In this document: piece by piece, positions 1-34,115 of the stretch
Layout of the letters: each line of letters starts with the position of its first letter
How positions within the stretch are numbered: the stretch's first letter is position 1
Assembly (NCBI RefSeq): GCF_019396355.1
Contig: NZ_JAHKRK010000005.1
Coordinates: 55,386 to 89,500 of the forward strand
Reading direction: 5' to 3'
Length of the DNA: 34,115 nucleotides
From: Pseudonocardia nigra
GTDB taxonomy: Bacteria > Actinomycetota > Actinomycetes > Mycobacteriales > Pseudonocardiaceae
Program-made: the position numbers and the translations under genes
The notes under the pieces: model-generated
What the model was told of the DNA's origin: nothing
Seen by the model: only the letters and a program-made list of their open reading frames with translations
Databases searched by the model: none

Positions 1-1
1 C

Positions 2-871
2 ACCGAGCTGCGCCGCGGCCCCCGCGGCGACGCCGCGGAGCCGGTGATCCCGTTCGCCCAGCCCGGCTCGCTCACCCGCGTGTACTGCGTGGCGTCGGGC
101 AAGGGCGGGGTCGGCAAGTCGTCGGTCACCGTGAACCTCGCGGCCGCGATGGCAGCGAAGGGCCTGTCGGTCGGCGTGGTCGACGCCGACATCTACGGGC
201 ACTCGGTGCCGCGGATGCTCGGCGTCACCGCGCGGCCCACCAAGGTCGACGACATGATCATGCCGCCACAGGCGCACGGCGTGAAGGTCATCTCGATCGG
301 GATGTTCACCCCGGGCAACGAGGCCGTCGTCTGGCGGGGTCCGATGCTGCACCGCGCGCTGCAGCAGTTCCTCGCCGACGTGTTCTGGGGCGACCTCGAC
401 GTCCTGCTGCTCGACCTGCCGCCCGGCACCGGTGACATCGCGATCTCCACCGCGCAGCTCGTGCCGAACGCGGAGCTGCTGGTCGTCACCACCCCGCAGA
501 TGGCGGCGGCCGAGGTGGCCGAGCGGGCGGGCTCGATCGCGCTGCAGACCCGCCAGCGCCTCGCGGGCGTCGTGGAGAACATGTCCTGGATGGAGATGCC
601 CGACGGCACCCGCATGGAGGTGTTCGGCGCCGGCGGCGGGCAGACCGTGGCCGACTCCCTCACCCGCACCCTCGGGGCGCCCGTCCCGCTGCTGGGTCAG
701 GTGCCGCTGGAGACCCGCCTGCGCGAGTGCGGCGACTCCGGCACGCCGGTGGTGCTCACCGAGCCGGAGAGCGCGGCGGCCCAGGCCCTGCGCGGGGTGG
801 CCGACAAGCTCGCCACCCGCGCGCGCGGCCTGGCCGGAATGTCGCTCAACATCAGCCCGGTGCGCCGCTGA
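2..871 (+). CDS. mrp: Mrp/ApbC (NBP35-type) iron-sulfur carrier ATPase, 5' end outside the window
   Basis: Cytosolic P-loop ATPase of the Mrp/ApbC/NBP35 family, thought to carry or insert Fe-S clusters. The reading frame is open from base 2, so the gene starts upstream; the GTG at 44 is internal. The deviant Walker A motif GKGGVGKSS follows CVAS near the start of the visible part, followed by DADIYGHS, DLPPGTGD and VENMSW. Family members usually have about 380 residues with an N-terminal MIP18/DUF59 domain; only about 290 residues are visible, so that domain should lie upstream. After VENMSW comes MEMPDGTRMEVFG where many Mrp proteins have a CPxC cluster ligand pair; as I recall, mycobacterial Mrp also lacks it. 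The gene ends five bases before a palindrome that separates it from a convergent aminotransferase gene. Confidence 0.95.
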   Translation, partial: TELRRGPRGDAAEPVIPFAQPGSLTRVYCVASGKGGVGKSSVTVNLAAAMAAKGLSVGVVDADIYGHSVPRMLGVTARPTKVDDMIMPPQAHGVKVISIGMFTPGNEAVVWRGPMLHRALQQFLADVFWGDLDVLLLDLPPGTGDIAISTAQLVPNAELLVVTTPQMAAAEVAERAGSIALQTRQRLAGVVENMSWMEMPDGTRMEVFGAGGGQTVADSLTRTLGAPVPLLGQVPLETRLRECGDSGTPVVLTEPESAAAQALRGVADKLATRARGLAGMSLNISPVRR

Positions 872-875
872 CCCC

Positions 876-915
876 GTGAGTGGATACGAGTGCCAGAGCA
901 CTCGTATCCACTCAC
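876..915. repeat. 40-bp perfect palindrome (17-6-17) at a convergent gene end; probable bidirectional terminator
   Basis: Left arm GTGAGTGGATACGAGTG (876-892), loop CCAGAG (893-898), right arm its exact reverse complement (899-915). It lies between the mrp stop (871) and the stop of the leftward aminotransferase gene (912-914); the right arm itself contains that stop codon. A second element with identical geometry and the same outer and inner bases lies at 30070-30109, so this is a repeat family as well as a hairpin. The terminator role is inferred from position and stem strength; there is no T-tract, which is common in high-GC actinobacteria. Confidence 0.8.
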
Positions 916-2168
916 GAGCGCGAAGCGCTGACCGCCTCGGACCACAGCGCCACGCCCTCGTCCACCTGCTCCGCGGTGACGATCAGGGGCGGGATCATGC
1001 GCACGACGTTGCCGAACGGGCCGCACGTCAGCAGGAGCAGGCCACGCTCCGCCGCCGCCGCGTGGGCGCGGAGCGCCGCGGCCGGGTCGGGCGCGCCGTC
1101 AGGAGTGCAGAACTCGTTGCCGACCATCAGCCCGAGCCCGCGGACGTCGGCGATGCCGGGGTGGTCGGCGGCCACCTTGCGCAGGCCGTCGCGCAGCCGC
1201 ACGCCTTGCTCCGCGGCGTTCTCGACGAGGTTCTCGTCCTCGATCACGTCGAGGGTGGCGAGCGCGGCCGCGCACGCCACCGCGTTGCCGCCGTAGGTGC
1301 CGCCCTGCGAGCCGGGGCGCGCCTTCGCCATCAGCTCCTGCGACGCGGCGATCCCCGACAGCGGGAAGCCCGACGCGAGGCCCTTCGCGGTGATCAGGAT
1401 GTCGGGGGCGATGCCCTCGGCGTGCTGGTGGCCCCAGAACCGACCGGTCCGTCCGAACCCGGTCTGCACCTCGTCGGCGATGAGCAGGATGCCGAGCGCG
1501 TCGGCCCGCTCCCGCAGCCCGGCGAGGAACGCGGGCGGCGTGGGCACGTAGCCGCCCTCGCCCAGCACCGGCTCGATCACGAACGCGGCGACGTCCGTGG
1601 CCGGGGCCGCCGTGATCAGCAGCCGGTCCAGCTCGCGCAGGCAGAACGCGACGGCCTCGTCCTCGCTCCACCCGTACCGGAACGCGTACGGGAAGGGCGC
1701 GAACGCGACGCCGCCCATCAGTGGGCCGATCCCGGCGCGGATCTTCGCCCCGGACGTGGTGAGCGCCGCCGCGCCCATCGTGCGGCCGTGGAAGCCGCCC
1801 TCGAACGCGACGACCAGCTGGCGGCCGGTGGCGTGCCGCGCCAGCCGCACGGACGCCTCGACGGCCTCGCTGCCCGAGTTGAGGAAGAACACACTGTCCA
1901 GGCCCGCCGGGAGCACGTCGCCGAGCCGCTCGGCCAGCCGCAGCAGCGGCTGGTGCATCACGGTCGTGTACTGCCCGTGGATCAGCGTGGCCACCTGCTC
2001 CTGCGCGGCGGCCACCACCCGCGGGTGGCAGTGCCCCGTGCTCGTGACGCCGATGCCCGCGGTGAAGTCCAGGTGCCGGCGGCCGTCGGTGTCGTACAGG
2101 TACACGCCTTCACCGCGGGCGGCCTGCACGGGCGTCGCCTGCTGGAGGACGGGGGACAGCTGGGCCAT
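912..2168 (-). CDS. Class III PLP-dependent aminotransferase (4-aminobutyrate aminotransferase-like)
   Basis: A 418-residue fold-type I aminotransferase of class III, expected to transfer an omega-amino group (GABA or a similar omega-amino acid) to an oxo acid in the cytosol. Visible features: NSGSEAVE at 97-104 (cofactor phosphate loop), ADEVQTGFGRTG at 231-242 with the pyridine-N aspartate Asp232, and the PLP lysine in ITAKGLASG (Lys262). The ATG at 2168 was chosen because AGGAG lies seven to eight bases upstream and homology starts here; the frame stays open far upstream without family similarity. A perfect palindrome, ATTGTCGACAAT, lies 24 bp upstream and may be a GntR-type operator. GabT cannot be told from related omega-aminotransferases by sequence alone, so no symbol is given. 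Confidence 0.9.
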   Translation of the reverse strand: MAQLSPVLQQATPVQAARGEGVYLYDTDGRRHLDFTAGIGVTSTGHCHPRVVAAAQEQVATLIHGQYTTVMHQPLLRLAERLGDVLPAGLDSVFFLNSGSEAVEASVRLARHATGRQLVVAFEGGFHGRTMGAAALTTSGAKIRAGIGPLMGGVAFAPFPYAFRYGWSEDEAVAFCLRELDRLLITAAPATDVAAFVIEPVLGEGGYVPTPPAFLAGLRERADALGILLIADEVQTGFGRTGRFWGHQHAEGIAPDILITAKGLASGFPLSGIAASQELMAKARPGSQGGTYGGNAVACAAALATLDVIEDENLVENAAEQGVRLRDGLRKVAADHPGIADVRGLGLMVGNEFCTPDGAPDPAAALRAHAAAAERGLLLLTCGPFGNVVRMIPPLIVTAEQVDEGVALWSEAVSASRS

Positions 2169-2191
2169 GCGCGCGCTCCTGACGTTGTCGG

Positions 2192-2203
2192 ATTGTCGAC
2201 AAT
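2192..2203. promoter_or_regulatory. Candidate GntR/FadR-type operator upstream of the aminotransferase
   Basis: Perfect 12-bp palindrome ATTGTCGACAAT, centred 30 bp upstream of the aminotransferase ATG. The GT-N-AC core is the general form of FadR-subfamily operators. A related sequence (ATTGTCAACATC, 9 of 12 identical, read on the minus strand) lies in the divergent promoter near 7316-7327 in the same locus, which also encodes a GntR/FCD regulator. Binding by that regulator is inference. Confidence 0.5.
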
Positions 2204-2235
2204 TCGACCTCCCGATGGAAGCACGCCACAGGGGC

Positions 2236-2253
2236 GCCCGGCAAGAGCCGGGC
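2236..2253 (-). terminator. Short GC hairpin directly after the nuclease gene
   Basis: GCCCGGC-AAGA-GCCGGGC is a perfect 7-bp stem with a 4-base loop. It ends one base beyond the stop codon of the leftward nuclease reading frame (2255-2257) and precedes the aminotransferase promoter region. There is no T-tract. Role inferred from position. Confidence 0.5.
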
Positions 2254-2254
2254 C

Positions 2255-3967
2255 TCAGCCCCTCGGACCCCTCCCGCCACCGGAGCCGCCCGGAACCTCG
2301 TCCGGCCGGCCCGGAACGCCGTCGGGCGGACCGGGAACGCCATCGGGCGGGCCCGGGACCCCCGGCGGGGGCCCGCCCGGTCCGCCCTGGCCGCGACCGG
2401 CGTCGAGGCCGACGAGCACGGGGTCGTGGTCGGAGGCGCGGAACGGGCCGGACGCGAAGAACGCGTCCACGCCGCTGTACTGGTAGGCGTCCGACTCGTC
2501 GGCGTTGATGTGCCACACGTCCACGCCGGTCACCGTGTCCCCGAGACGGAAGGCGTGGTCGAGCACGCCCTGCTCGCCGTCGAAGACGTAGGTGTAGCGG
2601 TCGGCCGCGGGCAGGGCGCCGAGCGTGTCCACCAGCCCGGCGTCCTCGAGGACCTCGATCGGATCCTCCTCGGAGTAGCTGTTGAAGTCACCCATGGCGA
2701 GGATGTCCCCGGCCCCTCGCCCGAGCTCGGCGACGAACCCGGCCAGCGCCCTGGCCTGCTCCACCCGGTCGGCGTTGTAGCAGCCGGCGCCGGGGAAGGG
2801 CTCGGCGTTGTCACCCGTCGCCCCGCCGCAGCTCTTGGACTTGAAGTGGTTCCCGATCACCGTGAACGGGCTGACGCCCGCGGTGAAGGTGCCCGCGTAG
2901 GGCGCCCGCGCGTTGTCGAAGGCCGGGTCGACGAGCACGGTCGCGGTCTCCCCGACGAGCCGCACCGCGCCCGGCTGGTAGATGAGCGCGTTGGTGATCT
3001 CGTCCGTGGTGCCCGGACCGCTGCCGTAGCCCTCGGGGTTCGGCACCGCGGCCCAGACCGGGGCACCTGCCGCCTCGTTGAGCGCGTCCACCAGCGACTG
3101 CGTCGCGGCGCCCCCGTTGTTCTCGATCTCCTGCAGGGCGACCACCTCGGCCCCCAGTGCGGAGATCGCGGAGACGATCTTCGCCTCCTGCCGGGCGAAC
3201 TCCTCGGGCGTGGCCGCGCCGCGTAAACCCAGCGTCGTGAAGTAGTTCAGCACGTTGAAGCTCGCCACCTGCACGTCGCCGCCGACGGCGTCGGGCGCCG
3301 CGGGCCGCGGGTTCACCGGCGCGAACGTGACGTCCTCCGTCGGCTGCACCCGGTAGGCGTCGAACCCGTAGCCGAGGATGCCGGTGAGCCCGGCCACGGT
3401 GTCGCCGCGCCGGATCGGGTCGCCCGCCGCCAGGTACGCGATCGGCTCGAGCCCTTCGCCGTTCCGGCCGTCGTCGAGGATGATCCGACGCGCCGCGTTG
3501 GCCTGCGCGAGCTCCTGGGCGGCGGAGCCGTCGGCCACCTCGGTGGGCTCGACCAGCGGCGGGACGGTCGAGAGGAGCAGCTCGCCGAAGTCGTCGGCGT
3601 TGCGGTTCTCCGTGACGGCGAGGGTGTCGTAGGTGGTGAGCATCCCCTCGAAGCGCTCCAGGTCGGCGCGTTCGGCGGTCGGCAGCGCCACCGCGGTGGG
3701 CTCGGGAAGGGCGGCGCCCTGCTCGCACACCGCGAGCGCGCTCACCTCGTCGATCTGGGTGTCCGGGTCGGGTCGCCGTGGCGTGCGGTTCACATCGGCC
3801 CGGCAGCGTGCGGGCGTCCCGCCTGCCGTTCCCAGGAGCCGTTGAATGCGGAACAGCCCGGTCTTCTCCTGGGCGCGGCCGATGAACAACACCCCCTCCG
3901 CTCGGAGGTGGCGGGGTCGCCGTCCCCGACTGCTGCAGCCCGGGCTCGCCCAGCGCGGTTCATACAC
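2255..3967 (-). pseudogene. 5'-truncated ExeM/NucH-type extracellular endonuclease (endonuclease/exonuclease/phosphatase fold)
   Basis: From about residue 70 (base 3760) to the end this matches secreted ExeM/NucH-type nucleases. The EEP domain motifs are present in order: VASFNVLNYF, VALQEIENN, GNHFKSK, MGDFNSY, VLDHAF and ASDHDPV, so the metal and phosphate-binding residues look intact. Full-length relatives usually have about 800-900 residues with a signal peptide and an N-terminal OB-like domain. Here the first ~69 residues resemble nothing I know, contain no hydrophobic export signal, and the family sequence begins abruptly at TQIDEVSALAVCEQG. No missing part is seen in other frames up to 4065. 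I read this as loss of the 5' end; a working cytosolic enzyme from an internal start cannot be excluded. The C-terminus is a Pro/Gly tail with PPDGVPG-type repeats. Bases 3968-4065 hold no recognisable gene. Confidence 0.6.
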
Positions 3968-4065
3968 CGGACCGGCCCGCCGGTCACGGTCTCACCCCGC
4001 CCGACCGGAGCCCCGAAACCCGAGCCGACCACGGCACGCCTCGTCGGGCTGGGGCGAAGCCCCGG

Positions 4066-4440
4066 TTAGTCCTCCAACCACTCGGTGACGAAGTGGTCGT
4101 TGGCGTGGACGTCGGTCATCTCGAGGCGTCCGGGTCCCATGTTCTCGAACTTGTGCGGGGTGTTCGCCGGGGCCACGAGGATCTGACCCGCGGTGGCGAC
4201 CCGCACCTCGTCGCCGATGGTGAACCTCGCCGTCCCCGCCCGGACCACGAAGGTCTCGTCGTAGGGGTGCCGGTGCAGCCGCGGCCCGGCGCCGATCTCC
4301 TCCGTGCCGACCATGATGAGCGAGACCGAGCTGCCGTGATCGCGGCCCTCGAACTCGCCGCGAAGCACGCCGTCGACGAGGTACGAGTGGAGTGATGTCG
4401 AGTCCATGCGGAAGTGACCGGCGCCGTGCCCGGAACTCAT
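4066..4440 (-). CDS. Small cupin-domain protein
   Basis: A 124-residue single-domain cupin. The first motif reads GPRLHRHPYDETFVVRAG, with two His and a Glu typical of metal binding; the second is GQILVAPANTPHKFENMG, giving the fourth ligand (His). Such small cupins are isomerases, dioxygenases or ligand sensors; the sequence does not decide which. It is the last gene of the leftward operon, its ATG six bases after the GntR stop, so it is probably cotranscribed with the racemase-family genes. A second ATG at 4407 is a possible start. No strong ribosome binding site is seen for either, consistent with translation coupled to the gene before it. Confidence 0.85.
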   Translation of the reverse strand: MSSGHGAGHFRMDSTSLHSYLVDGVLRGEFEGRDHGSSVSLIMVGTEEIGAGPRLHRHPYDETFVVRAGTARFTIGDEVRVATAGQILVAPANTPHKFENMGPGRLEMTDVHANDHFVTEWLED

Positions 4441-4446
4441 CGCCGC

Positions 4447-5154
4447 TCAGGCGGGAACGGCCGGTGACCCCGGGGCGGGCGGGACGACCACGGGCGCCAG
4501 GATGCGCTCCACGGCGTCGGCCATGTGCGCCTCCAGCACCACGGTGAGCCGCGCGGCGTCGCCGTCGCGCACGGCGTCACGCAGCTCCCGGTGCTCGGTG
4601 ATCAACGCGTCGGCGGGCGGCGCGGTGTCCTGCAGCGCGGCGAGGCACATGCGCGTCTCCACCAGCAGCGCGTCGGCCATCCGCCGCAGCCGCGGGCTGC
4701 CGGACGCCGCGACGAGCTCGGCGTGGAAGGCGTGGTCGGCGTCGGCGAGTGCCACCGGGTCGTCCGCCACCTCCTCCATCGCCTCGAGGGCCGCGGTGAG
4801 CCGCTCCGTGGCGGCCGTCCGGTCCCCGGACATCAGCAGCAGGCCCGCCGCCCGCTCGACGGCGCTGCGGGCGATGTAGACGTCGCGCACGTCCGCGGCG
4901 TCCAGGTCGCGGACGAACAGCCCGCGGTGGCGCTCGCTGCGCAGCAGCCCCTCCGCGACCAGGCGCTGCATGGCCTCGCGCAGCGGACCCCTGCTCACCC
5001 CCAGCCGGGCGGCGAGCTCGACCTCACCGAGCTGGGTGCCGGGCGGAAAGACGCCACGCATGATCGCTTCCCGGATCCGGTCCGCGACGATGGCCGCCGT
5101 CGACCGGCGCTCCACCGGTTCGAGGTCGCTCAGGTCCACTGCCACTCCCGTCAC
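4447..5154 (-). CDS. GntR-family regulator, FadR/FCD subfamily
   Basis: A 235-residue regulator with an N-terminal winged helix (about residues 18-82: IVADRIREAIMRG, PGTQLGE, LGVSRGPLREA, GLFVRDL) and a C-terminal FCD ligand domain with likely metal ligands Asp140, His144, His188 and His210. FCD proteins usually repress catabolic genes and release DNA when they bind an organic acid. The GTG start overlaps the stop of the upstream racemase-family gene by four bases (GTGA), so it is translated as part of that operon and would control its own synthesis. Candidate binding sites are the ATTGTC-type sequences at 2192-2203 and about 7316-7327. The ligand is unknown; a dicarboxylic or hydroxy acid made by the locus is a reasonable inference. 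Confidence 0.92.
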   Translation of the reverse strand: MTGVAVDLSDLEPVERRSTAAIVADRIREAIMRGVFPPGTQLGEVELAARLGVSRGPLREAMQRLVAEGLLRSERHRGLFVRDLDAADVRDVYIARSAVERAAGLLLMSGDRTAATERLTAALEAMEEVADDPVALADADHAFHAELVAASGSPRLRRMADALLVETRMCLAALQDTAPPADALITEHRELRDAVRDGDAARLTVVLEAHMADAVERILAPVVVPPAPGSPAVPA

Positions 5155-5897
5155 GCGCGTTCGATGGGCGCTCCGCCTCCGTCACCCGCGCGGGCGAACA
5201 CCCTACCCAGCCCCGACCGCGGCACGTCCGCCCCGGCGAGCCGCAGGCCCTGCCAGATGCTCACCTGGTTGGCCGTCAGCACCGGCTTGCCGACGCGGGC
5301 GTCGAGCGCGTCGAGCAGGCCGACCGTGTGCAGCGCCGTGTCCGGCAGCAGCACCGCCTCCGCGTCGGGGTGGTCGGCCGCCGCCGCGAACGCCAGCACG
5401 TCCTCGGGTTCGAGGGTGCCGACCTCGGCGGCCGTGATGATGCCCCGGGCGGAAAGCGAGAGCACCTCGACGCCCGCCCGTGCGAGGAACGCGACGAAGC
5501 GCTCGGCGACGTCGTCGGGGTAGGTGGCGCCGACCGCCACGCGGGTGACACCGAGCCGAGCGCACGCGTCGACGAACGCGAACGACGTGCTCGACGCGGG
5601 CACGCCCGCCGCCGCCCCGAGCGCCGCCACCTGCGCCGCGGCGCCGTCCCAGCCGAACACGAAGCTCCCGCTCGTGCACGCCCACACGACCGCGTCGAGC
5701 GGCTCGGCCATCGCCTTGACCCCCTCGGCGAGGACGTCGTCGGCGCCGATGTCGAGCAGCGCGTCCACGCGGTGGGCGTCCTCGCGCATCTCCGTGTGCA
5801 CGAGCTGCAGCCGGGGCCCGCCCAGCAGCGACTCGGCGCGCGGGTAGTCGTCCTCGGCCGAGAAGCCCGGGTAGAGGATGCCGATGGTGGGGGTCAT
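5151..5897 (-). CDS. Asp/Glu racemase-superfamily protein (maleate isomerase/arylmalonate decarboxylase type) with only one catalytic Cys
   Basis: A 248-residue protein related to maleate cis-trans isomerase and arylmalonate decarboxylase. The first-half motif WACTSGSF keeps the catalytic cysteine (Cys74). In the second half the position matching the partner cysteine is Asp186 (LLPDTAL), compared with FISCTNL in the neighbouring paralog. The family motif GKPVLTANQVSIW is intact. Two-cysteine members racemise or isomerise; wild-type arylmalonate decarboxylase has only the second-half cysteine. A natural member with only the first-half cysteine may therefore do different chemistry. The ATG at 5897 overlaps the upstream paralog stop (ATGA), and the end overlaps the GntR start (GTGA). 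The frame stays open upstream to 6500 but that part belongs to the paralog's strand region and lacks homology. Substrate unknown. Confidence 0.88.
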   Translation of the reverse strand: MTPTIGILYPGFSAEDDYPRAESLLGGPRLQLVHTEMREDAHRVDALLDIGADDVLAEGVKAMAEPLDAVVWACTSGSFVFGWDGAAAQVAALGAAAGVPASSTSFAFVDACARLGVTRVAVGATYPDDVAERFVAFLARAGVEVLSLSARGIITAAEVGTLEPEDVLAFAAAADHPDAEAVLLPDTALHTVGLLDALDARVGKPVLTANQVSIWQGLRLAGADVPRSGLGRVFARAGDGGGAPIERA

Positions 5898-6757
5898 GCC
5901 GCTCCTGCCGGTCGTACTGCACTGATCCGAGTGGGGCCGATCTCGACGGGTGCCGGAGGGTCCGGCACCGCCGTGAGCTCGGCCGGGGCGGTGGTGGTGA
6001 GCTGCACCTCGGCGGCCGCGCCGGTGTCGAGCAGGCTGCCGCGGCCCACCGCGACCCGGCCCATCGCCCGCAGCGCCGCCCACATGGTGACCTGGTTCGC
6101 CGTCAGCACCGGCTTGCCGAGCGCCTGCTCGAGGGGCTCGATGAGGTCGTAGGTGGGCAGGTTGGTGCAGCTGATGAATAGGGCGTCGGCGGTGTCGGTG
6201 TCGACCGCGCGCACGATCTCGACGACCTCGGCGTAGGTGACCCGCCAGATGTGGCCCAGCAGCCCCAGCCCCTCGCACGACACCGTGCGGACGCCGTACT
6301 CGGCCAGGTAGCCGACGAGCCGGCGGGTGACCGGCTCGACGTAGGGCGTGGCGATCGCCAGGCGCGCGACGCCGAGCGCGGCCAGCGCGTCGATCAGCGC
6401 CCCGGACGTGGTGCAGGCGGCGGGCGCGCCGGCGTCGACCATTGTGCGGCGGAGCACGAGCTCGCCCGCCGCGCCGTCGACGAAGCTGCCCGATGTGCAC
6501 GCGTAGGCCACGACGGCGGGCTCCGGCGTGAGGACGTCGCGGGTGGCGCGGCGGACCGCCCGCCGGTCACCGCACGCCACCGCCATCTCGACCGTGACCG
6601 GGGTGGTGAAGAACGGCAGCCGCGTGAGGTAGAGCGACACGTCGTCCGGCACCCAGCGCCACAGCTCGCGGTCGAGCGCGAAGTCGAACGGTGCGACCAC
6701 GCCGATCCCCTGCTGACGGACGGGTTCGGCGAGTCCGACCGACAGCTCGGTGGGCAT
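5894..6757 (-). CDS. Maleate cis-trans isomerase-like protein (Asp/Glu racemase superfamily), two-cysteine type
   Basis: A 287-residue paralog of the next gene. Both catalytic cysteines are visible: Cys87 in YACTSGSF and Cys197 in FISCTNL, with GKPVLTANQVTMW after the second. Maleate isomerases use this pair to turn maleate into fumarate; related enzymes racemise or decarboxylate similar acids. About 35 residues at the C-terminus (from about 250) are Ala/Pro/Thr-rich and outside the domain. The ATG at 6757 lies six bases after the DUF3830 stop and the 3' end overlaps the next gene by ATGA, so the three genes form one translational unit. With an amidase across the promoter, an amide-to-dicarboxylate-to-fumarate type route is possible, but the substrate is not shown by the sequence. 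Confidence 0.88.
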   Translation of the reverse strand: MPTELSVGLAEPVRQQGIGVVAPFDFALDRELWRWVPDDVSLYLTRLPFFTTPVTVEMAVACGDRRAVRRATRDVLTPEPAVVAYACTSGSFVDGAAGELVLRRTMVDAGAPAACTTSGALIDALAALGVARLAIATPYVEPVTRRLVGYLAEYGVRTVSCEGLGLLGHIWRVTYAEVVEIVRAVDTDTADALFISCTNLPTYDLIEPLEQALGKPVLTANQVTMWAALRAMGRVAVGRGSLLDTGAAAEVQLTTTAPAELTAVPDPPAPVEIGPTRISAVRPAGAA

Positions 6758-6763
6758 TGCGGC

Positions 6764-7273
6764 CTACCGGGCGTCTGCGCCGTCGAGGCGCTCGTAGACC
6801 AGCCGCTCCCCGACGCTGCCGGACCGCCACACGTCGTGGCACGCCTCGGCCATCACGTCCAGCCCTTCGACGATCGAGGCGTAGACGTTGCCCGGCACCC
6901 AGCCGACGTCGCCGTTGATCAGGAGGTTGTTGCGGCCGTAGAAGATCGCGAGGTCGATGGCGCCTTCGTCGAGGTCGATGCCCTGGTCGGCCTTGAACGC
7001 GGTGTCGAGCATGCCGCCTGCGAAGTCGAACAGCACGACGTCACCCGGGATCGGGGTGACGGTGGTGTTCTCGCGGCCGATCTGCGCGAACCGGGGCACC
7101 ATCGTGTAGACCTCGTTGCGCGCGTACTTCGCGTGCTGGGCGTCGCCGCCGAGAGGACCGTTGTCCAAGGCGTTCCACACCGCGGCGCTCGTGCGCGGTG
7201 CGTCCTTCTCGAGGAGTTCGGCCACGCACGACACACCGCGTCGGGCGAGACTGATGCGGAGGAACTTCGACAT
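6764..7273 (-). CDS. DUF3830 family protein (cyclophilin-like fold)
   Basis: A 169-residue protein recognised as DUF3830 by the opening KFLRISL, the central block KYARNEVYTMVPRFA, and TPIPGDVVLFDF followed by AIFYGRNNLLI. The family is assigned a cyclophilin-like fold and has no established reaction as far as I know. I chose the ATG at 7273 rather than 7279 because GGTGGG lies seven bases before it; the frame also extends to 7324 but into the promoter. It is the first gene of the leftward operon, directly behind the divergent promoter and just before two racemase/isomerase paralogs, so it probably works on the same substrate or product. No signal peptide or membrane segment is seen. Confidence 0.85.
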   Translation of the reverse strand: MSKFLRISLARRGVSCVAELLEKDAPRTSAAVWNALDNGPLGGDAQHAKYARNEVYTMVPRFAQIGRENTTVTPIPGDVVLFDFAGGMLDTAFKADQGIDLDEGAIDLAIFYGRNNLLINGDVGWVPGNVYASIVEGLDVMAEACHDVWRSGSVGERLVYERLDGADAR

Positions 7274-7317
7274 ATCCATCCATTCCCACCGGAGGGGCCC
7301 CCCGCGCGCCGCGGATG

Positions 7318-7346
7318 TTGACAATCATACGAGCGCTTCCTAGCGT
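7318..7346 (+). promoter_or_regulatory. Rightward sigma-70-type promoter of the dehydrogenase-amidase pair, with overlapping operator-like sequence
   Basis: TTGACA (7318-7323), a 17-base spacer, then TAGCGT (7341-7346). A start near 7353 leaves about 30 bases to the GTG at 7383. The sequence ATGTTGACAATC (7315-7326 region) covers this -35 and the -10 of the leftward promoter and resembles the palindrome ATTGTCGACAAT at 2192-2203, so it is a candidate GntR site. Confidence 0.65.
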
Positions 7347-7351
7347 GTCAA
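7324..7351 (-). promoter_or_regulatory. Leftward sigma-70-type promoter of the DUF3830 operon
   Basis: On the minus strand a perfect -35 hexamer TTGACA (7346-7351) is followed by a 16-base spacer and TATGAT (7324-7329), one base off the -10 consensus TATAAT. A start near 7317 would give a 5' leader of about 44 bases to the ATG at 7273. It overlaps the rightward promoter almost completely, so one bound repressor could block both. Confidence 0.7.
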
Positions 7352-7382
7352 TGCGCCGGACCGCCGCTGGAAGGTCGTTAAC

Positions 7383-8327
7383 GTGCCCGTTACCGCAGCT
7401 CAGGGGCCCGCCCCGACCATATGCGTGCTGCACGGCGAAGATCGTCCACCGGGCCTCCAGGCCGATCATCTGCGGTTCGCCACGGAGGACACGCTCGCCG
7501 ACGCGTTGCCCGGCAGCGAGGTCCTGCTCGTCTGGGACTTCACCTCCGACGCCGTCCGCGACGCCTGGCCCGCCGCGGACTCACTCCGCTGGGTGCACAC
7601 CGCGAGCGCCGGTGTGGACCGGCTGGTCTTCCCCGGCCTCCTGGACTCGCCGGTGACCCTGACCAATTCCCGCGGCGTGTTCGACGCACCCATGGCCGAG
7701 TACGTGCTCGGCCTGGTGCTGGCGATGGCCAAGGACCTGCCCGGCACGCTCGCCGCGCAGGGCAGGCGCGAGTGGCGCCATCGAGAGACCGAGCCGGTGG
7801 CCGGCCGGTGCGCGGTGGTGGTCGGCGGCGGACCGATCGGCAAGGCGATCGCGCGCCTGCTCGAGGCCGTCGGGATGCAGGTGGAGCTGATCGGGCGCCG
7901 CGAGTTCCCCGCGCTGCCCGATGCGCTCCCCCGCGCCGACTGGCTCGTGCTCGCGGCCCCGCTCACCGACACGACCCGCGGGATGTTCGACGCGGCCGCG
8001 CTCGCCCGATTGCGCCCGTCCGCCCGGGTGATCAACGTCGGGCGCGGCGCGCTGGTCGTCGAACCCGACCTCGTCGACGCGCTGCGGGAAGGCCGCATCG
8101 CCGGCGCCGCGCTCGACGTCTTCGCCCGCGAACCGCTCCCGGTGGACTCGCCACTGTGGGAGCTGCCGGGCGTGATCGTGTCGCCGCACATGTCGGGCGA
8201 CCTCGTCGGCTGGCGGGACGCGCTCGTCGAGGTCTTCACCGACAACCTCATCCGCTACCGCGCGGGCGAGCCGCTGCGGAACGTCGTGGACAAGTCGTTG
8301 GGCTACGTGACCGGAGGTACCTCATGA
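7383..8327 (+). CDS. D-2-hydroxyacid dehydrogenase (NAD(P)-dependent, GhrA/phosphoglycerate dehydrogenase type)
   Basis: A 314-residue cytosolic oxidoreductase expected to interconvert a 2-oxo acid and a D-2-hydroxy acid. The Rossmann motif is VVGGGPIGKAIA (about 147-157); GRR (171-173) after the second strand suggests a preference for NADP. The catalytic residues are Arg221 (NVGRGALV), Glu250 (FAREPLP) and His269 (VSPHMSGD). The GTG at 7383 has GGAAGG about eight bases upstream and sits roughly 30 bases after the predicted transcription start. The stop overlaps the amidase start (ATGA), so the two enzymes are coupled. Substrate unknown; the context suggests an intermediate of the locus formed after amide hydrolysis or transamination. 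Confidence 0.92.
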   Translation: MPVTAAQGPAPTICVLHGEDRPPGLQADHLRFATEDTLADALPGSEVLLVWDFTSDAVRDAWPAADSLRWVHTASAGVDRLVFPGLLDSPVTLTNSRGVFDAPMAEYVLGLVLAMAKDLPGTLAAQGRREWRHRETEPVAGRCAVVVGGGPIGKAIARLLEAVGMQVELIGRREFPALPDALPRADWLVLAAPLTDTTRGMFDAAALARLRPSARVINVGRGALVVEPDLVDALREGRIAGAALDVFAREPLPVDSPLWELPGVIVSPHMSGDLVGWRDALVEVFTDNLIRYRAGEPLRNVVDKSLGYVTGGTS

Positions 8328-9766
8328 CGAGCACGGCCGCGCGCACCGCCGCGGACCTCACCGCCTCCGAGCTCCTGGCCGCGTACCGGGCGCGGGAGCT
8401 GTCCCCCGTCGAGGTGATCCGTGACGTGCTGGACCGCGTGGACCGGCTCGACCGACACGTCAACGCGTTCTGCCTGGTGGACGAGAACGCGGCCCTGGCG
8501 GCCGCCCGCGGCTCCGAGGAGCGCTGGTCGCGCGGGGAACCGGTCGGGCTCCTCGACGGCGTGCCCGTCTCGATCAAGGACATCCTGCTCACGGCGGGCT
8601 GGCCCACGCTGCGCGGCTCGCGCACCGTCGACCCGGCGGGCCCCTGGACGGTGGACGGCCCGCACGTGGCGCGGGTCCGCGAGCACGGCGCCGTCCTGTT
8701 CGGCAAGACCACCACGCCCGAGCTCGGGTGGAAGGGCGTGACCGACAACCCGCTCACCGGCATCACCCGCAACCCGTGGGACCCGACCTGCACCGCGGGC
8801 GGCTCGTCCGGCGGCAGCGCGGCGGCCGTCGCCCTCGGGATGGGCCTGCTCAGCCTCGGCACCGACGGTGGCGGCTCCGTGCGCATCCCGGCCGCGTTCA
8901 CCGGCACCACCGCGCTCAAGCCCACCTACGGGCGCGTCCCGCACTACCCGGCCAGCCCGTACGGGACGTTGGCACACGTCGGACCGATGACCCGTACGGC
9001 CGTGGACGCGGCGCTGCTGCTCGACGTGATCTCCGGGACGGATCCGCGCGACCCGTGGGCGCTCGCCCCGGCCCCGCCGGCCCGCGAGCGGCTCGACGCC
9101 GGCGTGGCCGGCCTGCGCATCGCCGTCAGCCCCGCGCTGGGATACGTCGACGTGCACCCCGAGGTGGCGGCCGCGTTCGCCGCGGCGGTCGAGGTGTTCG
9201 CACGGCTCGGCGCGCACGTCGAGGAGGCCGACCCCGGCTTCAGCGACCCCGTGGCGGCGTTCGAGGTGCTGTGGTTCGCCGGTGCCGCCAAGTCGACCGA
9301 GCACCTCGGGCCCGCCGAGCGGGAGCTGATGGACCCGGGCCTGGTCGAGGCCTGTGAGCAGGGCGCCCGCGCCTCGGCGCTGGACTACCTCGGTGCGATG
9401 GGCGTGCGCAACGACCTCGGGATCCGGATGGGCGAGTTCCACACCCGCTACGACCTGCTACTCACCCCGGCGATGCCGATCCCGGCGTTCGAGGCGGGCG
9501 TCGAGGTGCCCGCCGGGTGGCCGCGGAAGCGGTGGACGTCCTGGACGCCGTTCAGCTACCCGTTCAACATGACGCAGCAGCCGGCCGCGAGCGTGCCGTG
9601 CGGGTTCACGACCGCGCGGAGCGAAGGCGGAGCGCGCAACGGCGCTGACGGGCTGCCGGTGGGGCTGCAGATCGTGGGACCCCGGCACGCCGACGACGCA
9701 GTGCTCGCCGCCGCCCACGCGTTCCAGCAGGCGACGGACTGGCACCTGCGCCGACCGGCCCTCTGA
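8324..9766 (+). CDS. Amidase-signature family amidase
   Basis: A 480-residue hydrolase of the amidase signature family, cleaving a C-N amide bond to an acid plus ammonia or amine. The Ser-cisSer-Lys triad is visible: Lys85 (VSIKDILL), Ser161/Ser162 in AGGSSGGSAAA, and the nucleophile Ser185 in DGGGSVRIPA. The ATG at 8324 has GGAGG six bases upstream and overlaps the dehydrogenase stop by four bases. Near the C-terminus, residues 429-440 (TTARSEGGARNG) look like a short in-frame insertion between the usual CGFT and ADGLPVGLQIVG segments. GatA is unlikely because gatB/gatC are absent and the context is catabolic. Substrate unknown. Confidence 0.93.
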   Translation: MTSTAARTAADLTASELLAAYRARELSPVEVIRDVLDRVDRLDRHVNAFCLVDENAALAAARGSEERWSRGEPVGLLDGVPVSIKDILLTAGWPTLRGSRTVDPAGPWTVDGPHVARVREHGAVLFGKTTTPELGWKGVTDNPLTGITRNPWDPTCTAGGSSGGSAAAVALGMGLLSLGTDGGGSVRIPAAFTGTTALKPTYGRVPHYPASPYGTLAHVGPMTRTAVDAALLLDVISGTDPRDPWALAPAPPARERLDAGVAGLRIAVSPALGYVDVHPEVAAAFAAAVEVFARLGAHVEEADPGFSDPVAAFEVLWFAGAAKSTEHLGPAERELMDPGLVEACEQGARASALDYLGAMGVRNDLGIRMGEFHTRYDLLLTPAMPIPAFEAGVEVPAGWPRKRWTSWTPFSYPFNMTQQPAASVPCGFTTARSEGGARNGADGLPVGLQIVGPRHADDAVLAAAHAFQQATDWHLRRPAL

Positions 9767-9825
9767 CCACGGTCGGCCGGGCCGCGCCCGTTGCTCGAGC
9801 CGTTTCCCGTCGCCGGGAGCGGTGG

Positions 9826-10230
9826 TCAGGTGGCGTCGGGGTCGATCGGCGGCCGCTCGTTCTTCGCCAGGCTCTCCTTGGCCGCTGCCGCGGGCGGGGT
9901 GGCGGTGGCGCCGTTCGACTTCGTGAGGTTCGGCCCCGTGGCGTGGCCGTTGGGCTTCACGGGCGGGTCGTCGAACAGCGTGCGCTGCACCGCGGTGCGC
10001 GGGTTGAAGTTGCGCAGCCCGCGCAGCTCCTCGAGCGGCTTGCGCAGCTCGTCGAACTCCGGGCCGAGCTCGCCGCGGAGCTGTTCCCTCGCACCCGTGG
10101 CGTAGTCCTTGACCTGACGGATCGAGCGGCCCAGCCACGAGGCCGCGGAGGGAAGCCGTTCCGGGCCGAGGATGAACAACCCGGCCACGATCAACACGAT
10201 GATCTCGCCCCAGCCGACGCTGTCGAACAC
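9826..10230 (-). CDS. tatB: Sec-independent protein translocase subunit TatB
   Basis: A 134-residue membrane protein of the twin-arginine export system. One N-terminal transmembrane segment (about residues 8-21, [14 protein letters not shown]) is followed by the PERLP hinge, an amphipathic helix and a polar, Ala/Pro-rich cytoplasmic tail. The start MFDSVGWGE (GTG at 10230) is typical of actinobacterial TatB. It lies 97 bp behind htrA in the same direction, matching the sigE-rseA-htrA-tatB order known from mycobacteria. TatA/TatE proteins share the fold; the long tail and the neighbours favour TatB. The 59 bases between it and the convergent amidase gene hold nothing I can name. Confidence 0.93.
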
Positions 10231-10327
10231 GGCACCACCCTACGGGGTCGGAAAGTATGATCGCTGGAAAAGCTGTCCCCGGTTCCGGCGTTCGCTCCGC
10301 GTGCCCACCCGGTTCGGCCGTTGTTCC

Positions 10328-11953
10328 CTAATCGGACGTGAGCACCACCGACACCGTGAGCGGGCGGCCCTCCCTGATCAGCTCGACCTCGACGGTGTCG
10401 CCCGGGTTGCGTTCCCGGACGGCGACGACGAGCTCGTCGGCTCCGCCGATCGTGCGGTCACCGACCCGGACGATCACGTCGCCCTCGACGATGCCCGCCG
10501 CCGCGGCCGCGCCGCCCTGCTGCACGTTCTGCACCTGAGCGCCGTCGGTGATGCCGTCGGTGACGGAACGGGCGTTGACGCCGATCTCGGCGTGGCGCAC
10601 CGCGCCGCTGCGGATCAGCTCGTCGGCGATCACGCGCGCGTCGTCGATCGGGATCGCGAACCCGAGGCCGATCGAGCCGCCCTCGCCCATCCCGAGGCTG
10701 CGGATGGCGGTGTTGATCCCGACGACCGCGCCCGTGGAGTCGACCAGCGGACCGCCCGAGTTGCCGGGGTTGATCGCAGCGTCGGTCTGGATGGCATCGA
10801 TCACGGCGTTCAGGTCGGTGCCGCTCCCGTCGAGCCGGACCGGACGGTCCAGCGCGCTGACGATGCCGGTGGTGACCGTGCCCGCCAGGCCCAGCGGCGA
10901 GCCGATCGCGATCACCCCGTCGCCCACGGCGAGGGCCGAGGACGACCCGATGCTCGCGACGACCGGGTTCGTCACGGCCACCCGGATGACGGCCAGGTCC
11001 GTCTTCGGGTCGCGGCCCACGACCTGGGCCGCGCTGCGCGTGCCGTCGTGGAAGATCGCCTCGATCCGGCCGCCGTTGACCTCGGCCGCGGGGGCGATCA
11101 CGTGGTTGTTGGTGAGCACGTAGCCGTCCGGGTCGATGACGACGCCGGATCCCGTGCCGCCCTCCTCGCCGACGCGGACCTCGATCGAGACCACCGCGGG
11201 CACCGTGCGGGCGGCGATGTCGGCCACCGAGCCGGGCGGCCGCTCCTTGCCCTCGATCGCCTGGGTGATCGTCGGGTCGGGGTCGGTGAGGCCGGAGGCG
11301 CCGTCGGCCGTCATCCGGCCGACGAGCCCGCCCCCGGCGCCGATGAGCAGCGCGACCAGTGCGAGCCCGGCCAGCGCCCGCGGCTCGACGCGCCTGCCGA
11401 ACAGCACCTCCCGGAGGCTGAGCCGGGCGCCCTCACCGCGCGGCGGCGAGGGTTCCGGCTCGCCCGTCTCGGCGGGCGGACCGAGGGCGGCCGGGCTGTC
11501 GGGGTCGCGCCAGGGATCATGGTCGGCGCCCTCGTCCCAGAACGTCGCGTCGTCCGGCGCGTGCCCCGACCCGTTCGACGGGGGTCGCTGCAGCGCGGCC
11601 GCGCCCGGGTTGGGGCGGCCGAAGGCACTGGCCAACGCTGTGGGCGGGGGCGCAGCCACCGTGGTGCGGGTCGGCATCGCGCCGGAGCCCCGCGCGGCGG
11701 CGAACCCGCCGTCCACGCCATTGGGGCGGCCGAACACCGAGGCCGCCGCGGCGTCCACGGGCGGCCGGTCGAGCGGCTTGGGGGCCAGTCGCGGCGGTTC
11801 GCTGCGGGCCACGGGCACCGTGGGCGTCTCGTCGGTGGTCGCGGCGCCGGTTTCGGCGGTGGGGTCGCCGGGGGCGCCGGCGGTGGTGTCCCGGCCCGGC
11901 TCATCGCCGGCGCGGTCACCCGAACGCGTCGCGGGGGCGCTGCGTTCGTTCAT
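10328..11953 (-). CDS. htrA: Membrane-anchored HtrA/DegP-type serine protease with a PDZ domain
   Basis: A 541-residue protein. Residues 1-190 are a long acidic/Pro-Ala-rich cytoplasmic part, about 194-211 a single transmembrane segment, 245-440 a trypsin-like domain, and about 450-541 a PDZ domain. The catalytic triad is His284 (TNNHV), Asp319 (KTDLAVI) and Ser399 (GNSGGPL). It should degrade or refold damaged envelope proteins outside the membrane. The cytoplasmic part repeats the motif FGRPN at 74-78 and 111-115. It follows sigE and rseA in the same direction, 94 bp after rseA, as in M. tuberculosis. A 15-bp tandem duplication (AGCCGGATCAGGG unit, about 12026-12054) crosses the rseA stop just upstream. 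Confidence 0.95.
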   Translation of the reverse strand: MNERSAPATRSGDRAGDEPGRDTTAGAPGDPTAETGAATTDETPTVPVARSEPPRLAPKPLDRPPVDAAAASVFGRPNGVDGGFAAARGSGAMPTRTTVAAPPPTALASAFGRPNPGAAALQRPPSNGSGHAPDDATFWDEGADHDPWRDPDSPAALGPPAETGEPEPSPPRGEGARLSLREVLFGRRVEPRALAGLALVALLIGAGGGLVGRMTADGASGLTDPDPTITQAIEGKERPPGSVADIAARTVPAVVSIEVRVGEEGGTGSGVVIDPDGYVLTNNHVIAPAAEVNGGRIEAIFHDGTRSAAQVVGRDPKTDLAVIRVAVTNPVVASIGSSSALAVGDGVIAIGSPLGLAGTVTTGIVSALDRPVRLDGSGTDLNAVIDAIQTDAAINPGNSGGPLVDSTGAVVGINTAIRSLGMGEGGSIGLGFAIPIDDARVIADELIRSGAVRHAEIGVNARSVTDGITDGAQVQNVQQGGAAAAAGIVEGDVIVRVGDRTIGGADELVVAVRERNPGDTVEVELIREGRPLTVSVVLTSD

Positions 11954-12047
11954 CGCGCTGCTGACTCCTGGGCTCTGCGGTCACCGGCCGCACCCAGCCT
12001 GCCGCAGCGGCGGTGAAGTCCGCGTAGCCGGATCAGGGGCAGCCGGA

Positions 12048-12770
12048 TCAGGGCAGCCCGCGGAAGGACGCGGGAAGGCGCTGGACCCGGTCGAGCAGAT
12101 CCGCCCGCTGGGCAGGGGTGGCGGCGGGTGTGACCCGCAGCCTGGCGTCGACGACACCCGCCGGGGCGCCGCCGAGCACACCGCGGTCGGCCGCCGTGGG
12201 CACCGGGGACGGGCCGCCCGATGCGCTGGGCAGACCGAAGGCGAGCGCGCCGAGGGCGAGCCCGGACACGGCGACACCGGTGCCGAGCCGGAGGCCGCGG
12301 TGTGCGGGAGGCCGCCTGCCGTGGTGCGGCACGGGCCCGTCGAGTCCGGCGGGCGGTGCCTCCGCCAGCGGGGTGCCCACCGGGGCCTGCTCGGTGAGCT
12401 GCACGTCGCGCCGCCCGCGGCGGGCGTCGTCGCGTTCGGGGCGCAGCACCGTGACGAGCTCGCCGTCGGCGGTCATCGAGAGGCCGGCGGGTGGCCCGGG
12501 CAGATCGGTGTCCTGCGGTATCGCACGCAGGCTGGACAGCAGCGACGACGGCAGGCTGGGACAGTCGGCCGTGCGCAGGGCCGCCCTGGCCTGGCCCTGC
12601 GCGACCACCTGGGCGGCGCACTCGGGGCACTGCGCCAGGTGCTCGGTGGCACGGGTGTGGGGGCCAGGGGCGAGCTCGCCGTCGACGTATGCGACGACGG
12701 CATCCGACGACAGATGGTCGTGTCCCCAGTCGGGGACCGTGACCGAGATGCGCCAGCGGCCGTCCCTCAC
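12048..12770 (-). CDS. rseA: Anti-sigma-E factor RseA-type, zinc-binding (ZAS) domain
   Basis: A 240-residue anti-sigma factor. The N-terminal ZAS motif His44-x3-Cys48-x2-Cys51 ([13 protein letters not shown]) binds zinc and holds the ECF sigma factor; mycobacterial RseA is redox- and phosphorylation-sensitive. A likely transmembrane segment lies at about 162-180 ([15 protein letters not shown]), followed by about 60 external residues, so this copy looks membrane-anchored. The GTG start overlaps the sigE stop (GTGA), giving tight coupling of sigma and anti-sigma synthesis. The assignment rests on the motif, the position between sigE and htrA, and the general layout; sequence outside the ZAS domain is poorly conserved. 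Confidence 0.88.
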
Positions 12771-13480
12771 CCGCGTACCTCCTCCGACGCTCCGTCTCCC
12801 GCCGCCCCGGACGCCGTGGCCTGCGCGGCAGCGCGGTGGCGCTCCAGAGCGCCGCGCAGTGCGGCCCGCCCGCGGTGGATCCTGCTTCTCACCGTACCGA
12901 GCTTCACGCCCAAGGTGGCGCCGATCTCCTCGTAGGAGAGGCCTTCCACGTCACACAGCACGACGGCGGCGCGGAACTCGGGCGGCAGCTCGTCGAGGGC
13001 GGCCTGCAGCTGCGGGTCGAGGTGGGTGTCGGAGAACACCTGCTCAGGCTCGGGGCCGCGGCCGGGCAGCCGGTCGGAGTCGTCCGGCAGCGCCTCCATC
13101 CGAATGCGGGAGCGGCGGCGGACCATGTCGAGGAAGAGGTTGGTGGTGATGCGGTGGAGCCAGCCCTCGAACGTGCCCGGCTTGTACGACGCCAGCGAGC
13201 GGAACACTCGCACGAACGTCTCCTGGGTGAGGTCCTCGGCGTCGTGGGGGTTGCCGGTGAGGCGGTAGGCGAGCCGGTACACGCGGTCGGCGTGCTCCCG
13301 GACGATCTCGTCCCAGCTCGGCGGCGACCAGTCGGCGCCCTCGCCGGGAAGTGCCATCCCACCGGACGCGGGGCCGCCTGCCACGGGACTGCTCGGCAGC
13401 GTGGCTGTGCCGTCGCTCATCGTTCGGGTCGCACCTCCTGCGGCGGGTCGTGCCTTGCGGCCAACGAAGCGCCGGGGCAT
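12767..13480 (-). CDS. sigE: ECF RNA polymerase sigma factor SigE
   Basis: A 237-residue ECF sigma factor for envelope stress. Region 2 carries [31 protein letters not shown] and [18 protein letters not shown]; region 4 carries [19 protein letters not shown] and [16 protein letters not shown]. These blocks are near-identical to what I recall of M. tuberculosis SigE. The first ~50 residues are variable. Possible starts are 13480 (ATG, GGGAA upstream) and the ATG at 13420, which has AGGAGG 13 bases upstream; multiple SigE starts are known in mycobacteria, so the longest is given here. The gene is divergent from an O-methyltransferase and leads the operon-like row sigE-rseA-htrA-tatB. Confidence 0.95.
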
Positions 13481-13520
13481 CGAGTTCCCGGCCCTTCACC
13501 GGCCGACGACCCCGACCGAT

Positions 13521-13577
13521 GGCACCTACGGTGCCGCATACCCGTGAATGGCGGGTGAGAACCGGCTGAGAGGAACC
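13521..13577. promoter_or_regulatory. Dyad and direct repeats between sigE and the O-methyltransferase
   Basis: The divergent interval holds a palindrome GGCACC-TAC-GGTGCC (13521-13535) and two GAACC direct repeats (13559-13563 and 13573-13577, 14 bases apart; GGTTC when read toward sigE). Spaced direct repeats fit response-regulator boxes, and mycobacterial sigE is under a two-component system (MprAB), but I cannot match a specific site. No convincing -35/-10 pair was identified. Confidence 0.3.
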
Positions 13578-13651
13578 TGTGAAACCGCCTACCGCGGGCG
13601 CAGGCGCGCCGGGCACACCGTGGAAGACCCATCGCAGTAGCCTTCTCGACC

Positions 13652-14272
13652 ATGAGCGGCCCGGACAGCGCCACGGATCTCCCGGCGCTGCGCGACCACG
13701 TCGAATCCTACCTCCCCGAGGACGAGGTGCTCCTCGCCGCGCGCGACTCCGCGGCGCAGGTGGGCTGCGTGCCGATCGGACCCGGCGTGGGCGCCGCGCT
13801 CCGGTTCCTCGCGGCAACGATCGGCGCGCGCGCCGTCGTCGAGGTCGGCACCGGCACCGGGGTCAGCGGACTGTGGCTGCTGGCCGGGATGACCGGCGAC
13901 GGCCTGCTCACCTCGATCGACGTCGACCCCGAGCACCAGCGCACCGCCCGGCAGGCGTTCGTCGCGGCGGGCCACGGGCCGTCCCGGCTGCGGCTGATCA
14001 ACGGCATGGGGCTCGAGGTGCTGCCGCGCCTCACCGACGGCGGCTACGACCTCGTGTTCGTCGATGCCGCACCCGGTGACCACCCCCGCTACCTCGACGA
14101 GGCCGCCCGGCTGCTGCGGGCCGGCGGGATCGTGGTGTTCCACGGCGTGGTCGACACCGACGAGCCCGGCGGCGCGCTGCGCGAGGTGGCCCAGCAGGTA
14201 CGCGAGGACGATCGCCTCGTGCCGGTGCTGCTCCCCCTCGGCGATGGCCTGCTCGGCGCGTTGCGGCTATAG
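13652..14272 (+). CDS. SAM-dependent O-methyltransferase (class I, catechol/caffeoyl-CoA type)
   Basis: A 206-residue cytosolic methyltransferase. The SAM motif is [12 protein letters not shown] (62-73), with the acidic ribose-binding position in TSIDVDPEH and the metal/substrate motif [16 protein letters not shown]. It matches the gene found divergent to sigE in M. tuberculosis (Rv1220c as I recall), whose substrate is not established. The ATG at 13652 gives the usual length; no clear ribosome binding site precedes it. Its 3' end overlaps that of the convergent glgC by six bases: the palindrome CTATAG supplies a TAG stop on each strand. Confidence 0.9.
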
Positions 14273-15517
14273 CGCGGTGGCACCCTTGCCCAGCACGACC
14301 ACGCCGCCCTGGCTGACGGTGTAGCGCGCCCGGTCCAGCCCGAGGTCCACCCCGACGAGGGCACCGTCGGGGACCACCACGTTCTTGTCGAGGATCGCGC
14401 CGCGCACCACCGCGCCGCGGCCCACCCGGGCGCCGGGGAGCACGACGGAGTCCGACACCTCGGCGCCCGCCTCGATCCGCACGTTCGGGCTGATGACCGA
14501 CCGCCGGACGATCGCGCCGGAGATGATCGTGCCGACGCCGACGATCGAGTCCTGTGCGATCCCGCCCTCGACGAACTTCGCGGGCGGCAGCGGCGCCATC
14601 GCGGTGCGGATGGGCCAGCGGTCGTTGTAGAGGTTGAAGATCGGGTGCACCGACACCAGGTCGGTGTGCGCCTCGTAGTAGGCGTCGACGGTGCCGACAT
14701 CGCGCCAGTAGCCCGCGTCGCGGTCGGTGGCCCCCGGCACCACGTTGTCGGCGAAGTCGTAGACCGCGGCGTCGCCCTGACGGACCAGCCGCGGAATGAT
14801 GTCGCCGCCCATGTCGTGGTCGGAGTCGCCGTCCTCGGCGTCGGCCCGCAACGCCTCGAGCAGCACCTCGGTGGTGAAGATGTAGTTGCCCATCGAGGCG
14901 AACGTCACGTCCGGGTCGTCCGGCACCGACGGCGGGTCCGAGGGCTTCTCGAGGAAGTCGACGATCCGGCCGTCCGGATCGGAGTTGATCACCCCGAACG
15001 CCTTGGCCTCGGCGCGCGGCACGCGGATGCCGGCCACGGTGACGCCGGCTCCGCTCTCGATGTGCCGCGCCAGCATCTGCGCGGCGTCCATCCGGTAGAC
15101 GTGGTCGGCGCCGAACACCGCGATGTAGTCGGGGCGCTCGTCGTAGACGAGGTTGAGGCTCTGGAAGATCGCGTCGGCGCTGCCGGTGTACCAGCGCCTG
15201 CCGAGCCGCTGCTGGGCCGGGACCGTGGTGATGTACTGGCCGAGCACGCTGGAGAGCCGCCACGTGGTGGAGATGTGCCGGTCCAGCGAGTGCGACTTGT
15301 ACTGCGTGAGCACGCAGATGCGGTGCATTCCGGCGTTGACCAGATTGGACAGTACGAAGTCGATCAGCCGGTAGTTGCCGCCGAACGGCACGGCGGGCTT
15401 GGCCCGGTCGGCGGTGAGCGGCCAGAGACGCTTCCCCTCGCCGCCCGCGAGGACGATTCCGAGGACGTTGGCGGCGAGCACCCGCGGCGAGGCGAGGGAA
15501 AGCCGAGCCATGGTCAT
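14267..15517 (-). CDS. glgC: Glucose-1-phosphate adenylyltransferase
   Basis: A 416-residue nucleotidyltransferase making ADP-glucose from ATP and glucose-1-phosphate, the donor for glycogen and alpha-maltose-1-phosphate synthesis. Signatures: [12 protein letters not shown] near the N-terminus, [15 protein letters not shown], the catalytic [14 protein letters not shown] in the sugar site, and [16 protein letters not shown] left-handed beta-helix domain follows ([29 protein letters not shown]). Length is typical. It is divergent from glgA across 171 bp and convergent with the O-methyltransferase, overlapping by six bases. The ATG at 15517 is followed by a second ATG two codons later. Confidence 0.97.
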
Positions 15518-15688
15518 GCCGACGCTCCGATCGCGGTCCCGGGAGCCGGGTCAGCCGGCAGCATCGTCACGGAGCCGACCCTAGTGCTCTCCCTGGGTGT
15601 CCGGCCACCGCTACACGATGTCGAACCGGCGAAAACCATGCGGCGGGCATACCCGCGGGCCCGCCGTCGATGCCTTACGGTTCGCGGA

Positions 15689-16849
15689 GTGCGGATCGGC
15701 CTGCTCACCCGCGAGTTCCCCCCGGACGTCTACGGCGGGGCCGGGGTGCACGTGGAACATCTCGTGCCGGCGTTGCGCGGGCTCGTCGACGTCGAGGTGC
15801 ACTGCTTCGGCGACGCCCGTCCCGGGCAGCCGGAGACCCACGCGCACCGCCCGCCCGCCGCGCTCGCCGACGCGAACCCGGCGTTGCAGACCCTCGGGGT
15901 CGACCTGTCGATGGTCGCGGCACTCGCCGGGGCCGACATCGCCCACTCCCACACCTGGTACGCGAACATGGCCGGGCACCTGGCCAAGATCCTCCACGAG
16001 GTGCCGCACGTCGTCACCGCGCACTCGCTGGAGCCACGCAGGCCGTGGAAGGCCGAGCAGCTCGGCGGCGGCTACCGGCTGTCGTCGTGGGTGGAGCGCA
16101 CGGCGTACGAGGCGGCCGACGCGGTGATCGCGGTGAGCGCCGGGATGCGCACCGACGTCCTGGAGTGCTACCCGGCGCTCGACCCGGCCCGGGTGCACGT
16201 GGTGCACAACGGCATCGACACGGACTTCTACCGCCCCGACCCGAACCGCGACGCCGTGCGCGCGGCAGGTGTCGACCCGGACCGCCCGAGCGTCGTGTTC
16301 GTCGGCCGCATCACGCGCCAGAAGGGGCTCGCCCACCTGGTGGCCGCGGCCCACCGGATCGACCGGGACGCCCAGATCGTCCTGTGCGCCGGCGCGCCCG
16401 ACACCCCGGAGATCGCCGAGGAGACCGAGAAGGCGGTCGCCGAGCTCAGCGCCGCCCGCCCGGGGGTGGTGTGGGTGCGGCGCATGCTGCCCACCGCCGA
16501 GGTGCGGCAGCTGCTGTCGGCGGCCACCGTGTTCGTCTGCCCGTCGGTGTACGAGCCGCTCGGCATCGTCAACCTCGAGGCGATGGCCTGCGGCACCGCC
16601 GTGGTGGCCTCCGACGTCGGGGGCATCCCCGAGGTCGTCGACCACGGCGGCACCGGCCTGCTGGTGCACTTCGACGAGCACGCCGTGGAGGAGTTCCGGA
16701 CCGGGATCGCCGATGCCGTCAACGAGCTGCTGGCCGACCCGCAGCGGGCGGCGGCGATGGGCGCCGCGGGGCGCGCGCGGGCGGAGCGGGAGTTCTCCTG
16801 GGAGCAGGCCGCGGCCCGCACGGTGGAGATCTACCGCGCTCTCGGCTGA
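15689..16849 (+). CDS. glgA: GT4-type glycogen synthase / alpha-maltose-1-phosphate synthase (GlgA/GlgM)
   Basis: A 386-residue GT-B glycosyltransferase of family GT4, the short actinobacterial GlgA type. N-terminal features: LLTREFPPDVYGGAGVHVEHL (donor-site glycine loop), then HSHTWYANMAGH and TAHSLEPRRPWK. C-terminal features: FVGRITRQKG and the E-x7-E region VYEPLGIVNLEAMACG, which binds the ADP-glucose ribose and phosphates. In M. tuberculosis the homolog (Rv1212c) mainly makes alpha-maltose-1-phosphate for the GlgE pathway, so GlgM is a fair alternative name. The GTG at 15689 was chosen because homology begins there; the frame stays open far upstream, antisense to glgC, without meaning. 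No clear ribosome binding site. A small hairpin, GCGGG-CATA-CCCGC, lies at 15643-15656. Confidence 0.93.
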   Translation: MRIGLLTREFPPDVYGGAGVHVEHLVPALRGLVDVEVHCFGDARPGQPETHAHRPPAALADANPALQTLGVDLSMVAALAGADIAHSHTWYANMAGHLAKILHEVPHVVTAHSLEPRRPWKAEQLGGGYRLSSWVERTAYEAADAVIAVSAGMRTDVLECYPALDPARVHVVHNGIDTDFYRPDPNRDAVRAAGVDPDRPSVVFVGRITRQKGLAHLVAAAHRIDRDAQIVLCAGAPDTPEIAEETEKAVAELSAARPGVVWVRRMLPTAEVRQLLSAATVFVCPSVYEPLGIVNLEAMACGTAVVASDVGGIPEVVDHGGTGLLVHFDEHAVEEFRTGIADAVNELLADPQRAAAMGAAGRARAEREFSWEQAAARTVEIYRALG

Positions 16850-16852
16850 GGG

Positions 16853-17401
16853 CTACCGCACCCTCGCCCGCACGCGGGCCCGGTGGGCCGCCACGGCGGA
16901 CCGGTTGGCGCACGCCGAGGAGCAGTAGCGGCGGGCGGCGTTGCGCGAGGTGTCGGCGAACACCCGTGCGCAGCCATCGGCCGCGCACCGGCCGTGCCGG
17001 TCGAGCCCGTACTCCGACACGAGCATGGCGAGCGCGAACGCGGTGGTGGAGCGCACCCGGTCGACCACGCCGGCCTCCGGCGGCGCGTAGTGCAGGTGCC
17101 AGCGCTGCCCGTCGTGCCCGGACAGGTGCGGCTCGACCCGCACATCGGCCAGCAGGGCGTTGACCGCGACCGCGGCGGCGTCGAGGTCGGCGGCGTCGAA
17201 GACCGTGCGCAACCGCCGCGCCCAGGCCCGCAGCGCGGGCTCGACCGAGCCCGGGGCCGTCTCGGCGAGGTAGCCGTGCTCCAGGAGCACGCCCCGCATC
17301 CGGCCGCCGGGCGGCGGGTCCTCGTCCGGGGCCGTGGCGACGGCGTTCACGAGGTCGACGGCCGCGCCGAGCGCGTTGCTGCGGTAACCGATGAAGTCCA
17401 A
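16853..17401 (-). CDS. CGNR zinc-finger / ABATE-domain putative regulator
   Basis: A 182-residue protein with the stress-linked ABATE-type N-terminal domain (ALGAAVDLVNAV) and a C-terminal CGNR zinc finger: CAADGCARVFAD, then YCSSACANRSAVAAHRAR. The four cysteines suit zinc binding, and the basic tail suits nucleic-acid binding. CGNR proteins are presumed transcription regulators, mostly untested. The start is TTG at 17401 (family proteins begin MDFxGY); GGGAG lies ten bases upstream. It ends three bases from the convergent glgA gene. It faces a 60-residue zinc-ribbon gene across 75 bp that contain AT-rich dyads, so self-control and control of that gene are plausible. Confidence 0.88.
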   Translation of the reverse strand: MDFIGYRSNALGAAVDLVNAVATAPDEDPPPGGRMRGVLLEHGYLAETAPGSVEPALRAWARRLRTVFDAADLDAAAVAVNALLADVRVEPHLSGHDGQRWHLHYAPPEAGVVDRVRSTTAFALAMLVSEYGLDRHGRCAADGCARVFADTSRNAARRYCSSACANRSAVAAHRARVRARVR

Positions 17402-17460
17402 TGGACTATTACTCCCGGCGCCTCGAGGTGTAAGCTCTCATATCAAGACGGATATTACAC
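17395..17460. promoter_or_regulatory. Dyad-rich divergent control region between the CGNR and zinc-ribbon genes
   Basis: Three nested or adjacent dyads lie within 66 bp: AGTCCA-A-TGGACT (17395-17407) over the CGNR start codon, GTGTAA...TTACAC (17428-17460, 21 bases between arms), and ATATC-AAGACG-GATAT (17440-17455) inside it. The stretch is far richer in A+T than its surroundings, as expected for promoters and operators. Which protein binds is not known; the CGNR protein is the natural candidate. Confidence 0.45.
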
Positions 17461-17476
17461 TTGAGGAGCGCGCGCG

Positions 17477-17659
17477 ATGCGGTGTCGGCACTGCGGATGG
17501 CCCGGCGACGAGGCGGAGGTGCTCTCCACGCACGCCACCTCCGAGGGATGGGTGCGGTACCGGCGCTGCGTGTGCGGAGCGGTGTCGATCGAGCTCGTGC
17601 GGCTCGCCGGGCCGGGGGTCCGGGCCGAGCCGGTGCGGGAGGTCGTGCCGGCGCTGTGA
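17477..17659 (+). CDS. 60-residue zinc-ribbon-like protein of unknown function
   Basis: A small protein beginning MRCRHCGWPG with a CxxC pair (Cys3, Cys6) and a later CxC pair (Cys31, Cys33, RRCVCGAV), giving a four-cysteine zinc ribbon. The ATG has GAGGAG eight bases upstream and a dyad-rich control region before that, which supports it as a real gene despite its size. The arrangement resembles the N-terminal zinc ribbon of the NrdR repressor, but the ATP-cone domain is absent, so it is not NrdR. The C-terminal third is Val/Pro/Glu-rich without recognisable motifs. I do not know a function; a redox- or metal-responsive adaptor is speculation. Confidence 0.7.
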   Translation: MRCRHCGWPGDEAEVLSTHATSEGWVRYRRCVCGAVSIELVRLAGPGVRAEPVREVVPAL

Positions 17660-17688
17660 CGGGCGCGCGTGGTTGCGGTGCCGGCGGT

Positions 17689-17896
17689 GATCGCCGCGAG
17701 ATGCGCATCCGCGCAGTTCCAACGACAACGAGCGCGCCCTCGCGGCGATCACCCACTCCATGATCGCCGTCAGATTCGCATCCGCGCAGTCCCGACGACA
17801 AAGAGCGCACCCTCGCGGCGATCACCGGCGCCAAGATCGCCGCAAGATACGCATCCGCGCGGTCGGAACTGCCACACGCGACATCTCGCGGCGATC
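17689..17896 (+). repeat. Three-copy array of a 62-bp palindromic-ended repeat, exact 73-bp period
   Basis: Copies at 17689-17750, 17762-17823 and 17835-17896, each 62 bp from GATC to GATC, separated by 11 bases. Copies 1 and 2 differ at about 7 positions; copy 3 is more diverged. Each begins GATCGCCG and ends CGGCGATC; in copy 1 the outer 12 bases (GATCGCCGCGAG) are an exact inverted repeat. The interior shares GCATCCGCGC and ACGACA. The same element, reverse-complemented, forms the array at 26191-26393. The stretch 17660-18010 contains this array and the hairpin at 17926-17978 and no gene that I can support. Confidence 0.85.
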
Positions 17897-17925
17897 AATG
17901 ATCTCGCCGGATCGAGCCGGAAGAA

Positions 17926-17978
17926 CGACGAACGGCACCGGCGGACGGCGCAGTGCCGTTCGCCGGTGCCGTTCGTCG
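17926..17978 (-). terminator. Very long hairpin downstream of the DUF3117 gene
   Basis: Perfect 18-bp arms CGACGAACGGCACCGGCG (17926-17943) and its reverse complement (17961-17978). The stem continues through a G-T pair into ACGGC/GCCGT with a five-base loop, about 24 paired positions in total. It lies 32 bases past the stop of the leftward DUF3117 gene. Terminator role inferred; there is no T-tract. Confidence 0.65.
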
Positions 17979-18010
17979 AACCGGGGTCCCCGCGTCACGC
18001 GGGGTTGAGG

Positions 18011-18178
18011 TCAGCCGGAGGCGGACTTCAGGGCGTCACCGAGGTCGCTGGCCTCCTCGACCGACATCTCGACGACCAGGCGGCCGCCGCCCTCCAGAGG
18101 AACGCGCATCACGATGCCCCGACCCTCCTTGGTCACCTCCAGGGGACCGTCGCCGGTCCGGGGCTTCATCGCCGCCAT
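18011..18178 (-). CDS. DUF3117 family small protein
   Basis: A 55-residue protein, MAAMKPRTGDGPLEVTKEG..., matching the highly conserved actinobacterial DUF3117 family (Rv1211 in M. tuberculosis as I recall). It has no known biochemical role. Conserved features are the KPRTGDGP opening and GRGIVMRVPLEGGGRLVVE, suggesting a small beta-rich fold. The ATG at 18178 has an AGGAGGGAGCAGGAG purine-rich stretch directly upstream; the longer frame to 18280 is not supported. It is followed by a strong hairpin and preceded by tag in the same direction, 144 bp away. Because it is so conserved, it is probably a core housekeeping factor. Confidence 0.92.
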   Translation of the reverse strand: MAAMKPRTGDGPLEVTKEGRGIVMRVPLEGGGRLVVEMSVEEASDLGDALKSASG

Positions 18179-18322
18179 CTCCTGCTCCCTCCTCGTCGTC
18201 TGCAGGGTGCCGCTGCGCGGGGAGAGCGCGCGGCGGGGATGCTGCGAACATCTTTCCTCATCCGTCCGACGGGGATGCAACCGGAGCGATCAACCACCCA
18301 GCAGGCTCACGGTGAGCAGCCG

Positions 18323-18880
18323 TCAGGTCGCAGCGCGCCAACAGGTGGCGACGTGGTCGTCGACCAGGCCGGCGGCCTGCATGAGCGCGTAGCAGGTCGT
18401 CGGTCCGACGAATCGCAGGCCGCGGCGCTTGAGCTCACGGGCCATCGCCCGGGACTCCGCCGTCGTCGCCGGCACCTCGTCGAGGGAGGCGGGTCGCCGC
18501 TGCGTGGCGGGGTCGGGGGCGAACGACCACAGCAGCTCGTCGAGCGGCGTGTCCAGGTCCAGCACCCGCCGCGCGTTGTGGACCGTGGCCTCGATCTTGG
18601 CCCGGTTGCGGACGATCCCGGCGTCGCCGAGGAGGCGCTGCACGTCCACCTCGCCGAACCGCGCCACCGCCTCGGGGTCGAACCCGGCGAACGCCGCGCG
18701 GAACGCCGGGCGCTTGCGGAGGATGACCAGCCAGGAGAGCCCGGACTGGAAGCCCTCGAGGCTCAGCCGCTCGAACAGCGCGGTGACGCCGCGCAGCGGC
18801 CGGCCCCACTCCTCGTCGTGGTAGGCGACGTATTCCGGTGCCGTGCCCGCCCACCCGCAGCGGTCGCGCTCGTCAGCCAC
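18323..18880 (-). CDS. tag: DNA-3-methyladenine glycosylase I
   Basis: A 185-residue base-excision repair enzyme of the Tag family (helix-hairpin-helix superfamily) that removes 3-methyladenine from DNA. The zinc-snap residues are all visible: Cys8 (RCGW), His21 (YHDEEWGRP), His176 and Cys180 (DDHVATCW). Substrate-pocket motifs LEGFQSGLSW and FVGPTTCYALMQA are intact. The GTG at 18880 gives the normal N-terminus and overlaps the end of the SRPBCC gene by eight bases, so the gene is probably in an operon with it. Corresponds to tagA (Rv1210) in the mycobacterial order. Confidence 0.95.
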   Translation of the reverse strand: MADERDRCGWAGTAPEYVAYHDEEWGRPLRGVTALFERLSLEGFQSGLSWLVILRKRPAFRAAFAGFDPEAVARFGEVDVQRLLGDAGIVRNRAKIEATVHNARRVLDLDTPLDELLWSFAPDPATQRRPASLDEVPATTAESRAMARELKRRGLRFVGPTTCYALMQAAGLVDDHVATCWRAAT

Positions 18881-19340
18881 GCGACCGATACCTCGCCTCG
18901 CACAGGCGCGCCATCCGCCGCAGCGAGTACGCGACGCCTGCGCGGAACGCGGGCCGGGCCACCGGCCAGCCGGCCCGTCCGAGCGCCCCGAGCGGGAGGT
19001 CCAGCCGCTCCGTCCACACCACGCGCGCCCGCTCCGGTCCCAGCTCGTCCACCTCGAACACCCCGTCGCCGCGAACGACCCGCCCGGTGTGCCGCACGAC
19101 GCAGCGCCGCGGTGGCCTCCACTCGACGATCTCCATCGGGTCGGTGAAACCGATCGGTCCGACCCCGGTGACGGCCTCCAGGGTGGCTCCCGGCCCCCTG
19201 CCGTCACCGCCGCTCGTCACCTCGACCCGGGTGCCGAGCATCCATACGCTCTGGCCGGGCCAGTCGGTGACGGTCCGCCAGGCGACATCGGCCGGCGCGT
19301 CGACGTCGACGCCCACGGTCAGCTCCACGCGCTGCGTCAT
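18873..19340 (-). CDS. SRPBCC/START-like (polyketide cyclase/dehydrase-type) protein
   Basis: A 155-residue helix-grip protein. The N-terminus RVELTVGVDVDAPADVAWRTVTDW is the classic first strand and helix of SRPBCC proteins; a strand-rich middle (GPIGFTDPMEIVEWRPPRR, VFEVDELGPERARVVWTERL) and a long C-terminal helix follow. Such proteins bind hydrophobic ligands in a central cavity; no ligand can be named. The ATG overlaps the stop of the upstream DivIVA-like gene by four bases (ATGA), and the end overlaps tag by eight bases, placing it in the gpgS-tag transcription unit. Confidence 0.88.
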   Translation of the reverse strand: MTQRVELTVGVDVDAPADVAWRTVTDWPGQSVWMLGTRVEVTSGGDGRGPGATLEAVTGVGPIGFTDPMEIVEWRPPRRCVVRHTGRVVRGDGVFEVDELGPERARVVWTERLDLPLGALGRAGWPVARPAFRAGVAYSLRRMARLCEARYRSRG

Positions 19341-19681
19341 CGCTCCCCCTTCGCCCGCAACCCGGGCCCGGCCAGCTCGGACTCCAGCTCCGCCACCCTG
19401 GCGAGCAGCCCGTCCCGCTCGGCACCGGCCCGGTCCAGCTCGTCGGCCAGCCGATCGAGCACCCAGTCGACCTCGTCCATCCGGTAGCCCCGGAGGGCCT
19501 GCTGGAACCGCAGCTCGCGCACGTCGTCGCCGTCGATCTCTCCCGCCGGCAGGCGCGTGGGGGTGGCGCCGGGCGGCAGCGGTGCGAGCTCTTCACCGCG
19601 GCCGAAGACGACCGCCGCCATCCCGAACACGACGGCGGCCACCCCGGCGACGACCATCAGGTAGATCAAGGCGGTCCCCAC
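19337..19681 (-). CDS. Small membrane protein with a DivIVA-like segment
   Basis: About 114 residues: an N-terminal hydrophobic segment (ALIYLMVVAGVAAVVFG and continuing), then ELRFQQALRGYRMDEVDWVLDRLADEL, the DivIVA-domain signature, and a short coiled coil (GAERDGLLARVAELESEL). It probably sits in the membrane with a cytoplasmic coiled coil, perhaps at curved or growing cell-wall regions. It corresponds by position to Rv1209. I chose the GTG at 19681 because GGTGGGA lies eight bases upstream; a GTG at 19705, just after the gpgS stop, would add eight residues. Part of the folP2-gpgS-tag row. Confidence 0.82.
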   Translation of the reverse strand: MGTALIYLMVVAGVAAVVFGMAAVVFGRGEELAPLPPGATPTRLPAGEIDGDDVRELRFQQALRGYRMDEVDWVLDRLADELDRAGAERDGLLARVAELESELAGPGLRAKGER

Positions 19682-19708
19682 GGGTGCGATCCCACCACGG
19701 CGCACCGT

Positions 19709-20638
19709 TCACCGCACCAGCACCTGGCGCATGGGTGGCCGCTCGGCGGCGTCCACCGCCGTGGCCGACGGCAGCCATTCCCCGTCGATCTGCACGAACT
19801 GGGTGAGCATCCCGCCGGCGTCCGGAACGCCGCACCGCGGCAGCGCCGCAGCGAGGATCTGCCGGGCCATCACACCGAGCTGCAGCAGCGAGCGGTTGCG
19901 GTGCTTGCGCACGCCCAGGTTGACCTGCGCGAGCGCATCGAGGCCGAGCGCGGAACAGGTGTCGAGCAACAGCCCGACCTCCACGCCGTACCCGGCCGCG
20001 AACGGCACCGACTCCAGCAGCTCGCGCGTGGCGGCGTACTCCCCGCCCAACGGCTGGACCACGCCGCCCAGCTCGGGGCGCAACGCCGCCAGCAGCGGCC
20101 GCACGAGCAGCTCGGTGACGCGGCCGCCACCGGTGTCGGCCTGGGTGGTCTCCAGCCGTAGCGGCCGCCGGTAGAAGCCCTTCACCAGCCCGATGCCCGG
20201 CGTGGCGAGCAGCGGGCCGAGCAGCGCCGGGACGAAACCGGGGTCGAAGTCGACCAGGTCGGAGTCGAGGAAGCAGAGGACGTCGCCGGAGGTGGCCGCG
20301 AGCGAGCGCCACAGCACCTCGCCCTTGCCGGGCACCGGCTCGAGCTCGGGGAGGACGTCGGTGCGCAGCACCACCCGCGCACCGGCGGCCCGCGCGACCT
20401 CGACGGTCCGGTCGGTGGACCCGGAGTCCATCACGACCAGCTCGTCCACCAGCGGCGACGGGTGCCGGGTCAGGGGCCCGACCGCCTCGACGATCGCGCC
20501 GACCGTCGCCTCCTCGTCGAGCGCGGGGAGCACGACCGACACCTTTCGTCCCGCCTTGGCGGCGACGAGGTCGGCCGCCGACCAGTCCGGGTCCTGCCAG
20601 GTGCGGCGGGCGAACCAGTCCTCGGCGACGCGGTCCAT
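19709..20638 (-). CDS. gpgS: Glucosyl-3-phosphoglycerate synthase (GT81)
   Basis: A 309-residue GT-A glycosyltransferase that transfers glucose from a nucleotide sugar to 3-phosphoglycerate, the first step to glucosylglycerate and, in mycobacteria, methylglucose lipopolysaccharide. Visible: VVLPALDEEATVG at the N-terminus, VMDSGSTDRT, the metal-binding DSD (125-127) in CFLDSDLVDFDP, GFYRRPL, and GYGVEVGLLLDT followed by NLGVRKHRNRSL with the metal-ligand histidine. Length and order match GpgS (Rv1208). It lies between folP2 and the DivIVA-like gene, all leftward. The gap to folP2 is 56 bp. Confidence 0.93.
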   Translation of the reverse strand: MDRVAEDWFARRTWQDPDWSAADLVAAKAGRKVSVVLPALDEEATVGAIVEAVGPLTRHPSPLVDELVVMDSGSTDRTVEVARAAGARVVLRTDVLPELEPVPGKGEVLWRSLAATSGDVLCFLDSDLVDFDPGFVPALLGPLLATPGIGLVKGFYRRPLRLETTQADTGGGRVTELLVRPLLAALRPELGGVVQPLGGEYAATRELLESVPFAAGYGVEVGLLLDTCSALGLDALAQVNLGVRKHRNRSLLQLGVMARQILAAALPRCGVPDAGGMLTQFVQIDGEWLPSATAVDAAERPPMRQVLVR

Positions 20639-20694
20639 GGGGCCCTCCTCGCACTCGGCAGCTCGTCAGGGATCGGCCCCGTCGGCGCCCCAGG

Positions 20695-21555
20695 TCAGGC
20701 CAGCGCGCGGACCGTACGTGCGGGGGGACGGGTACCCGCGACGGCCGCGACCATGTCCACGGTACGGCGGGTGGCGGCAACCTCGTGCACCCGGAACACC
20801 CGCGCGCCGGCCGCGGCGGCCAGCGCCGTGGCCGCGAGGGTGCCCTCCAGGCGTTCGGTCACCTCGGTGACGCCGAGCGTCTCGCCGATGAAATCCTTGT
20901 TGGACAGCGCCATCAGGACGGGCCACCCGCTGGCCACCAGTTCGTCGCAGCGACGCAGCAGCGCGAGGCCGTGGAAGGTGTTCTTGCCGAAGTCGTGGGT
21001 GGGGTCGATCACGATGCCCTCGCGCGCCACACCGAGCCCGACGAGCCGCTGGGCCTGGCCGCAGACGTCGGCCAGGACGTCGGCCACGACGTCGGCGTAA
21101 CGCACCCGGTGCGGGCGGCGCCGCGGCACCGCGCCCCCCGTGTGCGAGCAGACGATCCCGGCCCCGGTCTCGGCGGCCACCTCCCCGAGCGTCGGGTCGG
21201 CCCCGGCCCACGTGTCGTTGAGCAGGTCCGCACCCTCGGCGACAGCGAGCCTGCCGACCTCGCCGCGCCAGGTGTCGACGCTGATCACGATGTCGGGGTG
21301 GCGGTCGCGTACGGCCGCCACGAACGGCACGACCCGGCGGATCTCCTCGGCCACGTCGACCTCGGGTCCCGGTCCGGCCTTCACGCCGCCGATGTCGATG
21401 ATGTCGGCGCCCTCGGCGATCGCCTCGTCGACCTTGGCCATGGCGGCCTCGTCGGAGAAGGTCGCGCCGCGGTCGTAGAACGAGTCGGGGGTGCGGTTCA
21501 CGATCGCCATCACCAGCGCGCGGTCCTGGGCCGGCTGCCGGCTCCCGAACCGCAT
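20695..21555 (-). CDS. folP2: Dihydropteroate synthase-like protein, FolP2 type
   Basis: A 286-residue TIM barrel of the pterin-binding family. It keeps the barrel motifs ADIIDIGGVKAGPGPEV, ISVDTWRGEV, LLNDTWAGADP and IVIDPTHDFGKNTFH, but loop 1 reads MAIVNRTPDSFYDRG instead of the usual NVTPDSFSDGG. Position beside gpgS matches the second mycobacterial copy (Rv1207); the M. leprae counterpart was reported not to replace E. coli folP, so true dihydropteroate synthase activity is doubtful. The ATG at 21555 overlaps the stop of the LOG gene by one base; a GTG one codon earlier would overlap by four. Role probably linked to the neighbouring GpgS pathway; this is inference. Confidence 0.9.
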   Translation of the reverse strand: MRFGSRQPAQDRALVMAIVNRTPDSFYDRGATFSDEAAMAKVDEAIAEGADIIDIGGVKAGPGPEVDVAEEIRRVVPFVAAVRDRHPDIVISVDTWRGEVGRLAVAEGADLLNDTWAGADPTLGEVAAETGAGIVCSHTGGAVPRRRPHRVRYADVVADVLADVCGQAQRLVGLGVAREGIVIDPTHDFGKNTFHGLALLRRCDELVASGWPVLMALSNKDFIGETLGVTEVTERLEGTLAATALAAAAGARVFRVHEVAATRRTVDMVAAVAGTRPPARTVRALA

Positions 21556-22133
21556 CACGCCTGCGATCGCGAGAGGTCCACCGGGGCCGCGCACGCGTCG
21601 AGCGCCTCGGCGACGTCGGTGGCGACCACGAGCCGCGCCACCGCCTCGGGCCGCACGAAGCCCCGGCCGGCGATGTCCCGCACCCACTCGATCAGGCCGG
21701 CATAGTGCCCGTCGGGGTCGAGCAGCACGACGGGTTTGGCGTGCATCCGCAGGTAGCCCGCCGTCCACACCTCGAACAGCTCTTCACAGGTGCCGACGCC
21801 GCCGGGCAGCGCGAGGAAGGCGTCGGCGTGGGCCTCCATGAGCGCCTTGCGCTCGCGCATCGTGTCGACGACCAGCAGCTCGTCGGACTCGTGGTCGGCC
21901 CACTCGAGGTCGACGAGCGCGCGCGGGATCACCCCGGTGGTGCGGGCCCCGCCGGAGCGGGCCGCCGCCGCGACCGTGCCCATCATCGACGCCCGCCCGC
22001 CCCCCGACACGAGCTGCCAGCCGCGGTCCGCGATCTGCCTGCCCACCTCGGCGGCGAGCGCGGGGTACTGCGGGGGGATCCCCTCGATGGAGGCGCAGTA
22101 GACGCAGACCGCGAGCGGTCGCTCCGTGGTCAA
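21555..22133 (-). CDS. LOG-family protein (cytokinin riboside 5'-monophosphate phosphoribohydrolase type)
   Basis: A 192-residue Rossmann protein with the LOG signature PGGVGTCEELFEVWT and the upstream SGGGRASMMG loop. LOG enzymes split cytokinin- or AMP-type nucleotides into base and ribose-5-phosphate; the M. tuberculosis homolog (Rv1205) is reported to act in this way. The start is TTG at 22133, chosen because it overlaps the stop of the preceding LOG gene (TTGA) and homology begins at LAVCVYCAS. It sits just before folP2, as Rv1205 is near Rv1207 in mycobacteria. The frame stays open far upstream but those codons are antisense or out of frame with the other LOG gene. Confidence 0.9.
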   Translation of the reverse strand: MTTERPLAVCVYCASIEGIPPQYPALAAEVGRQIADRGWQLVSGGGRASMMGTVAAAARSGGARTTGVIPRALVDLEWADHESDELLVVDTMRERKALMEAHADAFLALPGGVGTCEELFEVWTAGYLRMHAKPVVLLDPDGHYAGLIEWVRDIAGRGFVRPEAVARLVVATDVAEALDACAAPVDLSRSQA

Positions 22134-22894
22134 TGCGCCTCCTCCCACGCCCGCCACGCCTCCTGCACGATCTTCACGGCGTCGTCGACGTCGTCGGTGA
22201 GGTGCAGCAGGGCGAGGTCCTTGTCTCCGACCTTGCCGCTCTCCCGCACGGTGCTGGAGATCCACTCGTAGAGCCCGCCCCAGTACTCGCTGCCCAGCAG
22301 CACCACCGGGAACTTCGTGACCTTCTTCGTCTGCACCAGGGTGAGCGCCTCGAACAGCTCGTCGAGCGTGCCGAAGCCGCCCGGCAGGCAGACGAACGCC
22401 TGGGAGTACTTGACGAACATGGTCTTGCGGGCGAAGAAGTAGCGGAAGTTGATGCCGAGATCGACCCAGTCGTTGAGGCCCTGTTCGAACGGCAGCTCGA
22501 TGCCCAGCCCGACCGAGAACCCGCCGGCCTCGGAGCAACCCTTGTTGGCCGCCTCCATGGCGCCCGGGCCGCCGCCGGTGATCACGGCGAAGCCGGCCTC
22601 GGCGAGCGCGGTGCCCAGCGCCCTGCCCTGGGCGTACTCGATGTGGTCGCGGGGGGTGCGCGCCGAGCCGAACACGGTGACGGCGCGCGGCAGCTCGGCC
22701 AGCATGCCGAAGCCCTCGACGAACTCGGCCTGAATGCGCAGCACGCGCCACGGGTCGGTGTGCACCCAGTCGCTGGGGCCACGCGAGTCCAGCAGGCGCT
22801 GGTCGGTGGTGGTGGGTTCGTTGCGGTGCTCGCGGCGCAGTACGACGGGGCCGCGCTGCTTCTCGTCGGGGCGCCCTCCCCCGGTGGCGGTCAT
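22130..22894 (-). CDS. Second LOG-family (TIGR00730-type) Rossmann protein
   Basis: A 254-residue protein with VTVFGSARTPRD, ITGGGPGAMEAANKGC and the family motif CLPGGFGTLDELFEALT. It is longer than the downstream LOG protein by an N-terminal ~60 residues that are charged and lack known motifs (RREHRNEPTTTDQRLL). The two LOG genes overlap by four bases and share about the same catalytic loops, so they are ancient paralogs made from one message. The ATG at 22894 was chosen; the frame continues to 22999 into the dapE-side palindrome without homology. The substrate may be a nucleotide monophosphate; not determined. Confidence 0.88.
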   Translation of the reverse strand: MTATGGGRPDEKQRGPVVLRREHRNEPTTTDQRLLDSRGPSDWVHTDPWRVLRIQAEFVEGFGMLAELPRAVTVFGSARTPRDHIEYAQGRALGTALAEAGFAVITGGGPGAMEAANKGCSEAGGFSVGLGIELPFEQGLNDWVDLGINFRYFFARKTMFVKYSQAFVCLPGGFGTLDELFEALTLVQTKKVTKFPVVLLGSEYWGGLYEWISSTVRESGKVGDKDLALLHLTDDVDDAVKIVQEAWRAWEEAH

Positions 22895-22977
22895 GCTGCC
22901 CACAGTAGTGACGCCGACTCGGCGGGCGCTCGGGGCGGCGCGCCCGGAGCGGGACGGCGCGGTGGGTGGCGCTCGCC

Positions 22978-23034
22978 GTTGCAGCAAAGCCACTTTCACG
23001 CAACCACATGGCAGGAAAGTGGCTTTACTGCAAC
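22978..23034. repeat. Palindromic intergenic element (20-bp arms) after dapE; probable terminator
   Basis: Arms GTTGCAGCAAAGCCACTTTC (22978-22997) and GAAAGTGGCTTTACTGCAAC (23015-23034) pair over 20 positions with a single G-T pair and a 17-base loop. It lies 14 bases beyond the dapE stop and upstream of the LOG genes. The right half (TGGCAGGAAAGTGGC...CTGC) resembles the left half of the element at 24176-24224 on the other side of dapE, suggesting one repeat family. Confidence 0.7.
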
Positions 23035-23047
23035 CACGGGCGGGGGT

Positions 23048-24118
23048 TCAGCGGGCCAGGAACCGGCGCAGGACGGCGGTGGCCTCCGTGATCTGCCGGG
23101 TGTCCACGTACTCCTCGCGGGTGTGGGCGAGGTTCGGGTCGCCCGGCCCGTAGTTCACGGCCGGGATCCCGAGGGCGGCGAACCGCGAGACGTCGGTCCA
23201 GCCGTACTTGGCCGACGGGGTGGCGGCGGTGGCCGCGATGAACTCGGCCGCCGCGGGGGCCGTCAACCCGGGCAGCGCGCCGGGCGACAGGTCGGTGACC
23301 GCGACCTCGAACCCGTCGAACACCTCCCGGACGTGCTGCTCGGCCGCCGCGGCGGTGCGGTCGGGGGCGAAGCGGAAGTTCACGGTGACGACGCACTCGT
23401 CGGGCACGACGTTGCCCGCCACCCCGCCGACGATCCGCACCGCCTGCAGGCCCTCCCGGTACTCGCAGCCGTCGATGTCGACCGTGCGAGCGCCGTAGGT
23501 GTTGAGCCGGTCCAGCACGGCCGCGGCGGCGTGCACCGCGTTGCGCCCCAGCCAGGAGCGCGCCGAGTGCGCCCGGCGCCCCCGCGTGGTGATCTCCCCC
23601 CGCAGCGTGCCCTGGCAGCCCGCCTCGACGCCGGCGTTGGTGGGCTCGCCGAGGATCGCGAGGTCGGCCCGCAGCCAGTCGGCGTGCTCGCGCTCGATGC
23701 GGCCGAGGCCGTTGCGGGCGGCCTCCACCTCCTCGCAGTCGTAGAACACGAGCGTGAGGTCGTGGCGCGGGTCGGACACGGTGGCCGCGAGGTGCGCAAT
23801 GACCGCGTCGCCCGCCTTCATGTCCGACGTGCCGCACCCGTACAGCAGGTCGCCGTCGCGGCGGCTGGGCAGGTTGTCGGCGATCGGGACGGTGTCGATG
23901 TGCCCGGCCAGCAGCACCCGCCGCTCCCGGCCCAGGTTCGTGCGCGCGAGCACGGCCTGCCCGGACCGCAGCAGCTCCAGATGCGGGGCCTGCTCGCGCA
24001 ACGCACGCTCCAGCGCGTCGGCGAGCGGCGCCTCGTCACCGGAGACGCTGGGCACGTCAACGAGCGCGGCGCACAGGTCGACAGGGTCGGCGGTGAGGTC
24101 CAGGTGCGGCACGGTCAC
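23048..24118 (-). CDS. dapE: Succinyl-diaminopimelate desuccinylase
   Basis: A 356-residue M20 zinc hydrolase removing succinate from N-succinyl-LL-diaminopimelate, for lysine and cell-wall diaminopimelate. Metal and catalytic residues are visible: His73 and Asp75 (LAGHIDTVP), Asp99 ([11 protein letters not shown]), Glu129/Glu130 (DCEEVEA), Glu158 (LGEPTNAG) and a C-terminal His in [10 protein letters not shown]. The start chosen is GTG at 24118; GTG at 24112 is an alternative, and neither has a good ribosome binding site, so the message may be leaderless. The open frame to 24382 lies over the divergent dapD and is ignored. dapE is divergent from dapD across 164 bp with a palindromic element between. 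Confidence 0.94.
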
Positions 24119-24175
24119 GGCCGCGGAGGCTACCCGCGCCCCCTGTGGCGGCAGCCCCTCCCCGTCCGCATGTGG

Positions 24176-24224
24176 CAGCAAGGTGGCCATGCTGCCGGCC
24201 AGTGGCAGTATTGCCACCTTGCTG
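24176..24224. repeat. Palindromic intergenic element (19-bp arms) between dapE and dapD
   Basis: Arms CAGCAAGGTGGCCATGCTG (24176-24194) and CAGTATTGCCACCTTGCTG (24206-24224) pair at 17 of 19 positions plus one G-T pair. The left arm can alternatively fold alone (GGCAGCA/TGCTGCC). It is in a divergent promoter region, so a simple terminator role does not fit; an operator, attenuator or mobile palindrome is possible. It shares TGGCAG-AA-GTGGC with the element at 22978-23034. Confidence 0.6.
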
Positions 24225-24282
24225 GCGTCAGGCGGCCCCCGGAGGTCCCCTCCGACCGGCGCGTTGACTAGCGTCGGAGGCC

Positions 24283-25218
24283 GTGAGCACCGCACCGCGC
24301 CGCGAGGGCGCCTCCGGCACCGGCCTGGCGACGATCGCCGCCGACGGCACCGTCCTCGACACCTGGTTCCCCGCCCCCGCACTCGGCCCGGACGCGCCGG
24401 ACGTCTCGGCCGACCTCGAGCCGCTCGCCGCCAGCGACGACGCGCGCGGCGTCACCACCGCGGTCGTGCGCACCGCGATCGACTCGCTCGCCGACCCGCC
24501 GGTCGACACGCACGACGTCTACCTGCGCCTGCACCTGCTGAGCCACCGCCTGGTCGCGCCGCACGAGGCGAACCTGGACGGCATCTTCGGGCTGCTCGCG
24601 AACGTCGTGTGGACCAACCACGGGCCGTGCCCGGTACCCGGATTCGAGCGCACCAGGGCCCGGCTGCGCGCCCGCGGCCCGGTGACGGTGTACGGCGTCG
24701 ACAAGTTCCCGCGCCTGGTCGACTACGTGCTCCCCGCCGGGGTCCGCGTGGCCGACGCCGACCGGGTCCGGCTCGGCGCCCACCTGGCCGCCGGCACCAC
24801 CGTCATGCACGAGGGCTTCGTCAACTTCAACGCCGGCACGCTCGGCGCGTCGATGGTCGAGGGCCGCATCTCGGCCGGGGTCGTCGTGGGTGACGGCTCC
24901 GACGTCGGGGGCGGTGCGTCGATCATGGGGACGCTGTCGGGCGGCGGCAAGGAGGTCGTGTCCGTCGGGGAGCGGTGCCTGCTCGGTGCGAACGCGGGCA
25001 TCGGGATCTCGCTCGGCGACGACTGCGTGGTCGAGGCGGGCCTGTACGTCACCGCGGGCACCAAGATCACGCTCCCGGACGGGAGCAGCGTCGCCGCACG
25101 CACCCTGTCCGGTCAGGACGGGCTGCTGTTCCGCCGCAACTCGGTCAGCGGCGCCGTCGAGGTCCTCCCCCGCACCGGCGAGGGCATCGCCCTCAACGCA
25201 GCACTGCACGCGAACTGA
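24283..25218 (+). CDS. dapD: 2,3,4,5-tetrahydropyridine-2,6-dicarboxylate N-succinyltransferase
   Basis: A 311-residue left-handed beta-helix acyltransferase moving succinyl from succinyl-CoA to tetrahydrodipicolinate in the diaminopimelate route. The actinobacterial form is recognised by [20 protein letters not shown], the hexapeptide-repeat core from about residue 150 ([39 protein letters not shown]) and [19 protein letters not shown]. The start is GTG at 24283 with GGAGG three bases upstream, so spacing is short. It is divergent from dapE and six bases ahead of a CHAD-domain gene on the same strand. With dapC and dapE nearby, three steps of the succinylase branch are encoded in about 6 kb. 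Confidence 0.95.
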
Positions 25219-25224
25219 GCCGGC

Positions 25225-26169
25225 GTGCCCACGACGACGCGCAAGCGCCCGCGGGGTCTCCCGTTCGCCGTGTCCGACCTGCCCGAGCCGCTCACCGCCG
25301 CCCCGTCCGACTCGCCCGCGCACCACGTGCGGGTGGCGCTGGACCGGCGGCTGCGCGCGCTGCTGCGCCACGACCCGAGCACCCGCAACGGGGCGGACAT
25401 GGAGGACCTGCACCAGATGCGGGTCGCCGTGCGGCGGATGCGGGCAACACTCAAGGCCGCCCGGCCGCTGCTCGAGGCGACGTGGGCCGACGGGCTGCGC
25501 GCCGAGCTCGGCCGGCTGGGCCGAGCGCTGGGCCCCGTCCGGGACCTCGACGTGATGCTGCTGCGGCTGCGCGGGGAGATCGCCACGCTGCCGGCGCGGG
25601 AGCGGTCGGCGGGCGAGGTGCTCGTCGACGTACTGGAGTCGGAGCGCTCGGCGGCCCGGGCCGAGATGCTCGCCGCGCTCGACGCACCGCGCTACACCGC
25701 TTTGCTGGAGCGCCTCGCCGACGCGATCCGGCTGCCGTTGCCGACGCCGTCGGCCACGAAGGCGCGCCCGGAGCTCGCCGACCTCGTGCGCGCCGAGGCC
25801 CGCACGCTGCGCAAGGCCGTCGAGCGGGCCGGGGAGAACCCGCCCGACGAGGCGCTGCACGCCCTGCGGATCCACGGGAAGCGGCTGCGCTACACGGGTG
25901 AGCTGGCGAAACCCGCCCTCGGCAGACCGGTCAAGCAGCTGCTCGTGGCCACCGAAGGGCTCCAGGAGGTGCTGGGCGACCACCAGGACGCCTGCGTGGC
26001 CGAGCAGCGCATCCGCGAGCTCCTCGACGGCCTCGGCGACCTGCCCGACGCGCACGTCGTGTTCGCAGCGGGCCGGCTCGTGGAGCGCGAACGGGCCCGC
26101 GCCGAGCAGAAGCGGGCCCAGTGGTGGGCCGCCTGGGAGCAGGTCCGGGTTCGCGCCGAGGAGCTGTAG
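25225..26169 (+). CDS. CHAD-domain protein (polyphosphate-binding type)
   Basis: A 314-residue all-helical CHAD protein. The two internal halves each carry the conserved His/Arg helix: LHQMRVAVRRMRATLK in the first and LHALRIHGKRLRYTGEL in the second; RDLDVMLLRLR and LGDHQDACVAEQRI also match. CHAD domains bind inorganic polyphosphate through basic surfaces and can localise to polyphosphate granules. Many are fused to or adjoin a CYTH triphosphatase; none is present here. The GTG at 25225 lies six bases after the dapD stop, so the two are probably cotranscribed, although a functional tie to lysine synthesis is not obvious. No membrane segment. Confidence 0.9.
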   Translation: MPTTTRKRPRGLPFAVSDLPEPLTAAPSDSPAHHVRVALDRRLRALLRHDPSTRNGADMEDLHQMRVAVRRMRATLKAARPLLEATWADGLRAELGRLGRALGPVRDLDVMLLRLRGEIATLPARERSAGEVLVDVLESERSAARAEMLAALDAPRYTALLERLADAIRLPLPTPSATKARPELADLVRAEARTLRKAVERAGENPPDEALHALRIHGKRLRYTGELAKPALGRPVKQLLVATEGLQEVLGDHQDACVAEQRIRELLDGLGDLPDAHVVFAAGRLVERERARAEQKRAQWWAAWEQVRVRAEEL

Positions 26170-26190
26170 GGCCGGTCGGTCGGGACAACT

Positions 26191-26393
26191 GATCACCGCG
26201 AGTGCGCGGTTCCTGTCGTCCCGGCTACGCGGACGCGTATCTCACGGCGATCTTCGATGATCGCCACGAGCGTGCCCACTTTGCTGTCCCCACCGCGCGG
26301 ACACGTATCCCACACCGATCACGCGACGAGTGATCACCGCCAGTGCGCCGTTCCTGTCGTCCCGGCTACGCGGATGCGTATCTCGCGGCGATC
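26191..26393 (-). repeat. Second three-copy array of the 62-bp repeat, inverted relative to the first
   Basis: Copies at 26191-26252, 26259-26320 and 26332-26393, each 62 bp from GATC to GATC, with start-to-start steps of 68 and 73 bp. Copies 1 and 3 are identical at 58 of 62 positions; copy 2 is diverged. Reverse-complementing aligns them without gaps to the array at 17689-17896 (shared TGTCGT and GCGGATGCG blocks and the CGGCGATC end). It fills the gap between two convergent genes (CHAD and MFS), and 26170-26410 contains nothing else I recognise. Confidence 0.85.
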
Positions 26394-26410
26394 ACGGCCG
26401 CCGTCCCCCG

Positions 26411-27589
26411 TCACGCCGCCCGGTCGCCGATCCGCACGATCGCGAAGCCCTGGAGCGCCGCGGCGGCCAGGAGCAGCCCGATCGCCGCCGGGTAGCCGCC
26501 GGTCAGGTCGATCAGCACCCCCATCACCAGCGGGGCCAGCCCGGCCGCGGTGTAGCCGACGCCGAGCGCGAGGCCGCTCGTGGCGGCGCTCGCCGCGCCG
26601 TCCGGGGTGCGCCACGCGATCACGGTGAGCCCCATCGGGAAGCCCGCGCCGAGGCCGACACCGATCAGCACCACCCACGCCCACGGGCCCACCAGCGGCA
26701 CCATCGGCGCCAGCATGGCCCCGAGCGTGCCCGCGACGCCGCAGGCCAGCGTCAGCCCGGCCCAGAACCGCCACCGGCGGTTGCGCTCGGCCAGCACGGG
26801 CACGAGCAAAGCCACCGGGATCTGCATGAGGCTCCACACGGCGAGCAGCACCCCGGCCCGCTCGGCACTCCAGCCCTGCCCCTCGTAGTAGGGCGCGAGC
26901 CAGGTGAGCCAGCCGTAGAACATCACCGACGTGCCCGCCTGGTAGCAGGCGGCCAGCCGGGCGAAGGGATCCCGCCAGGGCAGCCGGATCCGGGCGAGGG
27001 TGCGGTCCGCGCGCGGCATCCGCAGCGCCAGGGGCATCCAGACGGCCGTGGCGAGCACGGCCGGGACGGCCAGCGCTGCCAGCGCGAGCGACCAACCGCC
27101 GAACGCCGTCGCCATCGGCACGGCGACGCCGCTGGCGACCGTCGCCCCGATCATCATCGACACGACGTAGGCCCCGGTCGCGACGCCGGCGCGCTCGGCG
27201 AGGTGCTCCTTGACGACGCCCGTGAGCAGCACGCCGGCCAGGCCGATCCCGAACCCGATGACGAGGCTGCCGCCGATCAGCGACAGCAGCGCGGGGACCC
27301 CCCGCACGAGGCTCCCGACCGCCACCAGCCCGACGGCCACGCCCAGCGCGCGCTCGCGGCCGATGCGAGCGCCGATCCCCGCGCCGGCGAGGGACCCGAC
27401 GGCCATCATCAGCACCGCCCCGGCCTGGACGAGCCCGGCGGCGCCCGCGGACGCGCCGAGGTCGGCGCGCACGGTCTCGAGCAGCGGCGGGTAGCCGGCG
27501 AGGGCGGCCCGGAGGTTCGCGGCCAGCGCGAGCAGGCTGAGCAGGACGACGGCGGGCTGCACCGCCCGCGTGGCGGCGGGTGGGGTCAC
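26411..27589 (-). CDS. MFS transporter, CynX/NimT-like
   Basis: A 392-residue polytopic membrane protein with about 12 hydrophobic segments. The N-terminal NLRAALAGYPPLLETVRADLGASAGAAGL is characteristic of the CynX/NimT family of the major facilitator superfamily, which exports or imports small anions and drugs (cyanate, nitroimidazoles). The inter-helix loop GARIGRERALG is the usual MFS motif A region. Central cytoplasmic loop at about residues 195-210 (RMPRADRTLARIRLPWRD). The GTG start overlaps the dapC stop by four bases (GTGA), so it may be cotranscribed with fdxA-dapC. Substrate not predictable. Confidence 0.88.
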   Translation of the reverse strand: MTPPAATRAVQPAVVLLSLLALAANLRAALAGYPPLLETVRADLGASAGAAGLVQAGAVLMMAVGSLAGAGIGARIGRERALGVAVGLVAVGSLVRGVPALLSLIGGSLVIGFGIGLAGVLLTGVVKEHLAERAGVATGAYVVSMMIGATVASGVAVPMATAFGGWSLALAALAVPAVLATAVWMPLALRMPRADRTLARIRLPWRDPFARLAACYQAGTSVMFYGWLTWLAPYYEGQGWSAERAGVLLAVWSLMQIPVALLVPVLAERNRRWRFWAGLTLACGVAGTLGAMLAPMVPLVGPWAWVVLIGVGLGAGFPMGLTVIAWRTPDGAASAATSGLALGVGYTAAGLAPLVMGVLIDLTGGYPAAIGLLLAAAALQGFAIVRIGDRAA

Positions 27590-28671
27590 GCCGCGGTGAG
27601 GCGCTCCGCCGCCGCCGCGATCCGCTCGTCGGTGGCGGTGAGCGCCACGCGGACGTGCTGTGCGCCCGCCGGACCGTAGAACTCCCCTGGTGCCACGAGG
27701 ACACCCTGCGCGGCCAGCCGCCGCACCGTCAACCGGGAGTCCTCACCGGCGGTGGCCCACAGGTACAGCCCGGCCTCGGAGTGCTCCACCCGCAGCCCGG
27801 CGCCCTCGAGCGCCACGCGCAGCTGGGCCCGCCGCCGCGCGTAGGTCTCCACCTGCGCCTGGACGTGGGCGTCGTCGGACGCTGCGGCCGTCATCGCGGC
27901 CTGCACCGGCCGGGGCACGATCATGCCGGCGTGCTTGCGCACCTCGAGCAGCTCCGCGACGAGCGCCGGGTCGCCGGTGACGAACCCGGCCCGGTACCCG
28001 GCCAGGTTGGAGGTCTTCGACATCGAGTGCACGGCCAGCAGGCCCTCGTGGCTGCCGCCGCAGACGTCCGGGTGCAGCACCGAGTGCGCGTCGCGCGACA
28101 GCGACAGGTAGCACTCGTCGGACGCGAGGACGGCCCCGCGCTCGCGGGCCCACGCCACGACCTTCCGCAGGTGCTCGACCGGCAGCACGCGGCCCGTCGG
28201 GTTGGACGGGGAGTTCAGCCAGACGAGCGCGACGCGCTGCGGTCCGAGGGCCGTGGTCGAGTCGGCGCGGACGAACTCGGCGCCCGCGAGCCGGGCACCC
28301 ACCTCGTAGGTCGGGTAGGCGAGCTCGGGGATCACGACCGTGTCCCCGGCGCCGAGCCCGAGCAGGGTGGGCAGCCAGGCGACGAGCTCCTTGGACCCGA
28401 TCGTCGGCAGCACCGCGACCGGGTCGACCGTCACGTGGAAGCGCCGCGCCACGGCACCGGCCACGGCCTCGCGGAGGTCGGCGGTGCCGTGCGTGGTCGG
28501 GTAGCCGGGCTCGGCGGCCGCGGGCCCCGCGAGCGCGGCCCGGACGACGTCCGGGACCGGGTCGACCGGCGTGCCGACCGACAGGTCGACGATCCCGCCG
28601 GGATGCGCCGCGGCGCGGGCCTTGTCCTCGGCGAGCGAGTCCCAGGGGAAGTCGGGAAGGTCGATCTTCAC
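27586..28671 (-). CDS. dapC: N-succinyldiaminopimelate aminotransferase
   Basis: A 361-residue class I/II PLP aminotransferase making N-succinyl-LL-diaminopimelate. Evidence: [16 protein letters not shown] at the N-terminal side, [22 protein letters not shown] (pyridine-N aspartate), and the PLP lysine in [16 protein letters not shown]. Its place directly behind fdxA matches Rv1177-Rv1178 in M. tuberculosis, which supports DapC over other class I transaminases. The start GTG (28671) overlaps the ferredoxin stop (GTGA), and the 3' end overlaps the MFS gene, forming a three-gene coupled unit. Length is normal. Confidence 0.92.
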
Positions 28672-28994
28672 TCGTCGTGCTGCTGCGGCGGCAGGCTCGC
28701 GGCAGGCTCCACGTCACGGTTGATCTTGCCGACCTTCGAGGCACCACCCGGCGAGCCGAGCTCGTCGAAGAAGTCGACGTTGGCCTTGGTGTAGGCGGCC
28801 CACTGCTCCGGGACGTCGTCCTCGTAGTAGATCGCCTCGACCGGGCACACCGGCTCGCAGGCACCGCAGTCGACGCACTCGTCGGGGTGGATGTAGAGCA
28901 TCCGCCCGCCTTCGTAGATGCAGTCGACCGGGCACTCTTCGATGCACGCCTTGTCGAGCAGGTCGACGCAGGGCTCGGCGATCACGTAGGTCAC
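28668..28994 (-). CDS. fdxA: 7Fe ferredoxin (FdxA/FdxC type)
   Basis: A 108-residue electron carrier with one [3Fe-4S] and one [4Fe-4S] cluster. Cysteines lie at 9, 17, 21 and 25 ([17 protein letters not shown]) and at 40, 43, 46 and 50 ([12 protein letters not shown]); the Cys9-x7-Cys17-x3-Cys21-Pro spacing is that of 7Fe ferredoxins. The C-terminal extension (about 50 residues, [18 protein letters not shown]) is typical of actinobacterial FdxA. GTG at 28994 was chosen because GGAGG lies eight bases upstream and [11 protein letters not shown] is the standard N-terminus. First gene of the fdxA-dapC-MFS unit, divergent from a GNAT gene. Confidence 0.95.
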
Positions 28995-29110
28995 GGACGG
29001 GGCCTCCACTCGGGCGGTTCAGGACGCCCCACAGTATGTCTCGGCAGTTCGCCGCGGCGGGACCCGGGGCGGTGTGAGCCGCGTCGTACCGGCGACGGAG
29101 GATGACCTGC

Positions 29111-30061
29111 GTGGAGATCCCCGACGAGCTGGTAGGTGCTCGGGTGGCACTGCGGTACCGGATCGGGACGAGGGACGGCCGCCCGCTCTACAGCGACGCG
29201 GTCGGCGAGCTCAGCGCCGATCCGTCCGGCGGGGTGCTGGTGCGGACGCGGTGGGGCCCCGTGGCCGTCGACCGTGCCGCCGTGGTGGCCGTGCGCGCCG
29301 TGCCACCCGCCCCACCCCGGCGGGCGCCGCTCGCGGCGATCACCCGGCTCGAAGCGCTGTGCGCGGACGCGTGGCCCGCCCAGGTCGACCGCCCGCTGGG
29401 CGCCTGGCGACTGCGCGCGGCGGCCGGCTACACCGCGCGCGCGAACTCCGCTCTGGCGATCGGCGACCCCGGGACGCCGGTGCCCGCCGCGCTGGACGCA
29501 GTGCGCGCCTTCGCGGCCGAGCACGCGACCCCGGCGCGCGTCCAGGTGCCGGTCGGCTCGCCGTGGGACACCGCGGTGCAGGCACAGGGGTGGGTGCTCG
29601 ACGTCGGTCATGCGGCGGGCGCCGAGGTCGCCGTGCTCGTGGCCCCGCTGCCCGAAGAGAGCGCCGACCCCCGTGTCGAACTGGCGGATCGGCCGTCCGA
29701 CGACTGGTGGCGGCTCGCGCTGGACCGGGCACCGGACGCCGCGGAGCAGCAGGTCCTGGCCGGTGCGCCCGACACGGCGTTCGGGCTGTTGCGCGGATCG
29801 GGGGGTGCACCGCTGGGCCAGGTGCGCGCCACCGTCGTCGAGGACCACGTGCACGTCTCGCTGCTGGAGGTCGTCCCGGAGGCCCGCAGGCAGGGCCTCC
29901 GTACGGCGCTGCTGTCCGCCGCCGCGGCGTGGGGCCGCGACCGCGGCGCCCGGTGGGCCGTGCTGCAGGTGGCGCTGCACAACACCGGCGCCCGCGCCCT
30001 CTACGACCGGTGGGGCTTCGCCGAGCACCACCAGTACCGGTACCTGGTCCCGCCCGGCTGA
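29111..30061 (+). CDS. GNAT acetyltransferase with N-terminal SH3-like domain (Rv0428c-like)
   Basis: About 316 residues. The first ~60 residues (GARVALRYRIG, PVAVDRAAVVAVRAVP) form a small beta-rich domain like that at the start of Rv0428c-type proteins. The C-terminal half is a GNAT acetyltransferase: LGQVRATVVEDHVHVSLLEVVPEARRQGLRTALLSAAAAWG holds the acetyl-CoA loop (RRQGLR), followed by LQVALHNTGARALYDRWGF. It should acetylate an amine on a small molecule or protein; target unknown. GTG at 29111 is preferred because GGAGG lies about nine bases upstream; ATG at 29102 would have no room for a binding site. It ends eight bases before the second 17-6-17 palindrome. Confidence 0.87.
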   Translation: MEIPDELVGARVALRYRIGTRDGRPLYSDAVGELSADPSGGVLVRTRWGPVAVDRAAVVAVRAVPPAPPRRAPLAAITRLEALCADAWPAQVDRPLGAWRLRAAAGYTARANSALAIGDPGTPVPAALDAVRAFAAEHATPARVQVPVGSPWDTAVQAQGWVLDVGHAAGAEVAVLVAPLPEESADPRVELADRPSDDWWRLALDRAPDAAEQQVLAGAPDTAFGLLRGSGGAPLGQVRATVVEDHVHVSLLEVVPEARRQGLRTALLSAAAAWGRDRGARWAVLQVALHNTGARALYDRWGFAEHHQYRYLVPPG

Positions 30062-30069
30062 CGCCAATC

Positions 30070-30109
30070 GTGAGTGCAAAACAGTGCTGGAGCACTGATA
30101 TTCACTCAC
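30070..30109. repeat. Second copy of the 40-bp 17-6-17 palindrome at a convergent gene end
   Basis: Left arm GTGAGTGCAAAACAGTG (30070-30086), loop CTGGAG (30087-30092), right arm CACTGATATTCACTCAC (30093-30109); 14 of 17 positions pair, with a three-position bubble in the middle. Arm and loop lengths equal those of 876-915, and GTGAGTG, AGTGC and GAGCACT are shared. It lies between the GNAT stop (30061) and the stop of the leftward gene (30106-30108), which again falls inside the right arm. Probable bidirectional terminator. Confidence 0.75.
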
Positions 30110-30921
30110 GGGCGGCGGAGCCGCTTCTCTGCCTCGCGGGCCGCGCGTTTGAGCCCCGACCACTCGCCGAGGTACTTCCCGACGGCCCCGACGACCGGCA
30201 GCATGCCCAGCCCCTCGTGCAGGAGGTTGCCGTGGGGACGCTTGTCCAGCTCGTCCTCCACCGCGAGCAACGCCCGCCCGAGCCGCCACACCGCGCGCCC
30301 GACCCTGGCGAGCGTGGGCCGGCTGTCCGGCTCGGCGAGGTCGCCGGTGAGCTCGGCGGCGCGGGCGTCGGCGGCGGCGTCGTCGGCCGCGCTGGGGCCG
30401 GCCACGGTGAGGTCACGCCGGAACAGCACGGCGCCCAGCAGCCCCACGAGCTCGCCCTCGTCCCGCACGCCGTGCTCGCCCGCGATCGCGACGAGCAGCA
30501 GCCCCTGCCCGGCGGCGCCCACCACCTTCGAGACGGGCAGCCGGTTGGCGAGCGCCCCGCCGAGCCCGGGGACTGCGGCCAGGAGCGTGGTGAAGCGGCC
30601 GACGCGCCGCACCCACCAGCGCGAGCGGGCGGGCACGTCCATCGCCGCCCACGCGGCGGTGCCGGGGACCTCGACGGCGGCCAGCGCGTCGAGCACCTTG
30701 TCGCGCAGCCCGCGCTCGGCGCCCTCCCCCACATCGTCCTGCGCCGCCTCGTTCTGCCCCGCCTCGTTCTGCCCCGCCTCGTTCTGCGCCGCCTCGTCCG
30801 CCACGCGGGACCGCAGCCCGAACGGGTCGGCGTCGCGCAGGCCGTCGAGGACCGGGCGGGTGGCCCGGACGAACGGCCGGAGGATCGCGACGATCACGCG
30901 GTCCGGGATCGCCTCAGCCAC
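30106..30921 (-). CDS. Conserved-looking protein of unknown function with Gln/Asn/Glu/Ala pentapeptide repeats
   Basis: A 271-residue protein I do not recognise. Residues 44-60 contain tandem EAGQN/EAAQ units encoded by a 15-bp repeat. Then come an aromatic/basic patch (RSRWWVRRVGRF) and a moderately hydrophobic region (LLAAVPGLGGALANRLPV, VGAAGQGLLLVAIAGEHGV) that could bind membrane, LGAVLFRRDL, and a C-terminal helical part ending in a basic tail. No signal peptide. The GTG start overlaps the stop of the next upstream gene by eight bases, tying it to the mshB operon. Related hypothetical proteins probably exist near mshB in this group, but I cannot name a family. Confidence 0.75.
   Translation of the reverse strand: MAEAIPDRVIVAILRPFVRATRPVLDGLRDADPFGLRSRVADEAAQNEAGQNEAGQNEAAQDDVGEGAERGLRDKVLDALAAVEVPGTAAWAAMDVPARSRWWVRRVGRFTTLLAAVPGLGGALANRLPVSKVVGAAGQGLLLVAIAGEHGVRDEGELVGLLGAVLFRRDLTVAGPSAADDAAADARAAELTGDLAEPDSRPTLARVGRAVWRLGRALLAVEDELDKRPHGNLLHEGLGMLPVVGAVGKYLGEWSGLKRAAREAEKRLRRP
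30746..30790 (-). repeat. 15-bp in-frame tandem repeat (three units)
   Basis: Units GCCTCGTTCTGCCCC at 30746-30760, 30761-30775 and 30776-30790 (the last with one change), flanked by degenerate copies on both sides. It encodes EAGQN-type pentapeptides in the gene above. The unit keeps the reading frame, so length changes would add or remove five residues. Confidence 0.85.
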
Positions 30922-31342
30922 GGGTGCGTCCCGCCGCGAGGGCCCGCCCCAGCGCCCAGAGGCCGGCCAGCAGCCCCCCGAAGACGAGCAGCGCCGACTG
31001 CCACGTGGCCGGCAGGATCACGTCGCCGCCCGGGCCGGTGAGGCCGACGGCGCCCACCACCAGCAGCCACGCGACCAGCGGCGCCGCGGCGACCGCGGTG
31101 CGGGGACGGATCTCCCCGGCCCGCAGCACGAGCCACGGGAGGATGAGGATCGACAGCACCGCACCCATCGGCACCGGCACCCCGCCCGAGTGCAGTGGCG
31201 TGAACACCAGCCCGATCCCGCCGAGCAGCAGCCCGTTGAGCACGAGCAGTCCGAGCAGCGCGCCGTCCGGCACCACGGGCGGTTCGGGTCGCGGGTCCGG
31301 GGGCGGGCCGGTCATCGTGGGCCCCGCCGTCGGTTCGGTCAT
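30914..31342 (-). CDS. Small integral membrane protein of the mshB operon (Rv1171-like)
   Basis: A 142-residue protein with a Pro-rich cytoplasmic start (MTEPTAGPTMTGPPPDPRPEP) and about four transmembrane segments (GALLGLLVLNGLLLGGIGLVF; MGAVLSILILPWLVL; VAAAPLVAWLLVVGAVGL; SALLVFGGLLAGLWALG). Function unknown. Its ATG overlaps the mshB stop (ATGA), and its stop overlaps the next gene by eight bases. In M. tuberculosis mshB (Rv1170) is followed by a similar small membrane protein gene (Rv1171), so the pairing is conserved. A role in mycothiol export or anchoring is speculative. Confidence 0.82.
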   Translation of the reverse strand: MTEPTAGPTMTGPPPDPRPEPPVVPDGALLGLLVLNGLLLGGIGLVFTPLHSGGVPVPMGAVLSILILPWLVLRAGEIRPRTAVAAAPLVAWLLVVGAVGLTGPGGDVILPATWQSALLVFGGLLAGLWALGRALAAGRTRG

Positions 31343-32214
31343 TCCCCGGCCCCCGCGAACAGGTCGTCGACGTCGTGGCCGGGTCCGTCGGCCGCCATGA
31401 ACTCCTCCACGTCCGGCAGCGGCTGCGCGACGAGGTTGCTCAGCGCGAACGCGATCGCGTCGCCGTCCGCCTCCGGCCAGACAGTGACCTGGGTGGCGTG
31501 GGCGCGCAGGGCCGCGATCCGGGCCGCCCGGTGCGTGCGCACGTCGATCCGCGCCGTGATCGCGTCGTCCGGCACGGTCGGCAGCTCGTCGGTGTCGGGC
31601 CGCCGGAACGGCAGGTCGGCGACCTCGGCCAGCGCGGCGAGCCCGGCGTCGAGCGTCGAGCGGCCGACCGCGGTGAAGTACAGGCGCGCGGGCACCCGCT
31701 GCAGGGCAGCGACCGTGATCTGGTGCGCCCTGACGTGGTCGGGGTGGCCGTACCCGCCGTCGGCCGGGTACGTCACGACGACCTGCGGGCGCACCTCCTC
31801 GAGCACGGCGGCCAGCGCGTCGACCTGCTCGTCGAAGGCCTCCGGCCGGGCGAACGCCCGCTCGTGCAGGTGCTCGGGCGTGGCGGCGCGGACGCCGTGG
31901 CCGGCGAGGGCCATGCCCGAGTCGCGCCAGCGCCCCGGCCGGGAGAGGAAGCGGTGGTCGGCGACGCCCAGCGCGGCACACGCGGCGGCTAGCTCGCCGA
32001 TCCGGTAGCCACCGAGCTGGTCGGACCCGCCGGGGCCGAGCAGTGCCAGCTCCGGAGGGATGACCTCGCCCTCCTCCCCGAGCGTGCAGGTCACCAGCGT
32101 GACGGCGGTGTCCGGGTCGGCGGCGTAGCGCGCGATGGTGCCGCCGGTCGTCAGCGTCTCGTCGTCCGGATGGGCGTGCACCAGGAGCAGCCGGCGCCGG
32201 GGAACGGGCGTCAC
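31339..32214 (-). CDS. mshB: GlcNAc-Ins deacetylase of mycothiol synthesis
   Basis: A 291-residue zinc deacetylase of the LmbE/PIG-L family that removes acetate from GlcNAc-inositol to give GlcN-Ins, an early mycothiol step. The zinc site is LVHAHPDDE (His15, Asp18; general base Asp17) with the third ligand in GYGHPDHVRAHQ (His157 or His160 region). Mca, the mycothiol-conjugate amidase, is a close paralog; length, the start of the sequence and the following Rv1171-like gene favour MshB. The GTG at 32214 gives the usual N-terminus MTPVPRRRLLLVHAHP; a frame to 32298 lacks homology. First gene of a three-gene overlapping unit. Confidence 0.92.
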   Translation of the reverse strand: MTPVPRRRLLLVHAHPDDETLTTGGTIARYAADPDTAVTLVTCTLGEEGEVIPPELALLGPGGSDQLGGYRIGELAAACAALGVADHRFLSRPGRWRDSGMALAGHGVRAATPEHLHERAFARPEAFDEQVDALAAVLEEVRPQVVVTYPADGGYGHPDHVRAHQITVAALQRVPARLYFTAVGRSTLDAGLAALAEVADLPFRRPDTDELPTVPDDAITARIDVRTHRAARIAALRAHATQVTVWPEADGDAIAFALSNLVAQPLPDVEEFMAADGPGHDVDDLFAGAGE

Positions 32215-32286
32215 GAGCGCACTGTACGTGCCGGTACCTCCCCCGACGTTCAGGAGGGATGTCACGAATTCACCGGGGGTGAGCGC

Positions 32287-32313
32287 GTCGCGACACATTC
32301 GTTACATCGCGAC
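32287..32313. promoter_or_regulatory. Candidate operator between mshB and the binding-protein gene
   Basis: Inverted repeat GTCGCGA (32287-32293), 13-base spacer with AT-rich centre (ATTCGTTACA), TCGCGAC (32307-32313). It lies in the 202-bp divergent region, about 104 bp before the lipoprotein ATG and 73 bp before the mshB start. No protein can be assigned, and no clear -35/-10 pair was found in this interval. Confidence 0.4.
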
Positions 32314-32416
32314 TGCCGCACGGGCGAGTGATGGGCGCTACGGTCCGCTCACAGCGAACGGCAATGTGGCCTCGCTACACCCGCGCGTGGCCGCAGCGAA
32401 TAGTGGGGGAAGCTCC

Positions 32417-34072
32417 ATGCGATCACGTCGAGTCGGCGGCCTGCTGGCCGTCACCACCTCCGTCGCGCTGGTGGCCGGCGCGTGCGGGGGATCCGGCGGC
32501 GAGCCCGCCGGCGGCGGCGGCGGGTCGGGCGAACCGACCGACGCCACGATCAGCATCTACAACACCTATCCCGAGAACCCGCTCGTACCGGGCAACACCA
32601 CCGAGGTCGGCGGCGGGCGCGTGATCGACGCGATGTTCACCGGCCTCGTGGAGTACGACCCGCGCACCGCCGAGCCGTACAACGCGGTGGCGGAGTCGAT
32701 CGAGACCACCGACTCCCGCGTCTACACGATCACGCTCAACGACGGCTGGACGTTCCACGACGGCACCCCCGTCACCGCGCAGAGCTTCGCGGACGCCTGG
32801 AACTACACCGCCTACTCGCCCAACGGGCAGCAGAACGCGAGCTTCTTCGCCCAGATCCAGGGCTACGCCGACGTCCACACCGAGGACCCGGACGGCGCGG
32901 ACGGGCCGCAGGAGGCCCCACAGCCCACGGCGCAGGAGATGTCGGGCCTGCGCGTGGTGGACGACCTCACCCTCGAGGTGACCCTCGCCGAGCCGTTCTC
33001 GGTGTTCCCCACCCAGCTGGGCTACTCGGCGTTCGCGCCGCTGCCCGAGATCTTCTTCACCGACCAGGGGGCCTACGAGGCCAAGCCGATCGGCAACGGG
33101 CCGTTCGCGTTCGTGTCGGCGCAGCCGGGCGTCAACATCATGCTCGAGCGCTACGAGGAGTTCGCGGGCGAGAACCAGCCGACGATCGGCGGCATCGAGT
33201 GGCGGGTGTACGAGACCGCCGAGGCCGCCTACGCCGACATCGTCGCGAACAACCTGGACTTCCTGCCGATCATCCCGTCGTCGGCGATCGCGGGGAACCT
33301 CTTCCAGACCGACCTGCCCGACCGGCACGTCTCGCAGCCCTACCTCGGGATCCAGACGGTCACGTTCCCGGTCTACGACCCGCGCTTCCAGGACCCGCAG
33401 CTGCGGCAGGCCATCTCGATGGCCGTCGACCGGAACGCGGTCAACGAGCAGATCTTCGGCGGGCTCAAGCCCCCCGCCGACGGTTACGTGGCGCCGAACG
33501 TGCCCGGCCGCACCGAGAACCAGTGCGGTGACCTGTGCACCTACCAGCCGGAGCGCGCGAAGCAGATGTTCGACGCCACCGGTTTCGAGGGCCCGATCGA
33601 GCTCACCTCCAACGCCGACGCCGGCAACGCGGAGTGGATGCAGGCCGCGTGCGTCACGATCAGCAACGCGCTGGGCCGCGAGTGCAACTTCGTGCCGGTG
33701 CCGACGTTCGGCGAGTTCCGCACGGCGATCAACGCCCAGGAGATGAGCCGCATCTACCGCTCCGGCTGGGTGGCCGACTACCCGTCGATCGAGAACTTCC
33801 TCAACCCGATCTACCGCACCGGCGGCTCGTCCAACGACGGCGGCTACTCCAACCCGGAGGTCGACGCCATGCTCGCCCGGGCCGACGCGGCCCCGTCCGA
33901 GGAGGAGGGCCACGCGCTCTACCAGGAGGCGGAGCGGATGATCATCCAGGACATGCCGGCGATCCCGCTGTACTTCCAGTCCGTGCAGGCGGGCTGGTCG
34001 GAGCGGCTCGACACCGTCACCGTCACCCCGTTCCGCGCGCTCGACCTGTTCAGCGTCACCGTCTCCGAGTGA
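32417..34072 (+). CDS. ABC transporter substrate-binding lipoprotein, family 5 (oligopeptide/dipeptide type)
   Basis: A 551-residue exported lipoprotein. The signal peptide RRVGGLLAVTTSVALVAGAC ends in a lipobox with lipidated Cys23, followed by a Gly/Ser linker. The SBP_bac_5 domain shows YTITLNDGWTFHDGTPVTAQSFADAWNYT, PLPEIFFTD, IGNGPFAF and LRQAISMAVDRNAVNEQIFGG, and the C-terminal QEAERMIIQDMPAIPLYF. It should capture peptides, nickel or similar solutes outside the membrane for import. GGGGGAAG lies about five bases before the ATG. LpqW of mycobacteria (Rv1166, near mshB) is a distant relative, but a possible further gene starts ten bases downstream, which suits an ABC operon better. Confidence 0.93.
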   Translation: MRSRRVGGLLAVTTSVALVAGACGGSGGEPAGGGGGSGEPTDATISIYNTYPENPLVPGNTTEVGGGRVIDAMFTGLVEYDPRTAEPYNAVAESIETTDSRVYTITLNDGWTFHDGTPVTAQSFADAWNYTAYSPNGQQNASFFAQIQGYADVHTEDPDGADGPQEAPQPTAQEMSGLRVVDDLTLEVTLAEPFSVFPTQLGYSAFAPLPEIFFTDQGAYEAKPIGNGPFAFVSAQPGVNIMLERYEEFAGENQPTIGGIEWRVYETAEAAYADIVANNLDFLPIIPSSAIAGNLFQTDLPDRHVSQPYLGIQTVTFPVYDPRFQDPQLRQAISMAVDRNAVNEQIFGGLKPPADGYVAPNVPGRTENQCGDLCTYQPERAKQMFDATGFEGPIELTSNADAGNAEWMQAACVTISNALGRECNFVPVPTFGEFRTAINAQEMSRIYRSGWVADYPSIENFLNPIYRTGGSSNDGGYSNPEVDAMLARADAAPSEEEGHALYQEAERMIIQDMPAIPLYFQSVQAGWSERLDTVTVTPFRALDLFSVTVSE

Positions 34073-34082
34073 CGACCCGCCC

Positions 34083-34115
34083 ATGACGGCGGCCGGGGCG
34101 CGCCCCGCCCCGGCC
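34083..34115 (+). CDS. Start of a further gene, cut by the window end
   Basis: An ATG at 34083, ten bases after the binding-protein stop, opens 11 codons (MTAAGARPAPA) that run off the window. Close spacing on the same strand suggests cotranscription; an ABC permease would be usual in this position, but the visible residues are uninformative and no clear ribosome binding site is seen. Confidence 0.35.
   Translation, partial: MTAAGARPAPA

Follow-up and report, generated by a model that had tools for sequence, protein, structure and literature searches.

On balance, the locus at positions 4066-9766 of the analysed stretch of Pseudonocardia nigra DNA (the window, 34,115 nucleotides), together with a nearby class-III aminotransferase gene (AT3), appears to be a GntR-controlled regulon for the catabolism of ectoine and/or 5-hydroxyectoine. 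An undescribed ectoine route that includes DUF3830 is considered likely because a common palindrome recurs across actinobacteria and, in one putatively Arthrobacter-like genome (G069), also precedes an ectoine-type importer and a relative of the hydrolase DoeA. In the proposed scheme, opening of the cyclic amidine would fall to DUF3830 and removal of the acetyl group to the amidase, and AT3, assisted by a semialdehyde dehydrogenase if there is one, would provide a route to aspartate. The pair of EutA-like proteins (ISO1 and ISO2) and the D-2-hydroxyacid dehydrogenase (DH) would process the hydroxylated branch, and the GntR protein would bind the palindrome and repress both arms. Granted such a regulon, ectoines are quite likely its substrate class, and the substitution of DoeA and DoeB by DUF3830 and the amidase is a tentative proposal. 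Its broadest form is doubtful: that DUF3830 is a new amidine-ring-opening class on a cyclophilin/Pictet-Spenglerase fold, which with an amidase-signature deacylase replaces DoeA/DoeB phylum-wide in the actinobacterial ectoine pathway, ISO2 being a cysteine-depleted paralogue paired with an EutA-type enzyme.

Ectoine, a cyclic amidine, is a widespread osmolyte (salt protectant) as well as a nutrient. Such a regulon would provide DUF3830-bearing Actinomycetota, for the most part lacking DoeA, with a candidate ectoine route. If correct, it would attach a function to DUF3830, directly testable on named substrates, and could mean an unrecognised means of opening a cyclic amidine. A sequence-only reading had held that the enzyme set fits no pathway known to it by name; this is superseded, since the shared predicted operator, the neighbours and the family matches point to ectoine/5-hydroxyectoine catabolism. 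Ectoine consumers are described as known only in Proteobacteria in the available parts of a review (PMC5924519), and the available parts of a 2026 paper (PMC13188858) give only tentative EutD-based clusters in Gram-positives.

Organization of the locus and its gene products

The gene layout previously described was confirmed directly from the sequence: two arms lie on opposite strands, five genes leftward and two rightward, with 6-base gaps (DUF3830/ISO1 and GntR/cupin) or 4-base overlaps (ISO1/ISO2, ISO2/GntR and DH/amidase) (Table 1). The earlier view that the locus is compact and that its arms share a single divergent promoter was likewise supported, the 103-base spacer between DUF3830 and DH (7280-7382) carrying face-to-face promoter sequences. 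No transporter gene lies within 4066-9766, as had also been stated.

Table 1. Features of the predicted regulon, in window coordinates
Feature	Position	Strand	Match or basis
AT3, class-III aminotransferase, predicted diaminobutyrate-type transaminase	912..2168	-	Pfam Aminotran_3, 413.8 bits
Predicted GntR operator before AT3, palindrome GATTGTCGACAATT	2191..2204	.	
Cupin, outside the conserved set	4066..4440	-	Pfam Cupin_2
GntR/FCD regulator, predicted repressor of both arms	4447..5154	-	Pfam GntR + FCD
ISO2, EutA/AMDase-superfamily protein without second cysteine	5151..5897	-	Pfam Amdase
ISO1, EutA-like racemase-superfamily protein with both cysteines	5894..6757	-	Pfam Amdase
DUF3830 (PF12903), cyclophilin-like fold, predicted C-N ring-opening enzyme	6764..7279	-	Pfam DUF3830
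Degenerate operator copy GGATGTTGACAATC in divergent spacer	7313..7326	.	Aligns with GATTGTTGACAATC
Predicted rightward promoter TTGACA-17-TAGCGT	7318..7346	+	Read from sequence
Predicted leftward promoter TTGACA-16-TATGAT	7324..7351	-	11/12 consensus matches
DH, D-2-hydroxyacid dehydrogenase family	7383..8327	+	Pfam 2-Hacid_dh_C, 148.3 bits
AMID, amidase-signature hydrolase, predicted deacylase	8324..9766	+	NF004815, 740.8 bits (cut-off 506)

The regulator passes both of its Pfam domain models (GntR, 68.1 bits, cut-off 27; FCD, 66 bits, cut-off 24.3). The DUF3830 protein scores 192.7 bits against a gathering score of 26 and belongs to a family with a solved structure (3kop) and, to our knowledge, no known reaction. 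Its closest characterised, putative fold relatives are the Pictet-Spenglerases KslB and McbB, at approximately 20% identity (McbB E value 0.27, not significant), which have two-domain-sized chains, unlike DUF3830. Pictet-Spenglerases work via iminium intermediates; a shared fold by itself would show no function.

The description of ISO1 and ISO2 as maleate-isomerase-like held at the superfamily level, both proteins passing Pfam Amdase (95.8 and 89.6 bits, cut-off 25.9), but not as a closer identity. The best NCBIfam model of each is EutA of ectoine utilization (TIGR02990; 116.9 and 102.1 bits, far below the equivalog cut-off of 318), and both fall below the arylmalonate decarboxylase cut-off of 225 (91.9 and 90.5 bits). 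Enzymes of the EutA superfamily use a pair of cysteines. Both, as in Leisingera EutA, are kept in 95/95 ISO1 copies, and the second is replaced by D or G in all 103 ISO2 copies. ISO1 clusters with EutA, not with ISO2 (96/98 support), in a 23-row tree built without maleate isomerase or AMDase rows and with bootstrap values that are not settled.

Conservation and linkage across Actinomycetota

The linkage of these genes recurs throughout the phylum, beyond chance. All six core partners (aminotransferase, GntR, ISO1, ISO2, DH and amidase) were found in 51 of 61 named loci of at least 19 kb. Named loci were retrieved via DUF3830, whose presence there is by selection, from a scan limited to the 80 top-ranking of at least 548 relatives, and gene presence was scored by self-chosen identity thresholds. 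The amidase and the GntR/FCD regulator occur in 61/61 of these full-length loci, DH in 59/61 and AT3 in 54/61. AT3, which the sequence-only reading had included with a "perhaps", is thus a member of the conserved set. ISO1 is absent from three of the 61 that retain DUF3830 and the amidase. The cupin, previously counted among the set, was ruled out as a pathway part; it is a local addition found in 2/61 loci and 2/18 genus regions.

Among 18 Pseudonocardia regions with a long DUF3830 gene, 17 contain AT3, GntR, ISO2, DH and the amidase, 13 have ISO1 in addition, and four keep DUF3830 and the amidase without ISO1. Scattering of the two arms, named beforehand as the refuting outcome, was sought in the genus regions and the 61 named loci and not found. 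Across 80 phylum genomes, the amidase was present in 17/17 with long DUF3830 versus 2/63 others, and ISO2 in 17/17 versus 5/63. In G018 and G022 the amidase occurs alone. The standing of DUF3830 as a central component was supported. The core set is not invariably complete, because five genomes of group f5 (putatively assigned as Streptomyces-like), in which Ehu importer genes adjoin ISO2 and, in four, also DH, have no DUF3830, amidase or ISO1.

A common predicted operator

The palindrome ATTGTnnACAAT overlaps the face-to-face promoters between DUF3830 and DH and occurs a second time before AT3. Within 100 loci (1.89 Mb), 204 exact and 34 one-mismatch sites were found, with at least one exact site in 93 loci; these sites are not independent, because the loci include related species as well as L169 and L052 of a single genome. 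All but one of the 238 sites (237) are situated upstream of a gene labelled as belonging to the pathway, as judged from tblastn-extrapolated starts over a range of -40 to 250 bases, one gene sometimes being credited with several sites. The reversed control pattern did not occur in the same 100 loci. From this co-occurrence the GntR protein is predicted to bind ATTGTnnACAAT and repress, in keeping with the kind of operator generally used by FCD-GntR proteins.

The operator copy of AT3 lies 23 bases upstream of the AT3 start, a position shared with relatives, and is the sole exact ATTGTNNACAAT in the 8.49-Mb P. nigra genome. The exact core is found in 85 of 87 DUF3830/DH spacers, the P. nigra window being one of the two exceptions. 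The rightward promoter pattern is present in 86/87 spacers (the consensus scanner did not list the window's copy) and the leftward pattern in 73/87. Taken alone, the window contains two palindrome matches with at most two mismatches, which is not significant (17/100 shuffles reach that), and the whole P. nigra genome has three matches at up to one mismatch, as does the reversed control. One of its one-mismatch sites on C279 and C321 is near another GntR gene (31%) and none is near genes of the set.

Links to ectoine import and degradation

In G069 the palindrome precedes EhuBCDA of the ectoine importer family (EhuB, 267.4 bits, cut-off 190.9), ISO1, ISO2/GntR and an MFS gene in L169, and DH, a DoeA relative and DUF3830/AT3 in L052. 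DoeA is the best model of this relative (414.6 bits); it and its counterpart in G359 reach 415-425 bits, short of the cut-off of 613. Genome G359, without DUF3830, carries DH, AT3, an aldehyde dehydrogenase and the DoeA relative in a single run with the palindrome before AT3. A simple replacement of DoeA/DoeB is weakened by G069, which combines a DoeA relative, an M20 peptidase, DUF3830 and the amidase. By eye, its DUF3830 is almost like 3kop of Arthrobacter.

Four actinobacterial families, as well as four plasmids of Alphaproteobacteria, have EhuABCD adjacent to some genes of the set. EhuABCD lies next to set members in L054, L056, L059 (four Ehu proteins, each above its equivalog cut-off), L060, L068 and L169, and partially in L067. 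P. nigra carries EhuBCDA (EhuB 219.7 and EhuA 346.5 bits, both above cut-off), and the palindrome was not found near the retrieved Ehu loci of Pseudonocardia (L165-L168, the window's own genome included) or near those of f2, f45 and f5 genomes, so the importer link in Pseudonocardia is indirect. EhuB is present in 9/9 f5 genomes with or without DUF3830 and is not discriminating there; genome-level EhuB co-occurrence was accordingly dropped as proof for f5. A luciferase-like monooxygenase that might have replaced the ring opener in f5 was also dropped, because it is found nearby whether or not DUF3830 is present. Within f2, EhuB exceeds the cut-off in 3/5 cluster-bearing genomes versus 0/9 others, too few for weight. 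Other carriers vary by lineage, with BCCT in L063-L065 and ProP-like MFS in L053, L055, L057 and L062.

Known DoeA and DoeB are largely missing from the genomes searched. The DoeA/EutD hydrolase model (TIGR02993) gave no match above its cut-off in 56 genomes, and relatives at E<=1e-60 occurred in 2/55 DUF3830 genomes searched. The DoeB/EutE deacetylase model (TIGR02994) likewise had 0/56 above cut-off (0/55 among DUF3830-bearing genomes), with three weak matches of 78-84 bits and none in P. nigra at E<=1e-20. Ring opening and deacylation would therefore be left to other enzymes. The best DoeA score in P. nigra is 165.4 bits; this M24 gene (G000:C246) was set aside as a hidden DoeA given its LysR and enolase-family neighbours and 28% identity to DoeA. 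It is 49% identical to an M24 gene adjoining DUF3830 in L062. No EutB or EutC gene was labelled by tblastn with Leisingera queries in the window and 99 other loci.

Alternative explanations

A less probable reading retains the regulon and substrate class and confines DUF3830, the amidase and ISO1 to the 5-hydroxyectoine branch (hydroxylated-ring opening or dehydroxylation), ectoine itself being left to DoeA, in genomes that have it, or to an enzyme yet to be found. It accords with the grouping of ISO1 with EutA; for proteobacterial EutA, the available parts of PMC5924519 give a proposed action at the hydroxyl centre of 5-hydroxyectoine. Division of labour is suggested by G069, where DUF3830 and the amidase are accompanied by both a DoeA relative and an M20 peptidase, and the five f5 genomes retaining ISO2 and Ehu lack all three proteins jointly. 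However, the Pseudonocardia regions and named loci that keep DUF3830 and the amidase without ISO1 indicate that ISO1 is not tied to them, and 53/55 DUF3830 genomes, having no DoeA relative at E<=1e-60, would be left with no known enzyme for ectoine.

It is unlikely that the pathway serves a different small nitrogen-containing solute, be it a lactam, a cyclic amidine or an N-acyl amino acid (e.g. a GABA derivative), taken up through carriers of the Ehu, BCCT or ProP type. The variation in carriers among lineages would suit this reading, as would the GABA transaminases that are the closest solved structures to AT3 and the neighbouring aldehyde dehydrogenase, which scores best against succinate-semialdehyde dehydrogenase models, though below cut-offs (567.4 versus 646.35). 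Yet SSADH-like and class-III aminotransferase genes also belong to canonical ectoine clusters, in G069 a DoeA relative and EhuB both follow copies of the palindrome, and a Mesorhizobium DoeA-like protein (608.4 bits) falls less than 5 bits short of the DoeA cut-off. Very improbable is the earlier idea of half-amide hydrolysis, in which an amide yields an unsaturated or 2-substituted, maleate-type dicarboxylate that maleate-isomerase-like enzymes isomerise for central metabolism. An amidase and Asp/Glu-racemase-superfamily genes are indeed present, and ISO1 retains the superfamily's two cysteines and matches maleate isomerase chains (E 8.1e-17), but no finding points to maleate: EutA and arylmalonate decarboxylase models score better for both ISO1 and ISO2, ISO2 has the second cysteine in 0/103 copies, and the genes that share the regulon encode an importer of the ectoine type, a relative of DoeA, an aminotransferase and a semialdehyde-type dehydrogenase.

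Comparison with known gene clusters

The predicted ectoine regulon shares with the canonical proteobacterial cluster (ehu/ueh-eutABC-doeAB-asnC-ssd-atf, e.g. Leisingera L159) an EutA-like protein, a class-III aminotransferase (AT3 and Leisingera atf share only 31% identity) and GntR-superfamily control; many relatives also share the SSADH-like dehydrogenase, and some have EhuABCD adjoining or under the same palindrome. In contrast, the window's locus has no DoeA, DoeB, EutB or EutC, containing instead DUF3830, the amidase, DH and a second EutA-like paralogue, and its regulator is of the FCD type, whereas EnuR is of the MocR type. The putative Gram-positive EutD/EutB clusters, as given in the available parts of PMC13188858, have in common predicted Gram-positive ectoine use, absence of eutE and variable carriers (MFS, BCCT, UehPQM, EhuABCD). 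They were found via EutD and EutB, the Bacillales type being pucR-eutBCD-atf with abgB-thrA-adh, and the text of that paper contains neither "amidase" nor "DUF".

Amidase relatives on alphaproteobacterial plasmids provide a further comparison. Ehu genes adjoin the amidase in 4 of 6 matches inspected, of 17 listed, and three of these four loci also have DoeA-like M24, EutA-like and DH genes; no Ehu genes lie near the amidase relatives of Tistrella and Nostoc, and the racemase context of H4 (Nitratireductor) was rejected as not ectoine-like. The ehu-M24-M20-racemase-dehydrogenase-amidase-M24 clusters (L157, L188 and L190) share with the window's locus the amidase (49% identical in AR02), an EutA-like protein, a dehydrogenase and EhuABCD. 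They differ in that their DoeA is near-canonical and an M20 peptidase is present, and tblastn found no DUF3830 there. In Mesorhizobium AR02, the M24 protein is 57% identical to Leisingera DoeA and the racemase 39% identical to EutA. A plasmid search with DUF3830 returned three distant Rhizobium matches (29-31%).

Gene organization and a conserved palindrome

All seven gene positions proposed in the sequence-only reading were borne out, with 4-base overlaps, 6-base gaps and a divergent spacer of 103 bases read from the sequence. Profile searches assigned the window's genes to a class-III aminotransferase, a cupin, a GntR/FCD regulator, two Amdase-superfamily proteins (ISO1 and ISO2), DUF3830, a D-2-hydroxyacid dehydrogenase and an amidase. 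The closest named relatives of the window's DUF3830, among the best 80 of at least 548 matches, were from Pseudonocardia species. The exo/endonuclease/phosphatase-family label was carried by two genes only in the 100 loci of the operator scan, that of the window and one in locus L083. No Pfam match at E≤1e-5 was obtained for six further open frames of the window, some of which may be spurious products of GC-rich DNA.

Coordinates of features in the window and in compared loci
Feature	Location	Remark
Class-III aminotransferase	window 912-2168	
Exo/endonuclease/phosphatase-family gene	window 2255-3967	inserted between cupin and aminotransferase
TatA/B-type protein, trypsin-like/PDZ protease, zinc-finger anti-sigma-like protein, sigma-70-family factor	window 9826-13480	leftward run
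Six open frames	window 15670-17163, 17669-19147, 23025-23837, 24268-26196, 30102-30734, 32423-34084	210-642 codons
DoeA relative, class I/II aminotransferase, M20 peptidase	L052:5796-9442; L183:9772-13599	conserved trio
M24 peptidase gene of the window's own genome	L164:3740-7050 (G000:C246)	between LysR and enolase-superfamily gene

The palindrome GATTGTTGACAATC, a predicted GntR operator, lies in the DUF3830/dehydrogenase spacer and overlaps two promoter-like sequences set face to face. Its core, ATTGTnnACAAT, was exact in 85 of 87 such spacers; a rightward TTGACA-17-TA(G/C)nnT was present in 86 and a leftward TTGACA-16-TAnnAT in 73. The window spacer, whose site reads GGATGTTGACAATC, and one other lack the exact core. 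The window's leftward promoter agrees with the consensus at 11 of 12 bases. A second copy, 23 bases upstream of the window's aminotransferase, is exact, and the 8.49-Mb genome has no other exact one. At up to one mismatch, three matches were found genome-wide, equal to the reversed control, and the two sites in the window by itself (up to two mismatches) were not significant. The comparative scan of 100 loci (1.89 Mb) yielded 204 exact and 34 one-mismatch sites against none for the reversed control. All but one of these 238 sites (237) had a labelled gene starting no more than 250 bases downstream, and 93 loci contained an exact site. The weight of the palindrome evidence rests on this cross-locus comparison, not on the window alone. 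Four DUF3830 loci of family f5 (L054, L056, L059, L060) had neither a GntR gene nor a palindrome site.

Conservation of the gene set

DUF3830 was present in 55 of 62 Pseudonocardia genomes, and 18 of the 20 regions fetched carried its long type. The aminotransferase, GntR, ISO2, dehydrogenase and amidase accompanied it in 17 of these 18 regions and ISO1 as well in 13, with the cupin in two. Across the phylum, 43 of 396 genomes encoded DUF3830, 18 of them the long type; the dehydrogenase, ISO1, ISO2 and amidase were each within reach at 16 of the 18 fetched long-type loci, the exceptions being a 5-kb contig (L067) and L052, whose ISO and amidase genes lie approximately 90 kb away in L169 of the same genome. 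Among 61 full-length named loci, which were chosen by DUF3830, the amidase, GntR and ISO2 were found in 61, the dehydrogenase in 59, ISO1 in 58, the aminotransferase in 54, an aldehyde dehydrogenase in 23 and the cupin in two; the six core partners were complete in 51. In 80 phylum genomes, the amidase (E≤1e-150) occurred in 17/17 with long DUF3830 versus 2/63 others, and ISO2 in 17/17 versus 5/63. The two outlying amidases (G018, G022) were isolated genes without the set, while the five outlying ISO2 genes adjoin EhuBCDA.

The shorter DUF3830 type (L070, L071, G238:C23) sits in unrelated neighbourhoods, with three copies in tandem in genome G238; neither of the two short-type loci fetched, L070 and L071, contained a set member. 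The set is also carried by Pseudonocardia dioxanivorans CB1190 (L084) and by Marinactinospora thermotolerans (L113), which we take to be the source organism of McbB, a putative fold relative of DUF3830. Invariant residues of DUF3830, whose family includes the solved structure 3kop, are H49, K51, R54, E56, D80, R116, N117, N118 and D124.

Both superfamily cysteines were retained in 95/95 copies of ISO1. In 103 copies of ISO2, the first position was C (95) or S (8) and the second D (100) or G (3). In a 23-row tree whose bootstrap values had not stabilised, ISO1 clustered with EutA and a Mesorhizobium protein (96/98 support), separate from ISO2. Since ISO2 persists without ISO1 in 4/18 genus regions and 3/61 named loci, and in f5 genomes without DUF3830, it is more than an ISO1 helper.

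Association with ectoine-type uptake genes

The ectoine-type importer genes EhuABCD adjoin set members in f5 (L054, L056, L059, L060), f17 (L068) and f4 (L169); on the short f48 contig L067, EhuA and EhuD do so. All four Ehu proteins of L059 exceeded equivalog cut-offs. In five f5 genomes without DUF3830, EhuBCDA stands next to ISO2, with the dehydrogenase adjacent too in four. The palindrome of genome G069 precedes the dehydrogenase, a DoeA relative and DUF3830/aminotransferase in L052, and MFS, GntR/ISO2, ISO1 and EhuB (267.4 bits; cut-off 190.9) in L169. The DoeA relative in L052 scored 414.6 bits against a cut-off of 613; DoeA was its top-scoring model, and it is 43% identical to Leisingera DoeA. 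In G359, which has no DUF3830, a single run comprises the dehydrogenase, the aminotransferase, an aldehyde dehydrogenase and a DoeA relative scoring 425.4 bits; the palindrome precedes the aminotransferase there. Other lineages have alternative carriers within the set, i.e. BCCT (L063-L065) and ProP-like MFS (L053, L055, L057, L062).

A close match to the amidase was listed for 17 plasmid records, six of which were examined. Ehu genes lay near the amidase in four (Mesorhizobium AR02 and AR07, Microvirga VF16, Sinorhizobium mexicanum), the first three also containing DoeA-like M24, EutA-like and dehydrogenase genes; the Tistrella and Nostoc neighbourhoods had no Ehu genes.

In nine f5 loci (L174-L178, L054, L056, L059, L060), a gene for a 252-residue protein accompanies the Ehu/ISO2 run in eight and a luciferase-like monooxygenase gene in five. 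Pseudonocardia Ehu loci L165, L166 and L168 have EhuBCDA followed by a second EhuB-like gene in opposite orientation, and L167 has it in the same orientation.

Predicted ectoine catabolism

The set is predicted to form an ectoine/5-hydroxyectoine catabolic regulon. DUF3830 would convert ectoine into N-acetyl-diaminobutyrate, the amidase would release diaminobutyrate, the aminotransferase would yield aspartate semialdehyde and the aldehyde dehydrogenase aspartate; the hydroxylated branch would be handled by ISO1/ISO2 and the dehydrogenase. The canonical intermediates are taken from PMC13188858 and PMC5924519, and their predicted assignment to the set's proteins is our own. Among the open-access papers searched, none was on DUF3830, and no listed title or abstract opening described the gene set.

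DoeA and DoeB were sought in 56 genomes, 55 of them with long DUF3830. DoeA relatives (E≤1e-60) occurred in G069 and G002 only, and DoeB was above cut-off in none (three weak matches, 78-84 bits). If ectoine is the substrate, ring opening and deacylation therefore fall to other enzymes, the candidates within the set being DUF3830 and the amidase. Counting against simple replacement of DoeA/DoeB is G069, in which DUF3830 and the amidase coexist with a DoeA relative and an M20 peptidase.

The DoeA relative/aminotransferase/M20 trio, whose proteins share 72-73% and 54% identity across the two genomes, resembles a second ectoine module of actinobacteria, of the DoeA type. Because the window's genome encodes an ectoine synthase, EctC (L192, G000:C47; 183.5 bits), it may be both producer and consumer of ectoine. 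Relatives of its M24 peptidase gene occur in G017 and G002, again with an enolase-superfamily neighbour in G002.
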